NCBI GenBank assembly: GCA_021793275.1
Contig: JAJYTC010000006.1
Location: 1-58,577, forward strand
DNA: 58,577 nucleotides
Direction: 5' to 3'
DNA from: Deltaproteobacteria bacterium
Lineage (GTDB): Bacteria; Desulfobacterota; Syntrophobacteria; Syntrophobacterales; Syntrophobacteraceae
Shown here: positions 1-58,577 of the stretch, piece by piece
How positions within the stretch are numbered: the first letter of the stretch is position 1
Layout: every line of letters starts with the position of its first letter
Notes under the pieces: model-generated
What the model was told of the DNA's origin: nothing
What the model saw: the letters and a program-made list of their open reading frames with translations, nothing else
The model's database searches: none
Made by a program: the position numbers and the translations under genes

Positions 1-235
1 CAGGAAAACGGCGATGCAACTCATTAACCAGAGGCTCAATGCTCAGTGTCTCGCCTACCGAACATGAATGGAGCCAGATGGTGGGCCGACCGTCCGAGCG
101 CAGGCTTTCCGGCAGATTGCCCAATCGCTGGCCCAATGTCTGCGTATATTTTCCATGGCGCAAGGCCTTGTACAGAAAAACCGGCATCATTAAAGCTGTG
201 CATGCACCGAGAAACAGGCTGTAGAGCAAAAACAT
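1..235 (-). CDS. kdtA: 3-deoxy-D-manno-octulosonic acid (Kdo) transferase, N-terminal part, cut by window edge
   Basis: Reading the minus strand from an ATG at 235 gives 78 codons open to the window edge. The product starts with a hydrophobic anchor (MFLLYSLFLGACTALMMPVF) followed by a basic stretch and the motif WLHSCSVGE. This matches the N-terminus of WaaA/KdtA, where the anchor precedes a glycosyltransferase N-domain with an H-x-x-S-V-G-E motif. The family transfers Kdo from CMP-Kdo to lipid A precursors at the inner face of the cytoplasmic membrane, so the organism is expected to make LPS. The body of the enzyme lies outside the window. The neighbouring CpsB-type gene runs the other way, so the two share an upstream region. 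Confidence 0.85.
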   Translation of the reverse strand, partial: MFLLYSLFLGACTALMMPVFLYKALRHGKYTQTLGQRLGNLPESLRSDGRPTIWLHSCSVGETLSIEPLVNELHRRFP

Positions 236-550
236 TATTTCGTCCAAGACCCTGAGAACAAAAGGTTTGCCCGCTAAAGACAGGCTTCAGTGTCAACTCC
301 CGCCGCATTATAAAGAGTGAAGAACAGAAGCACGGGGAACTGTTGCCCCCGCCCCCCACGGAGCCATCGGCCGCGTATCGGTTTGAATTCCCCCCTTGCT
401 CTTCTTCGTGACGAACTTGCATAAAAATAGTATTATAAAGTGTTTTTTGATTCAGTGTCCATCTGAAAACCTTGGGGCGTGAGGGTGGCGGGCACGAAGA
501 TATTCTCGCCCGGCAAGAAGTTTCCGAATGGACACTGGTGTAGAGGGAAA
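236..550. other. intergenic region between kdtA and the PHP phosphatase gene
   Basis: Divergent upstream region of 315 bp. It holds one copy of a GC-rich dispersed repeat (331-362) and an AT-rich stretch around 420-450 that could carry promoter elements for the rightward gene. No convincing gene is seen: the long minus-strand frame over this segment lacks any recognisable protein motif and overlaps kdtA out of frame. Confidence 0.5.
331..362. repeat. dispersed GC-rich palindromic repeat, family A, copy 1
   Basis: About 32 bp built as CGGGGAACTGTTGCCCCCG followed by CCCCCCACGG. The GGGG...CCCC arms can pair. Similar copies lie at 16101-16132 and 56611-56643, with the same order of blocks: GGGGA, CTGT, GC-C-C, CCGC and a run of C. 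Confidence 0.6.
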
Positions 551-1339
551 GTGATCGACTTTCATTGCCATATACTGCCGGATCTTGACGACGGCGCCCC
601 GGACTGGGAGCATAGTGTCGAGATGGCAAGAATTGCCGTCGCGGACGGCATTTCGGGGATTGTGTGCACCCCCCATCTTTCGCCTGTTTTCCCGGACAAC
701 GACCGCAAGGCGGTGATGGCCTCGGTTGAGCAACTCCGTATCAGACTGCGGAAGGCGGAAATCCCGCTCGAACTCTATCCGGGCGCAGAGTTGGCCATCG
801 ACTCGGACCTGGGGGAAAAAATCAAATCCAATGAGGTCATGACCATCAACGACAACCGCAATGTCGCCCTGATTGAAATGCCTGTCGAGACCATTCCCCC
901 CAACATCGAAAGGTTCTTCTGGAGCATCCAGTCAACAGGCATCGACATAGTTCTGGGGCACCCGGAGAGAAATCCCTGCTTGATGAAGGACCCCTCCATT
1001 CTGTTTCGATGGATTCAGAGGGGAGTCATGGTCCAGGTGACGGCCTCTGCCCTGGCAGGCAAACATGGGCATCAGGTTCGCGATTTTACCGTAAACCTTC
1101 TCAAGCGCCGAATGATTCACCTGGTGGCATCCGATTCTCACGGCCCGACCAGAAGAAGGCCCGGGCTCTCCGCAGCACGAGCGGTAGTCGAGTCGGTTAT
1201 CGGCAAAGAGGAGGCGCACAAAATCTTTTGTGAGAACCCCCAACAACTCCTGCTCGGAACTGTCCCCGACTTTGCGCCCCCTCTCCAGGCGCTAAAGAAA
1301 ACTTCTTTTCTGCAGCGCATTTTGACTCTGAGGTCATGA
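551..1339 (+). CDS. CpsB/CapC-type PHP phosphatase (tyrosine-protein phosphatase family)
   Basis: 262 aa with a PHP metal-binding fold. The N-terminus reads IDFHCHILPDLDDG, giving the H-x-H pair at residues 5 and 7. Later come a histidine in LGHPERN and the ASDSHGP motif that completes the metal site. The family comprises manganese-dependent phosphatases that dephosphorylate the tyrosine autokinases controlling capsule and exopolysaccharide export. The GTG at 551 is chosen because AGAGGG lies just upstream and the protein then begins, as in the family, directly at the metal motif; an upstream ATG at 479 would add 24 unrelated residues. Next to it, facing the opposite way, is a DegT-type sugar aminotransferase, which fits a surface-polysaccharide setting. 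Its substrate is inferred from the family. Confidence 0.85.
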   Translation: MIDFHCHILPDLDDGAPDWEHSVEMARIAVADGISGIVCTPHLSPVFPDNDRKAVMASVEQLRIRLRKAEIPLELYPGAELAIDSDLGEKIKSNEVMTINDNRNVALIEMPVETIPPNIERFFWSIQSTGIDIVLGHPERNPCLMKDPSILFRWIQRGVMVQVTASALAGKHGHQVRDFTVNLLKRRMIHLVASDSHGPTRRRPGLSAARAVVESVIGKEEAHKIFCENPQQLLLGTVPDFAPPLQALKKTSFLQRILTLRS

Positions 1340-1349
1340 GCCGCAGTTC

Positions 1350-2450
1350 TCAACCACGACATTGCCTGACCGCTTCCACAACAGTTGCGGCGTCATCGAC
1401 GGTTAAGCCGTGGTGGACGGGCAAAGCCAGGATCGTTTCGGCCGTTTTTTCGGTAACAGGAAGGTTCAACGGGCCATAGAGTTCTTCAAAAACAGGCTGC
1501 TGATGCAGGCCGCGCGGATAGTGCACGCCGCTCGCTACGCCTCTTTTTTCCAGCCTTTCAGCCAAACAATCACGGCTGCAGCCGAATTCCTCCGCATCGA
1601 CCACGACACAATACTGATGCCAGGCATGAACTCCTTCCCGGGTCCATTTCTGGGGCCTGATACCCGATATGGACTCAAGGCCGGCCGAGAGGACATCCGC
1701 ATTCGCTCTCCTTTTGGCCAGCATCTCATCGAGCCTGAGGAGCTGCCTGCGCCCGATGGCGGCTTCAACGTCGGTCATCCTGTAATTGAAACCAAGAAGG
1801 GTATGACGGTACTTGCCGGACTCTCCGTGGCTGCGCAGCAATCGCATTTTGTCATCATACTCCCCGTTGTTCGTGCATACCATCCCCCCTTCGCCTACGA
1901 ACATGTTCTTTGAGGGATAAAAGGAGTAACAGACAAAATCGTTAAATGATCCAACGTCGCGCTTTCCCCAGCGCGCGCCGTGGGCCTGGGCGGCATCCCA
2001 AACCACGGTCAGGTTGTGACGGGCGGCGAAGTCGCTCACGGCCCCCGCATCAACCGGATTTCCAAAGAGATGAACCGGAACGATAGCTCGCGTACGCTCG
2101 GTGATTCGCCTTTCAGCATCGGCGAGATCGATCAGAAAGGTTTCAGGGTCGATATCACAAAAAACCGGCCGCGCGCCGCTCACGGCAACCATCGAACCCG
2201 TAGCCATGAAGGTGAACGAAGGCACAAGGACCTCATCGCCGGGCCTCAAAAAGGACAAGTAGGCCAAATGGAGGGCAACCGTGCCGTTGGCGCACGTGAC
2301 AGCGTGACGAGCCTCCACCATGGAGGCGAATTCCCGCTCGAAAGCCTCGCATTGGCCATTCTGGCGAAGGTTTCCGGACCGCAGCACATCCACCGCGGCC
2401 TGTATTTCCTCCTCAGTCAATTTCACCTCGGAAATTTCGATTCTGCTCAC
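1350..2450 (-). CDS. DegT/DnrJ/EryC1/StrS family aminotransferase
   Basis: 366 aa, normal length for PLP-dependent sugar aminotransferases. The cofactor lysine is K181 in FYPSKNMFVGEGG, and the PLP-pyridine aspartate is D152 in WDAAQAHG. These enzymes transfer an amino group from glutamate or glutamine to a nucleotide-linked keto-sugar for LPS or capsule; the sugar cannot be named from sequence. The GTG start at 2450 has GGAGGG eight bases upstream. It ends 10 bp from the stop of the convergent PHP phosphatase gene. Divergent from the MBL-fold gene, with about 225 bp between the starts. Confidence 0.9.
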   Translation of the reverse strand: MSRIEISEVKLTEEEIQAAVDVLRSGNLRQNGQCEAFEREFASMVEARHAVTCANGTVALHLAYLSFLRPGDEVLVPSFTFMATGSMVAVSGARPVFCDIDPETFLIDLADAERRITERTRAIVPVHLFGNPVDAGAVSDFAARHNLTVVWDAAQAHGARWGKRDVGSFNDFVCYSFYPSKNMFVGEGGMVCTNNGEYDDKMRLLRSHGESGKYRHTLLGFNYRMTDVEAAIGRRQLLRLDEMLAKRRANADVLSAGLESISGIRPQKWTREGVHAWHQYCVVVDAEEFGCSRDCLAERLEKRGVASGVHYPRGLHQQPVFEELYGPLNLPVTEKTAETILALPVHHGLTVDDAATVVEAVRQCRG

Positions 2451-2675
2451 AGATTCAACCCTCCAATCGGGGAACGATATGACAGAATTTACGAAATTTC
2501 GCCAGCAAAAAGCATTTCTTGCTCATCTCGCCTCGCACCGGCTACGAGCCCAACACCAGGGGAACCTTCACCGCTTGCGGATCGTCCCCTGCCTTCCGAG
2601 CAAGATCGAAAACGAATTTTTTCTTGAAAGTTTACGCCCCGGTAATGGATACTGGAAAATAAAAGGAGACGGCAG

Positions 2676-3575
2676 ATGCGATTTCGAAAACCAGGTAAAA
2701 TCATCGACAATTTGTGGTATCTCGGCGCCGAGGAATCGGGGGTCTACGTGTTGCGGGGAGACCACGGCGCGGCCCTTATAAACGGCGGGATGAGCTACAT
2801 TCTACCCGGTGTCCTTTCCCAAATGCATGAGTTCGGAATCGACCCGGGAGAAATCACCACCCTGTTGATCCTCCATTCGCACTTCGACCATGTGGGGATC
2901 GTGCCCTATTTTACGAGAAAATATCCGGCGATCAAGGTGCTTGGCTCCGAAGCGGCGGTCGCGACATTCGAAAAGCCGAAGGCGATCGAATTTATAAACA
3001 GCTACGGTATCCTTATGGCCGGAGACAGGCAGGAGACCCTTAGGGGCTACGACCTCGAGTGGCGGTCGGACATAGTGGTGCAGCCGGTCAGGGAAGGCGA
3101 TGTCATCGACCTGGGCGGGTTTGAACTAAAAATTTTTGAGACCCCCGGCCATTCGAACTGTTCCATTTCGGCTTATGAACCAAATCATAAAATCCTTTTT
3201 CCATCCGATGCGGTCGGCATACCATACCCCGACATACTTTTCCCGGCAATGAACACGAACGTCGACCAGTTTTTGGCCAGTCTCGAAAAGCTCAAGGATC
3301 TGGAAGTCCATCTGATGTGCGCCGATCACTACGGCTACATAACCGGAGAGGAAGCCCGCACGGCGGTCCCCGATACAATCAGGGAAGCGTCGAGCATGAG
3401 GGCCTTTCTTACCGAGATCTTGAAGAGAAACGGATACGACATCGACGCGGCAGCCAGGGAGAGCACCTCTTTTGCCTACGAACAAATGCCGGGCTACTTC
3501 CTCGCTCCGGAAATTCTGGAAGGAGTTCTGAAACAGACGGTCAAATACATTGCGAAAACTTCCATGCAGCCCTAG
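2676..3575 (+). CDS. MBL-fold metallo-hydrolase
   Basis: 299 aa metallo-beta-lactamase fold protein. The signature HSHFDH lies at residues 67-72, followed by TPGHS, FPSDAVG and CADHYG, which supply the remaining metal ligands. The family includes thiolesterases, glyoxalase II-like enzymes and lactonases; substrate is not evident here. The start has AAAGGAGA nearby. The gene is monocistronic and converges on the chemotaxis operon; the short gap holds a repeated AAGTCGAAAG-type sequence able to fold into a hairpin. Confidence 0.85.
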   Translation: MRFRKPGKIIDNLWYLGAEESGVYVLRGDHGAALINGGMSYILPGVLSQMHEFGIDPGEITTLLILHSHFDHVGIVPYFTRKYPAIKVLGSEAAVATFEKPKAIEFINSYGILMAGDRQETLRGYDLEWRSDIVVQPVREGDVIDLGGFELKIFETPGHSNCSISAYEPNHKILFPSDAVGIPYPDILFPAMNTNVDQFLASLEKLKDLEVHLMCADHYGYITGEEARTAVPDTIREASSMRAFLTEILKRNGYDIDAAARESTSFAYEQMPGYFLAPEILEGVLKQTVKYIAKTSMQP

Positions 3576-3585
3576 ATCGAAAACA

Positions 3586-3697
3586 AGTAGAAAGTCAAAA
3601 ACAACAAGTCGAAAGTCTGAAGGTCACAAGTCGCAGGTCAAAAGCAAGAAATTTCGACCCAGGGCTTTTGACTTTCAACTTTCGACTTTTCGACTGC
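3586..3697. repeat. purine-rich short-unit repeat, family B, copy 1, in a convergent intergenic gap
   Basis: The left half carries reiterated AGAAAGTC / AAGTCGAAAGTC units and the right half carries the complementary GACTTTCAACTTTCGAC. The segment can therefore fold into a long imperfect hairpin between two converging genes. The right half read in reverse is nearly identical to a stretch at 24925-24950. It may serve as a bidirectional terminator; that is inference. Confidence 0.55.
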
Positions 3698-3701
3698 AGG
3701 G

Positions 3702-5072
3702 CTAGAACCCGAATTCGGACAGCAGCGCATCGACTTCGTCCTGAGAATGCACCGCATCTTCCACAGCCGCATGCGCCGGACCGTAGAGTTCGTCGCCTTT
3801 CTTTTGTCCCGAAGTTTCCAATCGAACTCCGAAGGTCCGGATGAGATTGAGCAGTTTGCCCTCGATATCCTTGAGCAGTTTAGTGATCTTTTGGATGATC
3901 TGACCGCTCAGGTCCTGGTAGTCCTGGGCGCCCAGGATGATATCGAGGTCCGAGCGATGCCCTCCGATTATCTCTTCCATGGAGTCCAGGGTTCGGGCGG
4001 ATTCATCCAACTTTTTTCCTGCCGAATCGCCAATGGCTTTCAAGCCTCCGAGAACTCCGCGCAGCCGGGAGATATGGTCCATCTCGCTCGAGAGCCGTTC
4101 CTGCATGGTTTCTACGTGATCCAGGGTGGTAATGGCGGCTTTTTCCGTCATCTCCAGGATATGTTCGAGACGATTGCCGGAGTCGGGGATCCTGTCCTCG
4201 ACGATCTCCTTGAGGGAGGGGTCGAGGGTATTTTGAAAACTGCGTATCGAGTCGTGCAACCCCCTGGCCAAAACTCCGATTTCTTTGTAGAGGCCCGTGT
4301 CGGCCCTGGGCTGATCGGCCAGTTTTAGCAGGATTCCTTGCGCGGTCGACATATCGGCGCTGGAAAATGCTTCTATGAACTCTTTGACATTTGCTACCAC
4401 GGTTTGGACCATAGATTCTTCTATGGTTCGATACGATCCCGAAGTCAAGCGCTCTCCGGCGCCCAAGAGCTTTTCTATTTTTCTAAGGGTATCGGCCGAT
4501 CCCGTAAAGGTGACTTTGAAAGTACCCGCGGAATGCTGATCGAAATCAATTGAGAGCTCGCCTCCCAAATTCCTGACCATGTCTTTCAGATGTTCCAAAT
4601 CGCCGTCGGCCCCGGAGTCCTTCGCACCCCCGGGTACGGCTTCCACACTTTCCACAGTCTCCGGCACGGATTGGGCCGCCGCTTGCACTTGGTTTGCAGT
4701 TGCGGCTTCGCTCTGAGACGGTCTCAATATTTCCTGTATTTCGCTCAGATCTATTTCATGGTCCCCTTTGCCGTTCTTAAGGGCTTTCATGCCGTCTATC
4801 ACCGAGCTTATCGCAAATCCCAGCGAGGTAATGGAATCCATACTAAAACCGGGTGAGACGCTGTCTGTTAGAAAAGTTACGAGTTCGACGCCGGTCTTCT
4901 CCAAACCGTCCAGACCGAGCATAGCCGCTGTTGAATGAAATGCCACAAGGGCCCGGCGGGACTTTTCCATCTCTTTTTCGCCGTCTCCGCTGCTCATAGC
5001 GGTAACGCTTTGTTCAGCTTCGCTGAGAAGCTTGACAAGTTCATCCCAATCCTGCGTTTCCAACTCGATCAT
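3702..5072 (-). CDS. cheZ: CheZ-type CheY-P phosphatase (long form)
   Basis: 456 aa, about twice the length of enterobacterial CheZ. The C-terminal third has the catalytic helix motif DYQDLSGQIIQKI, in which the conserved D and Q match the residues that position water for CheY-P hydrolysis in CheZ. The extreme C-terminus, DEVDALLSEFGF, matches the amphipathic CheY-binding tail. The first 300 residues hold predicted helical regions of unknown role. The start overlaps the cheA stop by four bases (ATGA), indicating translational coupling. It is the last gene of the nine-gene che operon. A second candidate phosphatase, CheX, is encoded upstream. Confidence 0.85.
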   Translation of the reverse strand: MIELETQDWDELVKLLSEAEQSVTAMSSGDGEKEMEKSRRALVAFHSTAAMLGLDGLEKTGVELVTFLTDSVSPGFSMDSITSLGFAISSVIDGMKALKNGKGDHEIDLSEIQEILRPSQSEAATANQVQAAAQSVPETVESVEAVPGGAKDSGADGDLEHLKDMVRNLGGELSIDFDQHSAGTFKVTFTGSADTLRKIEKLLGAGERLTSGSYRTIEESMVQTVVANVKEFIEAFSSADMSTAQGILLKLADQPRADTGLYKEIGVLARGLHDSIRSFQNTLDPSLKEIVEDRIPDSGNRLEHILEMTEKAAITTLDHVETMQERLSSEMDHISRLRGVLGGLKAIGDSAGKKLDESARTLDSMEEIIGGHRSDLDIILGAQDYQDLSGQIIQKITKLLKDIEGKLLNLIRTFGVRLETSGQKKGDELYGPAHAAVEDAVHSQDEVDALLSEFGF

Positions 5073-7240
5073 TTTGAACTATCCTCGTATAAACTGATTA
5101 TCCCTTTTACATCGATTATCAATGCAATCTTGCCATCTCCGAGTATGGCGCCCCCCGAGATACCGGGCAATTGCTCAAACAGACTTCCGAGACTTTTGAT
5201 TACGACTTCCTGCCTGCCTACAATCTCATCGGCGAGCAAGCAATATGAATGTTGCCCTTCGATCACCACGAGAAGCAACCCCTCCCAAGGAGCGCGATGT
5301 TTGGGTTCTTCATTGAAATAATTGTGCAGGCGGATGAGCGGCATGATTGAATCTCTTACCTTTACAAGCTCACCTTTGCCCTGGACCGTAAAATAGGCTT
5401 CCCTGGAGACCTTGAGTGATTCCTTAAGAGCAATTGTCGGCACAATGTATCGCTCGGCTCCGATTTGTACGATCATCCCGTCGATAATGGCCATCGTGAG
5501 GGGCAGTTTCATATGGAAAGACGTTCCCCGGCCGGGTCGACTCACTATTTCGATCTTGCCGCGGAGCCCTTCGACGCACTTTTTTACGACGTCCATTCCG
5601 ACTCCCCGCCCGGATACTTCGGTCACTTTGTCTTTTGTCGAAAACCCCGGGTGAAAGATCAGGTCGTATGCCGTCTTATCATCGAACTGATCGAGCTCGC
5701 TTATTATCCCGCGCTCTATTGCCTTTTCCCGGATCTTCCGCGCGTCGAGCCCCCGGCCGTCGTCCTCTATATCGATTACGATGTTGCCTCCCTTTTGTTC
5801 GGCGGAAATTAGTATCGTCCCCATGGGGTCCTTGCCGGCTTTGGTTCGCTCCTCCGGCATCTCTATCCCATGGTCTACGGAGTTTCTGATCATATGCACG
5901 AGCGGTTCATATATTTCTTCGACCATATTGCGGTCGATTTCGGTATCCTCTCCATTCATTTTCAATTGCGCTTCTTTGCCCGATTTTCTCGAAAGATCCC
6001 GAACCAGTCGGATCATTTTCTGGAAAGTATTTTTAATCGGCACCATGCGCATCGACATGCTGATTCGCTGTATTTCGGCAGTGATCCTGTTGAGTTGACT
6101 GCAGTCCTTCTGAAGTTTTTGGTCCTTTATCTTTTTGATGTCCGGGTTTTGCAGCACCATCGACTGAGCGATAACCAGTTCGCCGACCATATCCACGAGG
6201 TTGTCCAACTTGCGAGTGTCGATCCGCACCGATTGCGCGGTTTCAATGTTATGCCGCTGTTCACGCAGAGCCTTCGAGACTTCCCTCGGGCTGGCCATCC
6301 CCTCCTCGATGGCCGCCTCGCCGAATTTCGTTCCCTCCACTTTGCTCTTTTGAGCAATGTCGGGGAGGGTCTCATCTTCAAGGACCCCATGCTCGACGAG
6401 GATCGTGCCTACCTTTCTCACCGGGATTCCGGCGCCCGCCGCCGGGTCGCCGCCAAAGGTTTTGACTTTCTCCAGAAATCCCTTGACGACAGGCGAGGCC
6501 ACTTTGCGGCCGCTTTGGCCACTTTCCAGCTCCTCGAGCAGTCCTTTGAGAATATCGGTAGCCACCAGGACCAGGTCGATCACCGAGTCGGTCACCGCCA
6601 ACTTCCCCGACCTTGCCGAGTCCAGAAGGTTCTCGACCTCGTGGCTCAGCTCATGGATTTCCGAGAGGTTGAGAAAACCGGCGACTCCCTTTATGCTGTG
6701 AAAAGGCCGAAATACGGCGTTTATCGCCTCAGTGTCTCCCGGGTTGGTTTCGAGCCCGAGCATGTTCATCTCGATGGTCGAAAGATGCTCTTTGGCTTCC
6801 TCGATAAAATCTTTCAGAAGCTCAGGGTCCTGCAGCTCGGTAGATTCCGTAACCTCCTGGTCCGGGAAAATATCGTTGCCTGAATCGATGGCCGCCGAGG
6901 CGAAGAAGTCCTCCTCCCCGGTTTCACATGCGCTCTCCGGCTCAATGCCGGACACTGCCTCCGCAGCTGCGCTGCCTAAAGCTTCCCCTGGACCCGAAAA
7001 GTTCTTTAGAGAGCCGAGCAGATTTTGAATCATCAGCCAGTCGTTATTCGGATCGGATGATTCTTCCAAAATGAGACGTTTGAAAATCAGCCTCACTTTT
7101 TCAATTTCTTTGCGCAGCGCCCCTGCCGATCCGTTTTGCCCTTCGAGTTCGTCGAGAATGTTCAGGCATTCCCCTATCCCTGCAAGGTCATCAGGACCGT
7201 CAATTACACCATTGACAAGGCGGTCGAGTATTTTTTCCAT
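5069..7240 (-). CDS. cheA: chemotaxis histidine kinase CheA
   Basis: 723 aa. Domains in order: an N-terminal helical region (1-100); an Hpt domain with the phospho-accepting H181 in RPFHSIKGVAGFL; a linker (about 270-340); the dimerisation helices; the HATPase domain with the N box HMIRNSVDHGIE, DDGRGLD and GRGVGMDVVK; and a C-terminal CheW-like domain. It autophosphorylates and passes phosphate to CheY and CheB. The ATG at 7240 is preferred over the upstream TTG at 7270 because GGGGA sits six bases before it. Extra sequence ahead of the Hpt domain is unusual compared with enterobacterial CheA. Confidence 0.95.
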   Translation of the reverse strand: MEKILDRLVNGVIDGPDDLAGIGECLNILDELEGQNGSAGALRKEIEKVRLIFKRLILEESSDPNNDWLMIQNLLGSLKNFSGPGEALGSAAAEAVSGIEPESACETGEEDFFASAAIDSGNDIFPDQEVTESTELQDPELLKDFIEEAKEHLSTIEMNMLGLETNPGDTEAINAVFRPFHSIKGVAGFLNLSEIHELSHEVENLLDSARSGKLAVTDSVIDLVLVATDILKGLLEELESGQSGRKVASPVVKGFLEKVKTFGGDPAAGAGIPVRKVGTILVEHGVLEDETLPDIAQKSKVEGTKFGEAAIEEGMASPREVSKALREQRHNIETAQSVRIDTRKLDNLVDMVGELVIAQSMVLQNPDIKKIKDQKLQKDCSQLNRITAEIQRISMSMRMVPIKNTFQKMIRLVRDLSRKSGKEAQLKMNGEDTEIDRNMVEEIYEPLVHMIRNSVDHGIEMPEERTKAGKDPMGTILISAEQKGGNIVIDIEDDGRGLDARKIREKAIERGIISELDQFDDKTAYDLIFHPGFSTKDKVTEVSGRGVGMDVVKKCVEGLRGKIEIVSRPGRGTSFHMKLPLTMAIIDGMIVQIGAERYIVPTIALKESLKVSREAYFTVQGKGELVKVRDSIMPLIRLHNYFNEEPKHRAPWEGLLLVVIEGQHSYCLLADEIVGRQEVVIKSLGSLFEQLPGISGGAILGDGKIALIIDVKGIISLYEDSSK

Positions 7241-7295
7241 CAACATCCCCGCTTGGATAATTCGCGTCAATTAATCGCCAAAACATATCCGGCCA

Positions 7296-7676
7296 CTAGC
7301 GAGGAATAATTTTCGCCAGCTTCTCTTCGAGCGTCGCAGCCGTGAACGGTTTTACAATGTAGTTGCTGACCTTCGCCTTTACCGCTTCGACTATGTTCTC
7401 TTTCTGAGCTTCGGCGGTAACCATCAGAAACGGCGTGTCCTTGAGATTATCGGCGCCGCGGACCTCCTTGAGCAGTTCCAGGCCGGTCATCCTGGGCATG
7501 TTCCAGTCCGAGACTATCAGATCTACTTTTGTGGTCTTGAGGACTTCGAGGGCCGCCATTCCGTCTTCAGCTTCTATTATGTTTTGAAAATCCAGATCGC
7601 GCAAAATCTTGCGGACGATACGCCGCATCGTGACAAAATCGTCAACTATGAGCACTGTAAGATCCTTGTAAGCCAT
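7296..7676 (-). CDS. cheY: CheY-like response regulator
   Basis: 126 aa single receiver domain. The acidic pocket is DD at residues 12-13, the phospho-acceptor is D57 in IVSDWNMP, and the conserved switch lysine is in VKPFT. There is no output domain, as in CheY, which binds the flagellar switch or acts as a phosphate sink. GGGAGG lies upstream of the ATG. It sits between cheB and cheA, the usual place for the motor-controlling CheY, so this copy is the likelier partner of CheZ; that pairing is inference. Confidence 0.92.
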   Translation of the reverse strand: MAYKDLTVLIVDDFVTMRRIVRKILRDLDFQNIIEAEDGMAALEVLKTTKVDLIVSDWNMPRMTGLELLKEVRGADNLKDTPFLMVTAEAQKENIVEAVKAKVSNYIVKPFTAATLEEKLAKIIPR

Positions 7677-7693
7677 ATATGATGGTACCTCCC

Positions 7694-8788
<1,095 letters not shown>

Positions 8789-8818
8789 TCATTTCAAAAA
8801 ATCCGCAGGCCCGCATTC

Positions 8819-9280
8819 TCAACAGGGCAGATATTCCAGAGCGGCAGAGCCGGCCGGTTGCCCTGAAAAAGTGAAGCCAAGCCCTGAGACGCTCCGAGTT
8901 GAATCTTCTTTCTCGGTTCCGATCCTCCAAGCTCTGGGTATCCCCAATTTCCACTCCGGATGGTTGGCATGAGCGTGACAGCCGCCGGCAACCATGTTTG
9001 ACAGTTCCCTCAGGCTGTCGACGAGCTCATCTTCATCGATCTCATCTGCCTGCGCCTCATCGATGCCCAGAAAGTTTGCGGTTATCATTCTTGCGAATCT
9101 TTCACCGATTCGCATCTTAAGGACTATGCAACCCTTCTGATTTACCAGGCGAGTCTCCGATCCGTACTCAAAAGTCCCGCCTCCACCCTCACACTCTTCG
9201 AAATCCACGTCTGTAAAGAACATGGTTTCGAAAACTTCAGAAATCACATCCTTCAGAACTTCTTCCGGCAACGAAACCAT
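8819..9280 (-). CDS. cheX: CheX/CheC-family CheY-P phosphatase
   Basis: 153 aa. The family signature E-x2-N followed by G is visible in SLRELSNMVAGG, matching the CheC/CheX/FliY phosphatase motif. The single signature makes it more CheX-like than CheC-like, which carries two. It starts inside the end of the upstream cheY (44 bp overlap), with GGGAG ahead of the ATG. The region after the motif reads CHAHANHPEWKLG and is less typical, so activity is not assured. The operon encodes CheZ as well, giving two distinct candidate phosphatases. Confidence 0.75.
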   Translation of the reverse strand: MVSLPEEVLKDVISEVFETMFFTDVDFEECEGGGGTFEYGSETRLVNQKGCIVLKMRIGERFARMITANFLGIDEAQADEIDEDELVDSLRELSNMVAGGCHAHANHPEWKLGIPRAWRIGTEKEDSTRSVSGLGFTFSGQPAGSAALEYLPC

Positions 9281-9659
9281 TTGGCTCTCCCATGATTCGA
9301 CTCAGCAAAGTCCCGATCTCTTCGGGCCGGAAAGGTTTACGGATGTAGCCGCTGGCGCCCAGATCGATCAGACGCCTTAGCCTGTCTTCATTGGCTTCGG
9401 TTGTAACGAATACAACGGGAGTATTGCTGAATATCTCCATTTTCCTCAAAGATTTCAGGAACTCGACGCCGTCCATTTCCGGCATGTGAACGTCGGAAAT
9501 TATCAGGTCTATCCACTCCCCCTCCATGACATCCAGAGCTTCCCTGCCGTTTGATGCCTCCAGGCACTTTCCGAGCTCGAAGCCGGAAAGTCGGAGGGTC
9601 TTGAGCAGCACCTTGCGCATCGATCCGGAATCATCCACTATAAGAACATTGTAGGCCAT
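9237..9659 (-). CDS. CheY-like response regulator, second copy
   Basis: 140 aa receiver-only protein. D56 in IISDVHMPEMDG is the phospho-acceptor, DD at 9-10 forms the metal pocket, and the conserved threonine and lysine appear in FVTTEAN and IRKPFRP. It differs clearly from the second receiver gene at 7296-7676. Its stop lies inside the cheX frame, so CheX may act preferentially on this regulator; that is inference from gene order. Confidence 0.9.
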   Translation of the reverse strand: MAYNVLIVDDSGSMRKVLLKTLRLSGFELGKCLEASNGREALDVMEGEWIDLIISDVHMPEMDGVEFLKSLRKMEIFSNTPVVFVTTEANEDRLRRLIDLGASGYIRKPFRPEEIGTLLSRIMGEPNGFVAGRSSEGCDF

Positions 9660-9693
9660 GACGCCCTCAAATGATAAATTAAAGAGGCATACA

Positions 9694-10212
9694 TCAAATC
9701 TCTATTTCGGCTTCTCTTCCCACCTTAAGAATTACTTTGCCGCTATCCATAAGCAACCGCACGGTGCGATTGACTTCTCCCCCCATGTGTTCGGCGGCGA
9801 CAGCCACATTGTTTTTCCAAAAAATCTTGCGCATCGCCAGGCAGTTTCTTTTCCCTATATTGAAAACGCCGTTCGGATCAAGCGTTTGAGCTCCCCCCAC
9901 CGTTTTGACCACGATGTTCTCTTTTCTGGCCCCCATCTGGTAGCTGCTCTTAAAAAGATGCGCGATTCCCGTATCTGCAAACATGCACGGGTTCTTCCTG
10001 GCCTTTTCCGGGTCCAGACCTGAATCAGGAAGCATGTAATGAAGCATTCCGCCCACCGATGCGACGGGATCGTAAATTATTACGGCTATGCAAGACCCCA
10101 GAGAATAGGTTATCAAAAGTTCCTCCGACGAGTTACTCACAGCCATATCCGCCACCCCGATCACTCTTTTTATCCGAGTCTCTACTCTTCTCAATGCCCC
10201 CGGATGTTTCAT
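9694..10212 (-). CDS. cheD: chemoreceptor glutamine deamidase CheD
   Basis: 172 aa. The catalytic cysteine lies in YSLGSCIAV, followed by GGMLHYMLPDS with the active-site histidine and a downstream threonine-containing segment. CheD deamidates receptor glutamines, and in several bacteria it interacts with CheC. The ATG at 10212 has GGAG five bases upstream; an in-frame TTG precedes it. Confidence 0.92.
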   Translation of the reverse strand: MKHPGALRRVETRIKRVIGVADMAVSNSSEELLITYSLGSCIAVIIYDPVASVGGMLHYMLPDSGLDPEKARKNPCMFADTGIAHLFKSSYQMGARKENIVVKTVGGAQTLDPNGVFNIGKRNCLAMRKIFWKNNVAVAAEHMGGEVNRTVRLLMDSGKVILKVGREAEIEI

Positions 10213-10245
10213 CAAAGCTCCGATTTCGTGCGATCTCCGTTCTAA

Positions 10246-11076
10246 CTAATTACGGTATATAGCCGGCTGAACATAAGATAACTTATGCGCCAGTCCTGTA
10301 AGACTTTCAGAATGACCCACGCAAAAGTAACCACCCGCACGAAGAAAACCCGCCATTTTGTTGACTAGTTCTTCCTGGGTCTTTTTGTCGAAATAGATCA
10401 TCACGTTTCGACAGAAAATAAAGTCGAAGGGTCCCTTGAACGGGTAGGGATCTTTAAGGTTCAGCCTGTAAAAAGTGATGAGTCGTTTTACATGAGGAAC
10501 TATCTGGAAATCAGAATTGCCGTCCTCGCCGCCGACCTTTCGAAAATAGGCATGCCGGAGCGCCGGCGGAACTTTTTTTACCTTCTCCTCTGAATAAACT
10601 CCCCGGCTCGCCGTCTCCAGCACGCGAGTCGATATGTCTGTGGCCAGTATCCTGAAATCCCACTTTGTGATGTCCTGCAGGTGAGCCAGCACGCACATCG
10701 CCAGACTGTACGGTTCTTCGCCGGTCGAACACCCTGCACTCCATATCCTTATCCTCACGTCCCTTTGTTTTCGCTTTGCCTCGATAAGTTCGGGCAGCCC
10801 CACCCTGTTCATGAAGTCAAAATGCTGGGCCTCTCGAAAGAAGTAGGTAAGGTTTGTTGAAATGGAATCGATAAAATTGACGAATTCGCCGGGGTTGGCC
10901 CCGGATGTAATAAATTTGAAATACTCCTTATAGGAATCGATGCCGGTCATCCGAAGCCGCTTGTTCAGCCTTGCCTGCAAAAGTGCTTTTTTACCTTCGT
11001 GAAGGTTTATCCCGCACTGTTCATAAACAAGCCGGCTGTACTGCTGAAACAGGCTGTTCGGCATATCGTCTTCCAT
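10246..11076 (-). CDS. cheR: chemotaxis protein methyltransferase CheR
   Basis: 276 aa, the normal CheR length. The N-terminal helical domain precedes a SAM-dependent methyltransferase with AGCSTGEEPYSLAM as the SAM loop and FDFIFCRNVMIYF as the later conserved motif. It methylates glutamates on chemoreceptors. It lies between cheW and cheD in the operon. Confidence 0.95.
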   Translation of the reverse strand: MEDDMPNSLFQQYSRLVYEQCGINLHEGKKALLQARLNKRLRMTGIDSYKEYFKFITSGANPGEFVNFIDSISTNLTYFFREAQHFDFMNRVGLPELIEAKRKQRDVRIRIWSAGCSTGEEPYSLAMCVLAHLQDITKWDFRILATDISTRVLETASRGVYSEEKVKKVPPALRHAYFRKVGGEDGNSDFQIVPHVKRLITFYRLNLKDPYPFKGPFDFIFCRNVMIYFDKKTQEELVNKMAGFLRAGGYFCVGHSESLTGLAHKLSYVQPAIYRN

Positions 11077-11138
11077 TCAACTGCCTCTTGGTTATTACCT
11101 TGCGATGAGCGATTTACTAACTTTTAGCTTTTGCCTTA

Positions 11139-11651
11139 TCACGCGGCCTTATCGATGCAGCCTATCCCGCAATTGCTCAGAACTCGGGCGATATCGAGCA
11201 AAATTTTCACTCCCCCGCCTGTTTTGGCCATTCCCAGGATGCATTCGGCACTCAAAGTGGTCCCGAAACTCGGAGGGTCTTCAATATCGGACCCTTTTAT
11301 GTTGAGCACCTCCGAAACCGAATCCACCACCACGCCAATGTGAAGTTTGGCGCCCGAGTTATCGATTTCGACCACTACAATGCATGTGCGCTCGGTATAT
11401 CCGGTTTCGTTCATGCCGAACCTTAGCCTCAGGTCGATGACCGGGATCACCTTCCCCCGCAGATTTATCACTCCCTTGATAAAATCGGGGGCTTGCGGCA
11501 CGGGCGTAATCCGCATCATCCCGATTATTTCCTTCACCTTTAGAATTCCGATCCCGTATTCTTCCTCCCCGAGGGAAAAGGTAAGGTATTTGCCTTCTCT
11601 CTCCGCTCCCGAGCTTTCTGAACGATTTGCTTCACCTGGCTGATCTTTCAT
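11139..11651 (-). CDS. cheW: chemotaxis adaptor protein CheW
   Basis: 170 aa CheW domain: YLTFSLGEEEYGIGILKVKE at the start of the fold, then VPQAPDFIKGVINLRGKVIPV, the hallmark segment (split here as VPQAPDFIKG and VINLRGKVIPV). It couples receptors to CheA. As the first gene of the operon it is preceded by a roughly 200 bp leader containing a hairpin followed by a T run. GGAAGGA lies before the ATG. Confidence 0.93.
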   Translation of the reverse strand: MKDQPGEANRSESSGAEREGKYLTFSLGEEEYGIGILKVKEIIGMMRITPVPQAPDFIKGVINLRGKVIPVIDLRLRFGMNETGYTERTCIVVVEIDNSGAKLHIGVVVDSVSEVLNIKGSDIEDPPSFGTTLSAECILGMAKTGGGVKILLDIARVLSNCGIGCIDKAA

Positions 11652-11763
11652 GAGAATTCCTTCCCGCTTTTCTGTTCGTTTATCCGTGCGCCGCCCCTGG
11701 AAAACCGCCTGTGCTGAACCGCCCGGCTCCGGCCGGCCATCCCTTTTTTAGCGTCAAACAGGT

Positions 11764-11800
11764 TAAATAAAAGAGCCGCCCGCCTCAATCAGGCCGCTCC
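11764..11800 (-). terminator. hairpin plus T-run upstream of the che operon (terminator or attenuator candidate)
   Basis: On the minus strand GGAGCGGCCT, loop GATTG, then AGGCGGGCGGCTCT forms two stacked stems with a small internal loop, followed by TTTTATTT. It lies about 110 bp before cheW and reads in the same direction. No minus-strand gene lies between it and the divergent imuB, so it would stop transcription entering the che leader or act as an attenuator. Confidence 0.45.
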
Positions 11801-11865
11801 TTTGCCTATAGATCGGCAGAAGGGGAATTTTTCTTCAATCCAACTCGTAAAAAGAGCAAAATATC

Positions 11866-11894
11866 TTGACTTTCACCTTTTCTTCACCTAGATT
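11866..11894 (+). promoter_or_regulatory. sigma-70-type promoter of imuB-dnaE2
   Basis: TTGACT at 11866-11871 and TAGATT at 11889-11894 are separated by exactly 17 bp, placing the transcription start a few bases beyond 11900, close to the imuB ATG at 11921. No LexA operator could be recognised by eye, but LexA boxes vary widely in this phylum. Confidence 0.6.
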
Positions 11895-11920
11895 GATTTT
11901 ACTTTTCGAAAGGTTGAAGA

Positions 11921-13081
11921 ATGCCTCGCAGTATAGTTCACCTGCAGATTCCCGATTTTTGTACGGCTGTCGAAGAACTCAGGCGGCCCGAAATGAAAAG
12001 ACTGCCGCTCGTTTTGGCGCAAGCGGGCGAAAGGGCCCTCATCCAGGGTGTAAACGGCCATGCGAGAAAAGAAGGCATCCGCGAGGGCATGCCGCTCTAC
12101 CTGGCGCGCCGCCTGTGCCGCCGGCTTCATGTAATGGACTCCGATTTTTATCATTACCGGGAAAAACACCTGGAGATCGTGCGGGAATTCGGGTCCTGTT
12201 CTCCGCTTGTCGAAGGCGGAAGCCCTGGAAGCTACTTCATAGACATTACCGGGACCCGCAGGCTTTTAGGACCAGGCCCGGACCTGGCCTGCCGGATGGA
12301 AAACGAGCTTGGCAGGAAAATGGGCCTTCGGGCGAGGATCGGGCTTGCCTCAAACAAGCTGGTAAGCCAGGTTGCAGCACATTGCATCGAACCGGGGGAC
12401 CTGAGTTTTATTTTCCCGGGCAACGAGGAATCGTTTCTTTCGCCTCTGCCCGTGGATTTTCTTCCCGGCGTAGGCGAGGTTACAGCTTCAAAGCTGGCCG
12501 GCTTCAATATTTTGAGGATAGGCCAACTGGCATCTTTTCCCGTAGACATGCTGGCGGCGGTTTTCGGAAGGAGCGGTGAGCGTCTTCTCAAGATTGCAAA
12601 AGGTCTGGATATCTCTCCGGTGTTTGTCTCCAGGCAGGCCCCGCGGATATCCGTCGCAAAAATTATGGAAAGAGATGAAATCGATCCCGGACGGCTGGAA
12701 TCGGCTTTGTTCCAGCAGATTGAAGAGGCGGGATGGGAGCTTCGCCGGCATAATCGCTGCCCCGGGAGCTTCCGGCTCGAAATCCGCTATGCCGACGGCA
12801 TGTCGGTCGATACCAGGAAGCGGGTCCCATCGTGGTCCGTCCAGGCAGACCGGTCCCTTTTTCAATCGGTTCTCCCCGCCTTTTACAAGCTTTTGCGCAG
12901 GCGCGTGGCAGTGCGCAGGCTGGTGATCGAGTTCTCGGACCTCGTTATGCCCTTCGCACAGCTTCCGCTCTTTACGTGGGAAAGCAGGAGGGGTTCAAAA
13001 GAGCGCGACCTGCAGAAAGCCCTGGATTCGATGCGCATGAAATTCGGGAAAAAGATCATTGCCTGGGCAAGAGTAGCTTGA
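11921..13081 (+). CDS. imuB: ImuB-type catalytically inactive Y-family polymerase homologue
   Basis: 386 aa with the Y-family layout. Aligned by eye to DinB, the catalytic acidic residues are gone: the first aspartate is Q9 (IVHLQIPDF), and the DE pair is G103-S104 (GSPGSYFID). A canonical beta-clamp binding motif, QLPLF, lies at residues 347-351. Loss of catalysis with retention of the clamp motif is the mark of ImuB, which recruits the error-prone polymerase DnaE2 to stalled forks. The downstream dnaE2 begins two bases after the stop, so the two are coupled. The usual third partner ImuA (RecA-like) is not encoded upstream; the divergent neighbour is cheW. Confidence 0.85.
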   Translation: MPRSIVHLQIPDFCTAVEELRRPEMKRLPLVLAQAGERALIQGVNGHARKEGIREGMPLYLARRLCRRLHVMDSDFYHYREKHLEIVREFGSCSPLVEGGSPGSYFIDITGTRRLLGPGPDLACRMENELGRKMGLRARIGLASNKLVSQVAAHCIEPGDLSFIFPGNEESFLSPLPVDFLPGVGEVTASKLAGFNILRIGQLASFPVDMLAAVFGRSGERLLKIAKGLDISPVFVSRQAPRISVAKIMERDEIDPGRLESALFQQIEEAGWELRRHNRCPGSFRLEIRYADGMSVDTRKRVPSWSVQADRSLFQSVLPAFYKLLRRRVAVRRLVIEFSDLVMPFAQLPLFTWESRRGSKERDLQKALDSMRMKFGKKIIAWARVA

Positions 13082-13083
13082 AA

Positions 13084-16000
13084 ATGGACCCCGATTTTGT
13101 CCACCTTCATGTCCATTCCTTTTATTCCATGATGCATGGGGTAAATTCGCCCGAGGTGCTTTGCAGGGAAGCTAAAAAGGCCGGCTTTTCCCATATTGGC
13201 CTGACGGATTTAAACGGTTTTTACGGTCTCGTCAATTTTTTGGAGGCAGCCTCTGCAACCGGGATAAAACCCATCGTAGGGGCCCAGGTGAAAACGGAGC
13301 AAACATCTGCGGTAATTCTTGCCAGGACCTCCGAGGGGTATGAAATTCTCTCGGAGATCATTACCCGACGCCATACCGAGAATGACTTCCCGCTCCCGCG
13401 AAGCTTTCCGGAAAAAAGCCGCGATCTTGTTGTTCTAAGCGCTGATCCGGAACTGCTCAAAACATTGAAAAATCGCGTAGAATGCTTTTTTGAAATTGTA
13501 CCGGGCCCCTCCGACCGAAAGCTTCTGCGTATCGCAAAGGAGATCGGCGTAGCGCCTGCCGCCACAAATGCGGTCCATTTTGCCGGTCGAGACGATTACC
13601 CGCTCCACAGGCTCCTTCGGGCCATAGATCTTAACAAAACCATGGGATTGCTTGCGCCGGGAGATACTGCGACCGCCGGCCAATGGATGAAATCAGCCCG
13701 CGAGATGTCGGCATGCTTTCCTGACTGCCCGGAAGCTTTGGCCAACACGGTCAAGATTGCTCGAGCCTGCCACACCCCACCGAACCGGTTTCGCACCGTT
13801 TTCCCTGATTATCTGGACAAAAACGAAGACCACCTGGCGCTCCTTGTCTCGGAATGCCGCAAGGGCATCGGCGTGCGCTACGGCAAGACCTGCCCGAAGA
13901 TCGAAAAGCGTCTCGATGAAGAACTCGAACTTATCCGCTCGAAGGGGTTTGTGGATTATTTCCTCATCGTCGCGGACATCGTTCGCAGGCGCACGATTCA
14001 CTGCGGTCGAGGAAGCGGCGCCGCAAGCCTTGTCAGCTACCTTTTGGGCATAACCCATGTCGATCCCATCCGGCACAACCTCCTGTTCGGACGGTTTCTA
14101 AATCCCGAAAGAAAGGACCTTCCGGATATCGACGTCGATTTCCCCTGGGATGAGCGCGAGGGGCTTTTTGAGGAAATAACGGCCCGGTACGGAAGCCAAA
14201 GGCTGGCCTTTATCAGCAACCATACAGGCTTCCGGGCCAGGGCTTCGGTGCGCGAAGTGGCGAAAGTTTACGGCATACCGGCCTTTGAAATAAAGGAGGT
14301 TACCCGCAGGATGAGTTACTGGAGTTCGCGGAAAATAGGCGAACATGTAAAGACACACCCCAAATTCCACAACTTTCACCTGGATGCGCCATGGCCGGAA
14401 ATCATCGACCTTGCTTCGCGCCTGGAATCGATACCGCGAAACATCTCGACCCATTGCGGCGGCGTGGTGATCGTTCCGGACCGGGTATCGCGATACGTTC
14501 CGGTCCAGATAAGCGCGAAGGGAGTGCGAATAATTCAATGGGAAAAGGACCAGGCCGAGAAGGCGGGCCTCGTAAAAATAGACCTTCTGGGCAATCGCTC
14601 GCTGGCCGTGATCCGCGATACCATTGAGGCGGTTCGAAAAAATTCGGGGAAAACAATCGATTATGCGAACTTCAACCCGGTTGACGACCCGAAAACCAGG
14701 GAAATCATCAGCCGGGGGAACACCATGGGCGTCTTCTACCTGGAATCTCCCGCCATGAGGCTTTTGCAGGCAAAGGCGGGAAGGGGCGATTTCGAGCATG
14801 CCGTAATCCACTCCTCGATTGTTCGTCCGGCGGCAAACCGGTTCATTCGCCAATACCTGGCGCGTCTTCACGGAGAGCCCTTCGAGCCGCTCCATCCAAG
14901 CCTCGAAAAAATCCTGTCTGAAAGCTACGGAATTCTGGTCTACCAGGAGGACGTCGTGCAGTGCGCCATGGCTCTGGCCGGTTTTTCATGGGGCGAGGCC
15001 GACAGTTTGAGAAAGGTGATAAGCAAAAAGAGCCGGGAACAACTGTGGGACTACAGGGCGCGTTTTGAGCGGGGATGCGCTCAAAACGGTGTGGCGGCCG
15101 AGGTGGTGGAAAAGGTCTGGGACATGTTCACCTCTTTTGCCGGCTATTCTTTCTGCAAACCGCACTCGGCTTCCTATGCGCTTGTGAGCTACAAGTCCGC
15201 ATACCTTAAAGCGCACCATCCGGCGGAATTCATGGCAGCGGTCATTTCCAACGGAGGCGGCTATTACAGTGCTTTCGCCTACATTTCGGAAAGCCGGCGA
15301 ATGGGGATCGAGGTGCTCGAACCGGACGTAAACGAAAGCAACCTGGCCTTCAGAGGATGGGGCAAAACGATACGAACGGGTTTTCAACAACTTCAGGGGA
15401 TAAGAAGAAGCGGACTGGAAGCCATTATCGGGGAAAGAAGCCGGGGCGGGCGCTTTTCATCGATCGAGGAACTTCTGGAAAGACTCCAGGGCCGATTGAC
15501 TCTTTCAGACGCTTCGATACTCGCCAAAAGCGGCGGACTCGACTCGATTGCCGGGCCTTTTAACCGCCCGCAACTCCTTTGGCTCATCGAAGCGTGGTTT
15601 AACAGGTACAACGCGCCGCGCGTTTGTCAAACATCCCTTTTCCGCCCCCCGCCCATAAAAATTCCCCCTCTTCCGGATTTTTCCCCGGATAGAAAGCGGG
15701 CGCATGAATCCGAAACCATGGGGTTTCCTCTGTCGGTCCACCCCCTGGAACTTGCCGCGCCTTTTTTTCGAAGGCTTGGCCAACCAACCGTGCCGGCATC
15801 CGCTATGGCCCGATACGTCGGGAGAAAAATTCGCATGAAAGGATGGCCGGTGACCAGAAAAGAAGTTTTTACAAGGGAGGGGGAGGAAATGGAGTTTTTT
15901 ACCTTCGAAGATGAAACCGGAATTTTTGAGACGGTCTTTTTCCCCAAGCCATTCAGACGATTTTGCCAGGATCTTGATATGAACCATGCATACCTGCTCT

Positions 16001-16188
16001 ACGGCCCGGTGGAAAGCGAATTCGGCGTGGCTTCGCTCAGTGTGGAGCATGCTTGCAGGGCGCCACTGGAGGCTTACCGCGACATAAGCAAGGTCAAAAG
16101 CGCGGGGAACTGTGCCCACCGCACCCCCACGGCGCTGCAAGCATGCGGAACGGAGACAACCCCCAATCCTCTTTTTAATATACACTAG
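13084..16188 (+). CDS. dnaE2: error-prone DNA polymerase DnaE2 (ImuC)
   Basis: 1034 aa, the usual DnaE2 length. An N-terminal PHP domain begins HLHVHSFYSMMHG. The C-family polymerase core has the catalytic PDIDVDF near residue 350, the QEDVVQCAM region and FCKPHSASYALVSYKSAYL. Helix-hairpin-helix and OB domains follow (FEDETGIFETVFFP). DnaE2 performs damage-induced mutagenic synthesis with ImuB. The ATG at 13084 follows the imuB stop directly; a longer frame overlapping imuB is unlikely. The last 30 or so residues are encoded by a copy of repeat family A and flanking DNA, and do not look like part of the OB fold. Confidence 0.93.
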   Translation: MDPDFVHLHVHSFYSMMHGVNSPEVLCREAKKAGFSHIGLTDLNGFYGLVNFLEAASATGIKPIVGAQVKTEQTSAVILARTSEGYEILSEIITRRHTENDFPLPRSFPEKSRDLVVLSADPELLKTLKNRVECFFEIVPGPSDRKLLRIAKEIGVAPAATNAVHFAGRDDYPLHRLLRAIDLNKTMGLLAPGDTATAGQWMKSAREMSACFPDCPEALANTVKIARACHTPPNRFRTVFPDYLDKNEDHLALLVSECRKGIGVRYGKTCPKIEKRLDEELELIRSKGFVDYFLIVADIVRRRTIHCGRGSGAASLVSYLLGITHVDPIRHNLLFGRFLNPERKDLPDIDVDFPWDEREGLFEEITARYGSQRLAFISNHTGFRARASVREVAKVYGIPAFEIKEVTRRMSYWSSRKIGEHVKTHPKFHNFHLDAPWPEIIDLASRLESIPRNISTHCGGVVIVPDRVSRYVPVQISAKGVRIIQWEKDQAEKAGLVKIDLLGNRSLAVIRDTIEAVRKNSGKTIDYANFNPVDDPKTREIISRGNTMGVFYLESPAMRLLQAKAGRGDFEHAVIHSSIVRPAANRFIRQYLARLHGEPFEPLHPSLEKILSESYGILVYQEDVVQCAMALAGFSWGEADSLRKVISKKSREQLWDYRARFERGCAQNGVAAEVVEKVWDMFTSFAGYSFCKPHSASYALVSYKSAYLKAHHPAEFMAAVISNGGGYYSAFAYISESRRMGIEVLEPDVNESNLAFRGWGKTIRTGFQQLQGIRRSGLEAIIGERSRGGRFSSIEELLERLQGRLTLSDASILAKSGGLDSIAGPFNRPQLLWLIEAWFNRYNAPRVCQTSLFRPPPIKIPPLPDFSPDRKRAHESETMGFPLSVHPLELAAPFFRRLGQPTVPASAMARYVGRKIRMKGWPVTRKEVFTREGEEMEFFTFEDETGIFETVFFPKPFRRFCQDLDMNHAYLLYGPVESEFGVASLSVEHACRAPLEAYRDISKVKSAGNCAHRTPTALQACGTETTPNPLFNIH
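16101..16132. repeat. dispersed GC-rich palindromic repeat, family A, copy 2 (inside the 3' end of dnaE2)
   Basis: CGCGGGGAACTGTGCCCACC followed by GCACCCCCACGG. It corresponds block by block to the copies at 331-362 and 56611-56643. It lies within the open frame of dnaE2 and supplies part of the C-terminal tail. Confidence 0.6.
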
Positions 16189-16530
16189 CGTCATATCTCC
16201 GAGATGGAGAATGGAAAGCGTCCCATCGGGAAAAAGAGAGCGAAAAGACTCGCAAAAGCCCTTAGTACCTGCTACAAGTTTTTTTCTTAACGGCTTTTTG
16301 ATCTCGGCGAAACCACCGTGTTCTTCACAGCATTCTCCCAAAGTCTGTTCCAGTGGAGACCAGACTGTCTTTATATCACGAAGACCCTGTGACTTGCCCG
16401 AGGGATACCACATAAATGAAACCACGCAGGAGGGACCGGACGGAAACCTGCCGCGAATCGGCGGTCGGATAAATTTTACGCTGAAGTTGATTACATTATT
16501 CGCCTAAAAGGTTCGCGATTGAGGAACCCG
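16189..16530. other. intergenic region between dnaE2 and the SLC13-type permease gene
   Basis: 342 bp without a confident gene. A minus-strand frame entering from 16425 has no ribosome binding site and no recognised domain, and runs into dnaE2. The last 40 bp before 16531 are AT-rich and could hold the permease promoter. No terminator hairpin with a T run was found. Confidence 0.4.
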
Positions 16531-18345
16531 ATGATAAGTGAGACCCTATTCGTATTCATTTTGCTGGCGATAACCATTATCTTGTTTGCCGGCGAACTAT
16601 TGAGCTTAGAGGTGGTGGCTGTTTTGGTGGTGCTGGCCCTCATGCTAAGCCACGTGCTCTCGCCCGCCGAAGCCTTGTCCGGCTTCGGGAATCCATTGGT
16701 TCTCCTTATCGCCGGGCTGTTCATGGTTGCCGAAGGCCTGTTCCGTACCGGGGTGGTTTACCGCATCAGCAATTGGGTCATGAAAGTGGCCGGGACCAGC
16801 CAAACTCGCCTGCTGGTCATACTCATGCTGGTGGTGGCGATACTATCCAGCTTTATGGAAAACAATGGCACGGTGGCTATCTTTATCCCGGTAGCCATTA
16901 ATCTGGCCGATAAAGTAAACATCAGCCCTGCACGGCTGTTGATGCCTGTATCCATTGCTTCTCTTCTCGGCGGCATGCTAACCTTGATCGGTTCGCCACC
17001 CAACCTGGTTGTGGCTGCTGAACTAACCCGCAACCATCTGGCTCCCTTCAGGTTTTTTGCCTACAGCCCCGTCGGCCTGTTAATTTTAATGGTGGGAGTA
17101 GGCTATATGGCGATCTGGGGATGGAAGCTGCTTCCCCAAAATACGGACAGCAAGGAAAAGTCGAAAACCCGCTGGTCTATTTGGGAGCTGCTCGATGCTT
17201 ATGAACTCACCGGCCAATTTCACTGTCTGCACATCGAGCGAAATTCGGGTCTAATCAATCAGACGCTTGAGCGGGCGATGGTGGCGAGCAGATACGGCGT
17301 GACCATTGCGGGGTTGAGACGCAAGGGTCGAGGTATACCGGTAACCCCTCAGACTGAACTGCGCCCGGGTGATAGAATCTTTGCAGTGGGATCGGAGGAA
17401 CGGATCAAGGTGCTCAGCAAATCTGAAAACCTGAGCCCTTTAATATTGGGCGAAAAGGAGAAGAAATTAGTCCCCGGAGAACTGGGATTAGTGGAAGTTC
17501 TCGTGCCGCCTCGCTCAAGGCTCATCGGCAGCACGCTGCGCGAAATACACTTCCGGGAACTCTACGGGCTTTCGGTCTTGGGTATTTTGCGTCTGGGGGA
17601 ACATCTCAAGCATGATCTCATCGATGCCCCTGTGGCTTTGGGAGATTCAATGTTGATGGCCGGAGGCTGGCAACAGATTGGTTTGCTTCAGGCTGAACGG
17701 GACGATTTCCTGGTTCTTACCATTCCCCAGGAGATGAGCGAGGTGGCCCCCAGGCGGGCCAGGGTGTGGTGGGCCCTCGCTATCTTTAGTACGATGCTGG
17801 CGCTCATGATCTTCGAGCTGGTACCTAACGTGGCGGCAGTGCTTCTAGCGGCCCTGGCCATGATTCTAACCGGTTGCCTCAGTCTGAAGGATGCTTATGA
17901 TTCCATCAACTGGCAGAGCCTGGTGGTTATTGCCGGCATGCTGCCCATGGCTGAAGCCCTGGATAAGACGGGAGGCGTCAACCTCATCGTGCATCAAGTA
18001 GCGGCCCTGGGTAAACTGGGACCTTATTCCCTTATGTTCGGTCTCTTTGTCATCACGGCCGGGTTGAGCCAGTTTATATCAAATACCGCCGCCGCGGTCC
18101 TGCTGGCCCCTATAGCTCTGAGTTCGGCCAAAATGCTGGGAGTATCGCCTTATCCCATGCTCATGACCGTAGCCATTGCCGCATCTACAGCTTTCGCCAC
18201 CCCGGTGGCCTCGCCGACCAACACTCTGGTTTTAGGGCCGGGCAGTTACCGCTTCATTGATTTTCTAAAAGTGGGCCTTCCCCTGATTGTCTTGAGTATG
18301 CTCATTGCCCTGCTGGTAGTGCCGGTGATATTTCCTTTAAGGTAG
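16531..18345 (+). CDS. SLC13-family (CitT/DASS-like) permease with internal RCK_C/TrkA_C domains
   Basis: 604 aa membrane protein. An N-terminal block of about five or six hydrophobic segments (1-210) contains the IGSPPNLVV motif. A cytoplasmic insert (about 210-410) holds two RCK_C-like units (ATLxRAxVASRYG and PRSRLIGSTLREIHF types). A second hydrophobic block then contains ATPVASPTNTLVLG. The paired S-P-P-N and S-P-T-N signatures are those of divalent anion/Na+ symporters of the DASS group. Likely substrates include sulfate or C4-dicarboxylates, but sequence alone cannot decide; sulfate uptake would fit a sulfate reducer. The ATG at 16531 has GAGGA five bases upstream and is preferred to the TTG at 16519. 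Confidence 0.88.
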   Translation: MISETLFVFILLAITIILFAGELLSLEVVAVLVVLALMLSHVLSPAEALSGFGNPLVLLIAGLFMVAEGLFRTGVVYRISNWVMKVAGTSQTRLLVILMLVVAILSSFMENNGTVAIFIPVAINLADKVNISPARLLMPVSIASLLGGMLTLIGSPPNLVVAAELTRNHLAPFRFFAYSPVGLLILMVGVGYMAIWGWKLLPQNTDSKEKSKTRWSIWELLDAYELTGQFHCLHIERNSGLINQTLERAMVASRYGVTIAGLRRKGRGIPVTPQTELRPGDRIFAVGSEERIKVLSKSENLSPLILGEKEKKLVPGELGLVEVLVPPRSRLIGSTLREIHFRELYGLSVLGILRLGEHLKHDLIDAPVALGDSMLMAGGWQQIGLLQAERDDFLVLTIPQEMSEVAPRRARVWWALAIFSTMLALMIFELVPNVAAVLLAALAMILTGCLSLKDAYDSINWQSLVVIAGMLPMAEALDKTGGVNLIVHQVAALGKLGPYSLMFGLFVITAGLSQFISNTAAAVLLAPIALSSAKMLGVSPYPMLMTVAIAASTAFATPVASPTNTLVLGPGSYRFIDFLKVGLPLIVLSMLIALLVVPVIFPLR

Positions 18346-18523
18346 CAAACAAGAGTCTATTTTTCCGTCATTCCGGCTCCGGACGGGCGGACGGTCCGAG
18401 GCATCAACGCAGGTTGTAGTCATCCAGGTGAATTTAATCAACAAGGAGCTGTTTCGGCATGTCGGTAAGAGCCTTATCTTAGTGCGATGACATCCAGACC
18501 GGGGCCTGAGAAAGGAGGACCGA

Positions 18524-18832
18524 ATGCAAACCTTCATTATGCTTACCCGGTTATCGCCTGACGCGGTGAAATCGCCCAAATCCCTGGAGGAAATTGAAAA
18601 AAAGGTAATGGACAAGGTAAGAACGGAGTGTCCCGACATCGAGTGGGTCCATAACTTTGCCATACTTGGACCCTATGACTACGTGGATATTTTCCGTGCG
18701 CCGAATGAGTCGAGCGCCTTCAAATTATCCACTCTCGTCCGCACTCTTGGTCATTGCACAACGGAGGTTTGGGGCGCGACGGAGTGGGCGAGGTTCAAAG
18801 ATGTGCTCCATGTTCTGGCAAAAGCGGCCTAA
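18524..18832 (+). CDS. GYD domain-containing protein
   Basis: 102 aa small alpha/beta protein with the signature GPYDYVDIFRAPN that names the GYD family, and the typical opening FIMLTRLSPDAV. The family is widespread, cytoplasmic and of unknown biochemical role. A strong AAAGGAGGA precedes the ATG. It stands alone between the permease and a convergent reductase gene, with a possible terminator just downstream. Confidence 0.88.
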   Translation: MQTFIMLTRLSPDAVKSPKSLEEIEKKVMDKVRTECPDIEWVHNFAILGPYDYVDIFRAPNESSAFKLSTLVRTLGHCTTEVWGATEWARFKDVLHVLAKAA

Positions 18833-18849
18833 GCCTTTCGAAGCTGGAA

Positions 18850-18875
18850 AGATGGGACATTGCTTCCGTCTTTTT
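18850..18875 (+). terminator. candidate terminator after the GYD gene
   Basis: AGATGGGA, a short loop, then TCCGTCT running into TTTTT. The stem is about seven pairs including one G-U and a bulged G. It lies 18 bp after the stop codon. Confidence 0.45.
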
Positions 18876-19011
18876 GCAAGAACTTTACGGCCGGCCATGC
18901 CATTTTAGGTCCAGGCTGTTATTCGGCCCCGGTTCAACGGATGTAATGAATCGTTGACCTCTCAGAGTACCCATGGGCGGGCTTTGCGACAAACGGCGCT
19001 CTTTCTGAAAT

Positions 19012-19962
19012 TCAGATGCTATGCATACGCCTGCCCAATTCACTGAAGTATCGATTCCCGAGCCATGATGCATTCTCTTTGGCCCAATCGGTGAGGCGGG
19101 TCTTGCCGGCAGGGGGCGAATCCACATACAGGAGGCCCGCCATCAGTCCCTTGATTTCATCGCGGGTAACAAGTCTATCACCGAGCAGACCGCCGATTAT
19201 AAAGGCAGCCACAAAACCGATGGAAGGCGGGATGGAAACAATCGGCCTCGGCTTGTCGATAATTAGCCCGATTGTCTCTACAAGCTCCCGGTAATGAAAA
19301 ATCTCAGGGCCGATCGCGTTTATAATGCTGTTTTGCTCCTCTCTACCCTTCTCGACGGCAAGTTCGGCAAGATCCTCCACATAGATTGGCTGGAGCCGGT
19401 AGCCCCCGTCGCCAAAAACGCCAAAGACGGGAAACTTTCTCAGAAGAAACGCAATGTTGTTTATGAGAATGGATTCATCGCCGAACAGCACGGCGGGTCT
19501 CAGGATGGAATAGGAGATGCCCGAGCTTACCAGCAGCTTTTCTATTTCGGCCTTGCATCTGAAGTATTCAAGCTCCGAATTTTCTGAAGGATTCGTGATG
19601 CTGATGTGCACCACCCGTCTTATGCCTGCTCTTTTGGCGGCATTGAAGAGAATCGCGCTGTTTGCTACTGCGTCCGCGTATGTGAAGCTCACCGCGCCCC
19701 GGTAGTTGAACCGGACGTAATAGGTATTGTAAAGGACGGATACCCCTTCCAGAGAGCTTTCCAACCCCTCCGGTTTGTCAAAACGCAAAGGATGCGCCGT
19801 TACCCTTCCTCCGAAGGGATCATGCCGGTAAGAGGAATTGGTAAGAGTTATTACCCGCTGGCCGGCGCTCAGGAGGCGCCGGGCAATGTATCTTCCCGAA
19901 AATCCGAAGGCTCCCGTTACTGCTTGAATCTCTGACCCGGGCAAAGGCGCACTTCCTCTCAT
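19012..19962 (-). CDS. NAD(P)-binding epimerase-like protein (atypical SDR, NDUFA9-like)
   Basis: 316 aa. The N-terminal Rossmann motif is TGAFGFSGRYIARRLL (GxxGxxG). ILRPAVLFGDES and YRLQPIYVEDLAE are segments typical of the complex I NDUFA9-like and SDR_a5 atypical short-chain dehydrogenases. The classical YxxxK catalytic pair is not evident (FRCKAEIEK stands near the expected position). Proteins of this group are often nucleotide-binding rather than clearly enzymatic; function is unknown. The C-terminal region has hydrophobic stretches that could contact membrane. Monocistronic, divergent from the molybdoenzyme gene. Confidence 0.8.
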   Translation of the reverse strand: MRGSAPLPGSEIQAVTGAFGFSGRYIARRLLSAGQRVITLTNSSYRHDPFGGRVTAHPLRFDKPEGLESSLEGVSVLYNTYYVRFNYRGAVSFTYADAVANSAILFNAAKRAGIRRVVHISITNPSENSELEYFRCKAEIEKLLVSSGISYSILRPAVLFGDESILINNIAFLLRKFPVFGVFGDGGYRLQPIYVEDLAELAVEKGREEQNSIINAIGPEIFHYRELVETIGLIIDKPRPIVSIPPSIGFVAAFIIGGLLGDRLVTRDEIKGLMAGLLYVDSPPAGKTRLTDWAKENASWLGNRYFSELGRRMHSI

Positions 19963-20355
19963 CTTCCAAGTTGACCACGCGAGACGGTAATCACGGCGGT
20001 CCCGCTCTTCGCCTGTCTGATGCGAAGTTTTTCGAATTATGAACTATAATCAAAATGTAGTCATATATAGAACCTCGGTCAAATCTTGAAAAATATGGGT
20101 CGAGCGTTTTAGTTCGAGCGTCCGATTCCGGGTGGCCGGGCCTGAATCTCTTTGAAAAAGGATGCAACCTGGCGTAAACTAATCTATATCTTCATGGCGC
20201 TTTCCTTTTCTTTGGCGATTTCTTTATCAGCACACGCTGAGGTGAAAAGCGCCTTTTTCTGCCTTCTCAGGGACTTACACAAAATGTTTCACACTGTTGC
20301 GGCATTTGAATCTGATTGTATTCCTGGTAGTGATAAATCCAAAGGAGACTGATCG
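19963..20355. other. divergent intergenic region upstream of the molybdopterin oxidoreductase gene
   Basis: 393 bp. It contains an AT-rich block at 20030-20070 that may hold promoters for either side. A frame from a TTG at 20152 to a stop at 20352 encodes a signal-peptide-like segment (IFMALSFSLAISLSAHA) followed by unremarkable sequence. It lacks a ribosome binding site and ends three bases before the molybdoenzyme start, so it may be a relic of an exported protein rather than a gene. Confidence 0.35.
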
Positions 20356-22434
20356 ATGGCGGAAGAAATTCGATGGGCCAAGACCCACTGCGCGCGTATG
20401 GATCACGGTGGCTGTGCTCTGTTGGTAGGCGTCCAGGGCAATGAGATCGTTCAGATCAAGGGAGATCCCGAGGGCTATCTGAGCAGGGGTTATACCTGCT
20501 ACAAAGGCAGAGTGTCGGCAGACCGCCTCTATCACCCGGATCGTCTCAGGTATCCGCTCAGGCGGGAAGGCAAACGGGGTGAGGGAAAATGGCGGCGAAT
20601 CTCCTGGGAGGAAGCCCTCGATGTAACAGCGACCAATCTTCTCGCCATCAGGGAAAAATATGGCGCACGGGCGGTGGGCTTTGGCGCCGGAATGCCAAAA
20701 GGCCTCGAACACTTCGTCCTGATTCGCCTTGCCAATATTTTCGGCTCCCCCAACGTGATCGCTTCGCAGGACGTATGCCACGCGCCCAGGGAGGTTACCG
20801 GCGTTCACACATGCGGGTTCTATCCGGTAGCCGATCTGCACAACCCCACCAAACTCATCCTTTCCTGGGCCAGCAATGTACTGTCGACCAGCGAAGAAGG
20901 GCAGATCGCCAGCCTCATCACGGAACAGCTCAAAAACGGCGCCAAGCTGATAGTGGTCGATCCACGCAGGACCGAACTAGCCGAAAAGGCGGATCTATGG
21001 CTGCAACTAAGGCCCGGAACGGCCCAGGCGCTCGCCTTGGGCTTTCTTCACGTCATTATCGAAGAATCCCTCTACGACAGCGACTTCGTTGAAAAATACA
21101 CCTACGGCTTCGCCGACCTCGCGAAGCAGGTGAAACCCTACGATCCTCAAACTGTAGCCGGAATTACCTGGGTTTCTCCCGATCTTATCCAAAAGGCCGC
21201 AAGGCTCTACGCGACGGCCCGGCCCGCCGCCCTCCAGTGGGGCAACGCCATCGAACATGACCTCAACGTGTTCGATGCCGCCAGGTCTCTGGTCTGCCTC
21301 ATGGCCGTCAGCGGCAACCTTGAAGTCCCGGGAGGCAACATAAACGCGCACGATCCAGGTATAATGGGACTGGGTCCATTCGTGCGGGCCGATCTCATCC
21401 CGGACAAACGCAAGGAAATGATCGGCGCTTTCCATGGCACGATCCCGAAAATGATGACGGTTCCTCCGGCATATTTTCGCAAAGCGGTGCTCGATGGGAT
21501 CCCATACCCCGTAAGGGGATACTACGGCATGTGCACAAATCCGCTGGTGGCATGGGCCGACAGCGAGGTTACCTATAAAGCATTCATGAGCCTGGATTTT
21601 ATCGCCGTGGCGGAAATCTTCATGACTCCAACCGCCTCTTTGGCGGATATCGTCTTTCCGGTAGCCCACCAGTATGAGATGAACGATATCGGTCACTACG
21701 GAATAGGACACGGCATGATCGTGGCCCGGCCCAAAATCGTCGATCCCCCTGCGGAGTGCTGGCCGGACATAAAAATTATGAACGAACTGGGCAAACGGGT
21801 ATCAGACCCTCAATACTGGCACGATGACTTCGAAGAATTCGTCGAGGACGTGGTAAGACCCTGCGGGCTGACATACGCAGAGTTTGCCTCCAAAGGCTGG
21901 CTGAAGGGCCCGGATCTTTTCGGACTCCATAAGGAAAAGGGCTTCCGCACGCCCACCGGAAAGGTCGAGTTGAAACTGAGCACCGCGGAAAAATTCAAGC
22001 TGAGGCCGCTGCCCGAATTTACCGGGCTTCCGGAAGAAGACGATCCGGAGTATCCGCTGATTCTTATCAGCGCCAAGAGCCGCTATTATCTTCTCTCATC
22101 CTACCGCTGGATAGAAAAACTCCGCAAGAAACGACCCTATCCGATCGTTGAGATTCACCCTGAAACGGCCGAGGCCCTTGGCATCGCCGACGGCGACGAG
22201 GTCATCGTCTCCACCAGATACGGCGAAATAACTCAGACAGCGCGGGTCACCGACATTGTCCATCCCAGGGTGGTGAGCGCCGCATTGGGCTGGTGGTTTC
22301 CGGAAAGCGATGCGGCAGGCCAGTTCGAATGGCGCAGGTCAAACTTCAATATGCTCACTTCGATAGGAAAGCTGGGGCGGGAATTCGGGACACCCAACCT
22401 CAGCAACCTGCCTTGCAGAATACGAAGGGCATGA
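20356..22434 (+). CDS. molybdopterin-dependent oxidoreductase (DMSO reductase superfamily) with an Asp-substituted Fe-S motif
   Basis: 692 aa. The N-terminal Fe-S domain has C12-x3-D16-x3-C20-x27-C48, where the superfamily expects Cys (or an initial His) at all four positions; the second ligand is Asp. The Mo ligand is probably C141 in SQDVCHAPREVTG. Later come the bis-MGD binding domains (ILSWASNVLST, IVVDPRRTELAEKADLWLQLRPG) and the C-terminal dinucleotide domain (IEIHPETAEALGIADGDEV, split as IHPETAEALGI and ADGDEV). It has no Tat signal, so it is probably cytoplasmic. No Fe-S or membrane partner is adjacent. It may resemble the acetylene hydratase/thiosulfate reductase-like group, but its substrate is unknown. 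AAAGGAGA precedes the ATG. Confidence 0.88.
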   Translation: MAEEIRWAKTHCARMDHGGCALLVGVQGNEIVQIKGDPEGYLSRGYTCYKGRVSADRLYHPDRLRYPLRREGKRGEGKWRRISWEEALDVTATNLLAIREKYGARAVGFGAGMPKGLEHFVLIRLANIFGSPNVIASQDVCHAPREVTGVHTCGFYPVADLHNPTKLILSWASNVLSTSEEGQIASLITEQLKNGAKLIVVDPRRTELAEKADLWLQLRPGTAQALALGFLHVIIEESLYDSDFVEKYTYGFADLAKQVKPYDPQTVAGITWVSPDLIQKAARLYATARPAALQWGNAIEHDLNVFDAARSLVCLMAVSGNLEVPGGNINAHDPGIMGLGPFVRADLIPDKRKEMIGAFHGTIPKMMTVPPAYFRKAVLDGIPYPVRGYYGMCTNPLVAWADSEVTYKAFMSLDFIAVAEIFMTPTASLADIVFPVAHQYEMNDIGHYGIGHGMIVARPKIVDPPAECWPDIKIMNELGKRVSDPQYWHDDFEEFVEDVVRPCGLTYAEFASKGWLKGPDLFGLHKEKGFRTPTGKVELKLSTAEKFKLRPLPEFTGLPEEDDPEYPLILISAKSRYYLLSSYRWIEKLRKKRPYPIVEIHPETAEALGIADGDEVIVSTRYGEITQTARVTDIVHPRVVSAALGWWFPESDAAGQFEWRRSNFNMLTSIGKLGREFGTPNLSNLPCRIRRA

Positions 22435-22486
22435 AATCCTCTCTGGATCGGAACTGCGAAGGGAGGCGCTAAAATGAGGGAGCGCC

Positions 22487-22780
22487 ATGTGGGACATGAA
22501 CGAGGTGACAAAAGTCGAGTACCGTGGTGCATATATCTACCACATCACATTCGATGACGGCCTGGAGGGAGATGTTGATTTCTCGGTTTACCTGTCCAGA
22601 GGGCCGATTTTTGAGTCGCTTAAGAACCCGGAGCTTTTTTCCAAGGCGACCGTGCAGGGCGGCGCCATCGGATGGCCAAACGGAGCGGATATTGCCCCCG
22701 AAACGATCTATGACAATCTGCTCAGTGCCGAGAGGTCACTCGAAATGGATACGCAAGAAGAGCGGGAGCACTTAGTCTAA
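22487..22780 (+). CDS. DUF2442 domain-containing protein
   Basis: 97 aa. The core pattern, [16 protein letters not shown] then [17 protein letters not shown], is the DUF2442 signature. Members are often found beside DUF4160 proteins and are suspected antitoxin-like or nucleic-acid-associated small proteins; no DUF4160 gene is present here. GAGGGA lies five bases before the ATG. Its 3' end overlaps the end of the convergent cupin gene by four bases. Confidence 0.85.
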
Positions 22781-23106
22781 GCGCTACCATAAAACACTGC
22801 CAGCCAAACGGTTTTCCGGCCCGGGTCGGTCCATTCCACCCGATGCCGCAAATGGGCCGGAATATCGACCCAGTCCCCGGGTCTCAAAACAAGGATCTCC
22901 TGATCGCCCTCAAATCTCAGTCCCGCGGTCCCGCAAAGCACCATGACCCATTCGGATTCCTCCTGATCGTACCAGAATCCCTCCGGCGAACGGTTGGAAT
23001 CCGAAATGATCCTTTCGATCCTCACTTTGCCCGAATCGATCAGAGTTTCGAAAATTTCCTCCGGCGAGCTTTGCGGCACAGCCGTGTAAATGTTTCCCTT
23101 CCTCAT
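22777..23106 (-). CDS. cupin-fold protein
   Basis: 109 aa from the ATG at 23106, which has GGGGAGAGG nearby. An in-frame start at 23184 would place the N-terminus inside the glnA terminator and is less likely. The cupin pattern shows as [17 protein letters not shown], then [20 protein letters not shown], with E and H residues in the metal-binding positions. Small cupins of this kind bind a metal and a small ligand; no substrate can be assigned. It is downstream of glnA but separated from it by a strong hairpin terminator. Confidence 0.85.
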
Positions 23107-23121
23107 GATCGCCTCTCCCCG

Positions 23122-23169
23122 GAAATAAAAAGTCCCCCCGAACGGATTTTTCGCCGGCCGGGAGGACTT
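23122..23169 (-). terminator. rho-independent terminator of glnA
   Basis: On the minus strand AAGTCCTCCCG (23169-23159) pairs with CGGGGGGACTT (23140-23130), eleven pairs including one G-U, and is followed by TTTTATTT. It lies about 23 bp after the glnA stop. Confidence 0.8.
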
Positions 23170-23191
23170 CAACACCAAAGTCAATCAAAGC

Positions 23192-24604
23192 TTATATATC
23201 GAAGTAAAGCTTGTATTCCATGGGATGCGGGCGCATGCGCACGGCGTCCACTTCGTTCTTGGTCTTGTACTCGATCCACATGTCGATGACGTCCTGCGTG
23301 AAAACATCGCCCTTGAGCAGGAACTCATGGTCTTTTTCGAGGCTCCGGAGGGCTTCGTCGAGAGAGCCGGGAGTCGATGGAACTTTGGCCAGCTCTTCAG
23401 GGCTCAGGCCGTAGATGTCCGCATCGAGAGGCTCGCCCGGATCGATCCTATTTTCAATGCCGTCAAGGGCAGCCATCAGCAGCGCGCTGAAAGCAAGGTA
23501 GCCGTTGCATGAAGGATCGGGGAAACGGACCTCGAGACGCTTCGTCTTGGGAGAAGCCGAGTACATCGGGATACGTATGCTGGCGCTGCGGTTGCGGCTC
23601 GAATAGGCAAGGTTCACCGGAGCTTCATAGCCGGGCACCAGGCGTTTGTAAGAATTGGTGGTCGGGTTGGTTATGGCGCACAAGGCCGGAGCGTGCTTCA
23701 AAATGCCGCCCGCCGCCCAAAGGGCCATTTGGCTCAATCCGCCGTACTTGTCGCCGGCGAAAAGAGGATTGCCTTCCTTCCAGATGCTTATATGGGTGTG
23801 CATGCCTGTGCCGTTGTCGCCAAAAAGCGGCTTTGGCATGAGAGTAACCGTCTTGCCGTGTTTCCTGGCCACATTCTTCAGGACGTATTTGTACCACGCA
23901 AGATTGTCGGCCATTTTTACCAGCGGCGCCGCCTTCATATCGATTTCGGCCTGGCCGCCTGTCGCCACTTCGTGGTGCTGACATTCCGTCTCTATACCCA
24001 CCTGCTCCATGGTCAGAATCATATCGGTACGGATATCCTGCTGCGAATCCATGGGAGGCACGGGGAAATAGCCTTCTTTGTACCGGGGCTTGTATCCGAG
24101 GTTCGGGTTCTCGACCCTGCCTGTGTTCCACTGCCCTTCGACTGAATCTACATAGTAGTAGCTGCAGTTGACCGCACTGTCGAACCGGACATCGTCAAAA
24201 ATGAAAAACTCGGCTTCAGGACCGATCCAGACCATATCGCCGATGCCTGTGAACTTGAGATATTCTTCAGCCTTTTGAGCGATATTCCTGGGGTCCCGAG
24301 TGTATTTTTCCATCGTCACCGGATCGACTATATTACAAATCATCGAGAGGGTCGGAACGGCCATAAACGGATCCATTACCGCAGTGTTCGCGTCCGGAAT
24401 GATCAGCATATCGCTGGCGTGAATCGGCTGCCAGCCCCGGATGCTCGAGCCATCGAAACCGTATCCGTTTTGGAAATCGCTTTCGCCCAACTCATGCATG
24501 GGAACTGAAAAGTGCTGCCATACGCCAATAAAATCCATGAACTTGAAATCTACTATCTTTGTTCCGTTTTCTTTTGCAAAAGCCAATACTTCTTTCGGGG
24601 TCAT
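23192..24604 (-). CDS. glnA: glutamine synthetase, type I
   Basis: 470 aa, the usual GSI length. Recognisable segments are the beta-grasp start, [12 protein letters not shown], the catalytic [12 protein letters not shown], the [17 protein letters not shown] loop and NRSASIRIP. The adenylylation-region tyrosine is present in [11 protein letters not shown], so control by adenylylation is possible though no glnE lies here. It makes glutamine from glutamate, ammonia and ATP. The ATG at 24604 follows AGGAGGAG; an upstream start at 24637 is less likely. A near-consensus sigma-54 promoter lies upstream and a terminator follows. Confidence 0.96.
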
Positions 24605-24661
24605 ATTCTCCTCCTGAGAGTCCTCAAAATAGGGCATTCAAAAAATCGGACAGGTATGTCT

Positions 24662-24678
24662 AAGCAAATTGCTTGCCA
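24662..24678 (-). promoter_or_regulatory. sigma-54 promoter of glnA
   Basis: Read on the minus strand: TGGCAAGCAATTTGCTT. This fits TGGCAC-G-N4-TTGC, with GG and GC exactly ten bases apart. The predicted start of transcription is about 12 bp further on, roughly 45-50 bp before the glnA ATG. It implies activation by an NtrC-type protein under nitrogen limitation. Confidence 0.8.
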
Positions 24679-24924
24679 AGGTCAACAATTTTCTTCCTCT
24701 CCGCTTCCCTTCTTCCATGCAGGCCTTTTTCAACAAATGGAACTTGGAACTAAAAAAAAACATTTTCGTTACATATTGACCAAATTCTATGGGAAAAGCG
24801 CGGACAATAAAGACACCTTCGATTCTAACCTCCTGAAAATTCGGCTGAATATGTTATTTGAAAATACCGTCCGCCATAGAACAAAAATGTATCGTTTGAT
24901 TGCTCCGTTTCACTCCGCAATAAG

Positions 24925-24975
24925 TTAAAAGTCGAAAGTTGAAAGTCGAAAGACAAAAGGCAAAAGGCCAGTAGC
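24925..24975. repeat. purine-rich short-unit repeat, family B, copy 2
   Basis: Reiterated AAAGTCGAAAG / TTGAAAGTCG / ACAAAAGGCAAAAGG units between glnA and glnD. The first part matches, in reverse complement, the right half of the segment at 3586-3697. The AAAAGGCAAAAGG part also recurs, reversed, at 41655-41690. Confidence 0.55.
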
Positions 24976-25010
24976 TAAAGGATCGGATTTCCTTTACTTT
25001 TGCCTTCCCC

Positions 25011-27599
25011 CTACACCGCCGCAAGACACGAAAGAAGCTTTTCTCTTACCCTTTCATGCATGTCGTAGCTCATCAGCTTCTCGCCGCTCAGGTCCGTAAC
25101 GTAAAAAACATCCGCGACCTGGGCCCCCGGTGTCGATATCTTTGCGAGCTGGATATTTAAATCCAGTTCGAACAGCCCCTTCGTGATCGCATGCAACACG
25201 CCGGGCCGATCCCATGTATAAACTTCGATCAGGGTGTAAAAATCGGAAGCGTCCTCGTCAACTATTACCCTGTCCTCCTTGCGCGGATGGCGCCTGGTCT
25301 CCAGTACCGAGGGCCTTCGCCTTTCGTCCAGTATTTCATCCAGGTATGATGAATTTCGCAGTACTCGTGCCAGGTCGGCTTCCACCCTGCCCCACAGTTC
25401 GCCGGGATGTAGGGGATCGGGGATTCGCTCGACCCTCAGTATATCACAAACTACGCCCGATTCGCGGGTGAATATGTCGGCCGATAAGATATTCAATCCC
25501 CGCACCCAGAGCACCCCTGTAATCAATGCGAAAAGCCCGGGTCTGTCGCGCATCATGACCGTGGTCTGCCACATCTCACCCTCGACCGGTTCGGCCCTGA
25601 AGCAAACGGGGCGGCCCGCCAACTCCTTTTCCATGCCGTAGTGCTTGAGAATATCCGCCGGTTGCTGCGATAAGAGGTACCGGAATGAAAGCGTCTCCAT
25701 CCATTCGGCTATCTTTTCGCTCTCGGCCGGGTCGGCCAGAAGCGACATAACTTTTTCCTGCGTCTTCAAGGTGCGAGCTTCGATGTTTTCCGGCTGAAGG
25801 TCCGGGCGCATCAGCAGCCTGTCGACTTTGAAGAAAAGTTCTCTAAGCAGTGAGGCTTTCCACTCGTTCCATGCCGCCGTGCCGGTCGCACGGCTGTCGG
25901 CTATTGTAAGCAGGTAGAGAAGAAGCAACCGCCTTCGGTCCTTGATGGTTACAGCACATCGCGCTATGGGCTTTTCGTCCATGAGATCCCGCTTGAGAGC
26001 AGTTTCAGCAAGAATCAGATGCTGTTCGATCAAAAAACAGAGAAGGCTTTTTTGCTCCTCGTCGAGTCCCATCCTTGTCGCAATTTCCCCGGCCAAACCT
26101 GCGCCGCGAATCGAGTGGTTCTTTCCGCCCCCTTTGCCTATGTCGTGCAGAAGCCCGGCCAGGTAAAGGATACGTCTTTCCTCGGAACTCATCAGCACTG
26201 CACCGCTTTTGAGCGGTCCTTCGCCCTCGAGTTCGCCCGCTTCGATCAGGTGCAGCTCCCTCACCGTACGCAGAAGATGCTCATCGACCGTATAAACATG
26301 GTAGACATCATCCTGGACCTTGTAGCGCACGCCCGAGAATTCAGGGATGAACGTCTGCAAAAACCCGGTCTCCAGCATGGTATTGAGCACCGTAAAAGAA
26401 TACCGCGGATCAAGCAGGATATCGAAAAACTGCCGGATTGCCTCCGGATTTCGCCTTTCCCTTTCTTGAAATCCCCCTAAATTTTCCCGAATTATCCTTC
26501 CTGAATTATGGTGGAAGTGGGCGCCGGAACGCGCCGCCTGCCAGAAAAACCGCATGAGCAAGAGCGGATCTTTTCCTACCCACTCCGGGTCCATGAAGTG
26601 GAGGTGCTTACCCTCCAGAAGAAAGGGGCCGGGCAAAATTCGCCTGCGCGGGCGGAAGCCGGGAAATTTACTCTTGGACTCCCCGAGTTTTTCCAGAAAA
26701 AAAGAGGTCGTTCTGCTGACGCGTGAAGTGTTCCGATAATAGAGGCGCATGAAAGCTTCTACCGCAGAACCTTCGGCGCCGGCCATACAGCCCATCCGCT
26801 TTGCAATAAGTTCCTGTTCGGGAAAAAGCAGCCTGTCCTGTCTTCTCCCGCCCAACTGGTGCAACTGGAGCCTGACCCGCCACAGGAAATCGTAGGACTG
26901 GTCGAGCCAGAGCTTTTCGGGCTCCGTAAGCCATCCATGCCCGAGCATCGCCTCATGCGACGGGTCCTGGAGGTAAACGATCCCTGCCCACCTGATCGTA
27001 TGCAGGTCGCGCAGCGCGCCCACGCCATCTTTAACGTTCGGCTCGAGCAGATAGGCGCTCTCGCCGAACTGCCTGAGCCTTTCCTCCCTGTACGCCGTCA
27101 AGTGTTCGAGAAATCGCCGCTTTCCCGTGTTGCCGAACAACTTGAGAAAAGACCCCTTCCAGTCGTTAAAAAACTCGGCGTCGCCGGCTATGAATCCGGC
27201 TTCAAGATAATTGGTCAGGATGGAAAAATCGTTTTGAACCATATTACGGACCATGGAGACCGAAGCGGTGGCGTGTCCTACTTCGAATCCGCTGTCCCAC
27301 AAGCCGTATACCAGGTCGTGGACAAACTCCGAGAGCTGCGGAGGAAGCCGTTTTTTATAAAGGAATAGGAGATCGATGTCTGAAGCGAAGCTGAGTTCTC
27401 CTCGGCCTATACCGCCTACGGCCAGCAGGGCCCAGCCCTGACAAGGCGCGTTTTCGTCCGGCGCGTTTCCAAGCGCCTCCCGCAAATGGGACGAATAAGT
27501 TCGCGCTGCCAGCAACCCGGGAATGTCACTGCGACATTCCCGGGTAAAATTTTCACGCAGATATTTTAGCCTTCGAACAACATTTGGATGTATAGCCAT
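25011..27599 (-). CDS. glnD: PII uridylyltransferase/uridylyl-removing enzyme GlnD
   Basis: 862 aa. In order: a nucleotidyltransferase domain with GGIGRGELSFASDIDLLFLY near residues 62-81; the GlnD-type linker; an HD domain (YLAGLLHDIGKG near 480) for UMP removal; and two C-terminal ACT domains (MRDRPGLFALITGVLW and TWDRPGVLHAITKGLF) that sense glutamine. It uridylylates PII at low glutamine and de-uridylylates it at high glutamine. It lies 107 bp downstream of glnB on the same strand, across a strongly structured intergenic element. The ribosome binding site is weak (GAATTGAG), so expression may depend on that element. Confidence 0.96.
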   Translation of the reverse strand: MAIHPNVVRRLKYLRENFTRECRSDIPGLLAARTYSSHLREALGNAPDENAPCQGWALLAVGGIGRGELSFASDIDLLFLYKKRLPPQLSEFVHDLVYGLWDSGFEVGHATASVSMVRNMVQNDFSILTNYLEAGFIAGDAEFFNDWKGSFLKLFGNTGKRRFLEHLTAYREERLRQFGESAYLLEPNVKDGVGALRDLHTIRWAGIVYLQDPSHEAMLGHGWLTEPEKLWLDQSYDFLWRVRLQLHQLGGRRQDRLLFPEQELIAKRMGCMAGAEGSAVEAFMRLYYRNTSRVSRTTSFFLEKLGESKSKFPGFRPRRRILPGPFLLEGKHLHFMDPEWVGKDPLLLMRFFWQAARSGAHFHHNSGRIIRENLGGFQERERRNPEAIRQFFDILLDPRYSFTVLNTMLETGFLQTFIPEFSGVRYKVQDDVYHVYTVDEHLLRTVRELHLIEAGELEGEGPLKSGAVLMSSEERRILYLAGLLHDIGKGGGKNHSIRGAGLAGEIATRMGLDEEQKSLLCFLIEQHLILAETALKRDLMDEKPIARCAVTIKDRRRLLLLYLLTIADSRATGTAAWNEWKASLLRELFFKVDRLLMRPDLQPENIEARTLKTQEKVMSLLADPAESEKIAEWMETLSFRYLLSQQPADILKHYGMEKELAGRPVCFRAEPVEGEMWQTTVMMRDRPGLFALITGVLWVRGLNILSADIFTRESGVVCDILRVERIPDPLHPGELWGRVEADLARVLRNSSYLDEILDERRRPSVLETRRHPRKEDRVIVDEDASDFYTLIEVYTWDRPGVLHAITKGLFELDLNIQLAKISTPGAQVADVFYVTDLSGEKLMSYDMHERVREKLLSCLAAV

Positions 27600-27613
27600 A
27601 TTTACTCAATTCC

Positions 27614-27702
27614 GAGGCGTGCCGCCAGCCTATGGTACGACTTACCCTGTCGCGCGCCCGGCGATTCTGCAAGGGCGCAACCCGACAGAGGCGGCACGCC
27701 TC
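27614..27702. repeat. nested inverted repeat between glnB and glnD
   Basis: The outer arms GAGGCGTGCCGCC (27614-27626) and GGCGGCACGCCTC (27690-27702) are a perfect 13-bp inverted repeat. Inside them CTGTCG pairs with CGACAG, and GCGCCC with GGGCGC, giving a large nested hairpin of about 89 nt. There is no T run, so it is not a classical terminator. It fills almost the whole gap and may be an mRNA stability or attenuation element, or a mobile palindromic repeat. Confidence 0.65.
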
Positions 27703-27706
27703 CCGC

Positions 27707-28060
<354 letters not shown>

Positions 28061-28071
28061 TTAAAGAACCT

Positions 28072-29709
28072 TCAGGTCTCGACATATCCATGCGCAATCG
28101 GATTGCGCCTTCCCATGCCGAAGGCTTTTGTCGTAACTCTCAATATAGGGGGCGCCTGCCAGCGTTTGTATTCGTTGAGTTCAACCCGCCTGGCCACCCA
28201 CCGCACGGTTTCGGGGTCGAACCCCCTGGCCACGATCTGCCGGATTGGAAGACGCTGCTCGACATATTCGCTCAAAATGGCGTCGAGGATCTCGTAAGGC
28301 GGAAGAGTGTCCTGGTCGGTCTGGTTTTCACGCAACTCAGCGGAGGGGGCCCGCGTGAGGATACGATCCGGGATCCATCCATGTTCTTCATTGAGTCTGC
28401 CGGCAAGCCCGTAGACCATCGTTTTGGGAACATCGCCCAGCACGGCCAGACCTCCGTTCATATCGCCGTATAGCGTGCAATATCCAACGGATATCTCGGA
28501 TTTGTTTCCCGTGCTAAGGAGCAGCCTGCGAAACTTGTTGGAAATGGACATGAGGATCATGCCCCTGAGACGCGCCTGAAGGTTTTCCTCGGTAAAGTCA
28601 TGCGGCAAATCGCCGAAAATCGGGCTCATCGATTTCAGGGCGGTCGAAAAAAGATCGCCTATTGGAATCACCTCGAAGCCAATGCCGAGCCTTCTCGCCA
28701 ACTCGCGGGCGTCGGTAAGGCTTTCGGGCGCGTTATAGGGACCCGGCATTGCAACCCCCAGAACATTTTCCGCACCCAGCGCAAGCACGGCCAGGCAGGC
28801 CACCACCGCGGAATCGACCCCGCCGCTGAGTCCGATAACCGCCCGATCGAAGGAACACTTTCGGGCATAATCGCGCAAGCCGAGGGTGAGCGCGCCGATG
28901 ACCTCCGAGATCTGGTCGCACTCCGAGGCGTGCAACTCGGGCGAACTCCCCTCCGTGTCAAAGAGTATCAGGTCTTCTGCGAAATCGGCCCCGGTGGCCA
29001 GAAGTCGGCCTTTTTCATCCCAGATCATGCTGTGGCCCTGGAAAATCAACTCGTCATTGCCTCCGACCTGGTTCACATAGACCAGCGGGGCGGAGGCGCA
29101 AGCCGCCTGTTTTTTGAGCAACTCGCCCACAAGGTTCGTCTTACGCACATGATAGGGAGATGCGGAAATATTTACCAGCAGGTCGATCGAAATTTTCCCC
29201 AGTTCACAGACAGGGTTGACATCGTAGAGAGGACCGGGAAGATAATCAGGCACATTCCATGCGTCCTCGCAAATCGTAACCCCGATCCGCTTGCCCCTGA
29301 AATCGACCCAACCGGCCGATTTACCCGGTTCGAAATATCTCTCCTCGTCGAAAACGTCGTAGGAGGGCAACAGCATCTTGTGAGCTATCGACCTCAGACG
29401 GCCGTCCTCATAAAAAACCGCTGAATTATAAAAAGGCTTTCCGCGCCCCTCATTGATCGATACGGCGCCGAAAATGACTCCGATGCCCTTGCCTGCCTGC
29501 GCAATGCGCTCCCAGCAGCGCAGGCTGTCGGATACAAACCCGCGCTTGTCCAACAGATCGCGCGGCGGGTACCCCATTATGGACAATTCAGGAAAAACGA
29601 CCAGTTCGGCGCCGGCCTTTTTAGCTCTTTCCACAAATTCGCATATTTTGAGCGTGTTGCCTTCCAGGTCCCCAACAAAAGGATCGATTTGTGCCATCGC
29701 AATGCGCAT
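28072..29709 (-). CDS. nadE: glutamine-dependent NAD+ synthetase
   Basis: 545 aa two-domain enzyme. The N-terminal nitrilase-type glutaminase has the E, K and C triad in FPELSIMGYPP, HKMLLPSYDVF and GVTICEDAW. The C-terminal synthetase has the ATP loop LSGGVDSAVVACLA. It makes NAD+ from deamido-NAD+ using glutamine as nitrogen donor. It lies 26 bp before glnB on the same strand, which links a glutamine-consuming enzyme to PII and GlnD. Confidence 0.95.
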   Translation of the reverse strand: MRIAMAQIDPFVGDLEGNTLKICEFVERAKKAGAELVVFPELSIMGYPPRDLLDKRGFVSDSLRCWERIAQAGKGIGVIFGAVSINEGRGKPFYNSAVFYEDGRLRSIAHKMLLPSYDVFDEERYFEPGKSAGWVDFRGKRIGVTICEDAWNVPDYLPGPLYDVNPVCELGKISIDLLVNISASPYHVRKTNLVGELLKKQAACASAPLVYVNQVGGNDELIFQGHSMIWDEKGRLLATGADFAEDLILFDTEGSSPELHASECDQISEVIGALTLGLRDYARKCSFDRAVIGLSGGVDSAVVACLAVLALGAENVLGVAMPGPYNAPESLTDARELARRLGIGFEVIPIGDLFSTALKSMSPIFGDLPHDFTEENLQARLRGMILMSISNKFRRLLLSTGNKSEISVGYCTLYGDMNGGLAVLGDVPKTMVYGLAGRLNEEHGWIPDRILTRAPSAELRENQTDQDTLPPYEILDAILSEYVEQRLPIRQIVARGFDPETVRWVARRVELNEYKRWQAPPILRVTTKAFGMGRRNPIAHGYVET

Positions 29710-30115
29710 TACCGGTTTCCTCGCGCAGGCCCGCCACCCAAGCCGGAATCAGTGCGGGACGAATGAATATCTTGGATTTCAGGACTAATGGTTTCACAAA
29801 CACCTGCCCTCCCGGCACAATCCAGGGTGGGCAATATGCCAGCTTCCATCCGGAAACTTCCTGGTGGGCACGATAAAGCTTACCCCGCTTCGCTCCCCCA
29901 CCTCCCAGGCTAATCAGGGGTAACCTTTATGCTAAACTATCTCACCGATTTTACAAAGCAACTTATTGCCTGTTCACTCCTTTAAGAATTGTGGCAGCCC
30001 TTTTGCCGCGCCATGCTTTTCTCTCCCCGATTCCGGCTTGCGGCGCCGCTCATTATGTAATCCCATTTTTCGGCTCTCTATGCTATAAGAAAAACATAGT
30101 GGAGAATTCTAGTCC
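29710..30115. other. divergent intergenic region, nadE / CoA-transferase operon
   Basis: 406 bp. No gene is supported. It includes a 7-bp inverted repeat TTACCCC ... GGGGTAA around 29880-29930 and an AT-rich zone near 30075-30100 (TATAAG) that may be a -10 element of the rightward operon; no matching -35 was found. Confidence 0.4.
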
Positions 30116-32011
30116 ATGAGCGAATGGAAAGATAAAGTTCTACAGAGCAAAGGGAGCGAGCTTGATATTCTGCGCCAAATAGTGCGCGACGGGCTCCGTC
30201 TTTATATCGGGTCCGGCTGCGGAGAGCCTCAGCACCTGGTGCGTTGCCTGCTCAAAGTCTTGCCTGAACATCGCGATATCGAAATAGTCCAAAACCTTTC
30301 AATGGGCTCGCTTCCGCAAGACTGGAAGGCCCTGGAGGGAAATGCGCGGCTCAAGACCTTCTTTGTAGGGCCCAGATCCAGGGATGCGGTCAATGAAGGC
30401 ATGGCCGACTATATCCCGATTTATTTTTCTTCCATACCCCGTCTATTCAAGGAAGACCCTCTGTGGAAGTTCGATATAGCGCTCGTGCAGGTATCCCCGC
30501 CCGACGAACACGGTTTTTGCTCGATGGGGATATCCGTAGGCATGGACAAAAGCGCCGTCGAATCCGCAAGCATTGTTTTCGCCCAGATAAATCGCGAAAT
30601 GCCCAGGACGCTCGGGGACAGCTTTGTCCACTCGTCCCGGTTCCACTACATCGTTGAATATGACGAGCCGCTGCCCGAGATTGTTTTCCGGGAACGCAGC
30701 GCGGTGGCCGAACGCATAGCCAGATACATCTCCCCGCTGATCGAGGACGGTTCTACAATCCAGACGGGAGCGGGAAGAATCCCCAATTGGGTCCTGATCT
30801 ACCTGGAGGGGAAAAAGGACCTGGGCATCCATACGGAGGTCCTTACCGACGCTCACCTGCATCTGATCAATTCGGGCGCCGTCACGGGGCTAAAGAAAAC
30901 CTTGAACCACGGGAAAATCGTCGCGACCTACTGCATGGGAAGCAGGCAGCTCTACGATTTTGTAAACAACAATCCAGAGGTGGAGATCTACCCGACCGAG
31001 TACGTCCACAACCGCACGCTGATTCGGCAGCATCATCGGATGGTCGCCATAAATTCAGCCTTGGAAATAGATTTGAGCGGACAGATATGCGCTGAGTCAA
31101 TGGGGCACAAGGTCTACAGCGGAATCGGCGGCTATGTCGATTTTATGCAGGCGGCTTCGAGCACGAAAGAGGGAAAGGCCATCATCGTGTTGCCGTCAAC
31201 GACTTCGGACGGGCGCAAATCGCGAATCGTAAGCCATCTGACCAACGGGGCCGGAGTTGTCAGTCCGCGCAGCACGGTCAGTTATGTCGCCACCGAATTC
31301 GGCGTCGCCTATCTGCACGGTAAAACCATCCGGGAACGCGCGCTGGCCCTTATCAACATTGCTCATCCACGTTTTCGCGAGCAGTTGATGACCGAGGCCA
31401 AAAAGATTCACTACGTCTATGAAGATCAGATCGTTCCGCCCATTTACGAGCCTCTCTATCCGGGCCAGTGGGAGACTCGTCAGGTTTTTCCGCCGAACGA
31501 AAATCTCTATATCCGACCCGTCAAACCCACCGATGAGCGTTCGCTTCAGGAGTTTTTCTACGCTCTTCCTTTCGAAGACATCTATTTTCGCTTCCTCTCG
31601 GCGATGAAGGCATTCCCGCACAGAAACATCCAGGCCATGTGCAATCTGGATTACGAGCACGAAATGGCGGTTATCGCCGTAACAGGTGGAATCGGCGCCG
31701 AGAAGATCGCCGGAATCAGCAGATACATCCTGGACCAGAAAACCAATTTTGCCGAAATCGATGTTGCCGTAGCCTCCGAATGGCAGCACAAGGGAATCGG
31801 CACGTTCCTGGTCCATTATATTTCCGAGATAGCAAAAACCAAGGGTATCAGCGGACTGGTAGCTTACGTGCTGGCTGCCAACAGGGCGATGCTCGCCGTG
31901 TTCCACTGTCTTGGCTACGCGGTGCATTCGAAACTGGAGGAAGGCATATACGAAGTATCGCTGCGATTCGATCAACCGGCTCTGGCATGCCGTACGGAAG
32001 AATACAAATGA
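30116..32011 (+). CDS. acetyl-CoA hydrolase/transferase-family protein fused to a GNAT acetyltransferase domain
   Basis: 631 aa. Residues 1 to about 440 are a class I CoA-transferase/acetyl-CoA hydrolase of the 4-hydroxybutyrate CoA-transferase type (IQTGAGRIPNWVL, SGIGGYVDFMQAA, YVATEFGVAYLHGKTIRERA). Residues about 460-610 are a GNAT domain (YIRPVKPTDERSLQEFF, then VASEWQHKGIGTFLVHYI, the acetyl-CoA loop). The fusion suggests an acyl-CoA enzyme joined to an acyltransferase that may regulate it or use its product; this is inference. Similar fusions occur in fermenting and sulfate-reducing bacteria. First gene of a rightward cluster; its stop overlaps the start of the HAD gene (ATGA). Confidence 0.88.
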   Translation: MSEWKDKVLQSKGSELDILRQIVRDGLRLYIGSGCGEPQHLVRCLLKVLPEHRDIEIVQNLSMGSLPQDWKALEGNARLKTFFVGPRSRDAVNEGMADYIPIYFSSIPRLFKEDPLWKFDIALVQVSPPDEHGFCSMGISVGMDKSAVESASIVFAQINREMPRTLGDSFVHSSRFHYIVEYDEPLPEIVFRERSAVAERIARYISPLIEDGSTIQTGAGRIPNWVLIYLEGKKDLGIHTEVLTDAHLHLINSGAVTGLKKTLNHGKIVATYCMGSRQLYDFVNNNPEVEIYPTEYVHNRTLIRQHHRMVAINSALEIDLSGQICAESMGHKVYSGIGGYVDFMQAASSTKEGKAIIVLPSTTSDGRKSRIVSHLTNGAGVVSPRSTVSYVATEFGVAYLHGKTIRERALALINIAHPRFREQLMTEAKKIHYVYEDQIVPPIYEPLYPGQWETRQVFPPNENLYIRPVKPTDERSLQEFFYALPFEDIYFRFLSAMKAFPHRNIQAMCNLDYEHEMAVIAVTGGIGAEKIAGISRYILDQKTNFAEIDVAVASEWQHKGIGTFLVHYISEIAKTKGISGLVAYVLAANRAMLAVFHCLGYAVHSKLEEGIYEVSLRFDQPALACRTEEYK

Positions 32012-32622
32012 CTCGGCCACTCATCTCGTCAATAGACCCCGGCAGGCTCGCTTTCGACATCGACGGAGTGGTTGCCGACACTATGTCCGTCTTTGTCAGG
32101 CTGGCCCACGAAAGATACGGGCTCACACAACTCTCCAAGCAGGACATGCTCTGCTACAACCTCCATGATTGTCTGGACCTGGGGAAAGAGATCATTGACG
32201 ACCTGATAGTCCTCACCCTCGACGAAGAGCACACCCGGGAGATCCCCCCGATTCCGGGAGCGCCGGAAGTGCTTACCGAACTTGCCGCCGCCGCGCCTCT
32301 TAGATTCATAACGGCCCGCACCGAGGCAGACGCCATCAGAGAGTGGATTTTTTCAATCCTGCCCGGCGTTCCTCGCAGCCGAATAACCGTGATAGCCTCC
32401 GGCTCTCCTGAATCCAAGCTCGGATTCCTCCACCAACTCGAAATTGGCTATTTTGTCGAAGACAGGCTGGAGACCTGCAAACACTTGAAGGAGGCCGGAA
32501 TCGAGCCACTTCTTTTCGAGCAGCCGTGGAACCGCGACGAACCCGCCCCCGGATGCATTCGGATCAGCGATTGGATGCAGTTGAAAGAATGCCTATTGCC
32601 CTTGGGCGCCAACTTGGGGTAA
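32008..32622 (+). CDS. HAD-family phosphatase (5'-nucleotidase-like)
   Basis: 204 aa. Motif I FDIDGVVAD supplies the nucleophilic Asp pair, motif II is FITARTEAD, a lysine follows in SPESKLGFL, and motif IV is YFVEDRLE. This arrangement resembles the NT5C 5'(3')-deoxyribonucleotidase branch of the HAD superfamily. The ATG at 32008 overlaps the stop of the CoA-transferase gene by four bases, so the long upstream extension in this frame is not used. Substrate unknown. Confidence 0.85.
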   Translation: MTRPLISSIDPGRLAFDIDGVVADTMSVFVRLAHERYGLTQLSKQDMLCYNLHDCLDLGKEIIDDLIVLTLDEEHTREIPPIPGAPEVLTELAAAAPLRFITARTEADAIREWIFSILPGVPRSRITVIASGSPESKLGFLHQLEIGYFVEDRLETCKHLKEAGIEPLLFEQPWNRDEPAPGCIRISDWMQLKECLLPLGANLG

Positions 32623-32738
32623 AGTGTTTTCCACTTGGTGTGGGCCATCTTCGCGAAATCGTCCAGCATTTACGCCCTGACTGTAAAATTCACAACTTTA
32701 ATGCCCCCGGGCATATTCGGGTTCATCGGGTCGCAGAT

Positions 32739-33398
32739 ATGTCATCACCCGCAACGCCGCCTATACTGATTAAAGCCGACCGCGCCGGCTTCACGTTGAT
32801 CCCGGACCCTGGCGCCTCTTTGGAGGCCGTCATGGCATTCATGGACGATCGGCTCGGGCAGTCGCGCGATTTTTTTCAAAATACGGAAATGGTCCTGGAT
32901 CTGCGAAACAGGCCTATGCGCTCCGACGAGATATCGGCCCTTTATACGAGGCTCTACCAAAAATCCATGGTCAGGGTGGTAGAAGTCCGGCTGAGCGACC
33001 ATCTTTCGTTTTCCATGGCGGGCGAGCCGAAGAAATCCCGCGCAGCCGTCGAGGCCGACGGGGAAAGCAACGACTGTGTCCCGGTAATCGTGCGCAATAC
33101 GTGCCGGTCGGGCGTGCGGGTTGTGTCTTCATCCGACTGTGTCGTGCTGGGCGACGTAAATCCCGGTGCCGAAATTATTGCCGAGGGCGATGTGATTATT
33201 TTCGGCAATCTGAGAGGCGTGGCTCATGCCGGCGCCCGAGGCGATCAGAGCGCAAGGATTTGGGCGCTTAGCTTCGAGCCCAACCAGATAAGGATCGCCG
33301 ATCTTGTGGCGGTCCCTCCGCGTGGCGCAAAACCGGCCCGGGGCAGGTTCGAAATTGCTGAGATTCGCGATGGCGTTATCCAGGTCGTTAGTCTCTGA
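32739..33398 (+). CDS. minC: septum site-determining protein MinC
   Basis: 219 aa from ATG 32739. The N-terminal domain blocks FtsZ assembly. The C-terminal beta-helix is clear: SGVRVVSSSDCVVLGDVNPG, then AEIIAEGDVIIFGNLRGVAHAG, with the RGVAHAG motif that binds MinD (given as GNLRGVAHAG). The family length is 220-230 aa. An upstream frame extension overlaps the HAD gene and is not needed. First of minCDE, in the canonical order. Confidence 0.93.
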   Translation: MSSPATPPILIKADRAGFTLIPDPGASLEAVMAFMDDRLGQSRDFFQNTEMVLDLRNRPMRSDEISALYTRLYQKSMVRVVEVRLSDHLSFSMAGEPKKSRAAVEADGESNDCVPVIVRNTCRSGVRVVSSSDCVVLGDVNPGAEIIAEGDVIIFGNLRGVAHAGARGDQSARIWALSFEPNQIRIADLVAVPPRGAKPARGRFEIAEIRDGVIQVVSL

Positions 33399-33470
33399 GA
33401 ATATAATGAGTGATTTGGCGAGGGGTATGGATATCGATGGAACCGATTTCTAAAATACAGGTGATGACGT

Positions 33471-34259
33471 ATGGCGGGTAAAACAATTGTGGTCACTTCC
33501 GGCAAGGGGGGGGTCGGCAAGACTACCACCGTGGCCAACCTCGGAACGACGCTGGCCAAGAAGAAGTACAACGTTGTACTCTTAGACACGGACATAGGCT
33601 TGCGCAATCTCGATGTGGTCATGGGACTGGAGAATCGAATCGTCTACAACATTGTAGACGTCATCGAAGGCAAGTGCCGCAAAGAACAGGCAATGATCCG
33701 CGACAGGAAGCTCTCAAACCTGTGCATGATTCCCGCGGCCCAGACCAGGGAAAAAAATTCCATAACCGAGGAACAGATGAAAGAACTCTGCTCAAGTCTG
33801 GCGGCCGAGTTCGACTACGTCATTATCGACTGTCCCGCCGGCATCGAGCAGGGATTCAAAAACGCGATCGCGGGCGCTGATACCGCTCTTGTGGTAACTA
33901 CGCCCGAGGTTTCGGCCATCCGCGATGCCGACCGGGTAATCGGCCTTCTGGAAGCCGCTTTGGTAAGACAGATCAGCCTCATCATCAACAGGCTCAACGC
34001 CAAGATGGTCAAAAAGGGAGACATGATGTCCACCAACGACATCATTGCCCTGCTTTCAGTTCCCCTTCTGGGGGTGGTCCCGGAAAGCGAGGAAGTGGTG
34101 GTGTCGACCAATCGAGGGGTCCCGCTGGTTCACGACAGGAGCAGCAAAGCAGGTGCGGCATTCCGAGGCATGGCCGCGCGCCTCAACGGTGAAAGCATTC
34201 CACTCGACGGTGATTCTCGAGGATTTTTCGGACGAATGAAGAGGCTGATCTGGGACTGA
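33471..34259 (+). CDS. minD: septum site-determining ATPase MinD
   Basis: 262 aa. It has the deviant Walker A loop GKGGVGKTT, switch and DIGLRNLDVVMGLE segments, and the membrane-targeting amphipathic tail GFFGRMKRLIWD at the C-terminus. MinD dimerises on the membrane with ATP, carries MinC and is released by MinE. AGGTG precedes the ATG. minE follows after 14 bp. Confidence 0.97.
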   Translation: MAGKTIVVTSGKGGVGKTTTVANLGTTLAKKKYNVVLLDTDIGLRNLDVVMGLENRIVYNIVDVIEGKCRKEQAMIRDRKLSNLCMIPAAQTREKNSITEEQMKELCSSLAAEFDYVIIDCPAGIEQGFKNAIAGADTALVVTTPEVSAIRDADRVIGLLEAALVRQISLIINRLNAKMVKKGDMMSTNDIIALLSVPLLGVVPESEEVVVSTNRGVPLVHDRSSKAGAAFRGMAARLNGESIPLDGDSRGFFGRMKRLIWD

Positions 34260-34273
34260 AAGGAGACAGGCCG

Positions 34274-34543
34274 ATGCTCGGAATTTTGCGACGCATTTGG
34301 GGAGACGGGGCCAGCGGACAGGTCGCCCGTAAGAGGATGCAGTTCGTCCTCATGCACGACAGGATCGACATCACCCCCGATATGATGGAAGCGGTCAAAA
34401 ACGATATAATCAAAGTGCTTTCCAGGTATATGGAAATAGACGGCGGATCCGTAAAGGTTGATTTGGAAGAGGGCAAAGACTTTATGGCCCTTATCTCCAA
34501 CGTCCAGGTAAAGCGCGTCTACAGGCATTCAACGTCAGGCTGA
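34274..34543 (+). CDS. minE: cell division topological specificity factor MinE
   Basis: 89 aa. The N-terminal amphipathic helix (MLGILRRIWG) is followed by the anti-MinCD segment ARKRMQFVLMHDR and the topological-specificity domain with LSRYMEID. It stimulates MinD ATPase and confines MinCD to the poles. GGAGA lies before the ATG. Confidence 0.95.
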   Translation: MLGILRRIWGDGASGQVARKRMQFVLMHDRIDITPDMMEAVKNDIIKVLSRYMEIDGGSVKVDLEEGKDFMALISNVQVKRVYRHSTSG

Positions 34544-34683
34544 CCTGATGAGAGCGGCGGGCAAAGCGGGGTGCAGGAGTCTGTCGAAAAAATGCGAGCC
34601 GTCAGGCAGCGCGGATCTAGCCGTGGGCCTCAGATCGATGCCGGCGGCGGCCGTGAGAAACTATGTGCGGGCCTGCAACGCCG

Positions 34684-34757
34684 AGACCGAATACCGGGTT
34701 CACGTCGCGGCGACTGCGACCGCCCAGGACCCGCCTTGCCGGATCGGTATTCGGTCT
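34684..34757. repeat. 13-bp perfect inverted repeat after minE
   Basis: AGACCGAATACCG (34684-34696) and CGGTATTCGGTCT (34745-34757) are exact complements around a 48-nt GC-rich centre that itself contains GTCGCGGCGAC-type symmetry. It lies between the convergent minE and the PC4-like gene. No T run follows on either strand, so it differs from a simple terminator. Confidence 0.65.
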
Positions 34758-34764
34758 TTATCGG

Positions 34765-34995
34765 CTACTGTTCCTCCAGGACCTCTTTTAGCTTTTGAAC
34801 TCCGATTTCCAACTCCGGGAAGAGTTCCACCGATATTGTAAGCCCCTTTTTGGAGGGGTGGAATTCGCCGTCATCCCCCTTGTAATAAATTCGGATGTCC
34901 ACATACTGCTTTCCCTTGAAAACAGTTATCGACGACCGGACTTCCTCCAGGGGATTTTTGGGGAAAGAATGCACAATTTGAGGTTCTTTTGCCAT
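34765..34995 (-). CDS. PC4/p15 family transcriptional coactivator-like ssDNA-binding protein
   Basis: 76 aa. VRSSITVFKGKQYVDIRIYY followed by KKGLTISVELFPELEIGVQKL (shown in two parts; the second as KKGLTISVELF and PELEIGVQKL) matches the bacterial PC4/YdbC fold, a small dimeric single-strand DNA-binding protein. Its role in bacteria is not settled. The ATG at 34995 is spaced better from AGGA than the GTG at 35001. It is oriented like qmoC but separated from it by a strong terminator. Confidence 0.82.
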   Translation of the reverse strand: MAKEPQIVHSFPKNPLEEVRSSITVFKGKQYVDIRIYYKGDDGEFHPSKKGLTISVELFPELEIGVQKLKEVLEEQ

Positions 34996-35033
34996 TTTCA
35001 CTAATCCTTGGCTCAGTTGAATAGTATTCGATC

Positions 35034-35061
35034 AAAAAGCCCATCCGGAGATGGGCTTTTT
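35034..35061 (-). terminator. bidirectional terminator after qmoABC
   Basis: AAAAAGCCCATC, loop CGGA, then GATGGGCTTTTT is a perfect 12-bp palindrome with A and T runs on both ends. It lies 27 bp after the qmoC stop. It ends qmo transcripts and would also stop anything from the other side. Confidence 0.9.
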
Positions 35062-35088
35062 GATTTTTGATATGCGCCTGTCCGGGTA

Positions 35089-36309
35089 TCAAAGGGCGAC
35101 TTCGGGCGCCAGAGCGGCGCCTTCTTTTGCCGGCTCGTATTCGGCTATGTATTTTGCTTTTACCTTCATCAGCGTCAGGACCACGGGCCTGTAGGCAAGA
35201 TGCGCCCATTTGGCGAAAGGGACCTCCAAAACGAGCATCGGGATCGCCACCATCAAATGAATGACATAGATGGCATAAGTAAAAAACACCCAATCGAAGA
35301 CGTGTCCCAGGTTGATTAAAATGCCGGTCACCGCGGTCGCCTGCAGCAGGATCAGGAACATCCAGTCCGTACTGTGAGTATTCTTGAACTGAGGCTGCCA
35401 CTTCTTCAGCCTTGCGATTATCACATACGTCGTTCCATACATGATCGCGAAAAAGGAATAATAACCGGCCAGCCGCAGCGGGTTGAAGATCGAGACCTCG
35501 GTCCTTCCCCCCATCGACGTCCAACTGCGCTGAAACTTGAGGAAATTTATCCCCATGAAAGGCAGGCCGTTTATGAAAACAACGACCAGCAGAAATATCG
35601 TGGCATACCCGGTCATAATCGCAAGATGTGCGATCCACCGCGCCCTGTTGCCCTTGGTCTTGCAACCGCCGAACTGCCTTTGCGTCAAGAATTGAGTCAC
35701 CATGTACTTGAATTCGTCATAATACATCTTGAGCGGCACTTTCTTGAAGTACTCGCCCATGACCAGTTTTACGCAGCGGAAAAGGTTTGTGAGAAGGAAA
35801 AACGACAGTATGCCGGCCATTAGGAGGTCGGCCTTTTCGATTCCGTCCGTCGACCAGACCGTATTGATATCGGCGTGTTTCCAGCTGATCATAGACCAGT
35901 TGGTTATCGCCCAGATGATCATTCCGATTCCCACAAAAATACCCACCGCCGCCACGGCTTTTTTCTCGAATTTTTCCGACGTATAGAATTTTCGGGAAAA
36001 GCCGGTCCAGTCATAAAGCGAGGTAAGATATCTGCGCAGAACCATCATCGTTTCGCCGGGGTCGGCTTCGCGCGGGCACCTGAGCGAGCAGTCGCCGCAG
36101 TAATAGCACAGCCAGGGTTCGGGGGATTTTAAAATCTTGTCCTTTTGCCCCAGTTGAACGTACCTGACCATTTTTCTCGGAAACGGGTTCTCGGGTGTCG
36201 CCAGGTCGCATATCGCGGTGCAGTTGCCGCAATTATAGCACTTGTTCGCATCCTTCAGCCCGAATTCCTCCAATTCCCTTATCAGATTTGGATCAACCCT
36301 GTTGCTCAT
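35089..36309 (-). CDS. qmoC: quinone-interacting membrane-bound oxidoreductase subunit QmoC
   Basis: 406 aa. The N-terminal HdrC-like part has two [4Fe-4S] motifs (CYNCGNCTAIC and CYYCGDCSLRCP). The C-terminal half is an HdrE/cytochrome b-like membrane domain with about six hydrophobic segments and histidines for heme b. Qmo exchanges electrons between the menaquinone pool and APS reductase in sulfate reducers. The start has CAGGAGG upstream. Last of qmoABC; aprBA is not adjacent here. Confidence 0.93.
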   Translation of the reverse strand: MSNRVDPNLIRELEEFGLKDANKCYNCGNCTAICDLATPENPFPRKMVRYVQLGQKDKILKSPEPWLCYYCGDCSLRCPREADPGETMMVLRRYLTSLYDWTGFSRKFYTSEKFEKKAVAAVGIFVGIGMIIWAITNWSMISWKHADINTVWSTDGIEKADLLMAGILSFFLLTNLFRCVKLVMGEYFKKVPLKMYYDEFKYMVTQFLTQRQFGGCKTKGNRARWIAHLAIMTGYATIFLLVVVFINGLPFMGINFLKFQRSWTSMGGRTEVSIFNPLRLAGYYSFFAIMYGTTYVIIARLKKWQPQFKNTHSTDWMFLILLQATAVTGILINLGHVFDWVFFTYAIYVIHLMVAIPMLVLEVPFAKWAHLAYRPVVLTLMKVKAKYIAEYEPAKEGAALAPEVAL

Positions 36310-36351
36310 CCGTTAACCTCCTGAGCTTTTCAACACCAGCATGGCGAAGCA

Positions 36352-38574
36352 TTAGAATCCCTTATACGGGTTGGCGCCGATTTCCGCGAGCTTCTCGGCA
36401 AATTCATCGAGCATCGCCGGGACCTTCGCGTAATCGGTTATAGAGACTTCCTCGAACCGGACGCGATCAGATTCCAGGGCGAGCCGGTCCAGCGTCTCTT
36501 TGACTTTGCTCAGTCGAATGTTTGCCAGTTCACTGCCTTTGATGAAGTGGCACTGATAGTTGTCCCCGTGACGGCAACCAAGCAGCATTATTCCATCGAT
36601 ACCCTTGGAGAGCGAATCGGCGATCCACACCAGATTGAGCGAACCAAGGCAGCGCAGCGGGATTATGCGAACCCATGCATTGAAGTTCATCCTTCGAAGC
36701 CCTGCCATATCCAGGGTGGGATAGGCGTCATTTTCGCAGCAGAACACGAGTATCCGGGGTTTTTCGTCGTATTCCTCAGGCACATTGATCGACTTGATCA
36801 TATCGCCGATCATAGCGACCGAATAATTCTTGAAGGAGATGATGCGCTCCGGACAGGCGCCCATGCAGACGCCGCACCTTCGGCACCGGGTAGGCTGAGG
36901 AAGCGGATTTCCCTTTTCATCCTCGTTGATCGCGCCAAACGGACATTCTTCCGTACACCGCTTGCATTGCGTGCAGCGTTGCATGAAAAATTCCGGGTAA
37001 CTCGCGTCGCCTGCCCTGGGATGAACGGCCAGGCCCTTCGAGGTAAGCTCGACGCACTGTATGGCCTTCATCACGGCGCCGGTTGCGTCTTCCATGGCGT
37101 TTGATACGCCCATTGGCCGGCGAACCGGGCCTGCGGGATAAATGCCGGTCCTGCGACTCTCATAGGGGAAGCATATGAAATGTGAATCCGGGAACCCGTT
37201 TTTAAGTTCCGGAAGCTCGGGTCCCTGGCGATATTCAAGGTTCAAGATGTCGGAGACGAAGATGGAATCGACCGAAGCGACCAATTCACTCTTCTTCTCC
37301 GTCTCGTCGGTCTCTTTCTTCGCCTTGTAATCCTCTCCGAACGCCGTAGCCGGGACCATACCGGTGGCCAGCACCACCATATCCACGTCGTCGAGCAGAA
37401 TCTTGTCCCCGAGAAGCTCGTCATAGGCTTCCACGGCAACTTTGCTCCCGCTTGCCAGCACCTCGGGCGCCTGGGCTCTGACGAAAATCACACCTTCGCT
37501 TTGAGCCTTCCTGAAAAAGTCCTCGCCCTGGCCCGGGGTCCTCATCTCCTGGTAGAAGACGAACACGTTTGTCTTCGGGTCCTGCTGCTTGACCTGGATG
37601 GCCTGTTTGAGCGCCGTAAAACAGCAGATCGAAGAACAGTATGGGAGATGTTGCGGATCCCGCTGCCCGGCGCATTGAATGAAGGCAACCGTCTTTAGCG
37701 CCCGATCGTCGGAGGGCCTCGTTATTTTGCCCGACTTCGCACGTTCCTCGAACTGAACGTTTGTGACCACATTGGGAGAGGCGCCGTACCCCAATCTCTT
37801 GTCGAGCTTCTCGGGATCGTAAGGCTTCCAGCCTGCCGCCAGGACCACCGCGCCGATCCGATGATCGCTCGTCGAACCGTTCTGTTTGATCGTCGCGTTG
37901 AAAACACACGGACCGCCGGAGAGTTTTTCGACCTTGGAACCGGTCAGGACCTTGATCTTATCGTTGCTTTTGACAAAAGCCGCCAGCGTTTCGATTTCGT
38001 TGGCCTGCACGTCCTTGAACGGAAAGACCACGTTTTTTGACACGTTCTTTTGAAAGCCGCCAAGCTCGGCTTCCTGTTCCACCAGCACGGCGTTATATCC
38101 TGCCTTGGCCGCCTGCAGGGCCGCCGTCATGCCGGTTATTCCGCCTCCCACAACCAGGATGTCGGTCGACATTTCCTGCTCGGGCTTGTATGGCTCCGGC
38201 GGCAGCATCGCCTGCATCCTGGCGCCGCTCATACGCAGATAGTCTTCGGCCATCATCTGGGTGTCTTCGTCCTTGGCGGGATGTGTCCACACCACCTGCT
38301 CACGCAGGTTCACCCGGTCAAGAATCGTCCCTTCGAAGTCGAACACATCGTACATCACCCGCTGTGAACAGGCGGCGATAATCAGGGCGTTTACGCCCTC
38401 GTTGGCTATGTCGTCTTTAATGATCTGAGCGCCTTCAGGGGAGCACAGGCTCGCGTGGTTCCTGCACACCGAGGCCTTGCATTCCGATGTTGCCAGCGTG
38501 CTGAGCTGATCTACGTCGAGGGACTCCCCGATCCCGCAGCCCGTACAGATATATACAGCAATCTTCTTGTCCAT
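36352..38574 (-). CDS. qmoB: quinone-interacting oxidoreductase subunit QmoB (HdrA/MvhD-like)
   Basis: 740 aa. The HdrA-like part has FAD binding (VVGGGITGMTAALQAAKAG) and cysteine motifs. Two ferredoxin motifs follow: CTQCKRCTEECP and CRRCGVCMGACP. The C-terminal MvhD-like domain (about 620-740) has FCCENDAYPT and LGCRHGDNYQC. QmoB is a flavin and Fe-S electron-transfer subunit, thought to allow electron confurcation with a further donor. GGAGG lies before the ATG; qmoA ends five bases upstream. Confidence 0.93.
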   Translation of the reverse strand: MDKKIAVYICTGCGIGESLDVDQLSTLATSECKASVCRNHASLCSPEGAQIIKDDIANEGVNALIIAACSQRVMYDVFDFEGTILDRVNLREQVVWTHPAKDEDTQMMAEDYLRMSGARMQAMLPPEPYKPEQEMSTDILVVGGGITGMTAALQAAKAGYNAVLVEQEAELGGFQKNVSKNVVFPFKDVQANEIETLAAFVKSNDKIKVLTGSKVEKLSGGPCVFNATIKQNGSTSDHRIGAVVLAAGWKPYDPEKLDKRLGYGASPNVVTNVQFEERAKSGKITRPSDDRALKTVAFIQCAGQRDPQHLPYCSSICCFTALKQAIQVKQQDPKTNVFVFYQEMRTPGQGEDFFRKAQSEGVIFVRAQAPEVLASGSKVAVEAYDELLGDKILLDDVDMVVLATGMVPATAFGEDYKAKKETDETEKKSELVASVDSIFVSDILNLEYRQGPELPELKNGFPDSHFICFPYESRRTGIYPAGPVRRPMGVSNAMEDATGAVMKAIQCVELTSKGLAVHPRAGDASYPEFFMQRCTQCKRCTEECPFGAINEDEKGNPLPQPTRCRRCGVCMGACPERIISFKNYSVAMIGDMIKSINVPEEYDEKPRILVFCCENDAYPTLDMAGLRRMNFNAWVRIIPLRCLGSLNLVWIADSLSKGIDGIMLLGCRHGDNYQCHFIKGSELANIRLSKVKETLDRLALESDRVRFEEVSITDYAKVPAMLDEFAEKLAEIGANPYKGF

Positions 38575-38579
38575 CGACT

Positions 38580-39842
38580 CTACCTCCTGACAACCGATTG
38601 GATGGCTTTTAGAGCTGCAGCCGTGCCGTCCTGAACTGATTCGGAAACACTATTCGGGGTCCTGCAACAGCCTGCGGCGAAAAACCCCGGGGTCACCTCC
38701 TGAGCGGCAATGAAGCCGTAGTCATCGCGCTCAGCGAAGGTAGGCTGGTGGTAAACGGAAGTGTTGGGCTGCATGCCCGTGGCGAGCACGGCCAAGTCGA
38801 CGTTGATCATATTGAGACTGCCGGCGGTGGTGTCCTCGACCCTCAGAACCAGGTTCTCCGTCGCAGCGTCCTGTTCGATCTTGGCGACTTTGCCCTTGAA
38901 GAAAGTCACGTTGGCGTCCTTCTTCAGATCGGCGTAGAAAGACTCCAGCCGATCCATGGCGCGAATGTCGATGAAGAAAATGTATATCCTGGCATCCGGG
39001 TATTGCTCGCGCACGTAGGTGGCCTGCTTCATGGAAGCCATGCAGCACACCGAGGAACAGAACGGAAGGTGGTTCTCGTCGCGAGAACCGGCGCACTGAA
39101 CGAAGGCTACCGTCTGCGGCGCCTTCCCGTCCGAAGGCCGGAGAATCTTTCCCTTCGTGGGGCCGTTTGCGGCGGCAAGGCGCTCCATCATTACGTTGGT
39201 AATCACGTTCGGATAGGCGCCGAAACCCAGCGTATCGAGCCTTTTGGCATTGTAGGGGAGCCAGCCGGTCGCCCAGACAACCGCTCCCACTTTCAGTTCG
39301 ACGGTCTTTGGCTGCATATCCAGTTCGATAGCGCCGTACTGGCACGCATCCTTTACCGTTTGCCCCTCCGCGCTTTTGGCAAGCGAAGGGTCGAGCATAT
39401 ATCGGAGAGGAAAAGCCATATCATGGGGCAGATATGCCGCCTTGATCTTGTCCATTCCATAGTTGAACGGATTGTCGATCTCGCTGGTGCACACCTCGGC
39501 ACATTTGCCGCAAGCGGTGCACTTTTCATTGACATAGCGCGGCTCGATCTTTATGCGTGCGTCCCACGCGCCTTTGCGCCCTGAAACGTATTCGACCTGC
39601 GCCATCGTGAAGACGTGAATCCTGCCGCTGTTCTTTATTCTCCGGAAATTGATCTCGAGGCCGCAATAGGGGGGACACAGCTTCGGAAAATATTGATGCA
39701 TCTGAGCCACCCGGCCCCCCAGATAAGGATTTTTCTCCACAAGGTAGACCTCACGGCCCGCTTCTGCTGCTTCGATGGCGGCTGTCAGCCCGGTCATGCC
39801 GCCCCCGACCACCAGAATACTCTGCGTTTCTACGTCAACCAT
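38580..39842 (-). CDS. qmoA: quinone-interacting oxidoreductase subunit QmoA
   Basis: 420 aa from ATG 39842 (AGGAGG upstream), the expected QmoA length; a longer frame to 39992 is unlikely. HdrA-like flavoprotein: LVVGGGMTGLTAAIEAAEAG, then PPYCGLEINFRRIKN, an Fe-S motif CTACGKCAEVC, and the second dinucleotide region VVWATGWLPYNA. First of the qmoABC operon. A candidate promoter lies about 310 bp upstream. Confidence 0.93.
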   Translation of the reverse strand: MVDVETQSILVVGGGMTGLTAAIEAAEAGREVYLVEKNPYLGGRVAQMHQYFPKLCPPYCGLEINFRRIKNSGRIHVFTMAQVEYVSGRKGAWDARIKIEPRYVNEKCTACGKCAEVCTSEIDNPFNYGMDKIKAAYLPHDMAFPLRYMLDPSLAKSAEGQTVKDACQYGAIELDMQPKTVELKVGAVVWATGWLPYNAKRLDTLGFGAYPNVITNVMMERLAAANGPTKGKILRPSDGKAPQTVAFVQCAGSRDENHLPFCSSVCCMASMKQATYVREQYPDARIYIFFIDIRAMDRLESFYADLKKDANVTFFKGKVAKIEQDAATENLVLRVEDTTAGSLNMINVDLAVLATGMQPNTSVYHQPTFAERDDYGFIAAQEVTPGFFAAGCCRTPNSVSESVQDGTAAALKAIQSVVRR

Positions 39843-40153
39843 GCTTATCCTCCTGAGCTGGTAAGAAACCGTATATGAAAAATCACACGCGCATTCGGGC
39901 GCAATCTCATCCGTGCAACCCCTGCTTGGCCGATGGGATCGCAAACACGTGAACTTTATAACGAGTGCCTGTACTCCCCTTGAATGTTCCAAACCCGATA
40001 AAAAGCCCGGGTATGGACAAAGCCATCAGGTGTTTAACGGCGCGCAACCATGCAGAACCGCGGTTTTTCCAGGCCGGACCATCGCATAGTGTCATTTATC
40101 GGTGTACAATTTTTCAGGAGCCTGATGAAAGTGTAGATACATCAAGCCGAATG

Positions 40154-40182
40154 GCTATATCGCTAAATCTTCCTGGTGTCAA
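40154..40182 (-). promoter_or_regulatory. candidate sigma-70 promoter of qmoABC
   Basis: On the minus strand TTGACA (40182-40177), 17 bp, then TATAGC (40159-40154). It sits just beyond the 3' end of rmuC and would give a leader of about 300 nt before qmoA, which is long and could hold regulatory structure (CCCG ... CGGG pairs near 39990-40015). Confidence 0.5.
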
Positions 40183-40201
40183 TATTTTCCGTTCGTTTGA
40201 A

Positions 40202-41584
40202 TCAGCCGTCTTCGGTTCCGGCTTTGAAAGCATCCCCGCCGATCAACGCCCGTGCTTCCAATGACGGGAGTTCGTGCACATTGCCAAGCTTTTTCTCTAT
40301 CGCGCGAGATCTTTTGGCCGCCTCATCCATCGTGTTTGCGGCCTGGTCGAGCTTCCTTCTGACCCCTTCGAGCACGATTCCAAATTTGCCGAATTCGCTC
40401 TTGACCGCCCCGAGCAGTCTTTCGATCTGCCTTGCGCCCTTCTGCACGGCAAGTGTGCGAAAACCCAACTGGAGGCTGTTAAGAAGCGCCGCCAGGGTGG
40501 TCGGCCCGGCCACTATGACCCGGCATTCGCGCTGAAGACTTTCAACCAGCCAACCCGCACCGGTTTTCATCCTGATGACCTCGGCATAGAGACCCTCCGC
40601 AGGAAGAAACATTATGCCGAAATCAGTCGTAGCAGGCGGGTTCAGGTATTTTTCGCGAATTGTTTTGGCGCAATTTTTTATCGTGTCGCACAGGTCCTTT
40701 GCCGCCTGATCGGCGGCTGCGCGGTCGCAATTCTCCTGGGCTTCGACGAGCCTTTGATAGTCCGCAGTGGGAAATTTTGCGTCGATCGGGAGCCAGACCG
40801 CACCCCGCCCGTCTTCATCATCCCTGCCCGGCAGCTTTATGGCAAATTCGACCGCCTCCAGGGAATTCTGATTTGTCCGCACGTTTCGTTCATATTGCTC
40901 CGGGGCCAGGACCTGTTCGAGAAGGCTCCCAAGCTGGATTTCACCCCATGTGCCCCTGGTTTTCACATTGGTCAGCACCCGCTTGAGGTCTCCGACTCCG
41001 GTAGCCAGCGTCTGCATCTCCCCCAATCCCTTATGGACCTGTTCAAGTCTTTCGGAGACCTGTTTGAAGGATTCACTCAGCCGCTTTTCGAGAGTCCCCT
41101 GGAGTTTTTCATCTACCGTTGCCCTCATCTGTTCGAGTTGCCGTCCATTCTCCCCCTGAATCTCCTTGAGCTTTGCCTCTATCGCGTTTCGCAGCCCCTC
41201 CAGGCGGTTCTCATTGGATTCGGTCAGTCTGCGAAGAGAATCGGCAAACGTTTCGAGCTGGTTCTTTTGAAGACGGGCGATATTGGTCATGCTGGTTTGA
41301 AGGGAATCTCCGAAAGTCTTCAAAGCGCTTCTGGTTTCCTCCCTTCCCTGGCGCGCAACCAGAGCGGCCTCCTGCCGGTTTCTTGCGATTTCATCCCGCA
41401 GGGCCCGCTCGATTCGCTCCCCGCTCTTGTCTATGGAATCGAAGCGCGCGATCAGCGAGGTAGACCTATCCGAATTTCTGCGAAGCAGCATAAGAATGAA
41501 GATCGCATTGAGACCCAGCAATCCGGCTATAACAGCGAGCAAGGCCAACTGCAAAAGACCGGGGCCTCCGAATGGAAACTGCAT
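40202..41584 (-). CDS. rmuC: DNA recombination protein RmuC family
   Basis: 460 aa. An N-terminal hydrophobic anchor (LLQLALLAVIAGLLGLNAIF) is followed by a long coiled-coil region (30-190) and the RmuC nuclease-like domain (GTWGEIQLGSLLEQVLAPEQY, split GTWGEIQLGSLLEQ and VLAPEQY; then DAKFPTADYQRL; FLPAEGLYAEV). Family members limit recombination between inverted repeats, which is of interest given the repeats around it. Monocistronic or co-oriented with qmo. Confidence 0.92.
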   Translation of the reverse strand: MQFPFGGPGLLQLALLAVIAGLLGLNAIFILMLLRRNSDRSTSLIARFDSIDKSGERIERALRDEIARNRQEAALVARQGREETRSALKTFGDSLQTSMTNIARLQKNQLETFADSLRRLTESNENRLEGLRNAIEAKLKEIQGENGRQLEQMRATVDEKLQGTLEKRLSESFKQVSERLEQVHKGLGEMQTLATGVGDLKRVLTNVKTRGTWGEIQLGSLLEQVLAPEQYERNVRTNQNSLEAVEFAIKLPGRDDEDGRGAVWLPIDAKFPTADYQRLVEAQENCDRAAADQAAKDLCDTIKNCAKTIREKYLNPPATTDFGIMFLPAEGLYAEVIRMKTGAGWLVESLQRECRVIVAGPTTLAALLNSLQLGFRTLAVQKGARQIERLLGAVKSEFGKFGIVLEGVRRKLDQAANTMDEAAKRSRAIEKKLGNVHELPSLEARALIGGDAFKAGTEDG

Positions 41585-42275
41585 TTGTCACTCCGTCTCA
41601 GGCAAAAGTAGTAAAGGTGGAAGTGATAGGCTGATAACACGATTGTTTTTTTTATTCCTTTTTACTTTTGCCTTTTGCCTTTTTAATGTCAACCGGCTTG
41701 CGCCTGAACCGGAGGAAAGTTCTTGTTGGGTTGCGCTGCGCTTCACCCAACCTACAGTCTGAACCGGATGATTGCGGTCGAATCCGGCGTCGGGCCGCAT
41801 AGAGCGATTAGTAGCGCTTACGAAAAGTTGGCGGTGCGACCTCCAACCGTGATCGCCCTGCCCACCTCGCAGGCTTTTCGTCGGTTCCGGCTGTTCCGCG
41901 GCAGCATAATCCCACCGAGACCTCTTGGCGCTTCGCGCCCCGGACACCGAGTGTCCGGGCCACCCCGGTCCTTCCTAACTGTTCGTGGTTTCAGAGTGGG
42001 CCGAGGGTTCATGAAGAGCTGCTTGGAAAAGTTGATGGTTGGTTGCGGCCTGCCCACCCACCCGCTTAACTCCGCTTACAGACCTTGGAGGGTTCTACGG
42101 CTCGCTCCTGCGCGGGCTTTTCATGGTTTCGTGGTGTCCCCCCATGGGGGACGTGAGAAACTGCGGTGGATGTGGCTGGGGAGGGGCTGCTCCAAGGTCT
42201 AATCTTTCCTTGACTCTTACGGCTTTTTGACTATCTTTTTTATTTGGAAAAATGTTTTCGAACGAAAGGGAAAAG
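41585..42275. other. repeat-rich intergenic region upstream of the CoA-binding protein gene
   Basis: 691 bp without a supported gene. It contains an A/T-rich family B fragment (41655-41690), a family C repeat (41725-41755), and further GC-rich palindromic patches such as CCCCCATGGGGG near 42140. The short frames here are proline- and arginine-rich and resemble no family. It may be a decayed remnant. Confidence 0.5.
41725..41755. repeat. dispersed repeat, family C, copy 1
   Basis: GTTGGGTTGCGCTGCGCTTC followed by ACCCAACCTAC, an imperfect palindrome with GTTGGGT and ACCCAAC arms. A second copy lies at 50141-50172. Repeats of this GTTGGGTT...AACCCAAC type are common across bacterial genomes. 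Confidence 0.65.
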
Positions 42276-42722
42276 ATGAGCCTGGAATATAAATCACAAA
42301 ACTCCGCTGACGGAGAACCGGATGTCAAGGCTATCCTTGACGCCACCAAAACTATAGCCGTCGTCGGCATTTCCCCAAAAGAGGAAAGCGCGAGCAACCG
42401 GGTTGCAAAATACCTGATCGAGCAAGGCTTCAGGGTGATCGGGGTCAATCCGGCGCGCAGCGAAATTTTGGGGGTCAAATGTTACCCGGACCTTAAGTCC
42501 ATCCCGGAACACGTTGATCTGGTCGATATTTTCCGGCGGGTGGACGCTATTCCGGCCATCGTTGATGAGGCCATCGAAATCGGGGCCGGAGCGGTTTGGA
42601 TGCAGCTCGAACTGGAACATGAGGAGTCGGCCCAAAAGGCGAGACAGGCAGGTTTGAGCGTAGTTATGAACAAGTGCACGAAAATAGAGCACGCCCGTTA
42701 TTTTGGCGGCGCAACGCTTTGA
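42276..42722 (+). CDS. CoA-binding protein, YccU-like
   Basis: 148 aa from ATG 42276 (AAAGGGA nearby; an in-frame ATG at 42252 would add eight residues). Rossmann-like CoA-binding domain: IAVVGISPKEESASNRVAKY, GFRVIGVNPARSEILG, then the dyad-like end VVMNKCTKIEHARYFG. Members bind CoA or related nucleotides; exact role unknown. Not in an operon. Confidence 0.88.
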   Translation: MSLEYKSQNSADGEPDVKAILDATKTIAVVGISPKEESASNRVAKYLIEQGFRVIGVNPARSEILGVKCYPDLKSIPEHVDLVDIFRRVDAIPAIVDEAIEIGAGAVWMQLELEHEESAQKARQAGLSVVMNKCTKIEHARYFGGATL

Positions 42723-42899
42723 TCGGGTTTACCGCTCCCGCCTTTCACGGCGGCGGCGATCTTCACGATTAGAAAGACATCGGGCGCGGTCCAATCAATT
42801 TAGTTTGCCTGACGGCCCCTCCTTGACCGGCGCCGGCAGGCCGGTTATGCTCCCCTTTAAGGGTTCGGCAGCCGGCTGCTAGTCAACAGGATGGTCGAA

Positions 42900-43136
42900 A
42901 TGAGTTTCCAGGCAAAAAAAACCTTTGCCTCCGTGGATTACGGAAAATGCGATCCTAAAGGATGCAGCCCTGAAAAAGGGGTCTGCGCATCGGCATCCGC
43001 CTGCACCCGTAAAGTGATCAAACAGATCGACGGTCGCTATGAACAGCCGATAGTTTTTCAGGATATGTGCATGGGATGCTGGGACTGCGTTGAGGCCTGT
43101 CCTTTAAATGCCGTCCAGGCAATGCATCTTGTGTAG
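42900..43136 (+). CDS. [4Fe-4S] ferredoxin-like protein
   Basis: 78 aa. The C-terminal half has one complete binding motif, CMGCWDCVEACP. The N-terminal half has a second cluster of cysteines in unusual spacing (C-x4-C-x6-C-x5-C: DYGKCDPKGCSPEKGVCASA, then SACTRK). The arrangement resembles small ferredoxins encoded beside oxidoreductase operons. It faces the por operon tail to tail, so it may serve as an electron acceptor for it; that is inference. The start at 42900 uses AGGA; an ATG at 42891 is an alternative. Confidence 0.75.
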   Translation: MSFQAKKTFASVDYGKCDPKGCSPEKGVCASASACTRKVIKQIDGRYEQPIVFQDMCMGCWDCVEACPLNAVQAMHLV

Positions 43137-43199
43137 AGTATCTCATCTCCCTGAAACCACGAAAACATTACGGGCTGCGATTTTTTTGCTTTCCGCCCC

Positions 43200-44078
43200 T
43201 CAGCTCAAGCCAGCCTTTCGCAGCAGCAGCTTCCAGTCCTCCTCCACCATGGATTGTATCTGGTCCAGGTCTTTCTCGGTCAGGTGCTTGAATCGTCCCT
43301 GGAGCCTGAAATACTCCTTTACGAGATAGCCTTTCGGAAAAAAATTTATTGTGTACCTGAGGCCGTCTTCTACTTCGTAGAGCGGGAAAATATTGGTCTG
43401 AACGGCCATGCGGGCGATTTTAACCGATATCTCGGATGGTATGCGCCACCCCGTGGGGCAGCTCGCAAAGATATGAATGAAACGGGCGCCTTTTATCGCT
43501 TTGGCCTTGGCGACTTTGCGAAAAAGGTCTTCGGGGAAGGCGATGCTGGCTGTTGCCGCATAGGGAATGCGGTGAGCCACCAGGGCTTCGACGATGTTTT
43601 TCTTGCGCATCTTCTTCCAGTCCCGGCCGGGGGTCGTGGTTGTCCATGCGCCGTAAGGGGTCGATGAGCTGCGCTGGATTCCCGTGTTCATGTAGGCCTC
43701 GTTGTCGTAGCAAACGTATAGGAAATCCTCGTTCCTTTCGACAGCCCCGCTCAAGGCCTGGAACCCGATGTCGAAGGTGCCCCCGTCGCCCGCCCAGGTG
43801 ACCACGGTGGTTTCGGTGTCGCCTTTCATATCCAGGGCCGCGCGCACACCGCTTGCCACTGCGCCCCCGGTTTCGAAAGCGGTGTGGAGGACCGGAATCT
43901 TAAGGGCCGATTGCGGATAGGCGCCGGCAATGATGGACCAACAGCAGGCGGGAATCACCATGACGGTCTTCTCGCCAAGGGCTTTGAGAAGAAAGCGCAT
44001 CGCAATGGCCGCGCCGCAGCCGGGACAACCTACGTGTCCCGGAAACATGTAGTCTCGATCAGGGACCTCCGGTTGCAT
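43200..44078 (-). CDS. porB: 2-oxoacid:ferredoxin oxidoreductase, beta (TPP-binding) subunit
   Basis: 292 aa. VGCPGCGAAIAMRFLLKAL opens the TPP-binding subunit. TWAGDGGTFDIGFQALSGA supplies the GDG metal/TPP motif, and CYDNEAYMNTGIQRSSSTP is diagnostic of the PorB/VorB group. It decarboxylates a 2-oxoacid to acyl-CoA, reducing ferredoxin. Substrate (pyruvate or a branched-chain or aromatic 2-oxoacid) cannot be settled from this sequence. Last gene of the operon, three bases after porA. Confidence 0.92.
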   Translation of the reverse strand: MQPEVPDRDYMFPGHVGCPGCGAAIAMRFLLKALGEKTVMVIPACCWSIIAGAYPQSALKIPVLHTAFETGGAVASGVRAALDMKGDTETTVVTWAGDGGTFDIGFQALSGAVERNEDFLYVCYDNEAYMNTGIQRSSSTPYGAWTTTTPGRDWKKMRKKNIVEALVAHRIPYAATASIAFPEDLFRKVAKAKAIKGARFIHIFASCPTGWRIPSEISVKIARMAVQTNIFPLYEVEDGLRYTINFFPKGYLVKEYFRLQGRFKHLTEKDLDQIQSMVEEDWKLLLRKAGLS

Positions 44079-44081
44079 TAT

Positions 44082-45266
44082 TCACCTCTTGAGGTCCGGC
44101 GCCGGAGCCGATGCCGGACGAAGCCCCGTCCAGATGCTCTCCTGCTGCGGGACATCATGGTTTTTAGTTTGCATGTAGATATTTTCCAGGTCGCCCACGG
44201 TCACATCGCGTCCGCCAAGACCGGCTATAAAGCTGAAGACGACCGGACGCTCAGGAATGTCGCAGAGCGCCGCCTTAACTTCCCCGGCGAATATGCCGCC
44301 CGAGCCGAAAGAAAAATTACGGTCTATTACAGCCGCTTTCCGAGCGGTTTTAAGACGCCTGCGGATGCTTTCGGCCGGAAAAGGCCTGAAGAGTTTTATC
44401 TTGAGAATCCCCACTTTTTCCCCCCGGCTTCGCAACTCTTTCACAAGCTGACGGCATGTACTCGACATCGTGCCGGATGTCACCAGGATGATTTCGGCAT
44501 CTTCACAGGCGATCGGCTCGACGGCGCCATAGCTGCGTCCGAAGATTTTCTTGAATTCATCCTCCATTTCCGCAAACCGCCCCAGGGCCTCCTCCATTCC
44601 TTCCTGGATACTGCGGCGCATTTCCATGTAAACGTCTGGCGGGGCCATCTGGTTGAAAGCGCATGGCCTTTCGGTATCCAGCATGAACCTTGGGGTAAAA
44701 GGAGGCAGAAACCGATCTACCTGTTCCTGGTCGGGAACATCCACCGGTTCATAGGTGTGGGATAGATAGAAGGCATCGAGCACCACCATTACAGGCAGGC
44801 TGACATTTTCCGCCAGCCGGAAAGCCTGGAGGGTGGTATCGAGAACTTCCTGGCCCGTCTCGCAGTAGAGCTGAATCCATCCGGTGTCGCGCTGGGCGAG
44901 ACTGTCGGTCTGATCTGTCCATATATTCCAGCCGGGCGCAAGCGCCCGGTTAACCTCGGCCAGCACTATGGGGAGTCTCGCGCCCGAAGCCCAGTGCAGC
45001 ACCTCGTGCATGAGCGCCAACCCTTGGGAGGAGGTGGCTGTAAATGTGCGAACTCCTGCGCTCGAAGCTCCTATCAGGGCGGCCATGGCTGAGTGTTCGC
45101 TCTCGACGCGCAAATAGCGGGCATTTAGTGAGCCGTCGGCGCAAAAATCGGAAAGCCGCTCGACAATATGAGTCTGCGGGGTGATCGGATAAGCCGCGAT
45201 CACCTCCGCTTTGGCCAGCCGCACGGCCTCAGCGACGGAATGGCTTCCTTCGAGGACCCTTTTCAT
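44082..45266 (-). CDS. porA: 2-oxoacid:ferredoxin oxidoreductase, alpha subunit
   Basis: 394 aa. AAYPITPQTHIVERLSDF is the N-terminal motif of the family, and the later transketolase C-terminal-like domain contains ILVTSGTMSSTCRQLVKELR (split ILVTSGTMSS and TCRQLVKELR). It pairs with PorB and PorG. Its start overlaps the stop of the FAD/Fe-S subunit gene by four bases. Confidence 0.92.
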   Translation of the reverse strand: MKRVLEGSHSVAEAVRLAKAEVIAAYPITPQTHIVERLSDFCADGSLNARYLRVESEHSAMAALIGASSAGVRTFTATSSQGLALMHEVLHWASGARLPIVLAEVNRALAPGWNIWTDQTDSLAQRDTGWIQLYCETGQEVLDTTLQAFRLAENVSLPVMVVLDAFYLSHTYEPVDVPDQEQVDRFLPPFTPRFMLDTERPCAFNQMAPPDVYMEMRRSIQEGMEEALGRFAEMEDEFKKIFGRSYGAVEPIACEDAEIILVTSGTMSSTCRQLVKELRSRGEKVGILKIKLFRPFPAESIRRRLKTARKAAVIDRNFSFGSGGIFAGEVKAALCDIPERPVVFSFIAGLGGRDVTVGDLENIYMQTKNHDVPQQESIWTGLRPASAPAPDLKR

Positions 45267-47056
45267 AGCTTCTCCTCTCGGCGGTCTCTGCGACTCTGCG
45301 GTGGGGCTTCTTTCTCAAGACTCATGGCATTGCGGGGACATTCCACCACGCAGATGCCGCAGCCTTTGCAATAATCGTAATCGATGCTCCGTCCGCCGGA
45401 ACCATTATCGCGAACGACCGCCAAATCGGGGCAGTAGAGGCGGCAGTTGTCGCATTGATTGCAGAGGCCGCAGTTGAAGCATCGCTCGGCCTCTTTCATC
45501 GCCAGGCCGGCTGAAATTCTAAGGTCGATTTCCGCAAAGGAACTGACCCTTTCCTCCCTGAGGAGTCGAGGCTGCGCTACTTTGGGAGCGAATTGGAAAT
45601 GGTCCGTGTTGATTTCGCTAAAAGTTACGACATGGCGGTTCCGAGCACATCGCGGACCCCGCATATACACTTCCATCGAAAGGGAGGAACCGTTTCCCAC
45701 CCGGCAGGTTTCAAGCCCCGGCAAGACGTGGTCGGGGCCTTTGTGGAAAAGTATATCCAGGGCGATGGCGGCTTCCTTTCCGGAGGCTACCGCGTGCGAA
45801 ACGCTCTTGATTCGGGAGGCAAGATCGCCTCCGTAGGCCAAAACAGGAGAACCCCGGACAATCACCGAATTGGTCAAAAGAAGGACCCCTTCCTGCGCCA
45901 CGGGAGGGTTTTGCCACTCCTCGGCCGCCTCAAGCCCGACTGCCTTTATAACGTGCAAGACACGCAACTCCTGCGTCGTTTGAGGATTAACCGGCTCTAC
46001 ACGCGCTCTTTCCCCCGGACTTGTATCGACGGTCTTCATCTGCTGCAGGGTCAGCAGGTATTGCCCGCCCTTGCCTTCGATTCGAAGAGGTGACCAAAGC
46101 TCCAGCAATTGCACCCCTTCCTCAAGGGCCATGGAGATTTCCTCTTCAAAAGCCGGCATGTCCTCGCGGCGGCGCCTGTAAACAAGCAGAGGCCTCCCCC
46201 CCAGGCGCAAAACCGTGCGGGCCGCATCGACGGCGGTGTTCCCGCCTCCTATGACTGCCACCTGGGCGTTGAAAAATGAGGGAGCTTCCCCGCGATTTAC
46301 CTTTTGCAGAAACTGCAGCCCATCCTCCACGCCGCCCGCCTCTTCTCCGGCTATATGGAGCGCGACGCCCCTGGACCTGCCGCAGCCAAGAAAAACGGCG
46401 TCGTATTCGGACTGAATTTCCTCCAGGAAGGCTTTTGTGACCGGTTTTTGGCAGTAAAGATTAAATCCCGTTCCACAGATTTGTTCGATCTCGGCCCTGA
46501 GGACTCCAACAGGCAATCTATAGGCCGGGATGCCGTATCGCAGGACCCCGCCCGGCTCGGGGGCGGACTCGAATACATCGCAGCCGTAACCCAGGCGGGT
46601 AAGAAAATAGGCTGCAGCCAGCCCGGCAGGACCGGCGCCCACGACGGCCATCTTTCGGTTTTGGGAGGAAAGCCGCTCCAGGGAGGGTTTCAGCTCGTAC
46701 CTGGCGGCTGTGTCGGCCAGGAATCTTTCCATGGTACGGATACCGATCCCTTCATCGAACTCGCGCCGGTTGCATTCCTTTTCGCACGGGCGCAAACACA
46801 CTCGTCCGCATGCGGCCGGCAAAGGGTTTTCCTTGAGGATCGTTTCCCACGCTTCCTTGAAAAGCCCCCGGGCCGTCAGCATTTCTATGCGTCCGATGTC
46901 CTCTCCCGCCGGGCAGGCGGCGCTGCACGGGGCGGTCTTTTCGTCGTAGCGGGGGCGCAGAAAGCGCCATGACCCCGTTTTGTTGCTTTCGGTAGTGCGG
47001 AAGGAATGAGGAACGAAAAGGGGAATCGAATCCTTCATTTTGTGCTGCGCGCTCAT
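45263..47056 (-). CDS. GltD-like FAD/NAD(P) oxidoreductase fused to a delta-type ferredoxin domain, in the por operon
   Basis: 597 aa. The N-terminal Fer4_20 region has CSAACPAG and CGRVCLRPCEKEC. FAD and NAD(P) Rossmann motifs are VVGAGPAGLAAAYFL and VIGGGNTAVDAARTVLRLGG. At the C-terminus, CFNCGLCNQCDNCRLYCP and CKGCGICVVECP form two [4Fe-4S] motifs equivalent to a PorD subunit. The fusion offers a route for electrons between the 2-oxoacid enzyme, ferredoxin and NAD(P)H. Both flanking genes overlap it by four bases, so it should be part of the complex rather than a bystander; this is inference. Confidence 0.88.
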   Translation of the reverse strand: MSAQHKMKDSIPLFVPHSFRTTESNKTGSWRFLRPRYDEKTAPCSAACPAGEDIGRIEMLTARGLFKEAWETILKENPLPAACGRVCLRPCEKECNRREFDEGIGIRTMERFLADTAARYELKPSLERLSSQNRKMAVVGAGPAGLAAAYFLTRLGYGCDVFESAPEPGGVLRYGIPAYRLPVGVLRAEIEQICGTGFNLYCQKPVTKAFLEEIQSEYDAVFLGCGRSRGVALHIAGEEAGGVEDGLQFLQKVNRGEAPSFFNAQVAVIGGGNTAVDAARTVLRLGGRPLLVYRRRREDMPAFEEEISMALEEGVQLLELWSPLRIEGKGGQYLLTLQQMKTVDTSPGERARVEPVNPQTTQELRVLHVIKAVGLEAAEEWQNPPVAQEGVLLLTNSVIVRGSPVLAYGGDLASRIKSVSHAVASGKEAAIALDILFHKGPDHVLPGLETCRVGNGSSLSMEVYMRGPRCARNRHVVTFSEINTDHFQFAPKVAQPRLLREERVSSFAEIDLRISAGLAMKEAERCFNCGLCNQCDNCRLYCPDLAVVRDNGSGGRSIDYDYCKGCGICVVECPRNAMSLEKEAPPQSRRDRREEKL

Positions 47057-47610
47057 AGGGTTATCCCCGACACCCGTTCATAGGCCTCCCGGGCGGCTTC
47101 GATATTGACTTCCAGTTTTTCCGGAATCTCTTCTTCGATGGCGCCTTCTACGGCATCCATCGGAGGTGCGCCAAGAACACGGGCGAATGCGCCCATCATG
47201 GCCGTGTTGACTATGGGGTGGGTGCGCGTTCCAAGCTCATGCCTGAGAGCAATTTCGGTGGCGTCCACATAGGCGAGGCGAAAGTTCGAAAATCGGGCGG
47301 AATCGGCTGGGGGCGCCGGGGCATTGAGCAAAATCCAGCCCGTCGGTTTAAGGCCCCGGGTGACATCGATTGCCTCGAGGAGGGTCGTATCCAGGACCAC
47401 GACATGGTCGGGCGTGTATGAGTTTGTTCTGATGAGGATTTCTTCACGGTCCAGCCGCAGATAGGCTTCGACCGGCGCACCGCGTCGCTCGACCCCGAAA
47501 AGAGGAAAGCTCTGGACATAATAGCCGGCGCGAAAGAAGGCTTTTGCGAGCAAAATGGTCGCCACAACCGCACCCTGTCCCCCGCGCCCGTGAAAGCGAA
47601 TCTCCAGCAT
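47053..47610 (-). CDS. porG: 2-oxoacid:ferredoxin oxidoreductase, gamma subunit
   Basis: 185 aa from ATG 47610 (GGGAG upstream). The characteristic start FHGRGGQGAVVATILLAKAF is followed by GVERRGAPVEAYLRLD. The gamma subunit completes the alpha-beta-gamma core, with the delta role taken by the following fusion protein. It lies 26 bp after the regulator gene. Confidence 0.92.
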   Translation of the reverse strand: MLEIRFHGRGGQGAVVATILLAKAFFRAGYYVQSFPLFGVERRGAPVEAYLRLDREEILIRTNSYTPDHVVVLDTTLLEAIDVTRGLKPTGWILLNAPAPPADSARFSNFRLAYVDATEIALRHELGTRTHPIVNTAMMGAFARVLGAPPMDAVEGAIEEEIPEKLEVNIEAAREAYERVSGITL

Positions 47611-47636
47611 GACCGCTCCCTTTTGTCCCCTGCCAT

Positions 47637-48239
47637 TCAAACCTTGCTCCAGACGACCGCTATCGCTTTTGCGCTTCTGTCCCCGAGACATCGAAAGCTG
47701 TGACTGATGCTCGACAGAAAGTAGATGCTGTCGCCCGGATCGAGCACTTCCACCCGGTTCTGGGTACGGAACTCGAGCTTGCCTTCCAATAGAGTCAGGA
47801 ACTCCTCTCCTTCGTGGCTCACGAAAACCATCTCACTCGTATCCATGGGAGGAAATTCCACCAGGAACGGCTCCATATGCTTATCGCTCTTCTTGGTTTC
47901 GAGCGCTTCGTAGATGTAGTTGACCTCGCCCTTGTGATGATGGGGACGGCGCGCAATTCTGACCCGTTCGGAAAGCCGCGTCAGGGCGATTTCCTCGCTG
48001 CCGGATTTTTCCTGGAAAAAGTAGCCCATCCCTACTTCCAGCGCCTTGGCGATTTTTAGCAGGCTCGCAACCGGCGGCGCCGTCTCGCAATCCTCTATTT
48101 GAGACAATTCCTCTTTGCTCAAGCCCGTCTTTGCGGCCATGTCCTGCAGGGTGTAACGGTGTTTTTCGCGAAGCTCCCTCACCCTGACGCCGATCCTCAG
48201 GGCATCCGTGACCGCGCGATCATCTTTTCCGTGCGCCAT
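47637..48239 (-). CDS. XRE-family transcriptional regulator with C-terminal cupin domain
   Basis: 200 aa. The N-terminal HTH_3 is RVRELREKHRYTLQDMAAKT followed by GLSKEELSQIE. The C-terminal cupin (about 110-200) includes VSHEGEEFLTLLEGKLEFR and LDPGDSIYFLSSISHSFRCLG (split LDPGDSIYFLSS and ISHSFRCLG). Regulators of this kind sense a small ligand and control the adjacent operon. The ATG at 48239 follows GGAGG. It is first of the por operon, and its own promoter carries a palindrome, so autoregulation is likely. Confidence 0.9.
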   Translation of the reverse strand: MAHGKDDRAVTDALRIGVRVRELREKHRYTLQDMAAKTGLSKEELSQIEDCETAPPVASLLKIAKALEVGMGYFFQEKSGSEEIALTRLSERVRIARRPHHHKGEVNYIYEALETKKSDKHMEPFLVEFPPMDTSEMVFVSHEGEEFLTLLEGKLEFRTQNRVEVLDPGDSIYFLSSISHSFRCLGDRSAKAIAVVWSKV

Positions 48240-48333
48240 ATCGCCTCCTCCGGACTCGCTCCCGGCAGCAGTTCCAAGCCTTAACAAAATAAATGCGTCG
48301 CTCAACTCTCGCCGCGCCAACGCAGCAAAAAAG

Positions 48334-48381
48334 CCATAATTTATGGTATCATTTTTTAGATTTTAAACCATCATTTGACAA
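48334..48381 (-). promoter_or_regulatory. promoter and operator candidate of the XRE-por operon
   Basis: On the minus strand TTGTCA (48381-48376), 17 bp, then TAAAAA (48358-48353). Just downstream is the palindrome CCATAATTTATGG (48334-48346; arms CCATAA and TTATGG), which overlaps the predicted start of transcription. An ATCATTT element also appears twice nearby. This fits an operator for the first gene product. Confidence 0.55.
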
Positions 48382-48540
48382 AGAACCCTTCCGTGACAAC
48401 GTATGAATCAAAGACTAAGTTTTGTTTGTAGAAATCGCAACGGCAGTTGAGAGTTACAGGCGATTTCGAGTGCGGATTACCGTCGCCTTTGGAGCGAAGG
48501 AAAAAAGAAATGACCGGCACGATGAGGGTCGAGGTGATTT

Positions 48541-48693
48541 ATGAAGCGGCCTGGGCAAATAAAGCAGGAGCTTACCCGCCAGTGGGTTGAAAAAGCCGGG
48601 AAAGATTACGATACGAGCAGCCAGCTTCTTTCAGCTGCAGGGGATTATTTTGAGGCCGCCGCTTTTCATGCCCGACAGGCCGCAGAGAAATAA
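48541..48693 (+). pseudogene. truncated HEPN-domain protein
   Basis: A 50-codon frame starting at ATG 48541. The product begins MKRPGQIKQELTRQWVEKAG and continues through SSQLLSAAGDYFEAAAFHARQ to a stop after AAEK (shown here in pieces of SSQLLSAAGDYF and EAAAFHARQ). This is the N-terminal half of a HEPN domain, whose family continues past FHAQQAAEKALKA for about 80 more residues; the RxxxxH catalytic part is missing. No nucleotidyltransferase partner is present. It is a likely dead toxin fragment. Confidence 0.7.
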
Positions 48694-48754
48694 TCGAAAC
48701 CTGGCATAAAGTCGCTGCACCGCGCAGAGAAGTCCGCGAGCCCCCGCTCGCCTA

Positions 48755-49846
48755 TCACATAATCTCCGCAATAGGCCTTAGCAACTGCCGGACCGCCCCC
48801 GTCGCGACCGCCTCAAGGAATTCTTCGCCAAGGCGGTTTCCGGCCTCGATGACTTGATTCCAGTACGCGATACGCTCTTCATCGCGTCCGCGGAAAAATG
48901 GGAAATCCTGCCTGTCGGGAATTTTTTTATAGGGCAGGCTTTCAATGAACTGCATGGATGGAGAGACCATGAGCATGCGCTCCAGATTTTCTTCCCGGGG
49001 CTTCCGCCAGGGAAGGCGCTTATCGAACCAACCCGGTATGATGCGATTTGCGTAGTGGGGGAAAAGAATCAATCCATCGGAATTTCCGCCATTGCACAAG
49101 ACCGGCAGATCGAAATTGTAGTCTGTGATCCCGCCGTCCCGGTACATCCCCGGCGGAGCATCGGCAATATTTTTCACCCCCGACATGACCAGGGGGACAG
49201 CACCGGAAGCAAGCAGGGCATCTTTTAGATTTCCGGCCGAAAGGGGCGCCGTCCTTGTCTCGAGATCCGACATTTCACCGAGCGGCGGGGAATTCCGCGG
49301 GTCGACGAAAAGCACCCGGTCGAAAAAAAACCTCAAGCCGGCCCTGTGCACGGCGTTGTAGACTGCGGCATCCATGAGCCCAAGGCTCAATAGCACCTTG
49401 TTGTCGCTGGCGACCGGCCATTTGCAGTGAACCGTAAAAACGCCCAGTCTCAAGAATGGATGACTCAAAATCTCTTCGATTCCGCCGGCGCCCAACAGCG
49501 CGCAGAGTATTTTCGCGCATTCCAGGGTGACTTCTTCGCGCCCGGGATAGGGTGAATAGCTCTGCGCCATATAGGCCGCAAGGAATCGGTCCAGGGCTTG
49601 CGAGGGGTCGTTTTGCGAGACCGCCGCAAATCGCCATGCGCCAATTGATGCCCCCAACAGGAAAAGCGGTTCGGTCCTCCCCTTGAACCATGTGGAGAAT
49701 ATGGCTCGATCCAGGCCGTGAAGCACCAGCCACTTCGGCCCGCCGGCCGCTCCGAGAACCGCTTTGACCATCGATGGACTGAGCCCGTCGCACCCGATGG
49801 CATCCATCGCTTTTGTCCCTGCATAAAAAACGAGATTACCCGACAT
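48755..49846 (-). CDS. patatin-like phospholipase
   Basis: 363 aa from ATG 49846; GGAG lies ten bases upstream, while the ATG at 49900 has no binding site. Ser nucleophile in LLGASIGAWRFAA (GxSxG), the oxyanion-type GAAGGPKWLVLHG, and the Asp of the catalytic dyad in YRDGGITDYNFD. Patatins hydrolyse acyl chains of lipids. No signal peptide is seen. Monocistronic. Confidence 0.85.
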   Translation of the reverse strand: MSGNLVFYAGTKAMDAIGCDGLSPSMVKAVLGAAGGPKWLVLHGLDRAIFSTWFKGRTEPLFLLGASIGAWRFAAVSQNDPSQALDRFLAAYMAQSYSPYPGREEVTLECAKILCALLGAGGIEEILSHPFLRLGVFTVHCKWPVASDNKVLLSLGLMDAAVYNAVHRAGLRFFFDRVLFVDPRNSPPLGEMSDLETRTAPLSAGNLKDALLASGAVPLVMSGVKNIADAPPGMYRDGGITDYNFDLPVLCNGGNSDGLILFPHYANRIIPGWFDKRLPWRKPREENLERMLMVSPSMQFIESLPYKKIPDRQDFPFFRGRDEERIAYWNQVIEAGNRLGEEFLEAVATGAVRQLLRPIAEIM

Positions 49847-51044
49847 GGCAGAAGTACTCCGGGATAAAAGGATTTTTTTACCCTGATTTCCAAAGTGCAT
49901 AGAGATAGTGACTGGTGCTAAAATAGCAACGTCGGGGAAGGATTTAAAGACCTTTTAAGCTACCGGCATCGAGGCAATCGGGGATCACCGCCCGTCACTA
50001 TTTGCTATGAGCCATACTCCCTTCTCCGTCTTTCATCCGTTGCTTGCTCTAAACCAATTTTTGCGCCGGTGCAATAATTGGGTATCCCCCGGAACATGAA
50101 AGACTGCGGGACAACACACCGGGTCTTGGGATCGGTCAGTGTTGGGGTTCGCTTTGGCTCACCCCAACCTACTGTGCTCAGCCCCCTTTTTAGAGGATTT
50201 TCAAGCCCTTGGTCATACGATGGAAGCAGTGGCATGACATCCAAGCCTCTCACCCGAAACTTGCATCGAGCCTGATTTTGTGTTAGTGGCACTCAGTAAG
50301 GTTCCTCAGGTGATAGGAACTCCACGAAACGCGAGAACAAATAGGCCGATATCCTGCATTGATTGTGAGTTTTGATGAAATGGCAATCAGCCACATTTAA
50401 TGAGATTTGGAAGCGCTCTATTTGCACGCTCTCGGTGTTTTGTTTCCTTTTTTACGCAATCGTCACTTTGTCCTCGTGCCTTTTCCCAAACAGAACAGAT
50501 GACTCCAGGGCGCTGCTTTCCTGTCGATCGGCTTCGGACGTGCCTTCCTTGAGGATATTCACGGCCGGATTTTCCACCGAAGCCTACCATGGGAGAGTTT
50601 CCTTATTTATTATTTGTTTGTTGTTTTTAAACGCGAATAAGCTTCTCATTCCCCCTGGCGAAAACACCACTGGAATTGACGCTCCCATGCCTACCGCCAG
50701 GATACCCTGGGCGCAAATATTCCCGTTCTTGTTTTTCATGTTTTTCACTTTTCTTAATAGACCTCAACCGGTCAATAGACGTCAACTGGTCCATGAATTC
50801 CATCTCGTTCACTCCGGCTCGTCTCCGCCCGTCGTGTAAATACATCCTTGATTCGCATCTGCCGAGACTTTTTTCCACACAGTTAATCGCGAACTGCCGG
50901 CCTGTTCCCATTTCTTCCCCGCCGATGCCCGTCTCCGGCTGATGTGCAATAGTTTCGTCCTTCTTGCGGATAGCCGATCGTCCGCTTAAGATACCGATTT
51001 TTATAAATATTATACTGTAAACTCAATTATCAAGGGAGACATAA
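49847..51044. other. 1.2 kb region without a supported gene
   Basis: Contains a family C repeat (50141-50172) and AT-rich DNA near 50600-50640 and 51000-51030. Frames at 50375-50839 (+) and 50627-50911 (-) overlap each other. The minus one has GGGGA before its ATG but no recognised domain; the plus one has hydrophobic patches but an erratic composition. Neither is called. A TATACT element near 51013 could be the -10 of the SH3 gene. Confidence 0.4.
50141..50172. repeat. dispersed repeat, family C, copy 2
   Basis: GTTGGGGTTCGCTTTGGCTC followed by ACCCCAACCTAC; the arms GTTGGGGT and ACCCCAAC pair. It corresponds to the copy at 41725-41755, with shared ends GTTGGG...CCAACCTAC. Confidence 0.65.
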
Positions 51045-51506
51045 ATGGAGAAGTCCATAAGATCAACAATACTATCCTCTTTCATCATTCTAAGCCTTGC
51101 AGTTCTGATAAATCCGAATTGCGCTTCAGCCCAAAGCATTGGCAAGAACCAGATAAATATACGCTCAGGGCCGAGCCTTAGAAGCAGAGTGCTTTTTCAG
51201 GCGCCACTCGGCTACCCTATCAAGATAGAAAAGGAGCAGGGCAATTGGGTCTTTTTTAGAGATTGGGTAGGTGAGACAGGCTGGGTCTACAAGCCCTTTG
51301 TCTCCAATATCAGTACGGCGGTGATTCTCGTGTCGAGAGCAAACCTGCGAAGCGGGCCCGGGATCAGATACAACCTCGTTGGGCAGGCAAAAGAGGGAGA
51401 TATATATAAGATATTGGGAAGACAGGGAAAATGGTGTCGTCTGGGGTACTATTACGGCGACCAGCCAGTCGGATGGGTTGACTCCAGCCTGATCTTCGGG
51501 GATTAA
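51045..51506 (+). CDS. exported protein with two bacterial SH3 domains
   Basis: 153 aa. An N-terminal signal peptide (about 1-30, ending near CASAQS) is followed by two SH3_3 repeats, each with the NIRSGPS/NLRSGPG signature: INIRSGPSLRSRVLF and ANLRSGPGIRYNLVG. Such periplasmic SH3 proteins usually bind peptidoglycan or partner proteins. GGGAGA precedes the ATG. A large hairpin follows the stop codon. Confidence 0.88.
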   Translation: MEKSIRSTILSSFIILSLAVLINPNCASAQSIGKNQINIRSGPSLRSRVLFQAPLGYPIKIEKEQGNWVFFRDWVGETGWVYKPFVSNISTAVILVSRANLRSGPGIRYNLVGQAKEGDIYKILGRQGKWCRLGYYYGDQPVGWVDSSLIFGD

Positions 51507-51520
51507 GCAAGCCGGGGGAA

Positions 51521-51563
51521 GCGAGATGAGGGAGCGGAAAGCCCCGCTCTCTCCCCATCTCGC
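51521..51563. terminator. strong two-stem hairpin after the SH3 gene
   Basis: GCGAGATG (51521-51528) pairs with CATCTCGC (51556-51563), and inside it GAGCGG pairs with CCGCTC. There is no T run. It ends 6 bp before the DUF4258 start codon, so it could act as a 3' stability element of the SH3 gene or restrict ribosome access to the next frame. Confidence 0.5.
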
Positions 51564-51569
51564 ATCTTG

Positions 51570-51710
51570 ATGAACGTGAACGCTATTATCGATTATGTCA
51601 TCACGGAACACGCAGCCTTGCAGATGGACAGGAGAGACATACCTTTAGGGCAGGTCTGCGAGATTCTCGGACCTCCGGAACAGAGATTTGCGGTGAGGCA
51701 GGATCGATGA
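51570..51710 (+). pseudogene. DUF4258 protein fragment (toxin-like), N-terminal half
   Basis: 46 codons from ATG 51570. The product has VITEHAALQMDRRDIPLGQV followed by CEILGPPEQRFAVRQDR, the typical first half of DUF4258 (H-A-x2-R/Q-M-x3-R-x-I pattern). The C-terminal half of the family, with the second conserved histidine or arginine region, is absent; the frame stops at the junction with a DUF2283 remnant. Confidence 0.65.
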
Positions 51711-51840
51711 AAGTGACGAAGATAGGCCTGGTGTAATTCTCGATTACGATGCCGAGGGCCACCTCATTTCGCTTGAAATCCTTGACGCCTCCGGCAGAGT
51801 AAGCGACACTCGCAAGATCGAATTCGAAATGACCGGGTGA
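51705..51840 (+). pseudogene. DUF2283 protein fragment (antitoxin-like), C-terminal half
   Basis: In the frame ending at the TGA 51838-51840 the sequence reads ESDEDRPGVILDYDAEGHLI followed by SLEILDASGRVSD, a clear DUF2283 C-terminal half. Its N-terminal half is missing and no start codon fits this frame. It joins directly to the DUF4258 fragment out of frame, which looks like one deletion removing the end of one gene and the start of the other. Confidence 0.65.
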
Positions 51841-52024
51841 AAACGAATGCTTGGCGGCATGAGAATGGCGGTAGGTCCCCTAAATAACAGGTAACGACGA
51901 AAAACACCTTTTCGAAGCGATGCTCCCGCAGATCCCAGTTTATTTTGATATCGGCTTGTGATTATAAGTGGTGTCCAATTTGTAATAATGTTAGCGATAA
52001 TCCTCTTGCAACGGGGGTGCTGAA

Positions 52025-52297
52025 ATGACCTTTAACGACCGCGTAGAGATCAACCCCAAGATCATGCTGGGCAAGCCCGTGATTCGTGGGACCCGTATCA
52101 CGGTCGAACTGATTATCAGAAAACTTAGCGAGGGCGCAGGAGAACAGGACATCCTCGATGCATATCCTCACCTGACCGGTGACGACATCCGGGCTGCGCT
52201 CGCCTACGCCGCTGACAGCCTGGCTCATGAAGAAATTATACTCTCAAAGGTCGGGGCGCTCAATGTCGAAACAGGCAATGCTGTTCCTGGCAGATGA
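52025..52297 (+). CDS. DUF433 domain protein (VapB-like antitoxin candidate)
   Basis: 90 aa. INPKIMLGKPVIRGTRITVE is the DUF433 hallmark, followed by a winged-helix-like segment (EQDILDAYPHLTGDDIRAAL). DUF433 proteins are commonly encoded just upstream of DUF5615 PIN-like proteins as a toxin-antitoxin-type pair. Its 3' end overlaps the next gene by 35 bp. GGGGTG lies before the ATG. Confidence 0.87.
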   Translation: MTFNDRVEINPKIMLGKPVIRGTRITVELIIRKLSEGAGEQDILDAYPHLTGDDIRAALAYAADSLAHEEIILSKVGALNVETGNAVPGR

Positions 52298-52637
52298 AAG
52301 TTGTGATTTTGCGGTTATCCGAGCGTTGCGCGCCTCTGGATATGAGGTCAAAGCCATTGCCGAACTCTGCCCTGGGGTTTCCGATGAAAAAGTCATGCAG
52401 ATGTCTGTAGAAGAGGGCCGTATCCTGCTAACGGAGGATAAGGATTTCGGCTGGTTTGTTTTCGCTGGCGCGAGCGGCAGTGCAAGCGTCATTTTCATAA
52501 GGTTCCCTATGCAGGCACGATCGTCGCTCCCCGAAACCGTAGTTTCATTTGTGGAGCAAGCGGGAAGCAAACTGCCGGGATCATTTGCGGTGCTTGAGCC
52601 AGGTCGGATGCGATTAACTTCCATTCCGAGGAAATAA
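52263..52637 (+). CDS. DUF5615 PIN-like protein (toxin candidate)
   Basis: 124 aa. FLADESCDFAVIRALRASGY has the leading Asp of the PIN-like site; GRILLTEDKDFGWFVF gives the D-x-D/D-F motif typical of DUF5615. It is paired with the preceding DUF433 gene. Unlike the neighbouring TA-like genes, both members of this pair appear complete. The ATG at 52263 is used; a second ATG at 52278 is possible. RNase activity is inferred from the PIN fold, not shown. Confidence 0.82.
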   Translation: MSKQAMLFLADESCDFAVIRALRASGYEVKAIAELCPGVSDEKVMQMSVEEGRILLTEDKDFGWFVFAGASGSASVIFIRFPMQARSSLPETVVSFVEQAGSKLPGSFAVLEPGRMRLTSIPRK

Positions 52638-52819
52638 GTCTATGGCGCCTTGGTGTAAAATTGCCTCTCCGCGCAAGGGAGTCCGTGAGTAACGCTCGTT
52701 TAACCCGTATGAATCTGCAATCCACGTCGAGCAGTTTTTTGCACGAACTGCTCCCAAAGACTATCGTGGCCAAGTGAAATTCTGCAGTGAAAAATCGCGA
52801 TCTGAGGAAATGGACCGAC

Positions 52820-53887
52820 ATGAGCAAATTATTCGAACCGTTGAAGATCAGGCAAATCGAGTTTAAAAACCGCATCTTCGTCTCACCCATGTGCCAGTAT
52901 TCCAGTAATGACGGAATGCCTACGGACTGGCACATGGTTCATCTTGGCAGCCGCGCGGTGGGCGGAGCGGCATTGGTGATGGTGGAAGCAACGGCGGTAT
53001 CGCCTGAAGGGCGCATCTCGCCATTTGACAGCGGGATGTGGTCGGAAGACCACGGCCGGGCGTTTAAACGCATCACTGCTTTTATAAAGGGCCAGGGGGC
53101 GGCGCCGGGCATCCAGCTCGCCCACGCCGGGCGTAAAGCCGCAACCGACGCACCATGGCGCGGAGGAAAACCGCTGTCTGAAAATGAAGGCGGATGGCAG
53201 CCGATCGCTCCAAGCCCCATCGCGTTTGACGAAGAATCGCAGACGCCCCGCGAGATCACGCGGGAAGACATCGAGGAGCTGGCTTCACAATTTTTGGCGG
53301 CGGCCCGCTACAGTTTAGAGGCAGGTTTCGAGGTCCTCGAAATTCACATGGCCCACGGGTATCTGCTGCATGAATTCCTCTCGCCCCTTTCCAACCGCCG
53401 GACCGATGAATACGGCGGCGAGCTTGAAAACCGGATGCGCTTTCCTCTCACGGTCGCCAAAGCCCTGAGGCAGGCATGGCCCGGCCATTTGCCGGTTTTT
53501 GTCCGCATCTCCTGCACGGACTGGATTGAAGGCGGATGGGATTTGGCCCAATCCGTGGAGTTCTGCCGCCGGCTGAAAACGCTTGGTATAGACCTGGTCG
53601 ATTGTTCCAGCGGCGCCCTGGCGCCCTACGCCACAATTCCAGCCGGTCCTGGGTTCCAGGTCCCCTTCGCGGCTGCCGTAAGGCGGGAGGCGCAAATAGC
53701 TACGGGGGCGGTTGGCGTGATTACCGATCCGGCACAGGCCGAGCAGATAATCGCCACGGGCCAGGCGGATGCGGTTCTGTTGGGACGCGAATTCCTGCGT
53801 CAGCCGTACTGGCCGCTCCATGCGGCAAAGGCGCTTAACGTTGATATACCCTGGCCTGCGCAATATTTGCGCGCAAAACGCGTCTGA
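52820..53887 (+). CDS. NADH:flavin oxidoreductase, Old Yellow Enzyme family (YqjM-like)
   Basis: 355 aa from ATG 52820; a GTG at 52787 would add 11 residues. FMN-binding TIM barrel: LFEPLKIRQIEFKNRIFVSP, then PMCQYSS, which has the Cys typical of the YqjM class; the QLAHAGRKA and EIHMAHGYLLHEFLSPLSNR motifs (split as EIHMAHGYLLHEF and LSPLSNR) follow, with the substrate-binding histidines. It reduces activated C=C bonds using NAD(P)H. The cupin gene follows by 30 bp and may be co-transcribed. Confidence 0.9.
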   Translation: MSKLFEPLKIRQIEFKNRIFVSPMCQYSSNDGMPTDWHMVHLGSRAVGGAALVMVEATAVSPEGRISPFDSGMWSEDHGRAFKRITAFIKGQGAAPGIQLAHAGRKAATDAPWRGGKPLSENEGGWQPIAPSPIAFDEESQTPREITREDIEELASQFLAAARYSLEAGFEVLEIHMAHGYLLHEFLSPLSNRRTDEYGGELENRMRFPLTVAKALRQAWPGHLPVFVRISCTDWIEGGWDLAQSVEFCRRLKTLGIDLVDCSSGALAPYATIPAGPGFQVPFAAAVRREAQIATGAVGVITDPAQAEQIIATGQADAVLLGREFLRQPYWPLHAAKALNVDIPWPAQYLRAKRV

Positions 53888-53917
53888 TTCGCATTTTTGG
53901 GACCTGAGAGGAAAGTC

Positions 53918-54283
53918 ATGAAAGCCGAGGTGCTAAGGGGCGGTGCAAAAGAGGAATTCGAAACGCAGGAGCGCTGCCGTATCCTGGAGGTCGCCAACGA
54001 TCCGGACGACGAATTCGTCTCCATCGCCCGCGCAAGGATTGCCAGCGGGGGCGTTACGGCTTTGCACGCTCTTAGAGGCGTAGCCGAGAGATATTTGATC
54101 GTTTCCGGAAAAGGGAGGGTCGAGCTTGGCGGACAGGCGCCCCTAGAGGTTTTCGAAGGCGATGTCGTGAGAATTCCGCCCGGTGTTGCCCAGCGCATAG
54201 CAAATACCGGGACCGGCGATCTTATCTTCTACTGCATATGCACGCCCCCTTTCCGGCAGGATTGCTACCAGGCCCTGGAATGA
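53918..54283 (+). CDS. cupin domain protein
   Basis: 121 aa from ATG 53918, which has GAGAGGAAAG upstream; the TTG at 53897 would add seven residues. Core cupin segments are HALRGVAERYLIVSGKGRVE and FEGDVVRIPPGVAQRIANTG, with the metal histidines and glutamate in the expected order. No enzymatic role can be assigned. It is downstream of the OYE gene and converges on the Cys-rich protein gene with five bases between stops. Confidence 0.85.
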   Translation: MKAEVLRGGAKEEFETQERCRILEVANDPDDEFVSIARARIASGGVTALHALRGVAERYLIVSGKGRVELGGQAPLEVFEGDVVRIPPGVAQRIANTGTGDLIFYCICTPPFRQDCYQALE

Positions 54284-54288
54284 AAGCC

Positions 54289-54798
54289 TCATTTGGCTTT
54301 TTGCCGAATAAAGCCCTTTATGCGTTCATGCAGGACGAAAAGAAGGTCCATTTCCGCCCCGTTGGCTTCCTGGAGCTGCAAAAGCATTTCCGGCGGGATG
54401 GTTTTCTGCAGCTTGCTGCAGAGGTAGTTTATGCATAAAATCTCCCGGGCCTTCAGAATGCACCCGCCCTCGCCCAGAAAACGACAGCTTTTCGAAAAAT
54501 TTCCGGATTCGGGCAGCGTTACGCCGAACAGGAGATTTATCAGCAGAAGCTCAGGGCTGTAACGGTTCTCTATCCCGGCGCCGCAGCAGCTTCCCCCCTC
54601 CTCTTCCTCGCAGATTTGGCATACGCGGGAAACACCCGAGCGGAGGCTCAACTCGCTCGAAGCCTTGATTCCGGCCGAAAGTTCCTCGAGCCGGGCGGAT
54701 ATCTCAGGGTCCCTTTTCAACTCGTCGCCCCACCTGAGATAAAGGCGCCCGGCGACAGATATTTTTTCGCTTATCGTTTCTCCGGTCCGGAAATCCAT
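54289..54798 (-). CDS. uncharacterised cysteine-rich protein
   Basis: 169 aa from ATG 54798, without a clear ribosome binding site. At least nine cysteines are grouped in the middle and end: VCQICEEEEGGSCCGAGIE, then SCRFLGEGGCILKAREILC, INYLC. The spacing could bind metal or an Fe-S cluster. Function is unknown. It ends the transcript started by the sigma-54 activator gene 13 bp upstream, and a functional link to it is inferred only from position. Confidence 0.6.
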   Translation of the reverse strand: MDFRTGETISEKISVAGRLYLRWGDELKRDPEISARLEELSAGIKASSELSLRSGVSRVCQICEEEEGGSCCGAGIENRYSPELLLINLLFGVTLPESGNFSKSCRFLGEGGCILKAREILCINYLCSKLQKTIPPEMLLQLQEANGAEMDLLFVLHERIKGFIRQKAK

Positions 54799-54811
54799 CA
54801 CTTTTAGCGCA

Positions 54812-56347
54812 TTATTTTCTGATATTGAGTTTTTTCATCCTCGAATCGAAAGTCGAACGGTTCACGCCCGCCTCCTTTGCGGCGCGGGTTATGTTCCATT
54901 TATTCTTTTCGAGTAGATGAAGGACATACCGGCGCTCGAGTTCCTCCCAGGAGCACCCGTCAAAAAAGCTGCCGTTCCCGGCGCTGTTTGCGCCATTGGC
55001 CCCTTCGTCCGGAGGGGGCTTTTGTTCCAAACGGCAGGGGACCGTTCGAATGAAATGATTCGACAGGTCTTCCCGAACCACAATCTCTCCGGGAGTAATA
55101 ACGATGATGTACTTGACGAAGTTTTCAAGTTCCCGAACGTTTCCGGGCCATTCATATTCGAGCAAAAAGTTGAGCGCGTCTTCGGAAAACCTCTTGCGGG
55201 CAGTCCCGAGCCGCAGCGCCTCCCTGCTCAAAAAATGGTCGAGAAGAAGGGGTATGTCCTGCGGCCTTTCGCGAAGAGCGGGAACATGCAGGGGTAAAAC
55301 ATTCAACCGGTAGAAAAGGTCCTCCCGAAAATTCTCCCTGACGATTTCACTTTGCAAATCACGATTGGTGGCCGAAATTATCCTTACGTTCACCTTTCTG
55401 GGCCGTGCGTTTCCAATCGGCTTTATCTCTCCGTCCTGGAGCACGCGCAGAATCCTTGCCTGGAGCTGAAGGGGCATATCGCCGATCTCGTCGAGGAAAA
55501 CGGTCCCGCCATTGGCGGACTCGAAAAGCCCCGGATTGGTCTTCAAAGCGCCTGTGAAAGCGCCCTTTTCATAGCCGAAAAGCTCGCTTTCGAGCAAGGT
55601 GTCGGGGATGCAACTGCAATTTTGCGCCAGAAACGGCCCGCCGCTTCTACCGCTCAGCCGGTGAATCTCTCTGGCAAGAAGCTCCTTGCCCGATCCGCTC
55701 TCGCCGGTGATCAGCACGGGAAAATCCGTTCTTGCATACTCCGCGGCACGCTTCCTGACCGCAAGCAAAGCAGCGCTCCTGCCGACCATGACGCCCGGGT
55801 CGCCGATCGCTTCGAGGGTCTGCTTCAGTTTGAGATTTTCCTGCGCTTGTTTGGAAAAAACCAGGGAGTTGCTGAGAGCTATCGACCCGATGTCTATCAA
55901 TTGCTGCAAAAGATCGAGGTAGCTCCGTTCGAGATTCAGACGATTCCCGCCTGCGCTTGTATCGATTATCTGGACCGCCCCGTAGACCTCGCCGCTCTTC
56001 AGGAACAGCGGAAAACAGAGTATAAGTTTGCTCTTGACGTCGATCTTCCGTTCGGCCTGCCAAAAATGACGGCCGTCCTTGCCCGCTTCGGCGACGGTCA
56101 TTTTGCCGTTTTCGATAACCCAGCCCACAATGCTGCTTTGGCCGAAACCAATGGTCATCGACTTGATATTCTCACTTTGCGCCCCCACAGCTTCGATGCA
56201 CGTGTAGCCACGTTCGCTCCGCACCCATATCGACCCCCGCTCGACGTTTTGCAAATCGAGCAGTGCAGACAAAAATTTTTTCTGCAGTTTCTCAGGGTCG
56301 AGTTCCTCTGATACGGCCCGATAGAAATCGAACGGTTTATCCACCAT
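54812..56347 (-). CDS. GAF-domain sigma-54-dependent transcriptional activator
   Basis: 511 aa. The GAF sensor (about 1-170) is followed by the AAA+ domain with Walker A GESGSGKE, the sigma-54 contact loop [12 protein letters not shown], the Walker [21 protein letters not shown] and the arginine-finger region ([20 protein letters not shown], split [10 protein letters not shown] and [10 protein letters not shown]). A Fis-type HTH ends the protein ([20 protein letters not shown]). It activates sigma-54 promoters in response to a ligand bound by GAF. GGAGA lies before the ATG. Confidence 0.93.
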
Positions 56348-56704
56348 TGACTCTCCGCTGAAGAGGCCCGGCGGGGGGCAGTTTCTCCATTCAAGTAATT
56401 CAAGAATGCGCCCGGCCTTATATATCGGCCGCTATCTCAATATAGAATGGCCCATACGGATTCCTCTTAATCCATCGCATGTCTGCTATGCGAGGTCAAG
56501 ATGGAAAAACGGGTCGCAGGTGAAACGGGGTGGCGCCGCGCACAGGTCCTTATAGGACAACCGCTTGACGGGTTTTTCAGGACTTATCGGAAAAGAGCAA
56601 AGACAGGAGAGCGGGGAGCTGTGCTCCCGCACCCCCCAAAGGGTCCGGATCGCACGGCGCAACCCCGCTTAAGAAAACTCTTCGATCACTCGTCTTGTCC
56701 GGGA
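56348..56704. other. intergenic region with repeat family A
   Basis: 357 bp. It contains a family A repeat at 56611-56643 and no supported gene. The DNA between 56480 and 56600 has no recognisable coding frame. Confidence 0.45.
56611..56643. repeat. dispersed GC-rich palindromic repeat, family A, copy 3
   Basis: GCGGGGAGCTGTGCTCCCGC followed by ACCCCCCAAAGGG. GCGGGAGC and GCTCCCGC-type arms pair, and the end carries an extra CCCC...GGG. Same block order as the copies at 331-362 and 16101-16132. Confidence 0.6.
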
Positions 56705-56992
56705 TCACATCGAACACTCTCCCACACACTCGAACCAGGCTTTTCGCCTCATCCCCCCGATGGTCTCGATCGACTCGGGACCTCCGTTGTTATACTCGGC
56801 GACAATCCTGTAAACGCTTGACTCCGACAGACCAGTGTGTCTGGCTATCTCGGCGAGCGGTCTTGGATCGACCAGCAGATTATAGATTACGAGCCATTTT
56901 TGAAACTTCAGAAATCCCGATGACATACACATCTTCATTTTGACTTCGTCAGCAGATAGATAGCCTGCTACGTCCGATCCCTGTAGATTCAT
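56705..56992 (-). pseudogene. IS630-type transposase N-terminal helix-turn-helix fragment
   Basis: 95 aa. FLKFQKWLVIYNLLVDPRPL followed by AEIARHTGLSESSVYRIVAEYN and GGPESIE matches the N-terminal HTH of IS630-family transposases (or their separate HTH ORF). The catalytic DDE part and terminal repeats are not present downstream. A strong GAGGAGGGG lies before the ATG, so it may still be expressed as a stand-alone DNA-binding protein; transposition is impossible without the rest. Confidence 0.6.
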
Positions 56993-57177
56993 ATTCCCCT
57001 CCTCGCACCCTTGTATATGTTGCGATGAATCCTGGTTATTTCACACACAACTTTTATATTGGAAAGCAAAAGCAACATGAATGGAGTAATTTACTTAAAG
57101 GCAGCCTCCTAGCGCCGTATTTTGAATTTTATGCAGTAGGGAAAAAGTATGGAAGGATGTGGAAATTGCCGCATTCA

Positions 57178-57588
57178 TCAAAGAACCGGGGCGTTGGCGT
57201 GCCCCCCCGTTGTCTTGCCCCTCTCCAGTAGGAAGGACTTTACAAAATTGGCTATCTCATCGCTCCTGGTGTTCCCCTTAGTGAAAAAGTGACTTGCTCC
57301 GCATCCGAAAGCCGCGGCCCTGTACTCGGGAATGTCATGACTGGTCAGAATCACGACCTGTCTCGCGGGATCGATTGCCTTGATCTTCCTGGTTGTCTCC
57401 AGGCCGTTCATGCCCGGCAGCCTGATGTCCATAAAGATCAGCTCGGCGTTCATCGTCTCCAATTTCTTGAGAGCTTCCTCGCCGTTGGATGCTTCCTCTA
57501 TCTGAATCTGCGGAAATCTATGTTTCAATAATTCCCTCAGCGACTTTCGAAATACCGCATTATCCTCCACCAGCAGGATAAAACTCAT
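57178..57588 (-). CDS. response regulator, receiver domain only
   Basis: 136 aa. Acceptor D54 in IFMDIRLPGMNG, acidic pair ED at 8-9, and switch residues ILTSHD and FTKGNT. No output domain follows. The sequence after the lysine (KGNTRSDEI) differs from the canonical KPF, so it may interact with a partner differently. No histidine kinase gene is adjacent; the NarL-type regulator lies divergently about 390 bp away. Confidence 0.88.
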   Translation of the reverse strand: MSFILLVEDNAVFRKSLRELLKHRFPQIQIEEASNGEEALKKLETMNAELIFMDIRLPGMNGLETTRKIKAIDPARQVVILTSHDIPEYRAAAFGCGASHFFTKGNTRSDEIANFVKSFLLERGKTTGGHANAPVL

Positions 57589-57980
57589 TTCCTTCCGGCC
57601 CCCTCGCTTCCCAGGCGCAACAGCAGTTTGTAGGTCTACCTTATTTGAGAAGAATAACCCATTATTCTACGAGCACCGCAGGGCCGTAAATACATGATTT
57701 CCAGTAATCGGAAATGGTAGATGCTGTATTTTAGTGAGGCAGAAAGCGCGTTTATCTCCAGTTTGCAAAATACTGGTAAATTGTATCGACTTGAAGTACA
57801 ATAATATCATAAGTGGCTTCTTACTTACGACCCGGCCATCGTGCAGGCCCTTATGGGAGTTTCGGGCGGGCTTGCGCAGAGGCGGCTCTTCGTCAGTGAG
57901 TATTTCAGGCAAAGCCGGACCGGATTCAAAATCGGGACAGACCGGGTAGTCGGTTCTCTGTCTCAGGGAAGGTTTAGCAC
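57589..57980. other. divergent intergenic region between two response-regulator genes
   Basis: 392 bp. It includes a 7-bp hairpin (ATTTCC, AGTAATC, GGAAAT) near 57700 and an AT-rich zone 57775-57815 (TTGTAT ... TAATAT, 15-bp spacing) that may be the promoter of the rightward gene. No gene was found. Confidence 0.4.
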
Positions 57981-58577
57981 ATGCCGGATAGAAAAAAAAT
58001 CGTAATCGCCGAAGATCATACAATCCTCAGAGAAGGGTTGAGAATGCTTCTTTCGTCCAACCCCGGCTTCGAGGTGGTTGGGGAAGCGCAGGACGGGCTG
58101 GAAGCCATTCGCCTTGTGGATTCCATGAAACCCGACCTGATCCTGATGGATCTTTCCATGCCGAGGATGAATGGAGGGGGGGCAATTCCGGAAATCAAGA
58201 AACAAAGCCCTTCGACAAAAATTCTTGTGCTAACCGTCCATAAGACCGAAGAACACATCCTGACCGCTTTAAAAACAGGCGCCGACGGCTATGTCCTCAA
58301 GGATGCAACCCATGGGGAATTAATGCTGGCCATCGAACATATTTTCTCGGGAAAAAGCTATCTTAGCCCGGGCATTTCGGAAAAAGTCATCGAGGGCTAT
58401 CTGGAGGGAAGAAAGAATGTTAAGGCCTCCAGTTCCTGGGATACTCTAACGCAGCGCGAACGCGAAATATTGAAGATGATCGCCGAAGGCTACAGAAACA
58501 AGGATATCGCCAATTATTTGTGCATAAGCGCCAAGACCGTCGAAAAACACCGTGCCAACCTGATGAAAAAACACCCC
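57981..58577 (+). CDS. NarL/LuxR-family response regulator, cut by window edge
   Basis: 199 codons to the window end. Receiver domain with D57 in ILMDLSMPRMNG and K in VLKDATHG, followed by a LuxR-type HTH (LTQREREILKMIAEGYRNKD, IANYLCISAKTVEKHRANLM). The stop lies beyond the window but only a few residues should remain. AAGG lies upstream of the ATG at 57981. Its kinase is not in view. Confidence 0.9.
   Translation, partial: MPDRKKIVIAEDHTILREGLRMLLSSNPGFEVVGEAQDGLEAIRLVDSMKPDLILMDLSMPRMNGGGAIPEIKKQSPSTKILVLTVHKTEEHILTALKTGADGYVLKDATHGELMLAIEHIFSGKSYLSPGISEKVIEGYLEGRKNVKASSSWDTLTQREREILKMIAEGYRNKDIANYLCISAKTVEKHRANLMKKHP

Follow-up and report, generated by a model that had tools for sequence, protein, structure and literature searches.

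The window, by which we mean the whole analysed stretch of 58,577 nucleotides, carries a gene for a Mo/W-bisMGD enzyme whose position and key codons are given in Table 1, and whose neighbours encode a NAD-epimerase-type protein, a cupin, a glutamine synthetase, GlnD and PII. In its product, the Pfam domains Molybdop_Fe4S4 (PF04879), Molybdopterin (PF00384) and Molydop_binding (PF01568) follow one another in order and from end to end, all above the gathering score, and these domains, the fold and a motif of three Cys and one Asp identify the protein as a member of the DMSO reductase (MopB, bis-MGD) superfamily. A preliminary description of this DNA had placed it in the same superfamily, but had left the nearest group, that of acetylene hydratase (AH), unnamed. 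In the translation of 20356-22434 the N-terminus reads ...KTHCARMDHGGCALLV...GYTCYKG, which gives C12-x3-D16-x3-C20-x27-C48 followed by K50, and C141 lies within SQDVCHAPRE; all six of these residues are as that description had listed them. The reading frame is unbroken, and dN/dS values of 0.07-0.11 against four relatives, for three of which dS is saturated, indicate purifying selection. Its neighbours in the window include no gene for a partner subunit, in agreement with what had been reported, and none recurs consistently in 79 + 19 homologous loci; the enzyme is apparently cytoplasmic and consists of a single subunit. Likewise, no fixed operon was found in the 79 named and 19 further loci, where synteny is common to close relatives only and no operon hints at a substrate, and an Rfam search over 17000-26000 found no riboswitch (e.g. 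a Moco motif).

Table 1. The Asp-clade gene of the window and the codons discussed in the text.
Feature	Position	Strand	Remarks
Asp-clade Mo/W-bisMGD enzyme gene	20356..22434	+	692 aa, intact, no signal peptide in the sequence
C12 codon, first cluster ligand	20389..20391	+	invariant in the family alignment
D16 codon, second cluster-ligand position	20401..20403	+	Cys in all outgroups
H17 codon	20404..20406	+	aligns with catalytic Asp13 of acetylene hydratase
C20 codon, third cluster ligand	20413..20415	+	from the family alignment
C48 codon, fourth cluster ligand	20497..20499	+	x27 after C20
K50 codon, Lys between cluster and pterin	20503..20505	+	counterpart of AH K48 and FdhF K44
C141-H142 codons, Mo/W ligand and next His	20776..20781	+	FDH-like C/U-H; Ile in AH

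Homologues were gathered by whole-genome protein searches independent of the motif, and in a 102-row alignment the column of D16 is that of the second cluster Cys in FdhF (C11), in NapA and in 37/37 outgroup proteins, so that the Asp does sit in the second-ligand slot. The nearest relatives that lack the Asp read S-H-C-R-M-C-H-G-G-C where the proteins that carry it read T-H-C-A-R-M-D-H-G-G-C and, because RM and HGGC agree on either side, the change amounts to one residue inserted after the first Cys together with a replacement of Cys by Asp. The sister AH-like proteins with C-x2-C-H-G-G-C (L140-L160 in our numbering of loci) show 37-41% identity over their full length and have their conserved blocks in the same order, but differ from the Asp-bearing proteins in having four Cys ligands, a first loop shorter by one residue and, mostly, a Tyr or Phe after the metal Cys. 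Other AH-like proteins vary at these sites in their own ways. In one (L163, genome G158:C13) the first cluster ligand is replaced by Ala (SAGPGCHGGC) and extra sequence is inserted ahead of the metal Cys, which would represent another departure from the four-Cys cluster site; two more (L165 and L169, genomes G282 and G170) keep all four cluster Cys but have Ser (NMSGGPI) aligned with the metal ligand Cys141, and their metal site could possibly be Ser-ligated or open.

Among the homologues that span the motif, C-x3-D-x-G-G-C is present in 126/126 with an identity of 44% or above and in 0 of those below 44%, the boundary between Asp and non-Asp proteins being sharp, at 43-45% identity. In trees that start at residue 21, and hence leave out the motif columns, all Asp proteins fall on one branch (SH-aLRT 99 in one tree, bootstrap/aLRT 100/99 in another), which sits inside a wider AH-like group that includes acetylene hydratase. 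The motif thus defines a clade, as had been suggested for it, and the trees argue for the Asp having arisen once within the sampled AH-like group and having been fixed since. A cluster site decaying in a dying gene, as the loss of one Cys might be read, has next to no probability against an Asp that is invariant over 126 sequences, purifying selection and remaining ligands that are all invariant; here too the earlier view, that this is not simple decay, was borne out.

The clade is present in at least 48/297 sampled genomes of the window organism's phylum and extends over Syntrophobacterales, Syntrophus/Smithella, Desulfobacterales and Syntrophomonas; a pattern scan of named genomes returned 245 relatives, including Desulforhabdus, Desulfoferrobacter suflitae, Desulfonema magnum, Syntrophus, Smithella and Syntrophomonas. 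In the phylum of Syntrophomonas (Bacillota), copies with 75-80% identity occur in 5/199 sampled genomes. The Bacillota copies as a whole (L065, L066, L075, L076, L095 and L205-L209) share 71-80% identity with the window protein, and their nesting among Thermodesulfobacteriota sequences points to transfer between syntrophs of the two phyla as the source of the Syntrophomonas genes. A further copy, 89% identical, lies on a contig labelled Puia sp. (Bacteroidota; L061) and is probably a binning error. The Asp variation first noticed in the window is real, but it belongs not to one odd protein: what the sequences describe is a widespread clade without a name, in which the change from Cys to Asp is a fixed trait. 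A literature search for the motif string found no match.

By sequence and by fold, the nearest protein of solved structure is the acetylene hydratase of Pelobacter acetylenicus (Ahy, PDB 2e7z). An AF2 model of the window protein (pLDDT 92, lowest at residues 11-20, where the mean is 67) has it as best match, with Z 44.2 and an rmsd of 1.9 Å over 681 residues, followed by a match at Z 38.3. The two proteins have in common a soluble, single-subunit bisMGD build, the metal ligand Cys141, with which C141 of the window protein aligns as the Mo/W ligand it had been taken for, and the x-Lys that follows the fourth cluster Cys. Whereas acetylene hydratase has four Cys ligands (9, 12, 16 and 46) and a catalytic Asp13 that points to the metal site (PMC12096430), the window protein has Asp at ligand 2 and His at the Asp13 position. 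When AH residues are mapped by sequence alignment, Asp13 corresponds to His17 in 58/58 clade members, and Ile142, Trp179 and Ile113 to His142, Glu181 and Pro114, each invariant in the clade; Lys48 and Cys141 are retained in all members and Trp293 in nearly all. The hydrophobic ring of AH (I113, I142, W179, W293, W472) becomes P114, H142, E181, W295 and Y448 in the window protein and is not preserved as such. That a true acetylene hydratase or formate dehydrogenase (FDH) has been mistaken for something new is very improbable: for all that acetylene hydratase is the top sequence and fold match and C141-H142 resembles FDH U140-H141, the catalytic Asp13 is His, ring residues are swapped for His, Glu and Pro, and 58/58 clade members have a gap where FDH has Arg333, the Cys-His pair being present. 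Nor was any NCBIfam equivalog cut-off reached, the best model, Fdh-alpha, scoring 323 bits where 666 are needed. Judged from its sequence, the enzyme is AH-like in build, with an active site that is neither that of acetylene hydratase nor that of formate dehydrogenase.

Ferredoxins whose second ligand position is occupied by Asp interconvert readily between 3Fe and 4Fe forms, and this counts in favour of a reading in which D16 stands at the site without ligating, the cluster being either a [3Fe-4S] or a [4Fe-4S] whose open Fe binds water or substrate, possibly interconverting. The strict-anaerobe hosts of the clade and the lack of an electron-chain partner also speak for that reading. We consider it unlikely, if still deserving of some weight, since in the only solved case of the same local motif, the nitrite oxidoreductase (NXR) of the anammox organism Kuenenia stuttgartiensis, crystallography has revealed a [4Fe-4S] cluster, FS0, with the Asp bound, held by C67, D71, C75 and C115 (PMC8387239), and a merely vacant site would fit poorly with the absolute conservation of the Asp. 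A 3Fe cluster, which the preliminary description had named beside a changed cluster potential as a possible outcome, is consequently not the default expectation, and by analogy with NXR-A we expect the window enzyme to have a 3Cys/1Asp [4Fe-4S] cluster in preference to a decayed site or a cluster restricted to the 3Fe form. The authors of the NXR-A structure propose that the Asp ligand tunes the potential of FS0 (PMC8387239).

What the window protein has in common with NxrA is Asp at ligand position 2 in C-x3-D-x3-C; NxrA is NarG-like and multi-subunit, with an Asp-ligated Mo and x39 to the fourth Cys, and the window protein is set apart from nitrite oxidoreductases and type II enzymes by Cys141 at the metal-ligand position and by having no Fe-S partner gene. 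Its match to NXR (7b04_B) is weak (E 6.6e-17), and NXR is not among the Foldseek/VIA matches listed, which is no argument against a likeness at the cluster site. Because NXR belongs to the multi-subunit branch with an Asp Mo ligand, and because the match is weak, the two Asp ligations look convergent, the trees having taken in AH-like proteins without NXR. The Asp variant has a precedent in Kuenenia; the clade itself is new and has no name. Wells et al. (2023) described basal MopB lineages with AH-like best hits and a Cys metal ligand that seemed novel (PMC10100899); compared by description only, these lineages resemble the present clade, although we found no mention of an Asp-ligated motif there.

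One non-Cys ligand at the proximal cluster is also a feature of NarG and ethylbenzene dehydrogenase, whose FS0 is 3Cys/1His, with the His at the first position (PMC8840923; PMC8387239); these enzymes have an Asp Mo ligand, and their His stands at position one where the clade has its Asp at position two (PMC8840923). Such His ligation, and the invariance of H17 across the clade, could suggest H17 as second ligand, with D16 in the second shell. We regard this as improbable, as 18/37 all-Cys outgroup proteins have the same His after the second Cys, so that it is not needed as a ligand, and as the H17 position aligns with AH Asp13, which faces the metal site (PMC12096430).

Some copies of the clade lie in Mo/W islands, as far as can be told from loci that are not mutually independent and gene calls that in part go by sequence appearance only. 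In one Syntrophomonas locus (L076), moeA follows 42 bp downstream and modABC-type genes are present; the copies in L110 and L078 have ABC-transport genes and fmdE nearby, those in L074, L078, L106, L113 and L119 have formate dehydrogenase operons, and that in L106 has an AFOR gene as well. Candidate acyl-CoA dehydrogenases number at least 6 in 48/48 genomes with the clade, and 5 or fewer in about 71/249 others (Fisher p 1e-6); these counts were made by hand and are confounded by phylogeny and genome size, and we take them as only a hint that the clade is linked to genomes rich in acyl-CoA dehydrogenases.

Taken as a whole, the best explanation, to which we give a probability of about 0.6, is a stand-alone AH-like enzyme of the DMSO reductase superfamily, soluble and of the Mo/W-bisMGD type, with a 3Cys/1Asp [4Fe-4S] that acts as a one-electron relay or activation cluster and with an organic substrate. 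Its proximal cluster would be bound by C12, D16, C20 and C48, with Asp ligation as in NXR, and would have evolved from a C-x2-C-H-G-G-C ancestor through one inserted residue and the change of Cys to Asp, with a single origin and subsequent fixation. Most likely redox-tuned, the cluster could relay single electrons between the metal site (C141, H142, H17, E181, K50) and a soluble carrier, e.g. ferredoxin, such a carrier being proposed because the gene comes without an Fe-S, haem or membrane subunit; alternatively, it might do no more than set the redox state in which the enzyme is active, as in AH. The hosts would be anaerobes rich in acyl-CoA dehydrogenases, that is, syntrophic oxidisers of fatty and aromatic acids and complete-oxidising sulfate reducers, and the enzyme would most likely act on an organic substrate of those acid degraders, by redox or hydration chemistry. 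A bolder proposal is that these AH-like enzymes form a class of their own and catalyse a new reaction in the syntrophic oxidation of fatty or aromatic acids, a labile Asp-bound iron opening the cluster for catalysis or gating beside the Mo/W site, beyond electron relay; this strikes us as a long shot.

With this clade, Asp has come to stand at the proximal cluster of bis-MGD enzymes for a second time, apparently independently of the first. Its enzymes, strictly anaerobic and partner-free, would form with NXR, which serves high-potential nitrite oxidation, a natural pair for testing the purpose of Asp ligation. The hosts, syntrophs and complete-oxidising sulfate reducers, are central to methane-forming food chains.

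Several other genes were noted in passing. The genome of the window (L005, L007) encodes several bis-MGD proteins, two of them with an in-frame TGA, which are possibly selenocysteine formate dehydrogenases, and in G007:C136 a gene of the clade stands head to head with a second bis-MGD gene. Within the window, 11921-16188 encodes a Y-family (IMS) polymerase and then a PHP/DnaE-type polymerase, an arrangement resembling the ImuB-DnaE2 mutasome cassette; at 30116-32011, a C-terminal GNAT acetyltransferase domain is fused onto an acetyl-CoA hydrolase/transferase; and 36352-38574 encodes an HdrA-like FAD/Fe-S protein whose C-terminus is an FlpD (MvhD) domain, followed by more genes on the same strand.
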